Part shown: one piece after another, positions 1-64,000 of the stretch
Position numbering within the stretch: the stretch's first letter is position 1
Layout: each line of letters opens with the position of its first letter
DNA from: Ceratodon purpureus
Lineage: Eukaryota > Streptophyta > Bryopsida > Pseudoditrichales > Ditrichaceae
Length of the DNA stretch: 64,000 nucleotides
Direction of reading: 5' to 3'
Assembly: GCA_014871385.1 (NCBI GenBank)
Contig: CM026431.1
Span: forward strand, 3,264,604 to 3,328,603
Notes under the pieces: model-generated
Told to the model about the DNA's origin: nothing
Seen by the model: the letters and a program-made list of their open reading frames with translations, nothing else
Databases searched by the model: none
Program-made: the position numbers and the translations under genes

Positions 1-290
1 ATCAAACCACTCCTCCAATCAGATTACCAGACAAGCTACTTTCGACCTATGAATAAAATTCCATACTCTATTCACCTCAACCTTCACCATTAAACCAGGA
101 TACGGGTATGTAAAGCGGGGACACATTCTGCACCATTCGTAACCCCCATCTGTGAGAGTTCTCGGTTTGTAACCCTCATTTGTGAGAGTTCTCGACTTCT
201 CTAAAAGCTCTTTGCGAATCAGAAGACTAGTCAAGTTCTTTTGACTTTTGAATATAGAAACATTGAGGCAACCTAGGCATTGAGTGCATA

Positions 291-645
291 TAAGGTCGAC
301 TGTCCTAAAACCACCAACTTAAAGATTCTGAGCTTTTTAGTAAGGTTATTTTTAAAGTATAATTTTTTCATGTAGAAAAGTTGATTTTAACGGAATGCAA
401 ATTGTTTTGGAAATTTTCCCAATATTGAAATAGATACAAATTTTTAAAGACAAATGTACTTTGTGACTCAAACCTGATCTGTAGGTTTTCCTATTGTCAC
501 ACCATGTAGTACTAATTAACCACCAACTTCTTCTTTGCATTGATTGGTCAGTTTGAATTATGAAATTGGTGATTCTCGAACTCAACTGTGGTGGCCAAAG
601 AAAGGAGATATGAGGAGGGTGGTGGTTTTAGAACAGTCGACCTTA
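291..645. mobile_element. Short non-autonomous TIR element (MITE-like)
   Basis: The ends are inverted copies of each other. The left end starts TAAGGTCGACTGTCCTAAAA and the right end, on the other strand, reads TAAGGTCGACTGTTCTAAAA. About 25 of the first 26 bases match. It is 355 bp long with no ORF of note. No clear target-site duplication was found, so the superfamily is not assigned. The subterminal CCTAAAACCACC resembles the ends of the elements at 11088 and 48400. Confidence 0.7.
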
Positions 646-1784
646 GGCCCTTGAACTACCAGTGTGAAATGAACTGTGTATTCACCTTTAGCATTAACCC
701 CTAAACGCCTAAACGACCAAAAACTGGTTGTTTTCATTTTTCCAAGTTCCATAACTATCATCCAAATGATAAATTTTCATCCATTTTTTTTTCATGTGGT
801 AAAGTTCGGAGAGATCTATCTAACCTCATTAATGAATTCTCAAAATAATAATTTCATGAATTTTGGTACCTCCCTAAAGTCCAAAACATCAATACCGTAT
901 GTGTATTCAGAAATTCCTTAAAACAGACAGCTGAAACGCAATTTTGACTATCGGGATGATCTTTTTTGCATTTGATGTGAACTAATGAAATGTAGCTTAA
1001 CAATTTTTTTTTCTGGTCCAAGTTAAAAATTTGAAAAATACCTAAAATTGAGTGATTTATAGCTGGTATAAGATTAAGGGGTAAACCGTGGCTACTTCTT
1101 GATTTTCCACGGTTTTAGGTTTTTTCATCATATTTTTGAATTAAAACATAATTTTTGAGCACGGTAACTAATATAAGGTTCTTGGTTGTCATATACATCT
1201 ATGGTAAATATTTTGTAATTTTTTAGTAAAACCTATATTTGATATGAATTTTCTTTGTTTGTTTTGATTTGAAAAGTTATAGTAATTATATAATGAGACC
1301 ATTAATTTTGATAAAATTATTGCTTGTAGATAACATGTGTATCTAACTAAGAAAAATTTAAAATTTATGTTTTACATTATTTATAGTAGAAAAATAGAGC
1401 ACCTAAAGTCAAACTCTATTTCTGTGGTCATAAGCTCAGGCATGTGGGGGTTAAAATAAACTGAAATGACGACCCCACGGAGTTGGGTGGCCGAGAATCC
1501 CATTGACAAAAGGACATTGCTGATGGCCGACTCACTGGTCCGGAGCATCTCGCAGGAACCAAACACTTCAAAACAATTCAGCATCCACTCTCGGTCACTC
1601 GACTGACGCCACTCGATCAATCAACACAACTCATGTGGCCTGAATGCGGAATTCTCACTCACACACACATGCCAAGGAATAGCAAAAAGAACACGACAAG
1701 ATTCCAGCCTCATTCCCGGCTGCCATCCCAAATCCACAAGTTATACAAACCTCCCACTCACCACAAATTTGAAGAATCCCATCC

Positions 1785-2031
1785 CGGCCACATATCGCAA
1801 AAAACATACCCGTCAACTGACCCGTAGATCTCAAGTACCCCATATCTACAATGCCACCTGATAACTTCTCCAACCTTCTAGATCCTTCGTCCGCTCATGA
1901 ACCGGCCACATATCGCAAAAAACATCCACGAGCCATCCCACCAACCAGCTCCGTAGATCCCAAGTCCCACATATCTAAAATCCTGACTGATATCTTCTCC
2001 CACCTTCTAGATCCTTCGTCCGCTTATGAAC
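1785..2031. repeat. Imperfect tandem duplication (~118 bp x 2) upstream of RCA
   Basis: Unit 1 starts at 1785 and unit 2 at 1903. Both begin CGGCCACATATCGCAAAAAA and both end in a block containing TTCTAGATCCTTCGTCCGCT. They lie about 380-625 bp before the RCA start codon. Unit 1 carries GATAACTTCT, an I-box-like GATAA core; unit 2 has GATATCTTCT at the same place. A regulatory role is inference. Confidence 0.75.
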
Positions 2032-2410
2032 GATCTCCGTCCGATGCGATCCCGAGCCGACGGCCACTACCTCATCTTCAATATTCACAGCGGATATAGA
2101 TTTCGCATGGACCGGTGAAGCGTCGACGAAGATAGGCGGCCACGATGATTTGGAAAGTCTAGACCCTGCATGGATTTTGGGTCTAGTGGTGGCGATGGCG
2201 AGAATCGTAATCCGGAAAGTGACGCTGCCATGGCTTCGCGCGGAGTGTAAAACTCGCAGCCGAGCGCATACCTACGGCAGTGCATACATCGTGAGCGATC
2301 GAGTTGTGCAACAATCCTCCTGAGCTTGCAGGCAACTACCGGCGATCGTCTGGGTGCTTGTGTCTTGCGATACTCGTGACCTGTACTCCAGATCATTCAG
2401 CTCGGTGACG

Positions 2411-4897
2411 ATGGCGACCAGCGTTGCAGGCATGCAGTCCGTCTCTGTAGCCCAGGTGGGTACTGCAGCAGAATTAGACTCATGGTATTCCTGAGTGAAT
2501 TTAGGTCTCATGGAAGTCGAACATCGTCCAGCGAGAGTTATGATCAATGATAGTACTCTTTCCTATGTAAATTGCTGTCTCAGCGTTGTAAGCATGTGTC
2601 TCGGTGATGATTTTGAAACATGAATGGAATGTGTCTGGAGAGCAACTGTATGTGTCCAAAATTTGAAATTTTTGTCATGAGATTTCGATAGTGCTGGTTC
2701 TGGATTCCATTTGAGAGTGGCTGAGATCATTTGCATTGAGGAGTTTTGAGATGAGTAATTAGGGTGCACAGCTATGGTTGGTGACTTGAGGGACAGACAG
2801 AGATGCGATGGTTGACGGATAGTGTGATCGTGGAATTGAAGGTAGAGTGTAAAGACCGAATGCCGGAGAATGTGCTGAATGGAAAATTGAATTTTCTGTT
2901 GCAGGTGAACAGCGTGGGCTCGTCTGCTGTGGCGAAGAGCAGTGCGTCCAGCTCTGCGTTCTTGGGATGCAAGAGCAAGGTGTCAGCCAATGTGACGTTG
3001 GGCGTCGCCAAGGGCAAGAGCCGTGTGGTGGCCGAGGCCGAGAAGGCCACGAAGAAGGTGGACAGGTGGGCCGGACTGGGCACGGACATCTCCGATGACC
3101 AGCAGGATATTCAGCGCGGGAAGGGCATGGTGGATGCCCTGTTTCAGGGCGCCACAGGAATGGGGACCCAGAACGCCATCATGAGCTCCTACGACTACAT
3201 AAGCACTGGGTTGAGGACGTAAGTGGCCTCGTCATGACGATCTGTGCTTTTTCCTAGTACAGAAGGCTTCTGTATCTTGCGCAGTTTGTGAAATTTGTGA
3301 TGAATGGCATTCCCTGTACATGTTTGGTATTCCGGCGGTGAATACCAAATTGCTTGCATAGGGGATGGTTTGAGAGGGTTGAATTGGAACTGAGAGTGTA
3401 CCCTGAACATGTTGCAGGTATAGCTTCGATAACATGAAGGACGGACTTTACATCGCCCCCGCTTTCATGGACAAGTTGGTCATCCACATTGCGAAGAACT
3501 TCATGAACCTGCCAGGCATCAAGGTTCCCCTCATCCTGGGTATCTGGGGAGGCAAGGGTCAGGGCAAGTCCTTCCAGTGCGAGCTTGTCATGTCGAAGCT
3601 GGGGATCAAGTGAGTGAAGTTTTCCCGTTGTCCCATTCTAATTGTGTGGCGTCTAGCTAGCACCTCTCCTGGGATCACAATTGTGGAGAAGCTTGTCAGC
3701 TAAATGATGTGAATTGTTGGTGAATTTTGGTTCCCGGGTGGCGCAATTCGGCTTCGGAAGTGTAGAGTTTTGCCATGACGGTTCACTGACAGGCGTTTGG
3801 ATGATATGCGTGCAGCCCGATCATGATGAGTGCCGGAGAGTTGGAGTCTGGAAACGCCGGTGAGCCCGCCAAGCTGATCAGGCAGAGGTACAGGGAAGCT
3901 GCGGACATCATCAAGAAGGGGAAGATGTGCGCGCTGTTCATCAACGATCTGGACGCGGGTGCGGGACGAATGGGAGGAACCACCCAGTACACGGTGAACA
4001 ACCAGATGGTGAACGCCACCCTGATGAACATCGCGGATAACCCGACCAACGTGCAGCTGCCCGGTATCTACAACAAGGAGACCATCCCGCGTGTGCCCAT
4101 CATCGTGACCGGAAATGACTTCTCGACACTGTACGCTCCGTTGATCCGTGACGGGCGTATGGAGAAGTTCTACTGGGCTCCGACCCGCGAGGACCGAATC
4201 GGCGTGTGCAAGGGTATCTTCAGACTGGACAACGTGCACGACTCAGACGTGACGAAGCTGGTGGACCAGTTCCCGGGACAGTCGATCGGTATGTGGCTCC
4301 CTGTTTGATGCATTTCAGAAGCTGGAATTAGGTAGCCCCTCATCTGGGGAAAGTTCGTGGTGTGCATGAAGGGCAGTCTCCGGGGGAAGATAGAACGTCA
4401 AATATAAGCTCATTGCAGCTTTGGGCAATTAGATTCTGAAATGTTCTGAAACGTTGCACAGATTTCTTCGGTGCTTTGAGGGCTCGCGTGTACGATGACG
4501 AGGTGAGGAAGTGGATCGCGAGCACCGGAGTGGAGAACATCGGAAGGAACTTGGTGAACTCGAAGAACGGCCCTCCGACGTTCGAGAAGCCTGCGATGAC
4601 CATCGACAAGCTGATGGAATACGGGCACTTGCTGGTGCAAGAGCAGCAGAACGTGAAACGTGTACAACTGGCGGAGGAGTATCTGAAGTCCGCTGCCCTC
4701 GGAGACGCGAATGCGGATCAGATCAAGCAAGGAACCTTCTATGGTGAGCTGCACACGAATGCTTGAGACGTGTTGTTGTCTCCTAATTTCCGTTTACTTG
4801 GATTGTTAGGAGCTAGTTGTGGTATATATGATAGGGTGTTGATCCGACAAGCTGTTGTTGTACAGGCGCTGGTGGACCTGCGCCGACTGAGCAGTAA
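2411..4897 (+). CDS. RCA: Rubisco activase, chloroplastic, short (beta-type) form; six exons
   Basis: AAA+ ATPase of the chloroplast stroma that strips inhibitory sugar phosphates from Rubisco using ATP. Exons are 2411-2455, 2905-3218, 3418-3609, 3816-4288, 4462-4743 and 4866-4897. All introns are GT-AG and all phases match, giving 445 aa. The start [10 protein letters not shown] opens a Ser/Ala-rich transit peptide of roughly 55 residues. The mature N-terminus has the DRWAGL segment. Walker A GGKGQGKS is at 164-171, Walker B LFINDLD at 224-230, sensor-1 TGND at 282-285, and the arginine-finger region RDGRMEKF begins at 295. The protein ends [12 protein letters not shown], with no redox-regulated C-terminal extension, so it is a beta-type enzyme. 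Retaining the last intron would instead end the protein ELHTNA. The nearest gene downstream, same strand, is PIFI, whose tail resembles the missing extension. Family identity is certain; exon 1 is inferred from splice phase and transit-peptide character. Confidence 0.97.
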
Positions 4898-6162
4898 GGA
4901 ATGCTCGAGAGTCCCGGCGGGGTGTGGGAGAGGCGTGAATGTTTTGGTTAGATGTGCGCCTGTGTGGTGCCCTGTCTTTTGGCTTCGTAGAATCTGAAGT
5001 ATGCATGGACCCCATCTTGTGAACTTCGGCGCTGACTCGGAGAGCTTCGACCAAGACGGGTTATTTTTGTCCGCATGCGCTGTAGCGATGGTTGGACTTG
5101 TGTTTGCCGTAGTAGGGATGTTCAGAGTTCATTAGGATTGGAAAACTCTTGGTAGGAGGTTTAGGATACGGTTTTGTAGCGATGTGAAGTTGTGACTCTG
5201 TATTTTTAGGTTTTTAATTATGCTTTTTTTTTTATCGGTAGTTTTGCGTCTAATGAGTTCGAAGGAATGTGTTTATGTAGCAGCTGAGGCTTGTGAGTTG
5301 GAGGATTTTAAAGGTTTGAGAGATTTCTGGGAAATCATCGTGTTGTTTGTTGCCTTGAGATGTATGTGTGATTTTGAATATATCTGGTGTTGCCGTCGTT
5401 TTGGCCGTGCAATCGTATCTGTTTACATTTGACGTGTTCAACGAACTTTGTCGGTTGATTTGTGGATCGTTGTGTAACACTGTGCCCCACGGGTGGAATC
5501 TCCCAGTCTTTGTATGTAATTTGAGCGCAAATTAGTATGGCGAGGGTTTTTCTTTACGCGAGTTCTTGTTTACATCTGGATGATACATCATTGACGGGAT
5601 ACCTGTGAAATGCATGTGAGTTGCAACTCATCAATTTGATTTTTTTCTTTCTTCTTTTCACACGAATAAAGGGAGGCCGTTTATTGCAAGAGAAAAGTGA
5701 AATAGAATTACAACGTTTAGCCAAGTCCGGCACGGGCGAGACAGACAGACACAGACAACCGGACGTTACTCCTCACAACTCAGTCTGTGCCTGGGGCTGG
5801 CAAGGTGCCCGCGAGGTAGGGAATTATCCCATATAGCAAACGATTCGTTATAGCACCACATGGTTTGGAATTGCACGACTCAACAATTTGTGAACGTATA
5901 GCTGTAGTTGTTCAATCTATCTAAATGTCAGCTCCGAGTATACATAAGGTATACACACCCATGACGGTTAATGAACCCATGACTGATATGTAGGATTCCC
6001 CATTGCAGAGCAATGGAAAGCCAATAATCGATAATTGATGAACAGTAGATTTAGGATGCACCCTCCAATAGAATGCCTTGTGCGTGTTATGGTCATGTTG
6101 TTGTTCACTACTCTTGATGTTGCTCTTGAACTGATTAGAAATGACCAACGACATTGTACTGT

Positions 6163-6214
6163 TGCTGCTCGGTGGGTGTTTGTTCATGCCGATACAAACA
6201 TCCACCGAGCAGCA
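6163..6214. repeat. Short perfect-loop hairpin
   Basis: The arms 6163-6183 and 6194-6214 are 21 bp with one mismatch (core CTCGGTGGGTGTTTGT against ACAAACATCCACCGAG), around a 10-nt loop. It is too short-looped for a typical plant microRNA precursor and too far from RCA to be an obvious terminator. Function unknown. Confidence 0.6.
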
Positions 6215-6610
6215 GGTCCTTACAACCAGTGTTTTTTTATTTTTTCTGGCTGCTAGCAGCCAAATTGCAACGAATTTGAGTCTCCCAAGAAATAGTCTTT
6301 GTAAATTTTAAGTGAAAAACTTGGATGAAGAAGCCAACTTTGAAACAATTATTCCCAAAAACTTAGATGAAAATGCGGGATTGTTGAATGAGATCAATAA
6401 TAAATGGATGAAAGATCATTTAATGTACCAAAATTGAATGAATGTGGATAAATTTAGTGACACATCAAAATTCTATGTTGCCAGTTGAGTGTTTGCTGAA
6501 AATGGAATAAAAAACCCTACTCACAACATGCATGTGTAGCCGGTCTGTCAGATGTGGACACTTGTAGCTGCAGCTTGATTTTGGTTTTAGTGTCTGATTG
6601 TGCTTATAAA

Positions 6611-6727
6611 AGCATCCACAGCGGTGCGCACCAAGCCGGGACCGGGCTTCATATTTAGGGGTGCCATTGGTTGGCACCCCTGAATATGAAGCCCGGTCCC
6701 GACTTGCTGCGGACCGCTGTAGATGCT
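6611..6727. repeat. GC-rich foldback element (117-bp near-perfect palindrome)
   Basis: Both arms read inward from AGCATC. They share CCGGGACCGGGCTTCATAT and GGGGTGCCA blocks, with few mismatches and a loop of only about 4-6 bases near 6668. The sequence is much more GC-rich than its surroundings. It looks like a small foldback MITE. If transcribed it would form one long RNA hairpin. Confidence 0.75.
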
Positions 6728-7252
6728 CTAAGTTATAACAGCTTTGGCATTCGATTGTCCTTCAATCTGGGCAGTGATGTAAACACTTTCTCCTGCATAG
6801 CTGCTTGTGCTCTCTATAGACTCCATATGTGGGTCCATGGGTTCCAGGTTTTTCAATCACTTTCTGAAAGCATCCCAAGTCGTACCCTAAGCCTATTAAC
6901 CTCCATTTGGCTTCATCTCGGTTAACGGCTTAAAGGTCCTGTAAACTCCCAGTGGTGACCTCTTAACATCTTTCTCATTTAAACTGCAACCTCTAAAGGG
7001 CTGTCGACCTGTAAATTTCACGCCGTTCATGGCTATCCTTAACCGCCGGAAATTTAAAAAAATCAAGCTCTCATCTTTCTATCTTTTTACTACACTTGTT
7101 GCAAAACCTTATAACAAACTGCAAAAGAAAATCAAACCCAAGTAAAGAAAAATTTACATGTTATCCTTAAGGAAGGACCACATTTTCACTAAACTTGTAA
7201 ATGTAGTGCAACTGTTTGTGGAAGAACCTGTACAGGCTACATAAGCTTCCAG

Positions 7253-8166
7253 TTAACCCCTAAAGCATCAACTGTGACAGTTTTGGTATGATTTAAGATC
7301 CGGTCAGGCTCCCTATGAGTCAAATTTTACCGGATGTAGATGTAACTTTGGCACAGCAGGGAAATTGTCATATCTTTCTAACAAAACCAAATTTTACTTT
7401 CATCGGGCCCGTAGTTACAAAATAATTTGTGTTTAAAGATCAAAATTCAATTCAGGGCAGGTTTGTGGCCGATGGGAGTGGTGCACCAAAGTTCAGTCAA
7501 AGTTCCAACTTTTATACAAACTTTCAGACAGATCAACAGTGATTGGGTCACCTTCGTCACCCATTTTTCCTTCACCATTTTCTGAAGTTCCTAAAATGTT
7601 GTAAAATTCATATCTATTTTGGATTTATTTATTTTTTGGATTTCTTTCCTCTACAAGTTCTTTTTCATACAAATGCATGTATACACCATTCCAATTTCAA
7701 AAATAGATGATCTTCTAAGGCATTTGTAGTGTGGAAAAAGAGCCAGTGTATATGCATTTCATTTGACTCCCGTCACTGGAAATGTGGTTTTTCAATGATT
7801 CTGTATGTTGTATTGTCTTCAATTTTTTGAGCATACAAGCACACTCCCAACTCACTTTAGAATCCAAGACTAAAAAGCCTCCAACCACACGATCTCAAAA
7901 ATTGGCTGTTTCACTCTCCGAAGGGTGGCTGTCCCTGCCGGACAGCACCAAAATAAAATTTCTCTCAAGTTCAAACCTTATGATCTTCCAAATGGTGATG
8001 AGTTACAATATAAAATTTTGTGTACACATAATGTACAAGTTAGGTATTAGATCCTACGGTTAGATTCTTTAAAATACGTTCAAATTTGCACAATCCTACT
8101 TTGAAGTAAACAGGTCAAAATTAAGGCAGAATTTGGGATTTTATGGCCAAAAACTTTAGGGGTTAA
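7253..8166. mobile_element. TTAACCCC-family TIR element, copy A
   Basis: The left end is TTAACCCCTAAAGCATCAAC. The right end is CTTTAGGGGTTAA, an exact inverted match over 13 bp. Length is 914 bp including TTAA at each side. No transposase ORF. The left-end interior (the TGGTATGATTTA block and the following 50 bp) matches the right end of the copy at 58086-58869 in opposite orientation. See findings for the TTAA target-site argument. Confidence 0.75.
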
Positions 8167-11087
8167 GGGACTATTGGGGATGCTCTGAGTAGCACTTGCT
8201 TGTTAAAGTATTCACTAGTAGCAACCCTCTGGTCCCTCATATTACAAGTATTTTAGAAGTTGATGAGTCAAGCAGCTCACAAAAGATAAGAAAAAGTATT
8301 TTTTTCTATATTCTAAGTGAGTGAAGGGTGACATTTCATGAATACAAAGTAATAAGGTTTTAGGTAGTGATTGTAGTTGAAAATCTAGAATGGATAAGTT
8401 TGCATATAGGACTTTGTAATTCGTTGCATTGGAGGAACAACTTTTTGGATATAGCGAGATCACAGTTATGTTTGAAGGTTTGAGCATAATCAAGGTAAGT
8501 TTTAAGAATACCAATAACTACTTTGGTTACATACAAGAATTTTTAATTTTATTACTATAGTTTCCACAATCAAGAATAGAAAAAAAAGTAATATGTTGTT
8601 TTTTTGGATTTATAGAAAGAGAATTTTAACAATTCTAAGTCGTAAAACAAATATTATCTAAGTTTAAGAAACACTACCTTGTGGTTATGATCAGAGGCTT
8701 CATCTTTGTTAAATCCTCTAACATCATATTAAAAAAGTTAATATGGCTGAATTACCTAAATCTATTTGAATCAAAGAATATATTAATTTTTTTAATTTTT
8801 AATTTGATTTTAAATTTAATTTATATAGTTTTGAGTATGTTATAGAGTAGAATGTTGAAGAAAAAAATTGTATAATAATATTTCAACTAAAATTATAGAA
8901 AGGATGAAACATCTACACAATCAATCACATCCTTAACACATCTAGAATATATATTTGGGGCAAGAAGAAATTCATCACCACTTATCCGTGTAGAGGCCCA
9001 AATGTTGTTTAAGAAGTTTTTAGGGCGCAACTATTTTAGATTAAATTTGAAAGACAACAAGCCATTTATTCAAAGCTAGGATTATGCATGTCATCCTTTA
9101 AACAAAACCAAAAATGGCTACAAATACCTAGGATCAGCATTACAAAGGTATTTAAAGCCAAAGTTTGTTGAAGTTAGGCATACCAACAACATGAAATCTA
9201 AGTAGTTAAAAGTTTTATTCAACTAGAGGAACAATGCATCGTGAAGTTTATGTAAGTTGAATGCAAATTGCATGCCATAGAAGATACAAAGTGGTTTATT
9301 GAAATATATCAAAGACTTTTTTGCAAGGGTCAAGTTTGTACTTTGACATAAATCATCTTTTAGTATGATGTGGTCTAAGTACATATTGGTACTAATGAAC
9401 AAGAGTCACTTGTGGTTTTTAAAAACCTCAAGTTTTTTCATTTCATCCTTAAAAACCATAATTAGAAGATTCTAATATGAATTATCTTCTAATTCTAAAA
9501 GAACAAAGATATATTCGCTCTAAATGTCCTAGACCACAATACACAACTTCTAAATCTACAAAGAAGAGACAAATCCTTCCGAAAACATTCAGTGCAACAT
9601 GTTCAAAGAGAGAAGATAGAGAATTTTTTCTAAAAATTGATTCATTCAAAAATGTTAAGGCTGATATATTTGTGGCTATGAATAGTAGTTTTGAAGAATG
9701 GAAAATGACAATTCCGTATATTGAGGAAAAGGTATTAGCAATAAAGAATATATCTTTAAGTTTAAAACTATTAAAAGTTACGTGATATTGATCCAAATCA
9801 ACAATGGCTTAAGACAAATCTAAGATGTAGATTGAGAGTTATAGAGCTTGTATATGACAAAATTTAATTTGACCTTCCTATAAATTTTCAAAGTAGATGA
9901 GTGTTGATATATTGCCATTACATTCTGACAACATCATTCTAAGGGAGAAACCACACTCTTTGAAAAATATTGTAACTTTTATCAATCAAGACTTTTAAAT
10001 ATGCTTATATTTATGTGTATTTAAAAGTTTCAATATATATTTAAAAATCTTCATTGAAATAACTTATATAATCAAAACTTTTTAAAACATTTGTTTTCAA
10101 TATTTTTGATGAAAAAAGGACAAAGCATGTTATATATAGACCAAGAGCATTTATGACTAATGTTTTATTACAAGTTTTTTGCTTCAACCTTGATCCAGAA
10201 TCATTCTTTGTAGATATGATCTAATTGGATTTTATAGAGAACAAACGTTTATAACGTTTTACCTAAATTAACTATAAAATTTATGAAAATTCCTAAGTCT
10301 TTAAAGGACAAATGTGCATAGATGGGTTTTTTAAGATTTTGGATATATTCTTGTGATGTCAAGTTTAAAACTTTGCAAGCATCATTTCTTGTTAGCATCA
10401 TTTTCCCAAACTTTTTTCAAAGTACAAGAATGTGATGGCTTCATGGATGTATAATATTTATATCCCAGGAAACATTCAGAGATAAAACATCACTGCCACG
10501 AGTAGTTTTTTCAAATAGCCAGTATTTTGAGTAGCAATTCTAAACAAGTCTTGTATACAAATATGAAGCATATTCTTCCAAAAAAAGTATAAAAAAAAAT
10601 CATCTTATATTACTAAAATCTTATTCAAAGAAGAATTGTGTTTTTGCATCTTCAAAAACAAGGTAAAAAAATATCTTTTTTGTTACATTGTGGTTTGGAT
10701 TTTACTCTTTCCAAACTTTGAACTTAATACCAAAAAAATTAAAATTTTGGAAACATATTTTTGGCAATGATATAGGCCTCTTTTCATTATAAGAATAGTT
10801 TCTAAAATGTTATATAAATATTTCGTTACATCTAGAAGTTGGTACAATTGATAATATGGTTTTTTTTAAGATGGTGAAACTTCTTGAATTCTCATATGAT
10901 TCAAAAATTCCCATCTAAAGACAAAACAAAGTGTGTTAATTCCACATTGTAAGGTACTTTAAAAAAATAAAAATAAAAACAATTTTCTCTAATCTTAATC
11001 TAAATACTACAAACCTCCACCGAATCTTCAACTGAATCTTTAATGTTGTTTGATTACATAGTTTAAAGAGACAAAAATGGGAACCAT

Positions 11088-11505
11088 TATGGTAGACACA
11101 CCTAAAATCACCACAGTCTCCAAAACCACCACACCCCATTATGACCTTACCACCCTCCAGAATCTCTAAGACCAAATTGTCAGCCCTCATTTGGAGGACT
11201 AATTTGCTTATTGGTCACCTTGCTAGTGGGTGAACTCTCACAATCCTAGAATACGATTTTGGGTTCAATGGTGAGCAAAATTGAGGACCACTATTATTGT
11301 TCATAGGAAATTCTAAGTTAACATCACAAAATACTTTACACTTTGAGATTTTCTATAAAATTGAGAATTGCAAATCTCATGATGCAAATTTTTGCATTCC
11401 TCATGAAATCCTATTTTGAAGATTAGAATATTTTTTAAAGAATTTTTGGATTGCTAAATATAGGTCAGATTGCTTAAGTTGGTGGTTTTAGGTGCATCTA
11501 CCATA
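11088..11505. mobile_element. MITE-like inverted-repeat element, copy 1 (pair with 48400-48825)
   Basis: The termini TATGGTAGACACACCTAAAA and, on the other strand, TATGGTAGATGCACCTAAAA are inverted repeats of about 24 bp. Length is 418 bp. Its right-hand 150 bp is almost identical to the copy ending at 48825, and the two copies lie in the same orientation. No ORF with a recognised domain. No clear target duplication. Confidence 0.7.
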
Positions 11506-12044
11506 TCTTATTAATGAACTTCACTTTCTCACACGAGTTCTAGAACTTCGATCGCCATAATCATCAAATCGGTCAATCTTGTTTATATTAGACACCACTC
11601 TATTTAAATAAAAGAGAAAATGAACTGAAATCACACTATTTGAACACCCAATATAATCAAGATTGACCAATTTAATGTGCCAATTCAGGAGAAGCTGGTT
11701 TGGTATTCCTGATGCGCCGGCCGTCTTTTGGTGAAATGAGTTGATTGCGTGAAGCTTTTGCGGGGGCCAAGAATAACCGTTACCTACATGCACCAGTGAG
11801 AAGGCCCGAAGTGATCCGATCCAAGCGTCGATGGAATGCCAACTGCAGCCCGAAAGCGATTCCAATTCTAGGAAAGGATGCCTAAAGGTCCGCCTTTGCA
11901 CCAAACCAGCTTCTCCTGAATCTTCCTGTCGAAAGACTTCCCTTCCAGGTCTCTCTTCAAGGACTCTTGGGTTGCAATCTCTCAAGGGAGGAGCACAACT
12001 CCGGAGGGAGCAGCGATCGAGGTGCGCTGCCAGTCTTCCATTCC

Positions 12045-15000
12045 ATGGCGTCCATCGTTTGTTCTTCGCCCACTGCTGCAACAGGATGCGCCACTTCTGC
12101 AGCCACAAGCCATGAATTGGCTGCCGGGACTCAGCAGAGGGCCACCACTCTGGCCGGTACGTTTTCCGGGGTCTGATCATCTGGAGTTCTATTGTTGATC
12201 CCATGTTATGGTAGTTGCTAGATATGGTTACTGGGTGATCTCAAGTGATGGCTTTCGGATCTCAGTGTTCGCTGATGACTTCGGTGATTTCGAGTAGCCT
12301 TTGCTCTGGTTTCGTGTGTGCATGTTGTTGTGGATTTTTAGACTTCGAAAACTTTAGATTCTAAAGCTCAAGGGTCATTGGAAGGACCAATCAATTCCTT
12401 CGGTTGTTTGATGTTAAGCTAAGTTCATCGGGGGTCTGGTATTGGGTACTAGAATTAGTTTCTTTGTAGACAAAGGGTGGATTTCGCTAAACTCCTAGAA
12501 CACTGTTTTTGGAAAATAAAGGGTGAAAAGGGTAAGGGCAGCAGAGTCCTATACTGAAGGGAGAAGGGAGGAAATTTTGAGAGGAGAGTTTCGGAATAGG
12601 TGGTGATGACGATGTGCTCTAGAGTCCAGGACCTGTGGCGTGTTTTAGATGGGGAATCTGTTAGGTGAGTTATGCTCTTTCAAGATTGGTGCGTTTTAGA
12701 ACCCAACGTACCGTAAGAGATTTTGTGCTTAGCGTTAAACTTGGGCTTTTATTGCTCCACAGTAATTAAAGCCCTGGATACCGTTCAGATTTTTAAATTT
12801 TTTTTAAGCAAATGGAGCAGATTCATTGCAAGAGGAATAATGTACAAAGTCCTCATCGGACGATTCCGTTCAGATTAGAAAGACGCTCCATAATGCATGG
12901 CGTGATCAATTAGTATTTCTTTCATGTCTTCTCCCGGGTTACGTGGTGCCCCGGCCAAGGAGAGTAATGTTGGCAGGCAAGGATCATTAAAGCAGCGCTA
13001 GTGGTTCATTCGTGCGTACGACATTCAAAATTACAGTTTGTGACGGAATTGTGTATGTAGATGATCTCCTTATTTTTGCCTGAAGTGATGCAGACGCTAG
13101 GGGGCCCTTTTTAACCTGTGAGTTCATATTGTGAGACTCTTTTTGCTTTTGAGGCGGTGCGTGCAGTCTCTCGTTTCCATGGAGCTCGTCTAGCAGCTGT
13201 GAGGTCAGAGAACTCGATAAGAATACCACGAAAGATCACGGCAACAGCTGTTGTGAATACAGCAGGCGTGAAGCAGTATGTGCAAAACCTTGGTTAACAA
13301 CAGGCCTTCCTGGATCTTAAAATTACAATGACTTCTTTCTTAAGCAGTTTCCTCCAGCAGAGTTGTTCTGTTTAACATGTTGTCTAACATGCTATTCTCA
13401 TTTTCTATTGTGAGGTTAGTGTGAAGGTTGAAAGGCACAAGAGATGAAACTTGATGTGAGTAGTAAGATTCTAGAACATACCACGGGGTTGAGTTTCATA
13501 ATGAGAAGTGAGGCGGTTTATCCTGGCAGGTACAACTTACCAACATGGGCAGATTTTGAGATGGGGCGTTCCACTGTTTACTGGGATACTGACAATGGCC
13601 GACCACCGACTTCTGTAAGCAATTGCCATACATTGTTTGTAAAGAGGATCTGATTGCAAGGTTCACGGTCTATGTACACGATGAGAAAACGTTCCCCTGA
13701 AAGATACTTGTGGGCTTTATTGTGTCGTTTAAAAAGCAATAATACAAATTTAGTTAATTTTGTACTGAATGACATCTTGTTTGTTCATTTATAATACCCA
13801 AATGTTTTAAACTCCTACTTCTGTTGTAAGTTAGTGCTATCAAATTTTCAAGTTCACGAAATTGATGGAAGGTGTGCATATTCCTGCAGGGGCAACTGCT
13901 GACTATCTACTTCAACCCTTCTGCTAGCGAACTGATTCCTAATACTGAATACGGGATTGGGTTCAATGGTACACCAAGTTTCTCCCCTCCTTTCGCTTGA
14001 AAGCACTATTGTTCAAGAAGGCCTTCAGATGGGCTGTAGAGTAGCTGATTTGATTGAGCGCTGGTGCAGGGGGTTTTAATCAACCTATTATGTGCGGCGG
14101 TGAGCCTCGTGTCATGACGAGAAAAGAGCGAGGAACCCTTTGTGAACCCATATACACCATTAAAATCAACGTGCCTTTGCATGGTAAGTTTTGAGGACTA
14201 TTCATATTTAAAATTTGTAGTAGTAAACATTTATATCATTTGAATTATTTGTAAATTCATACATACAGTTTGCTTCAGAAAGTAGATGAATGACCTAAGT
14301 TTTTTGCATGTTGAAAGATTATGAATGAAGTGGTTGGAACATTCTTGTGTTCGAATTACTTACATGAAAGAGATAAAAGGTGAGATTACGGGTGGCATTT
14401 TGGGTGAAAAACGAGATGAGTTTACAAACTCTACTATGTGTCAGATTTCAGATCAATCTATCATATGCCAAAATGGATGTGGCATATTTCTTGTGCTACT
14501 TCGGTTTCTCAGATTCTTATATCTAAGACCAATGATATGAATGAACTGAAGGAATACCTTTCGATGTAATCTGGCCTCACACCATTCACTATACGGAACT
14601 ATCTCCGATAATCACTTCAACATTAATATTAGTTAACCTATTCCATGGTGTGCAGCATTGACCTTGGAGTTCTCTTTTACTGATGGAACGAACTGGGACG
14701 GCCCTTACAAGTTGACCATGGAATCACCTGCGAAGCTAAAAGGCTTGCCTCGGAGCTACTTTGACGAGGTATACCACTGTTGATTGGTAGAAATAGAAAA
14801 ACTAGCTAATACTGTCGTACTGTCGGGGATTATAAACTGAAATTCTTTGCAACAATGCAGAGTAACTGAACTTCAATAACATCATTGAATCTACTGTCTA
14901 AGTTGGAGCTAATGTGTGCATGTTGCAAACAGGGGCTTGCAAAGGAGCTAGCTCATGAGGGCGCCTGTGAAAATGCAATATACCCTGAGGCTGTCTTCGT

Positions 15001-15346
15001 TCAAGATCGTTGTGCGTTTCCAGCAGGAATGATCCAGCAAGGGGTATGTATTCTGTATTTCCACTCCCTCGAACTGGCAGATATATGACTGGCGTTGTGG
15101 TCTACTCAATTGCGATGATGTTTGAATTCGTTACACCTTATGTCAAGCATGTATTGCAATGTTGAATTTCTCTTTCACATGCTTACGATATCTTTCGTTC
15201 TTTTCTCATGTCCTCGTCACGTTCAGGGAGACCGATGTGACTTAGATATCGTCCCTGGTTGCACCGATCCGGAGTCGCCATTCTTCGACCCACTTGCCAA
15301 CGTGGATGATGGATCCTGCCCATATATTAGTGACGGAGAGAATTAG
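12045..15346 (+). CDS. PIFI: PIFI-like chloroplast protein (post-illumination chlorophyll fluorescence increase); eight exons
   Basis: In Arabidopsis the PIFI protein acts in chloroplast NDH-dependent chlororespiration, the non-photochemical reduction of plastoquinone. Exons are 12045-12156, 13167-13275, 13530-13614, 13890-13968, 14070-14183, 14656-14768, 14933-15043 and 15227-15346. All introns are GT-AG with matching phases, giving 280 aa. Residues 1-70 are Ser/Thr/Ala-rich with few acids, typical of a chloroplast transit peptide. Hallmark segments are [11 protein letters not shown] (76-86), the [15 protein letters not shown] block (from 128), [11 protein letters not shown] (174-184) and [12 protein letters not shown] (242-253). 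The last exon encodes a tail with Cys253 and Cys272, 19 residues apart in a GCTDP...DDGSC frame. This matches the spacing of the redox cysteines in the tail of long-form Rubisco activase. The RCA gene 7 kb upstream lacks this tail. Assignment rests on family recognition; exon 2 is the least certain exon. Confidence 0.88.
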
Positions 15347-17565
15347 TTTAGCTCCCACGAATTGTCCATTCACAGATCTTTTTCGAACTTTTGCGGAGCG
15401 TCTGAACACTTTATGGCGCAAGTCATATGTCTATGAATGTTAGACACTAGCATGTAATATATTTGTCAGGAATGTAGGTTGCATGCAAACCACACAGAGA
15501 AGGGGCCAGGGGCCTGGGTCTCACTCATGCAGGAAAGAAGTTGGCTGCCAGCAGGTAACCACCCTCTGCAGGATCTGATGTCAATGATGTAATTAATCAC
15601 TCAATTATTCTGTAATACCATGACTGACTTGGAGTGTAATCTCAACAGTGCTCTTTCTGGAATCCATTTTTTCTCTTGTCTTTGTTCTTTTTCTCTTTTA
15701 ACACAGATTAAAGCAATGTCATTGCATGGGAAAAGGTCACAGTACAACCACCGCTTCTCAGTATGGGACCCTACCAGAAACAGCAAGGCGTGACCTGTAG
15801 TTTGCACTGGACAGCTCACGAAAGGGGCCTGCTTCATATTCATGTCTGATCTCTGATGTCCTGGTAAACCAGCACGTTGAATGAGATTCGATTATGATGA
15901 GGAGTAGGCGAGGGATGAGGCTGAAACACTCAAGATCGACTCCGTTCAAGTCAGGAAGTGCTGGACGCAAAGCGTCACATATGATGGCGGAACGGTAAGA
16001 GTGGCACTGCTGCTGTCGGGTCCCGGAAACGAAGTGGTTGACAAATGATTTGCTCTTCGACGTGTGCTCGTCTTCATGGCTGCGTTCAGATTCTGTTATA
16101 AATAGAGGTGTCAGACTTACAGATCAATGCAGATTTATGAGGATAAGCTTGTAGGCAGCTTTCGAATTTGGTTGCTGGACTACACTAACGTTAGCCTGAG
16201 ACGCCTGGAGGCTGGGTGCACATGAAGCTGACTGTCGATACGTTATGCATGCAACACGTTACACTGGCCGGTCTCACACCCATTACATATAATATGATAG
16301 ATCTTCCCGGATCACATTCCATTTCTTTTATTTCTCTTTTATGCACGGATCATAGTAAAACTGAATCATTCTGATTCCCTTGTTTTTCTTTGACATGATT
16401 GATATTTCGTTGTGCATAACTATGCCGTAGTATAGATTACACGTTCAGACAGCAAAATAGAACCGGAACGGCATCTTTAGTCTCCACGAAAGTGCAGCCC
16501 CGTTGTTGCTTGGCATGCTGTTCTGGTTCATCTTGCACTGAAGTAAGTTCTGAAATTGCGAAACAAAATATGTTACGAAGAAATTATTTAAATTATTTGA
16601 AATAAAACAGCAACACAGGACTGTTGAGTACAGTGCACTCAACTGATACTTTCTCACTGATCTTTGGTGCAACTAAGGGAGGTATTATAGCCTGGTTCAG
16701 GATCGGCAGATCATTCTGCAGGAAGATCCTGGCAGTAAGGCTTTTATTGGCAGTGGTTTGGAGCTTCATTACTTCGTTTTACTCCCAGATAGAATATAAA
16801 TTTTTTTTTGCAATATTTTATTTATTTTTAAACCATTTAAGATCATTGTTACTGATTTTTTGTTATTATTTTTTTTTTGGAGAAATTCAGTGCAAACCTT
16901 ATTTTGTTTTTTGAATAAATATTTGTTTGTCAGGTGGCGAACCTACTAAGATCTTACGGTATTGAATGTGGGTGTGTAGTTGAGATGGAACAAATGAAGG
17001 GCAATTGGATAGTATTTTTTAAGCAACGTTATAATGGTTATGAATTCTTAAAATTTAAACCATAGTGTGTTTAGATTTGCTGTAAGATTATCAAAACAAT
17101 CAAAAATCATATTTAAAAATAAAAAAATAATCACATTTAATTCATTTTAGCTCCTCATATTTAAAGTCCTGAACATTAAATTATACTATTATTTGAATAT
17201 TTTTAAATTTTTTGTTGGTGAGCATTGTTCATACTTGCGTATTAATAGTGTTAAAAATTATATAAATTTTAAGTTGTTTTGTGACATTTACATAATGTTA
17301 TAGATCTTTGGGTCATTGTTCTACATTGACAATTCATTTTTCTACACCAACCATTTCTGTAATCAAAATTTATCCCAAAATTTAGATACTAGTCTGCTCC
17401 ATTTTCTTCACCAATTGCCAGATCCTCTCCTCAAGTACAACGTATTCCACTTTACAAATTCTGATCTTTTTGTGTATCAACAATGAACATATTCAAACAT
17501 CAATTTCTGCAAAGGAAATTGATTTTTTTTTAATATATATAACCAAAAAAAAAATCGGTTGTCAA

Positions 17566-18440
17566 TACCGTAGCTTACTAGCAGCCTAGGCACTTGTTTG
17601 CCTAATAATTAATTGAAGTGCAAAAAATGATTAGGCACTTCAAAAATGATATCCGAAAAATTAGGCACTTTTGAATTCCAATTAAATTTGAATTAGGCAC
17701 TCATCCAACTTCAAAGGCATAGAATGCTCAGTGACTTATATACGAGGAGTGGAGTTGTATTCAACAATGCATGTGGGATATGTGAACTTTGAGTTGAAAC
17801 AACTAGTTAGTCTTCATTTTAATAACAAGCATTGCTTTTGCAAAAAGTCTCCAAATGACACAAAATTTGTTGGAGGTGAAAGATAGCATGATTTTAAAGC
17901 TTTTCTTAGACCAAAATATTTCCGAAAAAGTTGATTTGCTATGCACAAATAAGCTTTAAAAAAACTGTTTTGAACACATTTTGATCCATGGACCTTTACG
18001 TGGTGTTTTGTCCATATCTTTTGCATAAAATCTTTTTTTGACGTAAAACTTGTTGGAGATGGAAGAAGGCTTGGTTACTCAACTTTTCTTAGTTCATCAC
18101 ATTTTCATATAACTTCATCTTCTATGCTCAATCACACTCCAAAAATCTGTGTACAACACATTTCAAAAACCCCACCTAGAGTCTTGCTACTTCTTAACCC
18201 ATATTCTTTGTGGAGTAGTGTAAGTGGGCTTGATTACAAAATGAGCACCTTCTCCCCCTTCTAAAACATTTAAAGCTTCAAAGTGAGATATGATCTATTG
18301 AAGAGTAGGTTTTCTGAATTTTAGGCAATGATGAATTTTAAATTTCATAATATTAGGCAAAAGCTGCCCATAATTTCCAAAAATTTTAGCCGCTAGTTTT
18401 TAGAATTAATTTCTGCTTAAGCTGCTAGTAAGCTACGGTA
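17566..18440. mobile_element. TIR element with perfect 20-bp ends
   Basis: The left end TACCGTAGCTTACTAGCAGC is exactly repeated, inverted, at 18421-18440. Length is 875 bp. No intact ORF. A second, reverse-oriented and apparently truncated copy ends at 43597 with GCTGCTAGTAACCTACGGTA, and its adjacent 120 bp matches the left interior of this copy. No certain target-site duplication; TA is possible. Confidence 0.8.
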
Positions 18441-19570
18441 GCATAACAATGCAATAAACAATTGATTCACTGCAATCAGAAGGCGAGTCAGCAAAAGGCA
18501 CATCCATTTCTCACCAAGAACAATTCAAAATGTTCATTTCTAAAGTAAAAGTGAAAGAACCAAAACTAAAGAGTTTTTTGAATCTCCAAAGGTATGATCT
18601 TATCTAAGATTTCTAAAAGATTATGCATAAAAAAATTCAATAAATTAAATTTTACATATTAAAAGATAGAGTTTGAAATAAAAAAATTGTTTTTCATGTC
18701 TTATCAAAACATGATCAACAGACTTTGACTTCTCTTTGTATCACATATTTTGCAATGTACATAAGTTGGAGGTTTTATACTAATATATTATGAATGAGGT
18801 TGATTACTTGTAAACCAAAGTTTAGGGGTAAAAAAAAATGTAGCTCTAAAAAACAATTATAGAAGGAATAGGGATTCATGATATTGCTAATATGTATTGT
18901 TTTCTTTTTTTATGATACATTTTTTTTTATTTTTAAATTCCGGTCTCACTAGGCTTGTTCCGGAAAGTTTTGTTTTGTATTATTGTTGCGCACCGCGTGA
19001 TCATTGTCCACTATGCATCTATCTCCCGTGACTAGTCATGTTGATGTAGAAAAAAACTAAAAATAAATAAATAAAAAGTGTTTTGGAACTGGTATTGCAG
19101 ATCCTAGAAGAAAGGATCATTGTAGATTTTTTTTCTCAAAAGAATCACTATAGTTTTTTTTTTTCTTGATGATGTCTTAAACAAATTTATATGGTTGTTG
19201 TAGATTGTTTTAGAAGTTGTTCCAACAATCATTTAAGTCGAATGTTTTTGAAAAGTGATGTCTAAAGGATTCAAGAGTTCAAAAGAATAAAGACCAAAGA
19301 TTACTAAATGACATTGTTTGTGTAGAATTTGAACATAAAAAGAACCAATTATCTCCTAAAAGATTTTAGAGTCTAATTAACGAGGAGGTTGGAAATGCAA
19401 CAGAAGGTTTAAAAAATTGGGTTAACCAGAATCTAGATCTTAATGGTTTTGATTATATTTGAGTAATGGAAAAAGTGACTTGTCTAGATTTTAATGATTT
19501 TGATTATATTACAGTAATTGAAAAAGTAACTTGGTTTAATAGTAAGCTAAGTAAATTGATAGCTGCACCT

Positions 19571-19644
19571 CAACAATTAGTATAGTGCATAAACTCAACA
19601 ATTAGTATAGTGTATAAACTCAACAATTAGTATAGTGCATAAAC
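19571..19644. repeat. Tandem repeat, 25 bp x 3
   Basis: Three consecutive units begin CAACAATTAGTATAGTG at 19571, 19596 and 19621, with one substitution in the middle unit. The last unit is one base short. Confidence 0.9.
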
Positions 19645-20589
19645 AAAGATATGTTAGATGGATTTTTGTTGCATTTTCTTCCACCTAATTCAAAATATTC
19701 TTTTTGAACGGTAGTAGGGAATTTGCTAAAGGTTATTACGTGTTGTTTACAAGTGTCACATTGTGGAAGTTGATTTTATATGAAGGGATGAAGAATATGC
19801 TTGTAAAGCATTTATTAATTTGGTTGAAAAGAATGCTATAACAACAATGAATATAGAAGCAATGAGTTGTCTTTTTGTTCATCCTCTCTTCATAAAGTTG
19901 TTTGCTATCCATCCCACCAAAGTCCATGGATATATGCAATGATAGAATGCTGGAACTTAGAGAATACAATAATCTTGGCAATTATTACACAGTATGTTAC
20001 TTATGTATCAAAATGGTAGTATACATTGCAATTTGTCTTCATACAATATGTTTTTGCATAAAAAATGAGATAATATGTATATAGGTGTTTTTGATTGGAG
20101 ATTTGCATGTAGGATAGACTTTCCCTCACCAAACCAATTATCAATATGGATCACGAAGAAAAATGGAAGCAAATAAATTGAAACGTCCTTGGATGGATCC
20201 TTTTTTCCATGGATTAGAAGCAAGCTAATGCAGTTTAGCAACTGATGTGTATGCTACATCATGATTTAGTTTTTTGGATTATAAATAATGATGTACAAGA
20301 ATTTGGAATCTCAAAAGAACTCTTGCAAATGTACACTACCAGCAAACGAAATGTGAATTTTGCAACTACACATGAACGTTATGATTTAATTTAAAAATAC
20401 ATATATATTCATTTCAACAGCCAATACCTATGATGAAGATTGATCCAATAGAATGTTATCGAGGAAAAACCAAAATAAAGGCAATGTTTGATGCCTTCAA
20501 AGTATATTTTATTTTTCTAAAAAATACATTTCATATATATTTTTTATTTCTTGAATCAACTTATTTGAAATCCATAATAGTTCTCAACA

Positions 20590-21458
20590 TTAACCCCTAA
20601 AGGACAATCATCCACATTTGGGCTTTTTTGGAATTTGGGCATGTACCTATGAATGCAATTTACATCGGGATTTTCTGAAATTTTTATTGAAGGTGGGCCG
20701 TTCGGAGATCTTCGTGTGGGTATTTTTATTTTTCAATTCCGACATCAGGATCAAAAGTTATGAAGGTTTAAGTGTCAAACGCTGCTCGTAGGGCAGCTGC
20801 TGAACCACTGTGAATGCAGCAAATTCTGCCCAAAACTGCCCAAAACTGCCCAAAATTGCGAAAATCTGCGAAAATCTGCCCAAAGATGAAACTTTGAAAT
20901 TCCACCAAAAATTGAGATTTTGATATTTTTCAAAAATAAAAATTTCTATGTATAGAGAAGGCAGTAGAGCATGTTCCCACCGTTCGGATTTTTAATCCAA
21001 ATTTTTTTCATATGCTATTTTTATTGTCAAAAAAAGGCATTTGTTTGTGAATTTCAGTATACCCCCTAGCAAAAAATTGATTTTTTTGGCAACCTTCCAC
21101 AACTTTTTTGGATATGATTTTTTCAATACATATAGCTAACTCAGTCTTCTTTGATGTGCATCAAAACCGCCAAAATCCATAATGCAAAAAAATGGTTTTT
21201 TGGGCCTTCAAAACTCTGCTGTTCCTTTTTTGCGCAGGGAAAAAAACTTTATTTTCAAATTTGAATGTTATGATCTTGCAATTGGTGACGAATGAGTGTG
21301 TAAGATTTGGTGGACATGTAGACATAGAAGTTAGCTACAAGATCTTATGGTTAGATGTACTAATTATGACCCCAACTTAGCAAAATCCACCTTGATTTGA
21401 AGAAGGGCTGTTTTCAGGCAGTTTTGATGAAAAATACCCTCAGAACTTTAGGGGTTAA
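20590..21458. mobile_element. TTAACCCC-family TIR element, copy B
   Basis: Starts TTAACCCCTAAAGGAC and ends GAACTTTAGGGGTTAA, 869 bp. The interior has TGCCCAAAACTGCCCAAAAC direct repeats and a right-hand block (GTTATGATCTTGCAATTGGT onward) shared with copies C1 and E. No transposase ORF. It serves as the uninterrupted relative for judging the nested insertion in copy C1. Confidence 0.8.
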
Positions 21459-22952
21459 ACTAACGTCAATGTGCTCAACGGCACAGGTCCCACTAGTACT
21501 TCAACATAGTAACAAGATAGCTCATTTCTTCAAAAATCATTCTAAAATAAAGAAACAAATAAAGTGAATTTTTTCAATTTTTTTCAAAATTAAAAAATAT
21601 ATTTAAAACATGCCTTCTGCCTAGTATTTTTTTAAAAACACAAAAACCAATAACTTCAATTTTTGATAAACAAGTTTTATATATATTTTTAACATTCATT
21701 TGGAAGACTTGCACAAACCAGCAATCCTGCTACAGTAGTGTTTTGTCTATGTAGCCAAAAGACCACCTTTTCTCAGGTTCAAAACCATTATGAAAACCTA
21801 AAAATTAACAGTACCAAAAAGTGGCATCTGATCCCAAAAACCATCCACAACAAACATGACATGACATGATATTCGCAATGGGTAGTTGTGAACTGGTTGC
21901 TAACTTATGTGGGTACGTGAACAGGAACTGGTGGCTTTGTCAAAAATCGGTAGTCTCCGCGTTTGGGGGTTAAAGTGTGTGTTTTTCCCCATCTACCCTA
22001 AGTTATGGAATGGATTGGGCTAACAAATGGTGGAGCTGGGAGTGGAGTGGAGTGGGAGTGGTTGCAGAAGGTGCCAGACTCAGCCACCTTGGACATATCA
22101 AAATGATTGATCAGGTCAGATCAAAGCACGTGTCCAGCCCCATCCTCTCATTTCCCATCTCAATCCATCCCCCTCCTCTATGTAGGCCTCTGATCAGTGC
22201 TGATGCCTGTTCCATGATCCTTACCACTGTTGCATAACTTACGTAACGGTTGCATGACAATCCCCCAGTCCACCAAAAGTGACAAAAAAGAAAGGAATGG
22301 CCTCACCGTCCTACTACTGTTGCCCATTCGTAGTAGTCCATTTGAAACAACTACTGTACACTCGGGTCCCAAAATATTTTGGATTGGGTTTTCCCAATTT
22401 CTAAAAAAGAATTTTGAGGTTATGCTGTGAGCTAAATAAAAGAGGCATCACGACTCACAAGCACTACACTGCAAGAAAGTTAATTTAAGGCAAATAAGGT
22501 TGAAGCACCCATAACCACCAAAATAAGGGTTTCTGCTTATTTGTGGCAGTTCTATTTTTAGGGAGTAATTTTCTTGGATCGGAAGATAGTTTTTTTACAT
22601 AACGCGTATTTTTCCATAATTTAAGTCCTCATAGATTAATAGATACAAATTTTCAAAGTGAAAAGTAGTGTTTTCCTATAACCCACATGTAGGTTTCACT
22701 AGAAACCACTTCAGTCAATATGTTAAACCACCACACAATTTATTCCAAATTCTACAAATTTATTCCAAACCCTGGCTTGCCATTGCTTTGCTTGTTTCAT
22801 GGGTGCTACAGTGGAATGGTGGTGATGGGTTCTAACAAATGGTGGTGCAAGGAAAGTCTACAGTTTGGCCAAGTGTTATGTGGTGGTAATGGGTACATCA
22901 ACCTTATATATACTTGGGGTCGGATTGAGTGCAGGCCCAAACTCTTCAAATT

Positions 22953-24735
22953 TTAACCCCTAAAGAGCCTAGAATGGGCGGTTTTGGACTTTGGGCAAGT
23001 TTCTAAAAATTCAAATTTTCTTGAATTTTTTTGAATTTTTTTGTGGAAAAACGTATTTTCAAGAGGTTTATGGGGATATTTTTGTTTTGTTTTTTTTTTT
23101 TTGGATGAAGTGAGGAAAAGTTATGGGATTTTAAAGATTTCAGCCAATCTTTGGGCAGGCTCTCAGCCACTGTGAATGCAGCTATTTTTGCCCAAAACTT
23201 CCCAAAACTGCCAAAATTTGCCAAAATTTGCCTAAAGATGAAACTTTGAAATTCCACCAAAAATCGAGATTTTAGTTTTAATCAAAAATTAAAATCTATA
23301 TATATATAGAAGAGGAACTAGAGCATGTTTCTGTCGTTTGGATTTTCAATCAAAGAATGTTTCATATGCTATTTTTATTGTAAAAAAACGGCCTTTGTAT
23401 GTGAATTTCAGCATACCCGCTTTGGAAATTGATGATTTTCTCACTCTTTGCATGGGCAAGAGATTTTGTGGACATGCACCTAACTCACCTAGGAACAAGA
23501 ATCCGAAGAGGCTCATTCTAAATCTACTCAAAAAAATGGTTTTTTTGGACTCCAAAAGACTGTTGTCCCCCATTTGCAGGGTTAACCCCTAAAGGTTCAA
23601 GCCATTTTTGGACCTCCAAAACCAAAAACTGTGATTTTTGACGACCTTGTAGAAGTAGAAGTATGATTCTTAATTTTTTAATTTTTTGATACATCCAACC
23701 GTAAGATCTTAAACCTAACTACCTGCACTAATACCATGTTAAATTTCAACGGTTGGATCTTTACCATTTGTGAGATTATAACGTTCAAAGTTTACTGTTT
23801 TTTTTTTTTTTGGCTTTGCGGGAAAGGTATACTCTAAATGGTGCCAAGGGAGACTTGATTATTGTTACCTCAAACATTTTGCTCATATTTTTTTCCATGT
23901 AGGTAACTAAGTTGAGCACCTCCATGCAAAATTTTAGAGTCTCATTACAGTTTTTTGGCCTTCATGCAAATCAATTTCCACAAGAAGGTGCAAAAACCAC
24001 AATATGGTAAAACCTAAATGACGTGAAATGCTTTTGGTTTTTTAAAAAAGTGAACGGTTAAAAGTTATGTCCATGATTTTTTGAATTATTGGAAAAAACA
24101 AATTTGAAAAATTCCGAAATCTCAAATTTTGACAAATTTTGAAAGAAAAAATTGTAAAATTACCAAAAACTGAGAAGGTTGTTTCTGTGATTTTTGGAGG
24201 CTGCCCTTCTAAAATTGGTAAGCTTTTTGACATAGGCCACTTTGGATTTTGAGTAGTGAATTGGTTATGAACACATTTCCAAAAAAAAAATTCTAAAAAA
24301 ACCTAATTTTAAACTGCCCGTTTTGGACTTGAAACCTAAAATTCCTAGATGAAGGTTCTAAAAGTGAAATTTGGCGTCGAAATTTTTACCACATACACTT
24401 TGCTCTATAATGAGCATCCAGTAAAATTCTTAGGCAAAAATATTACTTTTAACCCCTTCATCTAGGCTGCCCGAAACAGCCGAGAGCCATTTTGGATTTC
24501 CAGAACCTTTACGGGTTAAAAAACTTTTTTTTCAACTTTGAATGTTACGATCTCTCAAATGGTATGGAATAAGAGTGTGAGATTTGGTAGCAATATAGAC
24601 ATAGAAGTTAGAGAGAAGATCTTATGGTTAGAAATACCAAAATTGGTTCCAATTTTGCACTATCCAGCTTGCTTTCAAAAGGGACTATTTGGAGGCAGTT
24701 TTGAGCACAAACACCCTTGGCCGTTTAAGGGTTAA
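22953..24735. mobile_element. TTAACCCC-family TIR element, copy C1, interrupted by C2
   Basis: Left end TTTTAACCCCTAAAGAGC and right end GTTTAAGGGTTAA. Removing the nested element at 23582-24519 leaves about 845 bp that aligns end to end with copy B (869 bp). The two share the ACTGTGAATGCAGC block, the CAGCATACCC block and the right-hand GATCTTATGGTTAGA block. Confidence 0.75.
23582..24519. mobile_element. TTAACCCC-family TIR element, copy C2, nested in C1
   Basis: Starts TTAACCCCTAAAGGTTC and ends AACCTTTACGGGTTAA, 938 bp, with one or two TIR mismatches at the right end. Left junction CAGGG/TTAA and right junction TTAA/AAAAC compare with CAGGGAAAAAAAC in the uninterrupted copy B. The length fits best if one TTAA belonged to the target and was duplicated. 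Confidence 0.72.
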
Positions 24736-24775
24736 TCAATAGCATTGCTCATTTTTTTCAAATTGGGCCCAAGGA

Positions 24776-24780
24776 TTTTA
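24776..24780. repeat. Target-site duplication (left) of the LTR retrotransposon
   Basis: TTTTA directly precedes the left LTR, and the same five bases follow the right LTR at 41125-41129. A 5-bp duplication is the usual size for Ty3/gypsy integrases. Confidence 0.9.
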
Positions 24781-26519
24781 TGTAATTGGTAAAATTTACA
24801 AATAGTGGTAAGTCATGGGAATAGGTCTTTTCGTTTAGCTTTTAACGTAACTAAAGGTCACTGTAGTAAGTAAAGAATGTATAGAATGCAAAGTATTTCC
24901 TTAAAAGAATCTCTTTATAACTCTAATGTCTTTAATTACCCCAAGTCACATAAAACCCAAGTAATCCAAACTCTCAATTGGTTCAAGGGTAATGGGAGTT
25001 CAAATTGACAAGTACCATCTCTCGGTTTATTGCCATCACTCCCTTCCAAGTTCAATTAGACAATGCATTTATTATGCATATGCAAGTTCATTCATTACTA
25101 GGTTAGAATCTAGTGTTCAACCTATTTATGCCTATGAATGATGCTTTGGGATATGTTATGATAGATTAACTTATCTCAAGCAACTCCTTGCTTGTCTTCA
25201 TCTTTTTCCTCCCATCCAACGCATTTCAAATAGACATGTAATCACTGTCTACTCATTCACATTCAATCATACTCCAACTCTACCATTCATCACAACTATA
25301 CTTCTCAATTGTATTACTCAATTACAATGACTGCACTATACTCCAATTGAATACATTCAAGTTTTACTATAATGAGAACTAATAATCACTAAGGCTGATC
25401 ACTCCTTAATAATTAATGTCACTTTTATCCATCAATGTACTCAATCTGGCTTCCATAAATTCTAAGTCATTCTCAGTCTTCTATTTCAGATGGCCAATCT
25501 AATTTAAAAGACTATCAAGTAATACTCACTTCACTGTTCCAGTACTCACATGGAACTCTCATTCTCCATAATTCCCATTCACAACAATGCAATGTCAATT
25601 GGACAAACTGTTGTGTTTATTTTCCATAATTTCTATTTTCTATTCACTCAGTAACTCTTTCCTTCGTTCTGAGTTCAAATAGACAATCTCACCCACTGTT
25701 CACTCTGCTCCATCAGCATCTTCGATTTCAAATAGACAGTATCCAGTGTGAGTCACCACATTCACTGTAACTCTCACCAACTCTCCACTGAGTCAATTAG
25801 ACATGGTCCATGCAAGTCAAGTTGACAATGTATGCATGCCCATGGATGCATACCGAACCACCATCTTGTCCATTTGACCAGTGTTAACTAGACATTATGC
25901 AGCAAGCAATATGAATTCAATTGTCAATTAGACAGTAGCCATTGGATCAAACTATTCATTCTATTTCCCATAGACTACATATAAATTCACTGTTCGGCAG
26001 ATCTGCAGTTTCAATTTGACAGTAAGCTTTGCAAATCAATTAGACAGTAATCAGTTTACTCCAGTTCTCCATTCTGATTCTACAGTTCTGCAGATTAATA
26101 CACTGTGCATCGAAGCTATAGTTCAAATTGACAAAGAGCATTGTGAATCAATTATACAGTGAGCTACTCAGAGTCAAGTTGACAATCAATTAGACAATGG
26201 AATTCTATTTTTATATTTTTTACATAATGTGACTATCACTCACACAGTGTTGTGTGGTGTGGTGAAGTAATTCTTTCTTCTTCCTTAATTCCTAGTTATG
26301 CCTTAATTTCTAAAGGGTGCGCCTGTACGTAGAGTCAATTTGACAAGTCGTGTCTCTAGGTAGGGTCATGTCCCCTGAATTCTACACTATTGTCCATTTG
26401 ACTCTCAACCAGATTTCTACAGCCACTATCTACATGGATTTCAAATTGACATGGTAACTTGGTCCTATTTACACTGTTTTTACTGAAAAGGGACTTTTCT
26501 CAAAAAAAGTCAGCTCACA
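24781..26519 (-). repeat. 3' LTR (left copy)
   Basis: 1739 bp, TGTAATTGG...CTCACA on the plus strand, so TG...CA ended on both strands. It carries 19 copies of a degenerate 11-bp palindrome (about TTCAATTAGAC / GTCAAGTTGAC). These start at 24999, 25051, 25225, 25594, 25674, 25727, 25792, 25816, 25868, 25883, 25923, 26010, 26035, 26122, 26173, 26185, 26334, 26392 and 26440. No ORF of note. Confidence 0.97.
24999..26450. repeat. Palindrome array in the 3' LTR (19 sites)
   Basis: Dispersed, non-tandem sites fit (G/T/A)TC-A/C-A-N-T-A/T/G-GAC, usually followed by A. Spacing is irregular, from 12 bp (26173 and 26185) to several hundred bp. Many sites vary in the first base but keep the right half-site GAC(A). 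The same set recurs in the 5' LTR at +14605. Confidence 0.9.
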
Positions 26520-26534
26520 TAGCCCCCCTCTTTG
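26520..26534 (-). promoter_or_regulatory. Polypurine tract of the retrotransposon
   Basis: On the minus strand AAAGAGGGGGGCTA abuts the 3' LTR start TGTGAGC. This is the expected place and composition for plus-strand DNA priming. A palindrome site (GTCTACTTGAC, 26534-26544) begins at its outer edge. Confidence 0.85.
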
Positions 26535-29500
26535 TCTACTTGACTCCCGGCAAGTTTCACATTTGCAGCATTGTCTACTAGACACTATGTCAACTAGACT
26601 CAAAAATTATATACAAAGATTAGCTTGCACACCCACTGTAACTACTGTCAACTAGACATGGTGACGTCGGTGGTGATTACGGTGCTGGTCACCGTAATGG
26701 CTCTCCTTCTGGATCCGCTGTGCCATGAGCTTAGACACCTCCCTTCTCACTTCATCATCCTTCCGAAGCAATTCAGTATTATTTGAATGCTGGAAGGTTA
26801 ACCAATTATCAATGGCTATTTTCCGAGTTCCTCTGAATTCGTTGATGAAGCATCCATTAGACCCGTACAAGAAGTGAGTCATAGCCATGACTTCCAGCAT
26901 TCTCCCCCAACGACTTGAGTGGTAACGGAGCTTGAGATTGATCAAAAACTCCGGCCTCCTCTCATCGTAGCGGTTCACATTCACCACCACCTTGAAATCC
27001 CTGCATATCCGAGCTAAAAACTTAGAAAATATGGCTGCTCGGAAACACACAGGGTCGGTGTGTGTGTGGTGAATCTGCCAGAAGCCCTCATAGGCCGTGG
27101 CACAATTCAATGCCGTGTCAAATTGACCAGGGATCAGTGGCCAATTATACTCCACCGAGTCAATTAGACTATCTGGAGCCCACTTGAATCTTCTTCTACA
27201 GTCGCAGAAATGTCCATTTGTCCTCACAGCCTCAGGAGCCGCATCGGTCCAATTGACATTAACTATCTCCTTGTAGATCAAATCCCATGACCGCTCCTCC
27301 CTTCGAGACAGTCCGTAATCCTCCAACAGCCACTCAATCGCAGTCCACGTGGGTAGCGGAAAAACCGCTTCATTGTCAAATAGACTCGCATAATTCCCCA
27401 AGTACTTGACTGTTAAGGGGGATCCTGTAACCGGTGTTCGAATAGACAGCCACCCCGGTGCCTTGTATGTGGGTGGAGGTAAGGTCAACTCGACTTGAAG
27501 ATCATGGCTGGTAATAACAAGGTGATCCTTCTTCAACTCTCTCAAGGTGTCCATGATCTGCTGCCTCACCTTGTGCATCCCGTAGACATAGTGTGCCGTG
27601 GTCAACTCGCCCCTTTGAGCATAAGTCTCCCTCTCCAGCACACATGACAACTTGACAAGGATGTTATCACGGTCATCGAACTCCTTGAGCAGCCCCTCCA
27701 AAGCTGCTGTCCACTCCTTGAGCTCCGCACTTGGCACCTTCTCCGCAACATCCACCACCTGTCTACTCGAATCGCCCATCTTAACCAGTCTGTGACTCTC
27801 CACCGACATGTCAAGTTGACGTCTCTTCTGGAGTTGCTCCTCCAGAGTGGTGTAGTATAACACCACTCGAGCTCCCAAGTGACCTATGGGGAGAAACAAC
27901 TTCTTCTGGTCGGTCAATTGGACATCGCCTCTTGCGATCATCTCACAGATGAGATTCTGCTGATTAGCATGTCTACTAGACGCTGCCCATACCGCATCAA
28001 AATCATCGCTGTCCAATAGACATCCCCTGTCTTTCCCCACCATAGCCAACCAGTTATCCCTTTGCAACTCGTATGCATGGAAAAGGGAATAACTTGGTGG
28101 TGATGTCAAGTCGACCTTCCAAAGTTCTCCTCTCAACGCCCTGTTCTCCATCCGGGCCTCCTGCAACTGCTTCTTACCAATCTCGATAGTACGGTGGTAC
28201 AATTCGTTATTGGTCTTCAGAGTCGCATAATCCGAGGGGTTGACAACCTTCACCATCGGATTTTTCTTCAAGCTTTCCAATTCTGCCTTGAGCTTTTTCT
28301 TCTCATTCCTCTCCTCGGTGCAGAGCTTGGAAATGGCGATCTTGGCATCATTCAGCTGGTCGAATTGACGTTGAAGTTCGATGCGGTGCTGCTTCTCATC
28401 GTTATACAGCTCTTGGAACGACTTCCCAGTGTCGATCTCAATGTCTGCAACGGTAGGCTTGGTCAATTCCTCATTCAATTCCGCTAAGTTAGCCAACTGT
28501 GTATTGAGCCTCCGTATATCTTCCACAGCTAGGTTGTTCTCAGTGGTCAAGTTGAACACCGTACGCTCCAATTCCTTGATCTTCAACCGTAGCTGCGTTT
28601 CTCTCACCAGTGCATCCTTGAGCTGTGCAGCCACCTCAGTCTGCGTGAGCTGCAACGCGGGTTGCCTTGCAGGTTCACGATTGTCTACTTGACTGGCTGA
28701 TCTTGCTCCTCTTCCCAACCTCGGGTTCAGTTCAAATAGACATTGAGGTAAGGAGTCATCCACCCTCCTCTTCTTTACTTTGTTGGCTCTCGAGGATGAT
28801 GGAGTCGAGGCTCTAGGCTCTGGTTCCCTTGTCAAATTGAGCAAGTCTGGAAGCACTCTCACCGGTCCAGTTGACACTCCTGCATCTCCCGGGTTTGGCG
28901 GCTTAGTCAGCTCCGAGAGGTAAATCGCACTGTAGAGTGTGATTGGATACCGCGTGTGTTTCTTACTAATCTCCACCTTGATGTTGTCAAATAGAATGTT
29001 TCCCCAACTCAATTTGACACCATTCCACCCGTAAATCGCGGCTGCTACTCCTTCCTTCGACATGATCAGCGGCCCCTTCTCCGCCAGCATGATTCTCTGA
29101 TTGAAGAATAACAACCACTCCTTCCACGTCTCTTTCGCATTCGCCAACTTGTAGCCACTCTGTGTCTTGGCAGCTCTGTCAAAGACGTTGGCTAAATCTT
29201 CCTCGGAGATTCCTCCCACTTCCTCCGTTAACAACCTGTCCCCTTGGTGCAGCTTCAGCATCTTGGAAATTGTGGTCGAGTTGAAAGGTACGCTTCTTCC
29301 ATCCACCACGGCCATCCCTCTGGATCCATACTCCGAAGAAGTCAGGAATTGATTGATCCTCCCATCATCCTGATCCTCGAAGACAACCATTACGAAATCC
29401 CAGAGTCCTGCCTTCACAAAGTTTTCCCGGTTGGCTTCAAACTGCGGCCATGCCTCCCGGTCAATCTTCTTCAATTCCAAGTGTTCAATTTGACGTCTTG

Positions 29501-30937
29501 GTCCACTTGACAGGTCCTGTTGCATTGCCTCCGCAAGCACAGGCTTCTTGGACTTCTTGTTCTTCATTGCCTTCACCTTGGGCCGAGCAATTGGCCTTGT
29601 CAATTTGACCGATCCTGCAACTTCGGGTTGGGGTCTCCCTTCATCAGTTCCTCTGCCTTCTCTGTCAACTTGACCTTCGTTTACCATGATTCCTTCTTTC
29701 TGTCTATTAGACTACACACTCGGCAGTTAGTTTGCTTCAATTCTTACTTTGTCTAATTGAAATTTTTCTCGGCATTGACTCTCCCTGAAACTCTCGGCAC
29801 TGTCTACTTGAACTCTCGGGAATTTTATCTTTGTTATTTCCTTACTTTTAAAACTATAAAACACTTCTTCCACTCGGCAATCACTTCTATCCCTAATTTT
29901 CTACTTCACAATCGTCTAAGCATACATTCCATTGAAAATATTAAGCTTCATTCTTTCTGTTCTTCTTTTCTCTCGGCAATCAGTTTGTAATATTTTCCTA
30001 CCTTACTATCATCATACATACATCACAGCACCATGTTTCAGTTTCGTTCCTTGTTTCTTACACTTTCTTTCTCTCGGCAAGTTGTGTTTTGTGATTCCTT
30101 CATCCTTGTCTACTGGACAGTCTCATTTTTTTCAAGTAACAGTTCAATTGGACATGCAAAGCAGATGTAAGACACCACATATTCAACTTGACAGAACAAG
30201 ATGGATGCAATGAGACTCACCCGCAATGTATATGTCAACTTGACTATGAGAGATATGCCTCTCAAGATGCAATGCTTCGTCTTCCCCTTCTGTCGCACTG
30301 TTTCCAATTGACACTCACAATGATCAGAAAACTCTGGGTCCAGTCGACCTAATGTATCGTATCCAACTGTTTCTCACATCGATATTATCGCAACATCTCT
30401 ATTAGCAACATTGTGTCCACTTGACCTAACTGTTTCTATGCTAATCAGGTTGTCCAATTGACAAAACAGTATGCAAAATCGATAGCAACACAACTCACCT
30501 TCACTGTGCAATTGAAACACACTTCGCTCCTTCTTCGTTCACTCCGTATCTCCCACACACTTCGTAACTCAATGTAGTAGCAACCCTCGATTTCACTCCT
30601 TTCTCTCTCGGGTCTCTCAGTATCTCTCACAAAATACAACAATGCAACCCTCAATTAAACTGTTTTTCTCTTAGTTCTCTCGGTATCTCACTCCGTCTCG
30701 TTCTAATCTCCTCGCAAGTAAGAACCTCGGTCCACTTAACAACTATCTCTCTTCACTCCTAACCCTGATCGCTCACAATGTAGCGCTCCGTCTACTTGAC
30801 AAAAACCTCGCCCACTTCTCTCAGACTCGCAGCCGGTGCTTCTCCAAGAAAATGTGTTTGTTTTGAGGTTCTGTTTTCCAAATTGGGGACGATGATGTGG
30901 TCTACTCGACTCGACCAGTCTCTTTTGTCTATTTGAC
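26534..30937. repeat. Palindrome array in the accessory ORF and flanking non-coding DNA (about 35 sites)
   Basis: Sites fit GTC-H-A-N-T-D-GAC with few deviations. Non-coding sites: 26534, 26573, 26589, 26647. In the ORF: 27117, 27159, 27247, 27375, 27437, 27484, 27810, 27913, 27971, 28011, 28105, 28359, 28683, 28731, 28865, 29484, 29501, 29599, 29664. Spacer: 29702, 30108, 30143, 30182, 30234, 30302, 30338, 30415, 30452, 30790, 30900, 30927. Several one-mismatch sites are not listed. The array stops near the pol end, and the 6.2-kb gag-pol has essentially none. Confidence 0.9.
26652..29687 (-). CDS. Accessory ORF downstream of pol, 1011 aa, function unknown
   Basis: An intact ORF in the position where some plant gypsy elements carry an env-like or extra gene. 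Residues 1-70 are basic and Pro/Lys-rich. About 75-290 form a globular region (with VVDGRSVPFNSTTISKML and WKEWLLFFNQRIML) that loosely recalls the putative plant transposon protein domains found in retroelement extra ORFs. About 290-350 is low complexity. About 350-500 is a strong heptad-type coiled coil (KELERTVFNLTTENNLAVED region). The rest, about 520-1000, is probably globular, and the C-terminus is His/Arg-rich (HHRRHHV). I see no signal peptide or membrane segment, so an envelope role is unlikely. At least 19 palindrome sites lie inside it, in all three frames, and the stop codon itself falls in one (26647-26657). DNA binding by this protein is a hypothesis only. Confidence 0.85.
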   Translation of the reverse strand: MVNEGQVDREGRGTDEGRPQPEVAGSVKLTRPIARPKVKAMKNKKSKKPVLAEAMQQDLSSGPRRQIEHLELKKIDREAWPQFEANRENFVKAGLWDFVMVVFEDQDDGRINQFLTSSEYGSRGMAVVDGRSVPFNSTTISKMLKLHQGDRLLTEEVGGISEEDLANVFDRAAKTQSGYKLANAKETWKEWLLFFNQRIMLAEKGPLIMSKEGVAAAIYGWNGVKLSWGNILFDNIKVEISKKHTRYPITLYSAIYLSELTKPPNPGDAGVSTGPVRVLPDLLNLTREPEPRASTPSSSRANKVKKRRVDDSLPQCLFELNPRLGRGARSASQVDNREPARQPALQLTQTEVAAQLKDALVRETQLRLKIKELERTVFNLTTENNLAVEDIRRLNTQLANLAELNEELTKPTVADIEIDTGKSFQELYNDEKQHRIELQRQFDQLNDAKIAISKLCTEERNEKKKLKAELESLKKNPMVKVVNPSDYATLKTNNELYHRTIEIGKKQLQEARMENRALRGELWKVDLTSPPSYSLFHAYELQRDNWLAMVGKDRGCLLDSDDFDAVWAASSRHANQQNLICEMIARGDVQLTDQKKLFLPIGHLGARVVLYYTTLEEQLQKRRQLDMSVESHRLVKMGDSSRQVVDVAEKVPSAELKEWTAALEGLLKEFDDRDNILVKLSCVLERETYAQRGELTTAHYVYGMHKVRQQIMDTLRELKKDHLVITSHDLQVELTLPPPTYKAPGWLSIRTPVTGSPLTVKYLGNYASLFDNEAVFPLPTWTAIEWLLEDYGLSRREERSWDLIYKEIVNVNWTDAAPEAVRTNGHFCDCRRRFKWAPDSLIDSVEYNWPLIPGQFDTALNCATAYEGFWQIHHTHTDPVCFRAAIFSKFLARICRDFKVVVNVNRYDERRPEFLINLKLRYHSSRWGRMLEVMAMTHFLYGSNGCFINEFRGTRKIAIDNWLTFQHSNNTELLRKDDEVRREVSKLMAQRIQKESHYGDQHRNHHRRHHV

Positions 30938-31292
30938 AGTTAGTGGGATCCTGCACTCATTCCCATGCTACGTGGTCATCATGATCACAGCCCCCAATTC
31001 ATGTACTCATATCAGCCGTCTTTCCTGGCACTAATTGTATTTTCTGATCATTACTACTTACTTATCATTTTAGTTAGTGTCTACTTGTCAATTAGTAATT
31101 TCCATTTGCTTCGAAAAATTCTCAAGTTCAGGTTTTAAATTTGTTGAACTTGTTCTTTATAAACTCAGTTTTTTAGATCGCTGGTTTTTTAATTTTCCTC
31201 AAAATTTCACAGTTTTTAGTACTTAGGTAGGACAGTTTAGAATTTTTAAATTTTTACACTTACTGCCCCCCTCTTAAATCTAGAACTTGTCC
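29688..31292. other. Spacer between pol and accessory ORF
   Basis: 1.6 kb without a convincing ORF in the element's sense. It carries at least 12 palindrome sites (29702-30937) and repeated CTCGGCA/CTCTCGG words. It probably contains the 5' leader, promoter or splice acceptor for the accessory ORF. The 350 bp nearest pol lacks sites. No promoter motif could be fixed. Confidence 0.6.
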
Positions 31293-34200
31293 TCAAGTTA
31301 TGTATGGTTTCAAACGAAACCCATTATATCTTGTGGCATGAATTTTTCCTGCAAAATCTTGAAGTTCAACTGAACCATTGGGATACGATTTTAATACCCG
31401 ATATGGTCCAAACCAACGCATTCTAAATTTTCCTGGAAATTTTTGAAATCGGCTATCATATAATAATACTAAATCATTAGGATTCAAAACTTTGGGTTCC
31501 AATTTGCTATCATAATATGTTTTACGATGTTTTTGAATAGCTTCATTATTAAGATATGCTTGGGCTCTCGTTTCATCTAATTTTTCGAGCATATAAAGCC
31601 TATGTCTTAAAGATTCTTCATCTCCTAATCGTTCATCTAATGCAATTCTTAAAGACGGGAGTTCCATTTCAATTGGTAAGATAGCTTCTTGACCGTAAAC
31701 TAATTGAAATGGAGTAAATTTTGTAGATACTTTAAATGCACATCGATAAGCCCATAATGCATCTGGTACTCTTGCGTCCCAATCTGTATTTGAACCCTGT
31801 ACAGTTTTAGTAATTATCCGACATAATATACCGTTTGTTTTCTCTGTCTGACCATTAGCACGGGGGTGATACGGTGTAGATTTTCTATGTTTAATTGAAT
31901 ATTTTTCAGTTAGTTGTTCAATTATTTCATTAAGAAAATGAGTTCCCCGATCACTTACTAATTCTTTTGGACATCCAAATCTTGTAATAATATTTTCATA
32001 TAAAAATTTGGCAACAGTTTTAGCATCATCGGTTTTCGTAGGTTGAGCCTCTGCCCATTTAGTTACATATTCAGTTGCAATTAATATGTATCTATTTCGA
32101 CCATGTCGACTAGGTGGTTTAATAGGTCCTACAAAATCAATTCCCCATTTCTCAAACGGCGTTTGAGCTAAAATTGGATTTAAAGGCATTGCCTTTGAAG
32201 GTGTAGGTTTTCCCACTCTTTGGCATGGATCACATTTTTTGGTATATCTATGTGCATCCCCAAAGAGTGTTGGCCACCAATATCCGGATTGTAACGCTTT
32301 ATGTGCAGTTACCATTCCGGCAAAATGACCGCCACATGCAGCGTCATGACAACCTTTAAGAATTAATGGTACCTCACTTGGATTAATACATCTCCGTAAA
32401 AGTCCGTCTTTACCCCTTTTATATAGAACTTTTGCAATTAATGTATATGGTTGGGATTTAAATATTAATTTTTGTTTTTGTTTATCTGTATAGTCTTGAG
32501 GGAAGGTATTGGTACTCAAGTAATGAATAACATCAGCATATTCTGCTGGAATGATATCCACTTGAAAAATATGCGCATCTGGAAAACTATCATCTATAGA
32601 TTCTGGATTCACTTCCTTACTAATTCGTGATAAGAAATCGGCATTGGCATGTTTTTTGCCAGGCCTTACATTAACCGTAAAATCAAATTCTTGAAGTAAC
32701 AATACCCATCTAGCTATTCTTCCACTCAATTGTGGTTTATTAACCATATATTTAAGTGCATCATGATCTACATGAAAAGTGAACTTATAACCTAATAAAT
32801 AATGTCTATATTTTTGAACTGAATATATCATTCCTAACCCTTCTCTCTCCGTTACAGAGTAATTTTTCTCAGCAGCACTTAATTGTCTACTAGAAAAATA
32901 TATAGGTCGATCATGACCTTTTGCGTCTTTTTGACTGAGAACACTTCCAATAGCATAATTTGATGCATCTACATAAACTTCAAACGGTTTCTCCCAATCT
33001 GGTGGTATTAGAATGGGAGCATTACTAAGCCGTTTTTTAAGTTTATTAAATGCCTTTGTGCACTCTTCTGTCCAAACACCAGGAGTATCGGTTTGTTTTG
33101 TTAGATGTGTTAAAGGAGCTGCTACTTCTGCATAAAAGTAGATAAATCTTCTATAATATCCAGAAGCTCCTAAAAATCCCTTAAGTTCTGTCATATGTTT
33201 AGGTATTTCTAATTTTTTGATAGCAGCTACTTTATCTGGATCAACACCTATACCTTCTTTTGAAACTATATGACCCACTAATCGTCCACAAGGTACAGCG
33301 AATTCAGACTTGGCTGCGTTTATTGAAATACCATATTTTTCACATTGTTCAAAACATTTCTTTAAACATTTCTGGTGTTCATCTTTAGGACTAAAGACAC
33401 AAAAATCATCTAAGAAAATTTCAATAAATTTTCTTAAATATTCCTGAAAAGCTGTTGTCATTGCTCTCTGGAAAGTAGCTGGTGCATTGCACAATCCAAA
33501 GGGCATGACGTTATAAGCAAAGGTTCCCCAATCAGTTGTAAAAGTTGTTAAAGGTTTATCTTCCGGGGCGATTTGTACTTGATTATAACCAGAAAATCCA
33601 TCTAAAAAAGAATAACATTCATGTCCTGCTACACCATCAAGGATTGCATCCGTGAAGGGTAAAGGGAAATAATCTTTTTTAGTGACACTATTTAATTTCC
33701 TGAAATCCTGACAAATCCTTAACTTCCCGTTCTTCTTAGGCACCACAACAATTGGAGATACCCACTCACTATAAGGTACTGGATATATAAAATTACATTC
33801 TAGTAGTTTATCTATTTCCTCCTTAACCATGAGAGAATATTTTGGGTTCATACGATATTGTCTTTGTCTTACCGGTTTTGTATTAGGTTCTAAAATAATT
33901 CTATGTTGACAGACTTCTGGAGGTATTCCTTTAAGGTCTTTATAAGTCCATGCAAATGCATCTTTACATTCTTTAAAGAATTTAAACCATTGTTCATATT
34001 CATTTGAATTTAATCCTTCATAAATTCTTATGTTTTTGGGCTCCTCTGAAGTTCCCAAATTCATATCAATGCAAGTGCTTTTAACAGGACTTATATTGCT
34101 ACCTTTTATGTGAGACATGTTTTCCATTAATTCTTCAGAATCACTCAAATATTGAGGTTCTAATTCCGACTCAATTTCGGCGGTTACATTAAGTACTGGC

Positions 34201-37200
34201 GAATTTTCCCATGCTAGAATAGCATCATCTGAATCTACTTCGTTATTCAGAAAGGAATATTCTCCAGTCCCTAAACATCTAAACTCAGGCATTTTCTCCT
34301 GTTCTACTACTTTAGTACTTTCGCTATTTGAATCATATGAGGTTTCAGAAGTGACATCTGTGTCTTCTTCTTGAGTCTCACCATGATATTTGACTGGAAA
34401 CATTGGTAATACAACCCGTTTCCCTTTTGCTTTTATAGTTAATGTTCCCTTTCCCCAATCATCTTTAGCTCTAGCAGATTTAAGCCATGGACGACCTAGT
34501 AATATTGGGTATGTTGATATGGATTCACTCACTTTAAAGATTATATAATTAATCTTAAAGTTAAGTCCTCCTATAGTTGTAACTATTCCTCTCAAAATAC
34601 CTAATGGTACTACTCGACTTTGATCTGCCATTCTTAAGATAATAGGAGTGGAAGTCATATGAGTTAATCCTAGTTCTTCCATAGTGTCAACATTCATTAA
34701 GTTGACACTAGAACCACTATCTACTTGGACTCCTTCAATTAGAGAACCATCTATGATTACATCCACAGTAGGTGCTCCAGGGTCCAAGGATATATCATGC
34801 ACATCTACGATTTTACTCCTTTTTCTAACCAACGAAGAACTTAGTTCACCTCTACATTTAGGTGCTATTGCTAACAATTGCCTCAAAGAAATGTCAGGTT
34901 GGATTTTATCCATATTTGTTAAGATATCATATGGATCCATTCCCTCTGACAATTTCATTGTACGATTATACTTCCTTTTCTTAGGAATGGTTGGTGTTTC
35001 TTTTAATTTCTTTTTAGGTGGTCTATAAAACGTAGGTAATGAATTTGAAGTACTAGGCAAGTTAGCAAAATCATTTGGTAAATCTTGAGGTAATATTGTA
35101 GGTTCTTCAACTGGTTGCTTACCCTTATCCTTCTCTTTCGGTTCTTCTATAGGTATTGTTTTCTCACTATTTATAGGAATGTTTGGAGGTATTAAGGGAA
35201 ATATTGGTTTAGGTTTTACAACATCCTTTTCCTTAACTACTATCGAAGGTGTGTTGTTTTTTCTCACTCTACCACTTCTATAATCACTATCAGAGCTGCT
35301 ATGTTGATCACTTTCAACCATAGCTTTTTTGGCTTGTGCACGTGTTATATAAACCTCCTGAGGTTTATCTCTCTCATATTGTGTTATTTGATTTACATTC
35401 CTTGAGTTTTCAATTTCACTGAATTGAACACTCTTCACAGGTGCTGGAGCTGTACAATTATTTGCTATATGACCACTTTGTTTACACCTCCCACATAAAG
35501 GATTATACCCAATTTGTTTCTTTGGATTTGGACAATCTCTCGCCATATGTCCTAATTCCTGACAGTTATAACACACTAAGTGTTTTCCTTTCTCAGGAGT
35601 TCCATATCTATGGGTATTAGGATTAGTAGGCGGTCCATTCCACACAGGTGCGGCATTATAAGTATCATTCCACCTTGGTCTCCCATCTCCAGGTCTATAA
35701 GGTGGTCCTACATTTGGTCTAGTAAACGGACGTTTTGAAGTTACACTATAAGGTGCTTTATTATTATTTGTCCCGTTTGCCTGCAAATTAGAACTCACTG
35801 CAGCTACTACTTTCCCCAAATTCCAACATTTAGATACGTCATGAGGTCCTCCACAAAAACTACATTTAGGTTTATTACTAAATTCCCCACCTATCGGGGT
35901 AGAACACTCATTGGAAAGGTGTCCATGTCCATTACAATTAGTGCACCACATATTGGTACGCATGTTTGTAGGTTTTGAACGTTTATCTTTCCCATGAGTT
36001 ATTTGTACCGATAGTTCATTTAATTTTTTCTCTAATTTAGTAATGTTGTTCATTAATATATCCTCTGTAGGGGCTTTAATGGCTAAAGGTTGAGGATTCA
36101 TGACTGTGGGATTTGAAGGATAAGTCGAAACTGGTAGTTGTGATCTAGCTGGAGGTAAATAAGGATAATGATCACGGCCATAAGCATCCATGCCTTGAGC
36201 ATGATCATAACCTTCTCTCCTAGGTGGATATACTTCTGCATATTGTGCAAAATCAGTATTTACTCTAGCCTCTTCCCAAGTTTTAGCTTGTGTATAAGCA
36301 CTAGCAATGTCTTGGGGGTTTCGTTCTTTTAAGTAAATTCTTAACTCATCAGGCCAAACCCCTCCTACAAAGGTACATGCTAATACTTGATCAGTTAACC
36401 CATGATTTGTCCATCTCTTTAAAAGAGCATTAAATCTTGTATAATAGGAATCTATACCTTCATTTATACCCATTCTTATAGTTCGAAATCTATCGATTAA
36501 CCCTGGTATAAATGATCTAGGTCGAAACCTATCAAGAAAAGCTCTCCTTAAGTCTTCCCATCTTGTGGGTACGGTTAGCAATTGGACATACCATTCATGA
36601 GCATCATCAAGCAATGTGCTTGGGAAAGTGCTTAAATATAAATGTTCAGGTAACTGATTTGCTTGTGCAACCACTCTAAATCTTTCCAAATGTCTATCGG
36701 GATCAGACCCTGGATATCCATGGTACATAGGATATGGTGCTATGTTTAAAATCCTTTGTTGTGCCATGATATTAGGTGGTAAAGTCTGTGGTGGAGGTGG
36801 TAGTGGTGGTGGGGGTGGTGGAGGTCTAGGATGAGGAGTTGGAGGTCTGGGAGGAGGTCGTGAAGGAGGTGAAGAAGAAGGTCTTAACAATTCTTCTTCG
36901 CTTGTTTCTCTCCTTGTATCACTACTCTCACTACTACTACTCCCAGAAGAATCTCCTGATGAAAATCTCCAACAATTTATCCCTTCCCAATCCTCATTAC
37001 TTTCATCATTAGATGGTTCATAAGGGTTGGTAAAAGGTTGTATAGTTGGAAAAGTTTCCGGAAGAGATACCTCATAAACTACTTCCTCATCATTCCACTC
37101 TTTTCTATTGCCTTCTAATGAAATTTCCCTTATGTATGTTTCAATAGGGGTTGTGGTTTCTACCTCAGTAATATCTGCAATATCATTAACCCAACTCTCT

Positions 37201-37487
37201 ATACCTGTAACAAAGGTTTGTACAGCTTTGTCAAGATAAGGTTTTGGTGTTTCAAAATTAGTTTGGGTTGGTGTTGAGAATTCAGGTAGGTTGGAAGGTT
37301 CTCCAACCTCTGTGGTGAATGGATTCTTCAAAGAACTCTCAAATTCTGAGGAAGAAGGTGTGACTAATTCTTCTACCTTCTTTCCCTTTTCAGAATTAAT
37401 TTGAAGTGGGTTTACTTCACTTGAAGATCCCCAAGTTAACCTCCTAAATGGTGGTGAGTGACAACATAAATAATGCGATCTTCTCAA
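31293..37487 (-). CDS. Gag-Pol polyprotein of the Ty3/gypsy element, 2064 aa
   Basis: Single intact ORF. Residues 1-240 are acidic, Ser-rich and then Pro-rich (205-240); the true Gag start may be Met241 (MAQQRIL). The gag core is at about 255-415 (YPGSDPDRHLERF; FLDRFRP). Four CCHC zinc knuckles start near 515, 542, 639 and 665. The aspartic protease has DSGSS at 923-927. RT is at about 1225-1400 with FLDD at 1358-1361. RNase H is at about 1500-1620 (Asp1507). The integrase has HHCC His1714, His1721, Cys1752, Cys1755 and D,D,E Asp1784, Asp1846, Glu1882. After the core comes a GPYRVLKSYPNGSVEL-type tail with no chromodomain. Gag and Pol share one frame, so Gag excess would need another mechanism. 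All catalytic residues are present. Confidence 0.97.
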   Translation of the reverse strand: MRRSHYLCCHSPPFRRLTWGSSSEVNPLQINSEKGKKVEELVTPSSSEFESSLKNPFTTEVGEPSNLPEFSTPTQTNFETPKPYLDKAVQTFVTGIESWVNDIADITEVETTTPIETYIREISLEGNRKEWNDEEVVYEVSLPETFPTIQPFTNPYEPSNDESNEDWEGINCWRFSSGDSSGSSSSESSDTRRETSEEELLRPSSSPPSRPPPRPPTPHPRPPPPPPPLPPPPQTLPPNIMAQQRILNIAPYPMYHGYPGSDPDRHLERFRVVAQANQLPEHLYLSTFPSTLLDDAHEWYVQLLTVPTRWEDLRRAFLDRFRPRSFIPGLIDRFRTIRMGINEGIDSYYTRFNALLKRWTNHGLTDQVLACTFVGGVWPDELRIYLKERNPQDIASAYTQAKTWEEARVNTDFAQYAEVYPPRREGYDHAQGMDAYGRDHYPYLPPARSQLPVSTYPSNPTVMNPQPLAIKAPTEDILMNNITKLEKKLNELSVQITHGKDKRSKPTNMRTNMWCTNCNGHGHLSNECSTPIGGEFSNKPKCSFCGGPHDVSKCWNLGKVVAAVSSNLQANGTNNNKAPYSVTSKRPFTRPNVGPPYRPGDGRPRWNDTYNAAPVWNGPPTNPNTHRYGTPEKGKHLVCYNCQELGHMARDCPNPKKQIGYNPLCGRCKQSGHIANNCTAPAPVKSVQFSEIENSRNVNQITQYERDKPQEVYITRAQAKKAMVESDQHSSSDSDYRSGRVRKNNTPSIVVKEKDVVKPKPIFPLIPPNIPINSEKTIPIEEPKEKDKGKQPVEEPTILPQDLPNDFANLPSTSNSLPTFYRPPKKKLKETPTIPKKRKYNRTMKLSEGMDPYDILTNMDKIQPDISLRQLLAIAPKCRGELSSSLVRKRSKIVDVHDISLDPGAPTVDVIIDGSLIEGVQVDSGSSVNLMNVDTMEELGLTHMTSTPIILRMADQSRVVPLGILRGIVTTIGGLNFKINYIIFKVSESISTYPILLGRPWLKSARAKDDWGKGTLTIKAKGKRVVLPMFPVKYHGETQEEDTDVTSETSYDSNSESTKVVEQEKMPEFRCLGTGEYSFLNNEVDSDDAILAWENSPVLNVTAEIESELEPQYLSDSEELMENMSHIKGSNISPVKSTCIDMNLGTSEEPKNIRIYEGLNSNEYEQWFKFFKECKDAFAWTYKDLKGIPPEVCQHRIILEPNTKPVRQRQYRMNPKYSLMVKEEIDKLLECNFIYPVPYSEWVSPIVVVPKKNGKLRICQDFRKLNSVTKKDYFPLPFTDAILDGVAGHECYSFLDGFSGYNQVQIAPEDKPLTTFTTDWGTFAYNVMPFGLCNAPATFQRAMTTAFQEYLRKFIEIFLDDFCVFSPKDEHQKCLKKCFEQCEKYGISINAAKSEFAVPCGRLVGHIVSKEGIGVDPDKVAAIKKLEIPKHMTELKGFLGASGYYRRFIYFYAEVAAPLTHLTKQTDTPGVWTEECTKAFNKLKKRLSNAPILIPPDWEKPFEVYVDASNYAIGSVLSQKDAKGHDRPIYFSSRQLSAAEKNYSVTEREGLGMIYSVQKYRHYLLGYKFTFHVDHDALKYMVNKPQLSGRIARWVLLLQEFDFTVNVRPGKKHANADFLSRISKEVNPESIDDSFPDAHIFQVDIIPAEYADVIHYLSTNTFPQDYTDKQKQKLIFKSQPYTLIAKVLYKRGKDGLLRRCINPSEVPLILKGCHDAACGGHFAGMVTAHKALQSGYWWPTLFGDAHRYTKKCDPCQRVGKPTPSKAMPLNPILAQTPFEKWGIDFVGPIKPPSRHGRNRYILIATEYVTKWAEAQPTKTDDAKTVAKFLYENIITRFGCPKELVSDRGTHFLNEIIEQLTEKYSIKHRKSTPYHPRANGQTEKTNGILCRIITKTVQGSNTDWDARVPDALWAYRCAFKVSTKFTPFQLVYGQEAILPIEMELPSLRIALDERLGDEESLRHRLYMLEKLDETRAQAYLNNEAIQKHRKTYYDSKLEPKVLNPNDLVLLYDSRFQKFPGKFRMRWFGPYRVLKSYPNGSVELQDFAGKIHATRYNGFRLKPYIT

Positions 37488-37535
37488 GCCTTCCTCTGGT
37501 AATTCTGAATCCTCATTCTTTAGAGAACTTTGGTG

Positions 37536-37793
37536 TTATTCTTCTATAGAAAGTGGATTTTGAATTGTTTCACTAACTTGGCTAGTTGAGGTATTAAGAT
37601 TTGAGGGAATAGATTCTTCTTTAAGTACTGGGGATGGTGTTGAATTGTAAACAGGATTGGCAGATACTAATGTTAAGATCTGTTTTTCTTTCCTTTCAAT
37701 CCGTTTTTTCAAACGTTCATTTCTTGCAATATTTTGTTTTTCTCTCAATTCTTTATCCTTCTCAGACATTGATAAATGCCATTTAGGCTTCAA
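37536..37793 (-). CDS. Pre-gag ORF c, 85 aa, basic coiled-coil-like
   Basis: Lies 48 bp upstream of the gag-pol ORF on the same strand, in another phase. The N-terminal half is Lys/Arg/Glu-rich and helical-looking (REKQNIARNERLKKRIERKE). The C-terminal half is Ser/Thr/Pro-rich. No family recognised. It may be joined to gag-pol by splicing or be an upstream ORF. It resembles in position the extra 5' ORFs of some large plant gypsy elements. Confidence 0.5.
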   Translation of the reverse strand: MKPKWHLSMSEKDKELREKQNIARNERLKKRIERKEKQILTLVSANPVYNSTPSPVLKEESIPSNLNTSTSQVSETIQNPLSIEE

Positions 37794-38065
37794 GCATTGA
37801 AGCTTAGACCTAAATGATCTTCTATCCCCAATTTTACTTAAAGAAAAAGGATCACTTAATTTTGTTGTTCACTCTACCTATTTCTTTTAACTATTATTTC
37901 CCTACTTCTCTTAAGAAAGTTTTTTATGATTCTCTCAACCTTGTTTTGTTTTACAGGTGCTCTGAATTGTCTATAGTAGTTTTGTCGCCCAAGTTTGGCT
38001 AATTCCCTTAATCTTTCCTCCTCTAATTTTACCATTTTCTTTATTCCATTCAATTAGAATAAAGA

Positions 38066-38395
38066 CTAACTCTTATTGGTATCAAACCAAGAGATTATCC
38101 AAGTATTCAAGGTGAAAGGTTCTACTTCAAATATCTCATCAACCTCTTCCTCTTGAAAATTCCTAGGATAATTATGTTCACTAATCAGTCTCTCTATTAA
38201 GAAGTTCTGTTCAGAATTTGATTCACCTTCCTTGCTAATTTGATCTATCTCTTTAGCTAAAAGGTGAATCAATGCTTCTTCGTTTCTTTGTATACCCTCA
38301 TAAATTATCAACAATCGTCTTAATCTGACTAATTGTTCGATAATTGTTTCACTCTCGATTGTCATGTCTTTAAAGACATAATAATCCAAACGCAA
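38066..38395 (-). CDS. Pre-gag ORF b, 109 aa
   Basis: Overlaps the end of ORF a by 26 bp, in a different frame. It is acidic and helix-rich (IEQLVRLRRLLIIYEGIQRNEEALIHLL near residues 18-46), ending with a Trp-containing segment. No recognised domain. The tight overlap with ORF a suggests the pair is translated from one RNA, perhaps by reinitiation or frameshift; this is inference. Confidence 0.5.
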   Translation of the reverse strand: MRLDYYVFKDMTIESETIIEQLVRLRRLLIIYEGIQRNEEALIHLLAKEIDQISKEGESNSEQNFLIERLISEHNYPRNFQEEEVDEIFEVEPFTLNTWIISWFDTNKS

Positions 38396-38867
38396 TTGAA
38401 ATTGGTTTATCAGATTCTCTAGATAGAAAATCTGGAATTAAAACTTGACTATCTAGTTTCTGAGGTCCGTATTTAAAGATATAAGTTTTGGTATCTAATT
38501 TGTATCCATTCCATGCTCCACAACCTTTAGAGATTATAGGTGAAGTTAAATTTTTCAATCTCCCATATTGGGCAAATAGAAAATGTAAATTGCTTTGTAA
38601 AAATAATTCTCCTTTAAAAACTATCAAAGCGTTAAACCTTGTTCCATTATCCCAAATTTTTGCTAATATTATTCTTTTGATATCAATGGGTAGTTGGTCA
38701 AATTTATTTTGAAGGTTTGAATCAAATTTAGAGTGTGTACCACAAATTTGAAAACCTTGCCCAAAATATGCTCCCCTATAAACTCGGTAAAGTGCAGCAA
38801 ATAGGAAAGGTCCTTCAAAGAATTGATTAATATCCTTTTGTTGGACTTCCCATGGAAATGGATACAT
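38370..38867 (-). CDS. Pre-gag ORF a, 165 aa
   Basis: First ORF after the 5' LTR and PBS. Aromatic-rich and globular-looking (FFEGPFLFAALYRVYRGAYF; RFNALIVFKGELFLQSNLHF). There are no zinc-finger, protease or membrane features. No homology recognised. Three short ORFs before gag are unusual for a gypsy element. Its open frame in an apparently very young element makes it worth treating as real. Confidence 0.55.
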   Translation of the reverse strand: MYPFPWEVQQKDINQFFEGPFLFAALYRVYRGAYFGQGFQICGTHSKFDSNLQNKFDQLPIDIKRIILAKIWDNGTRFNALIVFKGELFLQSNLHFLFAQYGRLKNLTSPIISKGCGAWNGYKLDTKTYIFKYGPQKLDSQVLIPDFLSRESDKPISIAFGLLCL

Positions 38868-39365
38868 TATTTACTATTGATTGTCATCAATCAAAACTCA
38901 TATACTCTAAACCTATATCGCAATCTTCTAATTAAGATCTTCTACCTCTTACTCACAATCTCAGAAAGGTTAATTACTATCACTCAATCAACCTTTAAGA
39001 GAATTTATAAACTCACCTTTTAAGACATTTCAAAAGTCTAAAGTTTCTTTTATTAACCCATGGTATAGTACAATATTTTGTTACCATACACTTCTCTGAG
39101 TTAATTCAATACTTAATCTATGTTTTACTTTTACTGTGACCCTTTCTTCACTTAAAGGATTCCTTTAAAGGTTAAAGCTGATTATAAAGATTTCCTCTTT
39201 GTCCTTAAAAGAATACACAACCACTTGCTTAAGAAGTTTTTCTTAAGAAGAAGTTGAAATTTTAAATTCTCAAAGAAACACGAGGTATCTTCTAGCTTAA
39301 AGCACAAAGATCTTCTATTCTTTACTTTATCTACACTTTTAGCTACCGCTTAACCGGAACCTATT
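38868..39365. other. Untranslated leader of the retrotransposon
   Basis: About 500 bp between the PBS and the first small ORF. It is AT-rich and no ORF is supported. Packaging and dimerisation signals would be expected here, but none can be identified by eye. Confidence 0.6.
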
Positions 39366-39382
39366 CCCCGGCAGCGGCGCCA
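39366..39382 (-). promoter_or_regulatory. Primer binding site, tRNA-Asp type
   Basis: The minus strand TGGCGCCGCTGCCGGGG lies 3 bp inside the 5' LTR. It is complementary to the 3' end of plant tRNA-Asp (ending CCCCGGCAACGGCGCCA) with one mismatch. Confidence 0.9.
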
Positions 39383-39385
39383 AAA

Positions 39386-41124
39386 TGTAATTGGTAAAAT
39401 TTACAAATAGTGGTAAGTCATGGGAATAGGTCTTTTCGTTTAGCTTTTAACGTAACTAAAGGTCACTGTAGTAAGTAAAGAATGTATAGAATGCAAAGTA
39501 TTTCCTTAAAAGAATCTCTTTATAACTCTAATGTCTTTAATTACCCCAAGTCACATAAAACCCAAGTAATCCAAACTCTCAATTGGTTCAAGGGTAATGG
39601 GAGTTCAAATTGACAAGTACCATCTCTCGGTTTATTGCCATCACTCCCTTCCAAGTTCAATTAGACAATGCATTTATTATGCATATGCAAGTTCATTCAT
39701 TACTAGGTTAGAATCTAGTGTTCAACCTATTTATGCCTATGAATGATGCTTTGGGATATGTTATGATAGATTAACTTATCTCAAGCAACTCCTTGCTTGT
39801 CTTCATCTTTTTCCTCCCATCCAACGCATTTCAAATAGACATGTAATCACTGTCTACTCATTCACATTCAATCATACTCCAACTCTACCATTCATCACAA
39901 CTATACTTCTCAATTGTATTACTCAATTACAATGACTGCACTATACTCCAATTGAATACATTCAAGTTTTACTATAATGAGAACTAATAATCACTAAGGC
40001 TGATCACTCCTTAATAATTAATGTCACTTTTATCCATCAATGTACTCAATCTGGCTTCCATAAATTCTAAGTCATTCTCAGTCTTCTATTTCAGATGGCC
40101 AATCTAATTTAAAAGACTATCAAGTAATACTCACTTCACTGTTCCAGTACTCACATGGAACTCTCATTCTCCATAATTCCCATTCACAACAATGCAATGT
40201 CAATTGGACAAACTGTTGTGTTTATTTTCCATAATTTCTATTTTCTATTCACTCAGTAACTCTTTCCTTCGTTCTGAGTTCAAATAGACAATCTCACCCA
40301 CTGTTCACTCTGCTCCATCAGCATCTTCGATTTCAAATAGACAGTATCCAGTGTGAGTCACCACATTCACTGTAACTCTCACCAACTCTCCACTGAGTCA
40401 ATTAGACATGGTCCATGCAAGTCAAGTTGACAATGTATGCATGCCCATGGATGCATACCGAACCACCATCTTGTCCATTTGACCAGTGTTAACTAGACAT
40501 TATGCAGCAAGCAATATGAATTCAATTGTCAATTAGACAGTAGCCATTGGATCAAACTATTCATTCTATTTCCCATAGACTACATATAAATTCACTGTTC
40601 GGCAGATCTGCAGTTTCAATTTGACAGTAAGCTTTGCAAATCAATTAGACAGTAATCAGTTTACTCCAGTTCTCCATTCTGATTCTACAGTTCTGCAGAT
40701 TAATACACTGTGCATCGAAGCTATAGTTCAAATTGACAAAGAGCATTGTGAATCAATTATACAGTGAGCTACTCAGAGTCAAGTTGACAATCAATTAGAC
40801 AATGGAATTCTATTTTTATATTTTTTACATAATGTGACTATCACTCACACAGTGTTGTGTGGTGTGGTGAAGTAATTCTTTCTTCTTCCTTAATTCCTAG
40901 TTATGCCTTAATTTCTAAAGGGTGCGCCTGTACGTAGAGTCAATTTGACAAGTCGTGTCTCTAGGTAGGGTCATGTCCCCTGAATTCTACACTATTGTCC
41001 ATTTGACTCTCAACCAGATTTCTACAGCCACTATCTACATGGATTTCAAATTGACATGGTAACTTGGTCCTATTTACACTGTTTTTACTGAAAAGGGACT
41101 TTTCTCAAAAAAAGTCAGCTCACA
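39386..41124 (-). repeat. 5' LTR (right copy)
   Basis: 1739 bp. Row-by-row comparison with 24781-26519 showed no difference. It carries the same 19 palindrome sites. It should contain the element's promoter and polyadenylation signal; no single TATA box is convincing. Confidence 0.97.
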
Positions 41125-41129
41125 TTTTA
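41125..41129. repeat. Target-site duplication (right)
   Basis: TTTTA, matching 24776-24780. Confidence 0.9.
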
Positions 41130-41852
41130 TATTAGAGCCCGACCTAAACTTCAAATTATCTCATATGGCATCCTCCATGGCACTGTTTTGGTGCCAAAAT
41201 GTTTCTCCCAACTTGGACCAAAACTGAGGCCCCAATTGGAGATTGAGTTGATGAGCAATCCGGTCCACTTTCTAGCTAGTCCAGACAACGTGCAAAGTGG
41301 ACCTTCTAGTTTTGTAGCATTACAAGTTTGCAACAAAGAGTTGTCTAATTGAAAATATAAAGGTTCTTTTTTGAACATTGTTTATCAACTAAGGCTATCG
41401 CAATGAACGCTACTAGAAACCTCATGGTACTACTTTCTACAAAAGATATAGTATTCCTAATAAATGTTCTATATTGTTTACTTTGGACTCATTTTGCTAA
41501 AAGTTTCAAAGTTATGATACTCTTCATTTTAGATGAATTGTCATCAAATTTGATAATTTTAGATTCTATAAATGTGCACCATGGCTAGTTTGTCTAAAAT
41601 TATTTCTTAAAATTTTGAAATTTTAGAAGGTATATTAAAAAACTGAATAAATTCATTTTAGGGATACTAGGTTATGGAGTGACTTGTTCTCTAGTACAAA
41701 CTATTGGCAACTACAACTCCAATGCATACACATTTTTGTTATCTTTTATAGATATGTGATGCAAACAATTAATTCCTTCACTCTATCATGGTATTTTTCT
41801 ATAAACAAAGTGGTTACAGCTTTTAGATAATACACATTATAAAAAAATCATT

Positions 41853-42682
41853 TTAAACCCTAAATAATAGAGGGAAATTTTCACAATTTTGGAGTCACTA
41901 CAATGCCATACTTGCATCTTTCAATGTGAGACAAATTCAAGAATCACCATAAGCAATTTAACCATAAGATCTTTGAAAGTAGTGGACATCCAAAATGTGT
42001 ATGAAATTTTGGGTTTGGGGAAGCAACGGATTGGGAGATAATAACATGTGAAGTTTGGAAGATTAGTGAATTTCTGAAATATTAATAGTGAGTTTCCGCG
42101 TTTGACAGAAAATTTCTATTTCAGAACTTTATAAAAACTTGACAATTAAAGTTGATTCTCTTCTCGAGTACGTTACGAACATGCACAATTTTTTAAGATT
42201 TTTCCGAGTTACCAATTTGGAGAAAATGGATTTGACATAAGTGTCACTCTGAATTTTATTTTATTTTAACAAGGGGTTGTTCTTGCACTTTTTGGCAAAT
42301 TCAAAAGGATTTCTGATAAAACCAAAACATTGAACCCATAAAGTAGTGGTCATACAAGCATTTCAAAAAAAAAAATGCTAAAAAAAAAATCCACAAGGAG
42401 AGATACTCATTTCAGTGCACAATGTGCTCAAAGTACAAGGAAATGCAGTGCTCAATACAATATACCAAATACAATGTAGAAACACCGTCACCACCCAACT
42501 ATTTTTTTTTCTAAAATCAAGGTTCACTTTCTTAGTGAATTTTTAGTGTATCCTTACTGCCAACTTGATTCTAAAGAAGTTAGGAACTAAAAACACTCAA
42601 ATCCGACCCTTTTAAAGCATTTTATAGTGCTTTCAATTTTTGGCGTTATCCAAAAGTGGTTGCTTTGTCTTTTAGGGGTTAG
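41853..42682. mobile_element. TTAACCCC-type TIR element, copy F
   Basis: Left end TTAAACCCTAAATAATAG (degenerate) and right end TCTTTTAGGGGTTAG. Its interior matches copy G (61789-62472) in the same orientation, for example AACCATAAGATCTTTGAAAG and the GTAGAAACAC block. The family shares termini with copies A-E but not the interior. Confidence 0.6.
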
Positions 42683-43099
42683 TATTATATAAATACAATG
42701 ATTCAAATTAATCTGATAATTTTTTTTACTACTCACTATATTAGTTTTTGGTTCCACAAATTACGTTTGAAAAATACATAATAATTAAAGCAATTTATTT
42801 AAATTTTGAAGATTTTATGATTAAAAAGCAACATAAAAGCATTTTTATGCAAGCATCGTATGAAATGATAAATATAGAATCAAGATGTACATCAAATGAA
42901 TATATACATAAAATCCAAAAAACATGTAACTTATTAATGTATTCGTGTATTTTGCATCGACCATACTTTGCACTATATAAGTTGGAGGGTTTTATACTTA
43001 TATGATGTACATGGTGTTAGTTACATGTGCACTAAATTTTACAGTTAGCATTGCACAAACTTTGTGAAAGGAACCTAGGTTCAAGTTATTGCTAACATC

Positions 43100-43597
43100 G
43101 TGGATTAGTAGCAATTTAGACAAAGAAAAATTAATTACAAGTGTGACTAATTTTTTTGGAAATTCTTGACTCAATTTGAATGAAAAAATTTAAATCAAAT
43201 TAAGAAACTGCCCAAAATTAGATGAATTCAAAGGGCATGTGGAAAAATTTACAATGCAAAATTCACTTTACTTTTTTATAATAATCACACAAATGACATA
43301 ACTCACAAAATATTTGACCTACATACAAAAAACCACTAAAACAAAACGAAAGCTTTTGCATACAACAATATGTCTCCTTAAGATTACTAGTGCAAGCGAT
43401 TAAAACAAAGTTTATTGTAGAAGTGGCCGCCATTCCTAATGAAAGTAACCTAAACATCTATGATGTTGGATGAATATTTAATCATAATTTAAAAGTGCCA
43501 GACTTTGAGATATCATTTTTTGAAGTGCTTAACCACTTTTTGCACTTTAATTAATTATTAGACAAAATAATGTCCAAGCTGCTAGTAACCTACGGTA
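43100..43597. mobile_element. Truncated copy of the 17566-18440 TIR element (reverse orientation)
   Basis: Ends GCTGCTAGTAACCTACGGTA (43578-43597), one mismatch from the perfect TIR. The adjoining 120 bp matches the left interior of the other copy, read in reverse. The opposite terminus was not found, so the left limit is approximate. Confidence 0.55.
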
Positions 43598-44329
43598 CCT
43601 ATTGTATGTTTTTGAATAATCCATTTTTTATAAGAATATAACTTCATGCAGTAAAAAGAAAGGATTTTTATATATAATTGAAGTAAAAAGAAAGATGGAA
43701 AAATAACAAAATCTTTATCTTTTATGTGATAAAGAAATTAGGTTTTGCAACTTGACTATAAAGTATAATAAAACTTTGATTCCTTAGATTATGAAAATCT
43801 TCAAAAATATAAGATCTATTCCATTAACAAGGAACTCAGAGAAGATTTTATTCTAGAAAAATATGAAGGAAAATGGTCAACGTGGTCGTGGTGATTGTCG
43901 TCGTCATGTCCTTTGGTATTATTAGTCCTACATGGTCGTGAAAAAAAAGAATAGGTTGAAGTTGGAGTTGGAAACTTGAAAGGTTGTTTGAAAGGTTACA
44001 TAGATTATATTGTTCAAAAGGTTATTATTTCAAAAATTATTTTGAACAATATTTAAAAATTAATTCACATAATTTAAAAAAAAACAAAACTTGAATTCAT
44101 TCATTTTTTGTGTAAATTTTGTTTTATTTTATTTTATATGAAGACCTTTCATTTCTCAATTGTTAGTCATGATTTCTTTTGAATTTTGTTTCACAAAGTG
44201 GTCTTCAAGCAATTTTCAAATTTACACATTGCAAACGATCATTCAAAAAACAAATAACTTTGTTTTTTACTTTACTTTAATTTTGTTGACGAGGTACTCA
44301 AAGAGGGTTTTTACTCAAAAAAATTACAA

Positions 44330-45450
44330 AGGGAATTGGAAGGCGTAGGTACGACAGTGCCAACAAGGAGAAGTACTACGGGGCGCCTTCTACATCACAG
44401 CCTTCGAAGAAAATAAGGTGCACGTCCTTACAACCCATTTTATTTTGTGTCCTTCAAGTATTCAGGAGCCTCTATCCAGAATAGCTGTTGCGGTTAGCAA
44501 CACCGATCTAGAGTATTTGTAATAGTGAAGAAAATGTAATGGCAGCCATATTGATAACAGTCTCTAATCTTATGCAATGTTTATTTTCCTAGTTTGAAGG
44601 ACGCCATGACTCGAATGATTCAGCACAATGGAGTTGAAGTACACAAAGGGTACGTCAAGTTTGCATTCGAAAAGGACAGCAAAAAACTTCGACCCAATCC
44701 TGATATGGTATCATGAGATCAACATGGAGGGAAAGTCACGGTGCCACTAATGAATTTTTTTTGTCACTGGTTCCAAACCTCCTCGGCGTCCCACATCCTA
44801 GTCTGCCCTTTAGAGTTAGCAATTTTGCTTAGGGCTTTGTTGAACAGGACAACCAGTTTTCCATCTCTTATGGAATTTTTCGAAGATCATCTAGGTTCTG
44901 AATCTCGACCGTGGAATACTCTAATGATTCCTATATGCGACTATGAGCACTAGAGTTCAGCAATATTATCCGATGAAGGGTTTTTGAAGTTCGACTCTGG
45001 CTTCGTCAAAAATAACAACTTCCATGCCCCTCAAAAGTTACATGAGGCTCTAGGAAAGTTGTGGTGCATTGGGACAGGGAAAACCAAGGATACTTCTGCT
45101 TGGAAATTAGCAAGTGATATCAACCCATAGATACATGTGAAGTGCCTAGAATAGGCAGATACCTGGTCTTGTGGATATTACGTTATGTGCTACATGCTAG
45201 TGTATAACAATTACCTACAAGACTCGAGTAAGACAGATTGGTTAGGAGACGTAAGATCATCGCCAAAGTTTGTCTTGTCTTGCATGTTGTCTTGCAATAG
45301 TTTTTGACAAGTGTTTCTGTCTTTCACTGATATTCACTCTTTCGCTTCTCTTCTTGCAGATGTTAGACGTGTTTGACTTTGAAGGGATAGAACAAGTGAA
45401 AGGGGATTTGAAGGATGCGCTCCTTGAGATAATTGAGGTAAGACAGTCTA
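44330..45450 (+). pseudogene. Decayed Ulp1-type (C48) cysteine protease, transposon-associated
   Basis: Broken reading frames keep the order of a SUMO-protease-like domain. Around 44920-44960 a segment reads LMIPICDYEH followed by TAG where Trp is expected (the His of the catalytic site, normally HW). Then comes FDSG (Asp region) near 44990 and, near 45160, TWSCGYYVMCYM (the Cys region). At least three in-frame stops interrupt it. A further open block, LDVFDFEGIEQVKGDLKDAL (from 45364), ends at a plausible GT donor. Such domains occur in large plant DNA transposons (MULE and CACTA types) as well as host genes. The product cannot be functional as it stands. No active frame was reconstructed. 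Confidence 0.6.
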
Positions 45451-47709
45451 CTATGTACCGCTGTAGTACCTCGGTTGGATGTGATGGGAGCGTATGACTT
45501 GTATAAGTTGTACTCTTCCGCGGTGTGAAACAACATCCATAAATTTTGATAGAAAAATAGACTTTCAGGATAATAGGAAAGACTCTCGACACATTGTGAA
45601 TAGAGCATCAGATGTTTTTTTTTAATGTGCATGATCTTTTGCTACCAAGAAAACAGAGCGTTGTTAACTTATTATTCTACTTTGGTAAATAGTTTTGGAA
45701 TTATGTGAGAAATTCAAGAAGATAGTATCAATGTCAAAAATTAAAGTAAACATACGATGCCTAATTAGGCTCTTCTAAAGTGGGTTTATTGAGAGATTTC
45801 AACATTAAAAGTACAATGACTGAAGACGTTGAAGTACAAATGAGAAAGACAAACCTCCTGGAGGCTAGGGTTTGAAGCCCAAGGTCTATTTCCTTCAAGT
45901 GCGGGAAAGACAAGACCTGCTTCCTTCAATATGTTGTTATATATTTTCCATCGCTAAGGCAAAATGTAGGATACATTTTGAGAATGCACACGAATGCGCA
46001 CGGGCCCGTTCTGCAACTCCCTCCACGCCTTGCATTGGTCTTTGTGTTGATGATATGACAAGGCGTTTTTGTAGGAGAAGTTGTTGTGATAGAATCGACA
46101 CCAATACCAACGCCTCTTGTCCAGATAATGGAAATGATAGCGACACGTATAGTGAGCCTCGATGACTAAAGACTTAAACTCGTTTTCTGTGTAGAGACAC
46201 ACACTTGAAATGATCGTCGTCAATCTAGCCTCGCTTGCAACTTCCTAAATAAACATTTATTTATTTACTTCCTAAATGTGAGACTTCACACTTCTTTAAT
46301 GAGTGCCCCAATAGACACGTCATTGTGAAATATTTAAATTTATATTCAAATTAAAAAAATATGGAGTTTGTACCCAAAGGACATAATAGATTATGGTTTT
46401 TGTAGAAGGTTGTGCGTAGCATTTTGTATCTCTAGTTTTATATTTTTTATATTTTTATAATCCCAAAGTCAATCATAAAAGTTACTTGCATAAAAAATCC
46501 CAAAGGCAGTTGAAGGGTGTAAAAACAATTTTGGAGTTGTCCAAGGAGTAGGAAAAAGAGCTTTGGGAACCATGAATTTTTTTTTAATGACTAGTGCAAA
46601 AACTAATCATATTCTCACAAAGCTAGACTTGCAATTTTCTACATCTACAAAAAAATTCAAAAACTCATATCCAAAATTCACATCGTAGGAACTTGCCCAA
46701 AATTTCAAAAAACCCTTTCTAGAACTGTGGCCGATTAGAGAATAATTTCAAGTTCCTAAAAATTTACATTTTAAAATTTCATATTGAAAATTTGAAAAGT
46801 GATAAATTACTTTAAATTTATCAAACTATAAAAGATAAGAATTTATATTGTATGAAAAATATAGGTAAGCATATGATATGTGTGTTGTTTAAAAAAGAAT
46901 GAAAAGAATATATATGAAAAAAACAACAACTTTACAGGAGCAAAAAATGTTGTATATTTTGAAAAGACGTATAAACTAGATTCATGTATTTTCCTGTGCA
47001 AGCAGCTTGTGACATATGAACAAACACATATTTATTAATTATATAAACTTGATTATTTATAAGTAAGCTACCTGTGGAAATTCTTAATTAGGTTTCTACA
47101 ACAAAAAAAATCAATTTGATAAATCCATTTTTGAGAGACAAACCTTCTCTTTTAAAGAAACAAAAAATTATTTGGTGGAATATGACCAAAATTTGGTGCA
47201 ACGGTAAACCAAACAAGAACTTCTAGCATGCACAAATATGAACTTAAATTTAAATTTAAAAAAATGAAAAAAAACAACTGATATATTGATTTCTTCCTTC
47301 TCTAGATTTAAAATGATACTTCTTTCACTTCAATCCAAATAACTATTGAGATTTTATTATGGTTATTGTAACACTCTGAATTCTTTAAGAGAAAATATAA
47401 AAATATTTATATCAATCATATACTAAAGAAAACTGAGAATTTTAAGTTTTTATCCAACAAAAGATAGACTCATTAAATCTTAATATCTTCTTATAGATCA
47501 TAATTTAATGCATCTTTGAGTCTACAAGAGCTTCTCAAATTTCATTTTTTTTGGTGGCTGGAATCAAAATTTGCATAGTTTTGAGATTTAATTCTACAAT
47601 AAGTGCAAAATTGTTTGTTGATTTGATATTCTAGCAAAACATCCCAAGTATATTTATTTTTAAAAATATCCCAAACACTAAAAAATTGTGCGTTGTGTAT
47701 AATATTGGA

Positions 47710-47712
<3 letters not shown>

Positions 47713-47773
<61 letters not shown>
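47713..47773. repeat. (AT)n dinucleotide tract, about 60 bp
   Basis: Uninterrupted alternating AT. It could form a cruciform and is prone to length variation. Confidence 0.95.
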
Positions 47774-47774
<1 letters not shown>

Positions 47775-48399
47775 AAGTGCTTGAAGTTTCACAGTCCAGA
47801 AATTTTAGATGTCATTAATTTTGACATTTATGATATAGAATAGTACAAATCGAGAAAATCTACATTTGTAATATTCTTTGCAATTATTTTTTAATTCTAG
47901 GTATATATATGTATAGATAGTATCGGACTTCATTTTATAGCCAAAAGTCTAGACAACCCTCTAGGCTCATGCCACCATAATGGTCGCATGGAATTCCAAA
48001 ATGAAAGTAACAAAAAAATTGTGTAGAATTGGACTTTGAATTTGACGTTCAAATTTGACTAATCACAATGCACATCTTTCCGAAAAGTATGATTTCAATT
48101 TAGACTAACTCAACTATCAAGATACATGTGAACAAGCCGCAAAAATATTGCAAATATTTGAAAAACATAAAACATATTTACAAATATATCACATGCAGTA
48201 TGTGGTATTTATTCTATCTTAGTATCTTGTTGTATTTTCTTTAATTGTGTCATCTTCTTGTTTCCTTTACAAAATTATTAAATAGATTTGTCTTTCTAAT
48301 AAAGTCACACTAGTGCCGGATAAGACAATTCTACAAATACATCTTGATTTCTAACCCATCCTTTCCAAACAATCCTCATTTGTTGAAAATGTATACAAC

Positions 48400-48825
48400 T
48401 ATGGTAGATGTACTTAAAATCACCACAGCCACCAAAACCACCACACCCGAGTATGATCCCACCAACCTCCACACTCAGTAAAAGCAGATTGTTAGTCTTC
48501 ATTTAGAGAACTAATTTGCTTATTGGTCACCTTGTTATAAGTGGGTGAACTCCTACAATCATAAAATACAGTTTTGGGTTCAATGGTGAGCAAAATTGAG
48601 GACCACTATTATTGCTCAAAGGAAATTCTAGATTAGAAATGGGTCATAGAGTACTTTACACTTTCACTTTTTCTATAAAATTGAGAGTTATAAATTTCAT
48701 GATACAAATTTTTGCATTCCTCATGAAATCCTATTTTGAAGATTAGAATATTTTTTAAAGAATTTTTGAATTGCTAAATAAAGGTCAGATTGCTTAAGTT
48801 GGTGGTTTTAGGTGCGTTTACCATA
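48400..48825. mobile_element. MITE-like inverted-repeat element, copy 2 (pair with 11088-11505)
   Basis: Begins TATGGTAGATGTACTTAAAA and ends GGTGCGTTTACCATA. The CATTCCTCATGAAATCCTAT block and the following 100 bp are nearly identical to copy 1. The left end is more diverged than the right. The hairpin at 48843 starts 17 bp beyond its right end. Confidence 0.7.
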
Positions 48826-48842
48826 CATCAAAGATGAACAAA

Positions 48843-48941
48843 TACACCAAAGATGAACACCAAGCAGAGAGCAATTAAAACATGTTTTTTAAAGTTTTTT
48901 TTGGTGTAATTGGTCACTGCTTGGTGTACATCTTTGGTGTA
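48843..48941. ncRNA. Candidate small-RNA hairpin (miRNA-like foldback)
   Basis: Arms 48843-48877 and 48907-48941 are 35 bp with about three mismatches around a 29-nt loop, 99 nt in all. This is the size and pairing of a plant microRNA precursor. The arms contain ACACCAAAGATG and ACACCAAGCAG words. It matches no conserved microRNA that I recognise. It could equally be a short foldback MITE, as it abuts one. CAAAGATGAACA also occurs just outside the hairpin at 48829. Confidence 0.4.
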
Positions 48942-50570
48942 GTTGTACACCTTTTCTACTGGCGCCTCTTTTTCTTCAAATTGCTTTCATGAATCCAATA
49001 CTTGATCGTGCAAACTCCAAGAAAAATAATACTCTCCAGCTGAGACCCTTGGAGGCTGCAGAGGACAATTTTCACATTCCTGCACCTGGCAAGTTGTTAA
49101 CATAGCTTTGATTTTTTCTCCATTCCACCTTCTCTAACTTATGGTATAACTTATTGTGACCCTTGCTAGCTCATGTATCATGGTGGTGGTGGCTGGCCAA
49201 AGGGAGCTGAGCATGTGCCAGGTACACATAAGCAAGCCTTATTATTAGATAAAGTTAGACACAGCCCACAACAAATTGAGATGTAATTGACTCGGTCCAG
49301 GAAACTCACCTGAAGAGTTCAAGAGTCGAGACTAGAGGCAGTTGACAGTTGCAACCATATAGTACTACACAATATCATCACCACATACTCATAATTATTC
49401 TTCCAAAATACTAAAAATAATCAAGGTGAAATTCATTCTAATTGGGTGAGAGTTTTCTCAAACAAATAAGAGTTTTTCAAGATGGGTTTATGTGCCTACA
49501 AGAAGTATCCACCCACTCATATATGTAAGATTTAGTATAATATCTTCCCAAATTTGTACAATTTGTGATTAATTTGGGGTGTTTGATCCGTTGATCACAT
49601 TATTTCATTGCAACTTTCAACCAAATTACATGATTTTATTCATTTAAATTTACGATTTGTACCAACCATTTTCTTGAACATCAAATATGCAAGTAAACAT
49701 TGGAGGGTAAATAATGTAGTATGAGGAATTTGGGCCTATCAAAATTTGCTAAATGCTCCACTACTGAATAAAATTCTATCATATTATCCGTTGAATACAT
49801 ATATTCCATATCTTACATTTCTCTCAGCTAAATGCTATTTTTGAACTTAATGCATGAATCACTCTTTATTTAAATTCTATTTTATTTACATTGAATTTTC
49901 TGTAAGCTTATCCAGATCGTTTCATGAATCATGTAACTAATTAATTTCCAATCCAAATTCTCACATTAGATGCTGTCACACACTTAGGATTCTTCAAAAA
50001 TGCCATTTTTGACAAATCATATTTACTTCATTCATGAATGAGGTAATGGAAGTATCATTATCTCAATCCATGAATGCTTGATGATGTGTCATTCTTTCTC
50101 CAAGTCCATATGGATGAACATACTTCTCCTGTGTTCACATCATTCACGCAAGTGAATAAAAGATGTAAAAATAACGGGTGAATCTTTCTGGGTAAGAAAT
50201 GGATGTCCTTACTCCATTACCGGTAATGTCCTTACAAGTTGGTCTCAACGTGTATCATGTTTTTATTTGCACAATGGAATATTTTCTCACTTTAAAAACC
50301 AAAATTAATAATAAAAGAAAATCCCCCAAAAAAAAGAATTAAAAAAATAAAAAGAAACTCAAAAAATCAGCAAAACTATCTTCAGAAAGACACTTTTCAA
50401 GGTCCTCTTTAACACCAAACTAGAACGCCAAACCACAGTACTTTACTTGCAGTGACACAGTTGAGTAAAACCATTCATGATTGTGTAATATTAAATTTAA
50501 TTGAGAATTTCTGAACAGAGAAAAGAAAAGTTCAGGCTCAAAGTCTCTCGTGCACACCTCATCCGGGGGC

Positions 50571-50580
50571 TATATAACAT
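50571..50580 (+). promoter_or_regulatory. Candidate TATA box of the MIR319 gene
   Basis: TATATAACAT stands at the start of a GC-richer zone, about 640 bp before the MIR319 hairpin. A second, GTATATAACG, is at 50825. Either could set the primary-transcript start. Confidence 0.4.
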
Positions 50581-51204
50581 TCGTGCCGCAATACTTTCGA
50601 TTATGCCAACAACCGTGCCGGGGTTGCTCAGCCTTGCCTTGCCTTGCCTTGGCCAAGTTGCTAGCTGATGTGTGTTGTTGCCTTTCCCTTTCTGCTCTGA
50701 GTCGCAGTGCTAGCCTGGCTTGACTCGGACTTCCGAACAGCAACTTCCAGTTGCGTTCTAGGATGCCTGCGCTTTTCTCTCGCCGCGACGCCGACCCACC
50801 GTAAGGCAGCCTGGCAATCTCCTCGTATATAACGGTGGCCTGCCCTCTGTATGATCCATTGCTCTGTCTGACTTCGAGGTACTGCTGCCGGTCAGATTAT
50901 CATCTTCATCATCATCGCCGGTTGTGTGGAGTTCGGAGGCGACTCGGTGCTCGGGTTTGGACCAGAGGTTATGATCTTTTGGGGCTTCTAGAGAGGCTCA
51001 GGTTGTGTGTTGTGTATGGGAATGGATTCTGGAGCGGGGCGTTGTATGCTATGTGGTCTGTGAGTCAGTGGTTCCTTGTTGACACTTGTTTCGGTGGCGG
51101 AAGTGTGACAAGGTTAGTTTTTTTTTAGTTTTTTTAGTTTTTATTTTTTAAAAAGAAAATTTGGCGTCGGCTAAATTTTTTTTGGTTCTTGGTAGAATTT
51201 GTTG

Positions 51205-51410
51205 TGGGATTGGCCTCAGTGGCTGTAGGAGCACCCTTCTGTTCAACAGTGGCTGAAATGAGACTTGCACTGCTGCCGACTCATATTATCGGTTTCCCTC
51301 TCTTTTGCAAGACAGGGAATCCGAATGTATGATGCGGGAGCTGACCAGTCTTCAACTTAGCGTCTCTTGGACTGAAGGGAGCTCCCATGTCTCTGGGGCT
51401 AATAGAAATC
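51205..51410 (+). ncRNA. MIR319: MIR319 precursor hairpin
   Basis: The 21-nt microRNA lies at 51367-51387 on the 3' arm (TTGGACTGAAGGGAGCTCCC then A). It matches conserved plant miR319 in 20 of 21 positions. The star-side arm, GGAGCACCCTTCTGTTCAA (51228-51246), pairs with it with few mismatches. The stem extends outward (TGGCCTCAG with CTCTGGGGCTA) and continues to a loop near 51300-51313 (CGGTTTCCCT against AGGGAATCCG). A long stem with the mature RNA far from the loop is typical of MIR319. miR319 directs cleavage of TCP and some MYB transcription-factor mRNAs and controls leaf growth. The extent of the primary transcript is not known. It is the only recognisable gene between the retrotransposon and the right-edge gene. 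Confidence 0.93.
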
Positions 51411-54400
51411 ATGTTACGTGACATTGTGTGTTTCATTTAGTGCTCAATGTTTATCCAGGTCTTCTCTCAACTTGGGTCCTTTTGTCTTTTTCATTATTAG
51501 TGATGTTACCATATCCTGGAAGTGTTATGCTAATGCTTGCTATGGTTTCAACACTTCTGCCTAATGCTCCTGCTATACAGCATCCCTGTTTGCATGTTTG
51601 CTTGAATGATTAATTTTGTTTTGACTGAGGGTGGGATGGACTGAGACTTATCCGTGGCGGTTGAGAAGATTGGCGAAGTTGGAGAGAAGTCGTGAATATC
51701 GGCGAAGTTCGGCGTTTTTTGGTGGTGACTGACCATTGATACATCACATTGACTCTCTAAGCTCCTTCCGGAACTTATGTGACATGCAATAGACAGCAAT
51801 CACTGATGTGGTTGCTGCGTCCTCATTGGATGTTTGTCAAGTCTTTCCAACCGGAAATAGTTTTTCTAGGTAGATATACAGCTTTCAATAGTCTAGCCAA
51901 ACTCGTTTGAGTTTTTGCATCATCTTATGTACACAGGTTTCGAAATTGAATACACACATCTCTGGTTCATCTTGACCAAGCAGTTTGTACAGCATACACA
52001 GTGGGATTTTTTATACTTGGATCCATCTTGTTCACCTGCAGTTTATATTACTTATAAGCTGTCACTGACTGAGTTGTGTGCATATTACGATACCCGTATA
52101 TACTATTCTGTGATATAGTCAGTTAATTGGGTTCACGTTCGCTCAGGATGTGGTGTGGGAAATCAAGTTTGTCTGTTGAATTTCAACAAATCCTGAGAAG
52201 CCCTGACCCCTGTGGACCACTGTGGACCCAGTCTCGGTGTAATCTGAGCAGCCCAGACTTAGCCATAAGCACCTGGGTTGAGTTATGCTCACCGTCCTTT
52301 CACAAGCCCCAATCTCATACAATGTCGCACCAAGCCCACATCTAGTCGACCAGCACTTGTGAGTCATATTCTGTGGGAGTTTCACATGGCTATTTTTAGT
52401 GCTGCGCCTGGGCGACTGAGCCCATGTCGCTAGAGCCTGGAATGTGTGGGTGTTCACTTTTCGAAGTTTACGTTTGTTACGCTGACCCTGTCAGCCGAGG
52501 CCCGTGTCGCTTTCAATGAAGTTGAATAAACGAATGTCCATAGTTTTGGACCGGTGCACTTGTGGGGGAAACAAATGGAATGAAGCACACATCTGGATTC
52601 TGAGTGCGACTGTTTCTATTTGGACGGACTTGCACTTGCATATTCCAATTGATAGTCACTTTGCTTTCGTTATTAACCAAACATGATCTTCTCTACTTGT
52701 GGGTCAAACTGTGGATATTCGTAGGGAAGGTATGATTCACTCTTCAACTTAAACCAAGAGTCAAGACTCAAGAGGCGGCCTGGTAGTGTGGTGTAGTGCT
52801 GGTGTTGTATGAATGCAGGTGATTGCACAGGAGTTACATCGATTGAATTTCCCATCGGTACAGTTACCTGTTGAACATTCCCATGTGCGTACTGTTGCAA
52901 TTTCTACTGATGACCAGGTTCAATTTCCTAGGCAAAACTCAAGGGTCCTGAGATGACATACTTTTTATTAAAAAATAAATTAAAAAAATTGAAGAAGTGA
53001 TTGCATTACATCAGTACTGATTTATGAAACAACCCAATCAGCCTGTTCTCACATGAATCAACTTGACCGAGGCTGACGTGCAACCCACTTGTGTCAAAAT
53101 GTACAAGCTGGGGCACCCTGGATATTGGTTGTCAAATTGTGACATCACAGTATTGTATCCATTGGGACATGAGTAATTACTACGAGTACAAAATTGTTCT
53201 GATGAACATGTTCTTCCAAACATTCAACGAAGTCTGGGACTGTTGGTATGCATCATGTTATCCCCTTGAAGTGGTATTAAATGTTGCGTGGGGGAGGTGT
53301 GAGCCTGGCTTCAATGACACTTGACTTTCCGACTCCACTGTTTCTTTTTCTGTCTCTGCTGCTGCCTGACGTGCATGACTAACGTCTTACCCCGCGTCTT
53401 GCATGGATGTCTCGGCAGGTGCATGTGCTTCCATCGCGCTGGTCACAATATTCGAAAAGGCGGATGCAAAGGTCGGAACAGTGCGTGTCGGTGCAACTAT
53501 TGTATACTTAATAAATTACGATGCAGACTGTGGAATTCAAATTGATAGCTTGCAGCTCCATAGCAGATATTGACTTCAGTTCGTTCCTCCATGGCCAGTT
53601 GATCTTATTACACCGGACTGGGTGTGAAATGTGCAGGCAGTGGTCGTGAGGGGTCTATCCATCTACTTGGCGTTCGAGGAGGTTGGAAAAATGATTTCCT
53701 GGTGATGATCGTTCACAACCAATTTGTTGAACAATTTCTGGCATTCTGGAAAATTAATGGCTGAAGTGGCCATTTGAAGGGTCGCTATGGTAGACAATCT
53801 GGAACATCCATGATTTTCAACGGGCTGGCCCGGTGCAGAGGTACGGTACAAGGGATGTATTGGAGTGGTGAGGCTTGCTTCAAACTTCAGATTCTTGATT
53901 GCCCTCCCCCCCTCTTTTATACATAACTTCTCTTTTTCTTCTTCATTTCGGGACTACAGTACAGGAACGATTCTCGAATATTGAATTCGTTGCATGGGAT
54001 GATGAGAGAAGTCATTACTTCACTGCCCTTTTGATCCTCAACAGCAAGTGAACAAGGAGTAAAGACAACAGAGGAAGTTTCCAGAGGTTGCAGGGACGTT
54101 GCTTTGAAGAAGAGAAGGAAAGGAGCACAAAGAGGAGAAGATTTGGGAATCCTCAGCTGCAAAAGGAACATAATGTCCTTCATTTGTGTCAATGAAAAAG
54201 AAAAAAGAAAAACAGGAACATATTTCCACTGACAAAACACAACTACTTCTCGTCAATGTGTCCCAGGAATATGCACCAAATAGTAGTATTCTATTCCAAC
54301 TCTTTCATGCATGCTCCACAATTTTACTCTTTTCATGCAAACGGTTGTTTTGAAGTAGTTACCGAGACTTTATGTGGGTCTGGTATGTACTGTACAGGTA

Positions 54401-57400
54401 GACTCAGAAGGTCACGTGACATCTCTACCGCGTATAGTAGAATAACTTCACCTGGCACTGGATCTGATCAGAAAAAATTCATGGTTTACTTCCACTTAAA
54501 AATAACATATCTGCACTCTGGAACTCAACTCAAACACTTGCACAGTTGGATACCACTCTGAAGAAACTCACCTGGCAACAAGGAAGATAAAAACAAAACC
54601 AGATTGCAGCCAATCCAGCGCTTCAAGATAAAATTCTCAGGCACTTCACAGGCTGTGGTTCAATTCACGAGTCCAGAGCTCCCATCGAAAAATCCAAGAA
54701 TCCATGGATCTCATGCTGAATCTAATTCGTGAGTCTTTGGGTTTATCGAAAAACTAAGAACGGTCCGCCTTCCAGATACTAAGTGGGCCTGTGGTGTCTG
54801 TAACAACCTACGAGAACAAGTGCACTTGCAAGTCTGTAATTCTTTGTACTAGGTGTGGGGTAAGTAAATAAAATTGTCATCTCCTGCTCAGTGCTCACTG
54901 CTGGGGTCCTTTTTGTTGAAATTTGATGGGCCAGGGCCTGTCATATATCCTTGCACCATGTCAGCTGTTGCTAGATTCCCAGGGAGCAAAGAAAAAATCT
55001 AAGTTGGAAAGGACTGACTGCATGACCTCGAGAACGGGACTAACTTATGTCCTTCGTCCACTGGGCCAGATCTTGCAGCCTCCTCTGGAAGGATTCCTGA
55101 AACTCACACATTTCTAGGACCTGCGGAGAACAAGTACCATGCAGAAGTTGCACATTAGTCTTCCTCATTAGTGACCACTGCCTTCGTCACCTCATTACCA
55201 TAATTCTTAATTAACCGGACTCTGCTTACTTAACCCTTCGGCAAGGCCGAAGCTCAGGGTCATGCCTCTCAAATGTTGGAAGATTTTGAACCAAAAAAAT
55301 TATCACTAAGTGAGCACTATTTGGAGGAGTGATTTAGAGTTGGTGTAGAAATGAAAGTTGGGGATGTGTGAGAGTTGTATTATTTAGATGGATATTTTTC
55401 AAAAAAGAAAGCAACATAGTATGGATGGTTAATAAGAAAGATGTTCAATCAGGTGTTGTGTCATCAAAATGTAGGATAAAAAGTCTTAAAATCCTCAAGA
55501 ATTTAAGAAGAAAAGAATCCCACATCCTTCCTATCGACTTCTTTGTTTTAAGAATCTCAAGAAAATGAAAAGAATAAATGAAGCTCCATTCTTGTCTTTT
55601 GTCATAAGGAAATTTTAGAGCTTTGTAAAAATAAAAATTAAATAAAATTTAAAAATTAAAAATTAAAAATAAAATTAAAAATTAAAAAAAACAAGATTAC
55701 AACTTAACTGCACTTCACTATTTTGCATGTGAAGTATCATATTAAGTTCTAGTTTATTCTTATGGTTTTGAAAAATCAAAATCAAAAGTATGAAATATGT
55801 GAGGGTTGTAAATTAATCTTGCCATGTTCTTTTTATAACAAAAGTACCAAAAGTAGATCCCTTCTAATTATAGGCTTTTGATTTCAAAATTAGTGACTTT
55901 ATGATAATTATAATTACAGGATTTTGGACCTACCTTGAATAAAGAGGTGTATACAAATTTTGAAAGCAATTCATCATACAAATTAGGACATTACAAGGTT
56001 AAAAGCCACTTTTAAATATTTTTATCAGTGTACAAGTGGCATACATAAGTATTGATGTCCAAAAAATATACTTTGCAAAGACAATTGATTTATGAAGGAA
56101 TACTGACATTTATAGGTATCGTAGTTAGATGTATGTTTACAGTTTTACTAAGTTTGAGCCCCATTTGTACTAGGGAAAGGAGAGAAATCATCATTTTGGT
56201 CATTAAAGGTGTGTTGAAATTCCTTTACATTTTCTCAATTCAAAACACCAAAAGAGGTAACCTATTCATCTTCAATTGAAAATCAAAACAATAAATATGT
56301 TCTTTTCTATGAAAATAACAACCATAAACAATTTCACGCTAATTGAGAGAAATTTCAGATTTCTCCACATTTCTATAGTTGAAAGATTTCAATTTGAATA
56401 AAATGTTTTAAAATAGTTTTTCCACCAAAATCACTTTTGTCTTTTTTGTCGTTATATATGATGAGCAGTATGGGCAGTTTAGGCATATGATTTAGATTGT
56501 GAGTGGCTGCTTGGCCAAGTTAAGGTCAAACCTCCTAAAAATCATAACTTTTGTATGGTATTTTTGATTTTCTCATAAATTAACTTATTGAAAAGATAAT
56601 AGTGAAAAATATTGTAGTAAAAACTTCAAGAAAATTCCAATAACTAATCAACTTTAAATAGCTTACTCAAAATAGGTGTGATAAGAATGAGGTCAGAACT
56701 AATTTAAGGAACTATATTATTTTGTTTTCATAAATCATGTTCTTTTAGAGCTGAGGATTAAAGTAGGAAGGATAGTTTTGGACTTTGATTTATAGATTAT
56801 ATCAATATACTTAGATTCATCAATATTATAATTAAATTTCTATTACATTATATGAAACATTTAATTTATCATCTTTCTAAATTCATTATGAACATGATTA
56901 ATTTCTTATTTATTGAAATAAATTTAGATTTAGATATCCTTCACATGGTTATTTTATTAATTCATAGGATAATTTATTAAGATTTTTGTATTGCATAAAT
57001 TTATGACTTCATTTCTTCAGGACCATTTTTTTCCTAAAGTCAATATTAAGTTGGCTTACTTAAAGTTTCACATATTTCAACATTTGTAGTTTTAATAAAG
57101 ATGGTATTTCAGCAATACCAAATCCAACTATTGGATAAAAACAATTTGATGAACTAAAATTAAAATAAAATACATTTTGAAGTACAAATGCACATGAAGA
57201 AGAAAAGATAGAAGTTAGAAATCACATAAACCTAATATGAAGCATTGAGTCTTATGAGGATTAATGTTGAAGCCAAAACACTTTATAGAAGTATATATCT
57301 TTAAACTATTATCAAATAAGAGATTATATTTACCAAGTATGATCTTGGAGGTACTTCATTGACATGAATAATATGAATTCCTCTATTTATTCCAAAAAGA

Positions 57401-58085
57401 AATCCTTGTCAAATTTTTTGAAGTATTATATTTATGAATTTTTTTGAAATTCCAATTTCTATCCTTAATATTTGAATTTCAAAAATTGCATCCATAAAAA
57501 AGAAACATTTGAAACATGTTCTTTTTAACATCATTGGTTTCCTAAAATAATAAGATTTCAAATACTATAAAAATGTGGGTAAGTTTTTAAATTTTCAATG
57601 TAGTTCAAATTTGATTGTATTGATCTATTTCTAAAATAATTCAAATGTATTTTTTTTTAACAATAATTTTTTGAAAATAAAATTTAAATCACGTTTTTTT
57701 CATCATTTAAAAGTCATCCATAATAATGCTACAATCCAAACTAAGCTCTAAAGAGCTTTGAGATTAAAAAACAATAGTGTCATTTTAAAAGTCCAGCTTT
57801 CAACGTCATAAAGAATCAAAACTGTGGTGGATGTCGACTTAATCTATAAAAGCCCATTAATATTTCCTTCACAAAACTCTCCCCAACTAATGTTATTAAA
57901 GCAAGGATTGAAGATACCAAAACAATAGTTTTTTGCAAACTAATTGTACAACTTGACTAAAACTATTAGAAGATCATGATTTAAAATTTTTGTTAAATTT
58001 GACCTTCTGTATTGGAAAACTATAAATCCTAAATTAAGTAAAATTGATTTTTGATGTCATGTACATACATGATTAAGCGACTTGA

Positions 58086-58869
58086 TTAACCCCTAAAGTT
58101 GAAAGGCCTTAAAACTCCCAAAAACCCTCAAAACTAGACTTTTTCAATACAAGGTGGATTTTTTTTAGTTTTGATGTATTTTGGGCAGAAATAACCGTAG
58201 GATCTAGTACCTTACTTCTACATGTATATGCACCCCAAATCTTGGATTCGTGAGATCATAATGTTCTAAGTTGAAAAAAAAATAAAATCCCTTGTTGGAA
58301 ATCGGATTTGAAGTGTTTCTTGAGCCAAAAAAACCAATTTCAAAAGTAAATTTGATGTGAGGCTCTTCAAATTCTTGTTCCTAGGTGGGTTAGGAATACG
58401 TCCATGTACTTTTTTCCCTCATACGACCTATTAAACCTAAAGAAATGCTTGATTTTTGACATGGAGGTATGCTGAAATTCAAGTACAAAGGTCGGTCTAT
58501 GGTACTAAAAAAAGGCATATGGAGAAATATTGCATGAAAATCAGAAAATCTGAGTTGTGAGATCATGCCTTAAAAGTCTATTTACACATACAAAGAACCA
58601 AAACTTGTAAAAAAGTAAAATCTCAATTTTTGGTATACTGCAGTTTTGGGCAGATTTCAGTATGCCCTAATTGTGTTTTTTAATCTTTGACTGCGGATAT
58701 CTTCAAAATTATAAAGAATTTTGAAGCATGAATGATCTTGTTAGAAAGATATGATAATTGTCTATATTGTGCCAATATTATAGCTTCATCTTATAAAAAT
58801 TGACTCATGAGGAGCTTGACCAGACCCTAAATCATACCATTTTTGTTGTGTTGATGCTTTAGGGGTTAA
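58086..58869. mobile_element. TTAACCCC-family TIR element, copy D
   Basis: Starts TTAACCCCTAAAGTTG and ends GCTTTAGGGGTTAA, 784 bp. Related to copy A in opposite orientation (the TGACTCATGAGGAGCTTGAC block). An 11-bp word, TTAAGCGACTT, occurs just before it (58073-58083) and again starting with the terminal TTAA (58866-58876); see findings. Confidence 0.75.
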
Positions 58870-59340
58870 GCGACTTCGGCTTCTCTTGATATCTAATTTT
58901 TGCACTACATATGGTCTAAATTTATATAAATATGGTGTATATGATGTTAGTTTATTCTACATAAAATTTAGAGGTTGCAAAAGGGTGTAACTTTTACAAA
59001 TAAAATTGCAAAAAGAACATGTATACATGGGATATTTCAAGCAAACATTATGTTTTTTTGTTGACTTATTTTTTTATAGAAATTGAATCCATGTGGTCAA
59101 AACAAAGGTTGTTGTCTATTCTTGCATTAATATAAAAGAAGAACAAAACTTATGTGTTTTTATGTAATAAAAAAAAACTTTTACATAGTGATATAAAAAG
59201 GTAATAAAACTTTGAGTCATAGAATGAAATTGCTTTTCTATGGACCACATTTTTTTAAAAATTCAAAAGCAATCCTGTTAATTACTTGTTTAAAAAATCT
59301 CAAAGGTAGTAGAGGAGTGTAGCAATGTTTTTGGAACTAC

Positions 59341-60271
59341 TTAACCCCTAAACTCCCAGGCAACCAAAATGTGGTCGCCGGCTATTTTGGGCAGGGTCCT
59401 ACAGTGGTAAAAATAACTTTCAAGTTTTGTGATTTTGCATGTAGATTCTCTAGGTCATTACGTACATGCCAAGATTTGTTTCATAAGATTTGGTTATGTA
59501 ATGCAAAAGTTATGAATGGTTGAAGGTAAAAAATCTCAACGCGGGCAGCCACAAAAAATTTCAAATATGTTTATAAAAAATAAATAAAAATATCATCATT
59601 TTGTAGAGATTCATATTTGAATAGAATGCTTTGATTCAGTCCATTCCAACAAGTGAGGTAAAAGATATGACAATTCATGTTATGCGGGCAGATTGGTCAA
59701 ATCTTCATGAAAAAAAACTTTAAGAGCTCATTTTGAATACAATTTTGACAATTTTTCAAAAATAAAAATTGGAAATTTTTTTGGTTATGTATCACATCAT
59801 TTTTACTGTTGAAAGTAATGTTATCCACTTTTATGTGGATGTAATTAGCAGTTTAGTTTTTCCTTGTATTCTACATTGTCTTTTGATTTACATATCTTTT
59901 GAAGATGAAAATCTAGGTTTTTTCATTTGATATTTTTTGTGTAGATTCTCAAATCATTTTTATATTAGAATATAGAGTTGCCCAGTTCAAATTTGTTAAG
60001 CATATTTTTTGAAAATTCATTGAAAGTGAGATTTCAGCTTTTTGAAGGATTGAAAAAAACTTGTTTTTTAACTTTGAACATTACGATCTTGCAATTGGTG
60101 TTGTATTTTTCTCTAAACTTTTGGAAAATAATGTCTCAATAAGTTAGCTATAAGATCCTACGGTTGAAATTGCAAAAAAATGTCACAAAATTGGAAAAAC
60201 TAACTTGCTTCACAAAAGAGTGTTGAAAGGCAGTTTTTAATGTGAATTCATGGTGGGCATTTAGGGGTTAA
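59341..60271. mobile_element. TTAACCCC-family TIR element, copy E
   Basis: Starts TTAACCCCTAAACTCCC and ends GCATTTAGGGGTTAA, 931 bp. The right interior has ATTACGATCTTGCAATTGGT, shared with copies B and C1. Flanking DNA on both sides resembles uninterrupted sequence near 46.5 kb, so it is nested in another repeat. Confidence 0.75.
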
Positions 60272-61788
60272 TTAAGAAAAATGATGTAAAAGAGCATAAT
60301 TTTTTTTGAAGGCCAAGTGAAAAAATCGTGTTTGCACAAAGTTCTTATAATTTCCTACATCCACAAAAAAATTTAAATGATATTGAAAATTGATATAATA
60401 GGAATTTACCAAAAATCCCAAGTGTAGAACGGATAGTCAATCCTTTCAAAGTTAAATAAATGGAATATTTGTGTCCAAAAATCAAGTATTTTCTTCAAAG
60501 GTAAAGAAAGAGGTGTATAAAAGAGTAGTTCAAGAACCACATCATTCAATTACCAAAGAATATAATGTCTTTAATGGTAGTTAAATTAAACTACCATTCA
60601 TTGTTGTTTGTGAGGTGACAAGTTTGTTGATTTTGGAGAGATATGATAATTCAATACTTATCAAGTAGTTCCGATATTTTATTTCAACAACCACTATTAA
60701 CATTTGAAGGTTAAAGGCTAAATTTGCAAGTCACTAAACATGTAACTTTTGATCTAAGAAATAACTTACATTGTTTTCAATTATTAAGATTAAAGAGCAA
60801 AATACAAAAATTACATCATATTAAATGTAGATGCTCCGCCATAAAACTTGAATCCAAAAAAACACATATTAATAACTTGTAAAATATTAAAAATGATTTT
60901 AAGTTCCGAAAATGAATAAAGTATTTCAGAGAACACAAAGATAGAGTACCTAGAAATTAACTAGGGCTACGCAATGCTATGCACAACCGTTGACAAAAAT
61001 CATAATTTATTAATTTGAATATAAAAAATGAAAAGTGTTCATGTAAAAATGAAACAAAATAAAATTTACCCAAAAAATGAATAAAGTCGAGCTTTGCTTT
61101 TGTTTTTAAAATATGACAATTGATTTTTAATATTGTTTGAAATAACTTTTGCAATAATCTTTTCTAGTTTTCAACTCCAACTTCAATCTTTTCTTTCTTT
61201 TCAATAATACCAAAAGACATAAAGACGACAGTGAGTCACCACGACGACGACGACTATAACTACTATGACTACTACTATGATTTTTTTTCAATATGTATTT
61301 CGGTTAAACCCTCTTCAAGTTCCTCGTCCATAGAATGAAATCATTTATAATTGTATGATTGGACCTTTCGGAGTTCAAAGCTAAAAGTAGCAATGATTCA
61401 AACTTGGTCGCTAAAAGGAAAATACAAAATATGGATTCTATTCATAAAATAAAATTATATTCATAATAAATACTTATCACTGTAAAGTATAGAACTTCTT
61501 TATAACGTCTACTTTATTCTACAATTGAATGTATTGTAGTCAATACTTTATCAAAATTTTATATTATTTTGTTTTTTTATGTTGTTTTCAAGTAACATAT
61601 GCACTCATCACAAATATGAATCATTTAAAATTTTAAAATGTTGTATTTTTTAGTCATCATTTACATCAATAATCAATCAACATGTTATAGTTACTCTTTG
61701 AAATGATGAAATTTAGATTTGACATCTTTAGCATAGAAAAATGTAAACACCTTTTATACATTTTAGTGATATTTTAAAATAGTACCTT

Positions 61789-62472
61789 TTAACCCATAAA
61801 AGGACGGAGGGGTATTTCCACAGGTTTTCAGTACCTACAGTGCCATTCTTGCATTTTCCAAAGTAAGACGAATTTGAGAATCACCATAAGCAATTTAACC
61901 GTAAGATCTTTGAAAGTAGTGGAGTACCAAAATTTGTACCAAATTTTGGGTTTGGAGAAGCAACAAATTGAGAGATAATAACAAGTTTTTATAAATTTCT
62001 CAAGTAGCAATTTTCAATCCAACTCGGAAACTCACTGTTAGTATTTCAGAAATTCACTAATCTTCCAAACTTCAAAAGGGTTTCTGATAAATCCAAAACG
62101 GTGAAGCCATAAAGTAGTGGTCATACAACATTCCAAAAAAAAATGCTAAAAAAAAAATCCACAAGTAGAGATCTTCATTTCAGTGCACAATGTGCTCAAA
62201 GTACAATTGAAACATTTACACTGTAGAAACACTAACTTCATTGTAGAAACACTAACTTCACTGTAGAAACACCTCACCGACCCATGTTGTTTCTTTTTTC
62301 CAAAATCAGGGTTTCACTTTTTTACTAAAATTTCAGCGTATCCTTATTGCCAACTTGATTCTAAAGAGGTTAGGAACAAAAAACACTCAAATCAAACCTT
62401 TCTAGGGCATTTTACTAGGTTTTCTATTTCTTGCGCAACCCAAAAGTGGTAGCTTCGTCCTTTAGGGGTTAA
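61789..62472. mobile_element. TTAACCCC-type TIR element, copy G
   Basis: Starts TTAACCCATAAAAGGACG and ends CGTCCTTTAGGGGTTAA, 684 bp. The termini match inverted over about 17 bp with one or two differences. The interior matches copy F. It contains a 20-bp tandem repeat at 62221. Confidence 0.7.
62221..62273. repeat. Tandem repeat, 20 bp x 2.6
   Basis: The unit CTGTAGAAACACTAACTTCA repeats at 62221 and, with one change, at 62241. A partial third copy starts at 62261. Confidence 0.85.
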
Positions 62473-62495
62473 TCCTTCAAGCATTTCTTAGGCTA

Positions 62496-62887
62496 TAAGG
62501 TAGGAGGCTCGAGAAGAGTGCGGGCATCAAGAACCGCCCCTATGAACAGGGTATGAATGGCGGAGCCACATATCAAAATTGACTAGTACAGTTAGTGAAT
62601 GAACCAAGGAAAAAAGGAAATGAGCCAATCATTCTCTTTGTTTTCCCCATTTTTATTTAGGATTGCAAGTGAACAGTTTATGAAAGACCTATGATATCAA
62701 ATAGCACACTCTAGGCTGATGCCTTCCAAAAAAAAAATCTAATTCAGGAAGACTCAAAAAAATTCGATTAAAATTGCCACTCAATTGTTCTCAAATTAAA
62801 AAATATGTTCTGGAATTTCCCATTGACAGATTTCTTCACAGAGGGCAAAATCTGCTTAGATGGTCCATTTCCGAGCCTCCTACCTTA
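62496..62887. mobile_element. TIR element, 392 bp
   Basis: Left end TAAGGTAGGAGGCTCGAGA. The right end, on the other strand, is TAAGGTAGGAGGCTCGGA. There is no ORF. It sits 23 bp right of copy G. It shares only the TAAGG start with the element at 291. Confidence 0.7.
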
Positions 62888-63169
62888 ACAGATTCTTGCA
62901 ACATTGATTAGTCTTATGAAAACACGCATCTTACTCAAATTTAAGCATTTTTTTTAAGGTATGATATTGTTAGAATTTGAGAGAGAATAATCTTGTAAAC
63001 ACCATATACTTAAGCCAAAACAGGCAACTTGAAGTGCGTGTTTTTCAAATTTGGGCGCTTTTTTGGGCACTTATGTTACATCCTTATGCTACCATTGAGA
63101 TTTTACAAACGATTGATTAATATGGTCATTTCGAGATTCTTGGGAGGAAAAAAACTTTCAAACGCAAAA

Positions 63170-63225
63170 ACATTTCTCTGGAAGAAGTCAAAGTTTGAAT
63201 TTTTGGACTTCTTCCAGAGAAATGT
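63170..63225. repeat. Perfect 20-bp hairpin
   Basis: ACATTTCTCTGGAAGAAGTC (63170-63189) is exactly repeated, inverted, at 63206-63225 with a 16-nt loop. It could be a small foldback, or a cruciform or RNA hairpin. It lies about 400 bp past the last exon of the right-edge gene. Confidence 0.8.
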
Positions 63226-63608
63226 AAACATTGGAGTCTCTTGTCAAATCAAGAAAAGGAAACATTCCAGCAACAGAATTCATTCACAACAAAGTTTAGA
63301 TAAGAAACAACTCAAAAGTAGTCATTTTAACATACCAAGGAAAAAATAGGAACAGTCATTGTCATTCAAAGGACCCAAGACGCCCCTAGTGGCGTTTATG
63401 CAGGAGAGCAGTAATTCTGATTCACTCAAAAGTGCATCTTCAGCTATGCCAGTATCGACCAAAAAACTATGAGAACCTAACTACCCTACTATCACCTCTT
63501 CCTGGAAGTGGTACATATCGCTTCAATTCGTGCAAATAAGTACAAAAATCTACCAACAGGTTAAGAATATTCAAGTCATTCTTTTACCTTTCGAACGGAA
63601 TCTGTAAT

Positions 63609-63778
63609 TCAAGCCGCAACATTGGTCTTCTCCGGAGCTGGAGCCGCAGCTTTAGCAACTGATGGACTGTCAACTGCCAAGCCCATCGCATGAAGTCCGT
63701 TGTCAACATAGATCAAAGTCCCAGTTACAGCACTAGCCAGCGGTGACGACAAGAATGCAGCTGTATGTCCAACATCGT
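63609..63778 (-). CDS. MOD1: Enoyl-[acyl-carrier-protein] reductase [NADH], chloroplastic; last exon only
   Basis: NADH-dependent FabI-type reductase of plastid fatty-acid synthesis; it performs the last reduction in each elongation cycle. Only the final coding exon is in the window: a TGCAG acceptor just beyond 63778, an in-frame open stretch of about 56 codons, and stop TGA at 63609-63611. The peptide [20 protein letters not shown] then [13 protein letters not shown] is the conserved SDR C-terminal block (SPLASA.TG..IYVDNG) of plant ENR, followed by a variable Ala/Pro-rich tail. Catalytic Tyr/Lys and the NADH-binding domain lie in upstream exons off the right edge. Sequence from 63779 to 64000 reads as intron. 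Other SDR-family reductases are less likely because of the LDSP-like VDSP segment after GLAV. Confidence 0.88.
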
Positions 63779-64000
63779 CTGCAAATCCACAAGACAATTG
63801 ACGAAGCTTTCAGAATCAGCAAGAAAAGTGGAGTAAGCATCCAAAAGAGAAGAGAAAATAACGGAAACATCAAGAATATTTTGATTACACAACAGAGCAT
63901 TTCTGGTGTAAAAAATGAAACAACCCACTCAGACACTTCAGCGCATCTTAATTGTATCATAATTAATGACATTAATGTTAATTATCATGAAAGGCACGGA

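Follow-up and report, generated by a model that had tools for sequence, protein, structure and literature searches.

What holds a short degenerate palindrome in dozens of copies within the long terminal repeats (LTRs), the linker and even a gene of a moss retrotransposon, and what might read it? The window analysed here, a stretch of 64,000 nucleotides from Ceratodon purpureus, contains a 16.3-kb Ty3-type LTR element with TG..CA ends at 24781-41124 and a target-site duplication, TTTTA, read from the flanking sequence. Its two LTRs are 100% identical over 1741 bp (24780-26520 versus 39385-41125), with TATA-like words at LTR positions 306 and 1602. Because the element lies on the minus strand, its accessory ORF is located 3' of pol, in the 'env' position. 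The features are as follows, with sites counted in the classes defined in the next paragraph:

24780..26520, minus strand: 3' LTR, identical to 39385-41125; 8 strict sites, 19 with at most one mismatch
25594..26450, no strand: LTR site cluster; read in element sense, the first 917 nt of the 1741-nt LTR hold 16 of the 19 sites that have up to one mismatch
26534..26599, no strand: gap between accessory ORF and 3' LTR; three sites beside a purine-rich stretch, read as the polypurine tract
26652..29711, minus strand: accessory ORF, 1019 aa from stop to stop, 1011 aa from the Met at residue 9; 3' of pol
29712..31292, minus strand: linker between pol and accessory ORF; 8 sites and 8 one-mismatch sites
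31293..37535, minus strand: gag-pol with gag, CCHC, a protease-like stretch (below the Pfam cut-off), RT, RNase H and integrase, in Ty3 order; 0 sites
37536..38870, minus strand: small pre-gag ORFs (37536-37868, 38066-38437, 38370-38870), no match above the Pfam cut-off; 0 sites
39385..41125, minus strand: 5' LTR, an identical copy of the 3' LTR with the same sites

Sites were counted as the strict word GTCHANTDGAC or, more loosely, with its eight fixed letters or with at most one mismatch, and compared with dinucleotide shuffles (500 for the interval 26534-30937). All of the strict sites in the window (40/40) lie within the element: 8 per LTR, 24 in 26534-30937 and none in 31293-39384, with none in the 47.6 kb of flanks around it. 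Shuffled sequence averaged 0.042 strict sites for the interval (maximum 2 of 500) and 0.028 and 0.010 for the two LTRs, so that the comparison proposed in an earlier, sequence-only reading of this DNA places the counts far above chance; its estimate that a perfect site is expected less than once per 16 kb was correct. Its tallies depended on stringency. The array of "about 35" sites in 26534-30937 is real, and comprises 24 strict sites, 29 with the eight fixed letters or 49 with at most one mismatch (1.9 expected); 19 sites per LTR holds at one mismatch and not for strict sites, and the total of roughly 70 gives way to 40 strict sites or 87 with at most one mismatch across both LTRs and the interval. 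Gag-pol, described there as essentially free of sites, indeed has no strict one, and no site was found in the gag-pol stretches retrieved from relatives. The shuffle mean for gag-pol is 0.056, so its zero alone says little and the contrast lies in the excess in other regions; its one-mismatch sites number 4 against 1.4 expected from shuffles. Other DNA examined contained no site in 102.7 kb, of which 39.6 kb are stretches of related families D and F, and the first 3 Mb of C1 held 9 isolated sites. Genome-wide, there are 4873 strict sites versus 2063 for a reversed control.

The form of the word supports a dyad-symmetric site in double-stranded DNA with independent half-sites. Each of the 37 occurrences of GTC-N5-GAC in 24780-31292 carries the inner A..T, and other spacings between GTC and GAC occur 0-2 times. 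Mismatches fall mostly on the outer G of both arms with no compensating change in the other arm, and letters 4 and 8 do not co-vary (21/62 complementary versus 23.6 expected). The mirror-image half-sites around a free centre thus stand as originally described, while the dimer proposed to bind them is a prediction from that symmetry. The degenerate H and D letters look like a reflection of CpG scarcity (5/74 half-sites; local CpG rates) and not a separate rule. TTGAC, the W-box core of WRKY factors, occurs in 38/74 half-sites by base counts, and TGTC, the auxin-response (ARF) core, in 40/74; we therefore reject either factor as sole reader, in agreement with the earlier view that these words are insufficient. 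Sites of family A, that of the element in the window, are mostly scattered among unrelated flanking sequences, and no helical phasing of sites was found.

Inside the accessory ORF there are 16 sites with the eight fixed letters and 13 with one mismatch, whereas synonymous-codon shuffling yields 0.8 of the former (maximum 4 of 2000). The 16 are distributed over frames 0/1/2 as 5/8/3 and encode different peptides; nine examples of frame and peptide given previously are all correct, as is the ORF length of 1011 aa. Across 24 copies (intact copies used, 16), degenerate third-codon positions vary at 1/49 of the letters fixed by the motif, compared with 7/19 of its free letters and 354/911 elsewhere. 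Third positions in one-mismatch sites vary at 1/33 versus 353/888 elsewhere (L022, L023, L025 and L026 are broken copies in this analysis and in that of A and B sites). These results uphold the earlier inference that it is the nucleotide word, and not the peptide, which is kept. The protein is also under purifying selection, with codon positions 1/2/3 varying at 82/62/335 across 13 copies. In the LTRs, conservation of sites across copies gives a weak signal.

Family B has diverged from family A to the point where accessory proteins are 42-58% identical and LTRs are barely alignable (47% identity versus 42-45% when shuffled), yet the A and B LTRs have 8 and 7 sites. The junction block matching 26534..26599 is present in B, site included. 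Pieces of the B ORF contain 14 sites compared with 0.98 under synonymous shuffling, five at places occupied in A and nine at places that are not sites in A; B keeps 5/15 of the alignable A sites (0.23 expected), which bears out the proposed check for conservation in diverged copies. A C-type LTR (L005) carries the word in a tandem array of ~33-bp units, and tblastn detected no accessory ORF or gag-pol in the 9 kb retrieved for it. Four D/F stretches have a homologous ORF with no sites, implying that this ORF does not need the array, and in this comparison of two clades only, their accessory protein is clearly different from that of the array-bearing families. No substitute word stands up in D/F. 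CTTAAG/CTTNAAG is enriched downstream of the accessory ORF in L040 and L043 (z 5.1-7.2; the shuffles reached 5.6 and 4.3 at most) and does not rank with the leading words of L039. We rejected it as a candidate second array, since its letters have changed between the LTRs of L039 and L043 no less often than the other letters (27/135 versus 310/1807, p 0.41). We also rejected the idea that the array makes the accessory ORF richer in GC and CpG, since array-free D/F ORFs are alike in this respect. The excess over shuffles, the fixed spacing, the synonymous constraint and the density of sites kept in family B together indicate a genuine array on which selection acts at the level of double-stranded DNA, and we are highly confident that a selected cis-acting array exists.

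The accessory protein contains basic clusters. In a Pfam search to E=10, in which HMMER filters drop most weak matches, it had only weak matches to PF20167 (E 0.14) and PIN_12 (6.5) and no known DNA-binding domain. A PDB sequence search gave no informative match, and AlphaFold models of its N- and C-terminal parts were useless (mean pLDDT 34 and 36). Protein databases hold one relative, P0001, 98% identical over 61% of the query, and a short P0002. Hydropathy over 19 residues peaks at 1.18 in A, 1.09 and 0.77 in two B pieces and 0.73 in L040; with no window above 1.6 in A or the two B pieces, no membrane-spanning segment is indicated there, which speaks against a plant retroviral envelope in A. 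L039 (F) has one window at 1.75.

The closest known designs are the LTR and linker palindromes of Sireviruses and the targets of VANC proteins, whose domain is DUF1985, from the MULE-type DNA transposons called VANDALs; the element belongs to neither group. The former, absent from the sequence-only reading, fit its layout better. According to passages of PMC2829016, the RM boxes of Sireviruses, which are Ty1/copia elements, are short palindromes numbering 8-32 per element, and all except one have a CGG-CCG core. They cluster in the LTR's upper half, and additional copies occupy the linker that leads up to the 3' 'env' ORF (77/79 linker copies precede ENV), with a few copies at the ORF start in two elements. 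The LTR cluster described above and the 16 linker sites with at most one mismatch resemble this arrangement. The Sirevirus cluster lies upstream of the TATA box, for which the two TATA-like words of the LTR are candidates here. Here, in contrast, the element is Ty3 (RT and RNase H precede integrase), the core is GTC-N5-GAC with inner A..T, and sites extend throughout the whole ORF under synonymous-position constraint. The VANDAL parallel drawn in the sequence-only reading is imperfect. In both, the element encodes an additional protein and carries alongside it a short motif, dense and specific to the family, with a self-recognition logic that passages of the VANC papers demonstrate and that is only proposed here. 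As those passages describe them, the VANC motifs YAGTATTAY and AGTTGTCC lie in noncoding tandem repeats, are not palindromes, and change with the protein family (PMC5735166, PMC10398659); our dyad word is mostly scattered, though tandem in the C-type LTR, and extends into coding sequence. Families A and B share it, and D/F lack it. LTRs, a target-site duplication and a Ty3 gag-pol also set the element apart from VANDALs, and its accessory ORF has no DUF1985 match within the Pfam limits given above. Among Ty3 elements it resembles the OTA (Athila/Tat) group in being long, with an extra 3' ORF and, at Pfam level only, no chromodomain or second RNase H matched. Passages of PMC6317226 describe tandem-repeat arrays in noncoding regions of some OTA elements and mention no palindrome array, which is the difference here. 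The moss Phygy clade fits less well, as it is described there as short, without room for such an ORF.

We propose that the array is a set of predicted binding sites for a sequence-specific protein, probably a symmetric dimer on half-sites GTCnA and TnGAC separated by one free central base. Strong and one-mismatch sites would form a ~5-kb regulatory tract running through linker, accessory gene and 3' LTR, and again in the 5' LTR, with the sites inside the accessory gene extending it over the gene of the putative reader. That reader may be the accessory protein itself, putatively a nuclear coiled-coil protein and no envelope, which would use the many sites to identify members of its own family and switch them on or relieve their silencing, combining VANC-like logic with a Sirevirus-like layout. 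We favour this protein over a host factor, though with confidence no better than even. Its purifying selection, basic clusters and hydropathy count in its favour, as does the different accessory protein of the array-free D/F clades. The lack of a known DNA-binding domain, PDB match or usable model counts against it, and so do the weak LTR conservation signal and the low LTR CpG ratio (0.23), which does not suggest a long-term lack of methylation there.

A host transcription factor is a serious though not the leading possibility; the array would then be an enhancer exploiting it, and the sites within the accessory gene would belong to an internal promoter or an extended 3' enhancer. That A and B share one word despite their divergent proteins suits a conserved host reader no less than an element-encoded one, and the word fills the C-type LTR, where no accessory ORF was detected; the genome-wide excess over the reversed control points the same way, and passages of PMC2829016 report that, in a database comparison, the Sirevirus palindromes corresponded for the most part to sites of stress factors. 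On the other side, the DNA examined outside element clusters (the 102.7 kb and the first 3 Mb of C1) shows no enrichment, which also speaks for an element-encoded reader; the W-box and TGTC cores account for only about half of the half-sites, and the four D/F stretches of the same genome lack sites. We know of no plant factor that fits the word.

Action in RNA is improbable. In its favour, a palindrome is able to fold, and many of the sites are in the 3' portion, which is presumably transcribed; small GUC-loop-GAC hairpins there might serve packaging or RNA control. Against it, the inner A and T form an invariant mirror pair, letters 4 and 8 vary independently, mismatches on either arm go uncompensated, and sites crowd the LTR's first 917 nt, presumably its U3, with none in the 5' leader (37536-39384). 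Still harder to credit is a functionless by-product of tandem duplication or of recombination with a motif-rich satellite; the ~33-bp units of L005 would suit it, whereas the unrelated flanks of A sites and the different peptides in three frames do not, and the strong synonymous constraint within sites already contradicts it. We give almost no credence to a recurring peptide motif that yields the word. Some frames do give similar tetrapeptides (VxLT, xQFD), but the spread over frames speaks against it, protein-preserving codon shuffling contradicts it, and the noncoding LTR and linker carry the same word.

More broadly, and rather doubtfully, the 'env'-position ORFs of LTR retrotransposons in plants, both in this element and in Sireviruses, which are unrelated to it, might encode nuclear readers of their own palindromic arrays. 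This would be a retrotransposon self-recognition by activation or anti-silencing, with a reader gene that carries the reader's own sites in its sequence and is selected on both counts. The element would clearly exemplify a dense cis-acting array within a transposon's own gene, held by selection at synonymous sites, in a genome that also has related families lacking it. Were the accessory protein the reader, the 'env-like' ORFs of plant retrotransposons, a long-standing puzzle, would gain a function, and VANC anti-silencing would have a counterpart among retroelements.

The array of the 11-bp palindrome GTCHANTDGAC lies in a Ty3-type LTR element, which in sense reads LTR, pre-gag ORFs, Ty3-type gag-pol, a 1.58-kb linker, the accessory ORF and the 3' LTR. 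The following features were located in the window.

24781-41124, minus strand, Ty3-type LTR element with TG..CA ends and TSD TTTTA
26652-29711, minus strand, accessory ORF of 1019 aa between stops
39361-39384, minus strand, sequence just inside the 5' LTR that resembles a primer-binding site for tRNA-Asp apart from one difference
3805-4308, plus strand, ORF presumably encoding part of Rubisco activase

The two LTRs are 100% identical over 1741 aligned bp, which together with the TG..CA ends and TSD indicates that the insertion is probably recent. The assembly searched comprises 362.5 Mb in 151 contigs, one of 110.5 Mb. Family A, the window element and its close copies, appears recently active, since of 46 genome matches for its accessory protein, counting the window copy, 30 are full-length, stop-free and 94–100% identical. 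GC content is 49% in the accessory ORF and 36% in gag-pol; the accessory ORFs of the D/F families, which have no array, are similar at 46%, so the GC-rich composition belongs to the ORF and not to the array.

All 40 strict sites in the window fall inside the element, with none in gag-pol and leader (8.1 kb) or in the element's flanks (47.6 kb of the window). When 24780-31292 was scanned for each of the 64 x 12 gapped 3-bp palindromes, GTC-N5-GAC ranked top (n=37); every one of these words carried the inner A..T, as did 25/27 in the diverged family B and 39/40 in the C-type LTR, against 0/12 in control stretches. GTC/GAC at each other spacing from 2 to 9 occurred 0–2 times in that region. Allowing one mismatch added 11 sites per LTR, 13 in the accessory ORF and 8 in the linker, where 0.4–0.9 were expected in each, and gave 4 in gag-pol against 1.4 expected. 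It was mostly the outer G, on one arm or the other, that was changed: to T 6 and 14 times on the two arms in family A, and to T 1 and 5 times and to A 4 and 3 times in family B. The inner base is preferentially A on both arms, and the H and D classes reflect rare CpG. Neither co-variation of letters 4 and 8 nor helical phasing of sites was detected. These features of the site fit double-stranded DNA bound by a dimer and argue against RNA hairpins.

The array is a real, selected, dyad-symmetric DNA array overlapping coding sequence. The accessory ORF holds 16 sites, against 0.81 under synonymous-codon shuffling (maximum 4 in 2000 shuffles). The alignment of this ORF used 24 copies (the window's, 5 and a further 18; the genome search listed 46 matches), with 14–17 sites per copy except in L026, which is truncated (81% DNA identity) and holds 10. 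At degenerate third-codon positions, variation found in two or more copies affected 1/49 fixed letters, 7/19 free letters and 354/911 other positions (p 2.8e-9 for fixed against other positions and p 3e-4 for fixed against free letters); these p-values overstate independence, the copies having common ancestry, and the best control is fixed against free letters inside the same 11-mers. Counting any variation gave 8/49, 12/19 and 560/911, respectively, and 3/44, 8/17 and 336/918 in the 16 intact copies alone. One-mismatch sites were also constrained (1/33 vs 353/888 elsewhere). These results bear out the sequence-only reading, which had held that the word is denser than chance, that the nucleotides rather than the peptide are kept, and that gag-pol is essentially free of sites. 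The conservation effect in the LTRs is weak (12 sequences, several partial): fixed letters varied at 5/72 positions vs 271/1600 elsewhere (any variation, p 0.023), free letters were nearly invariant too (1/27), and variation common to two copies did not differ significantly (0/72 vs 59/1600, p 0.18).

Compared with L015:5727-8480 and L007:549-5575, which represent family B, the window element shows a mosaic. In gag-pol the matched RT-integrase segment is 96% identical (83% at its end), the accessory protein 42%, 58% and 53% in three pieces, and the LTRs barely align (47%; five alignments to shuffled sequence gave 42–45%), as if the 3' half were faster-evolving or had been exchanged. Family B has 7 sites in its LTR and 14 in the ORF pieces (10, 4 and 0) vs 0.98 expected, yet 9/14 of B's sites and 11/16 of A's are unshared, which we read as turnover of site places with density kept. 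The earlier reading had proposed to test whether sites persist between diverged copies, and 5 B sites do stand at A's places vs 0.23 expected. Two A-like stretches, L041 and L042 (most matched pieces 84–93% identical), hold 12 and 38 sites.

Accessory proteins of the D/F stretches (L039, L040, L043, L044) are 35–46% identical to A's, and the gag-pol end is 75% identical in the three of these stretches that show it. These four stretches contain no sites. Scans of linker and ORF for a substitute gapped word showed little excess in L039 and L040 (z 4.5 and 4.9 vs shuffle maxima of 4.1 and 4.7) and returned a C-rich word alone in L043. CTTAAG/CTTNAAG after the accessory ORF of L040 and L043 (z 5.1–7.2) was set aside, because comparison of the L039 and L043 LTRs showed these words to be no better conserved than background. 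The N-terminal part of accessory ORFs weakly resembles PF20167, 'Putative plant transposon protein', below threshold (E 0.025 in L040:2356-4827, 0.14 in the window). The C-type LTR-like sequence (L005:3999-5972), whose longest match to B's LTR is about 72% identical, has 39 sites, most of them within tandemly repeated units of about 33 bp. The 9 kb examined around it showed neither gag-pol nor an accessory ORF, and the sequence is perhaps a solo LTR.

Chances are about even that the word is read by the element's own accessory protein. Purifying selection acts on the ORF, and the protein has basic clusters, no membrane-like segment (A and two B pieces tested) and a middle that, read from the alignment, looks coiled-coil; moreover, among the families seen to have an accessory ORF the array accompanies the A/B kind. 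However, Pfam and PDB sequence searches recognised no DNA-binding domain in it, and no usable structure model was obtained. The word is also unchanged although the A and B proteins have strongly diverged, a constancy that would suit a host factor, which we regard as a possible but less likely reader. Against a host factor, no site occurred in 102.7 kb of other DNA, which included 39.6 kb of D/F stretches, and the first 3 Mb of contig C1 gave 9 isolated sites among the matches listed, vs about 20 by chance (extrapolated from shuffles). Genome-wide, 4873 strict sites were counted vs 2063 for the reversed control, a total roughly in line with what chance (about 2400, extrapolated) plus element copies would be expected to yield.

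Sirevirus RM boxes (PMC2829016) have the same layout, in the upper LTR and the linker before a 3' ORF, but belong to another superfamily, use another word and, unlike the present array, do not extend through the whole ORF; the logic proposed here is that of VANC, the anti-silencing protein of VANDAL transposons (PMC5735166, PMC10398659). Of the VANDAL/VANC features checked, DNA-transposon structure, a VANC domain match in Pfam and confinement of the targets to noncoding tandem repeats were absent here; as to a motif that changes with the protein family, the picture is mixed, the word being shared by A and B but missing from D/F with no sound substitute. Among the matches listed from open-licence PMC literature, none described a Ty3 or moss element with such a palindrome array, which is not proof of absence. 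The array is a variant of known designs, and the reader of its word is a question amenable to test.
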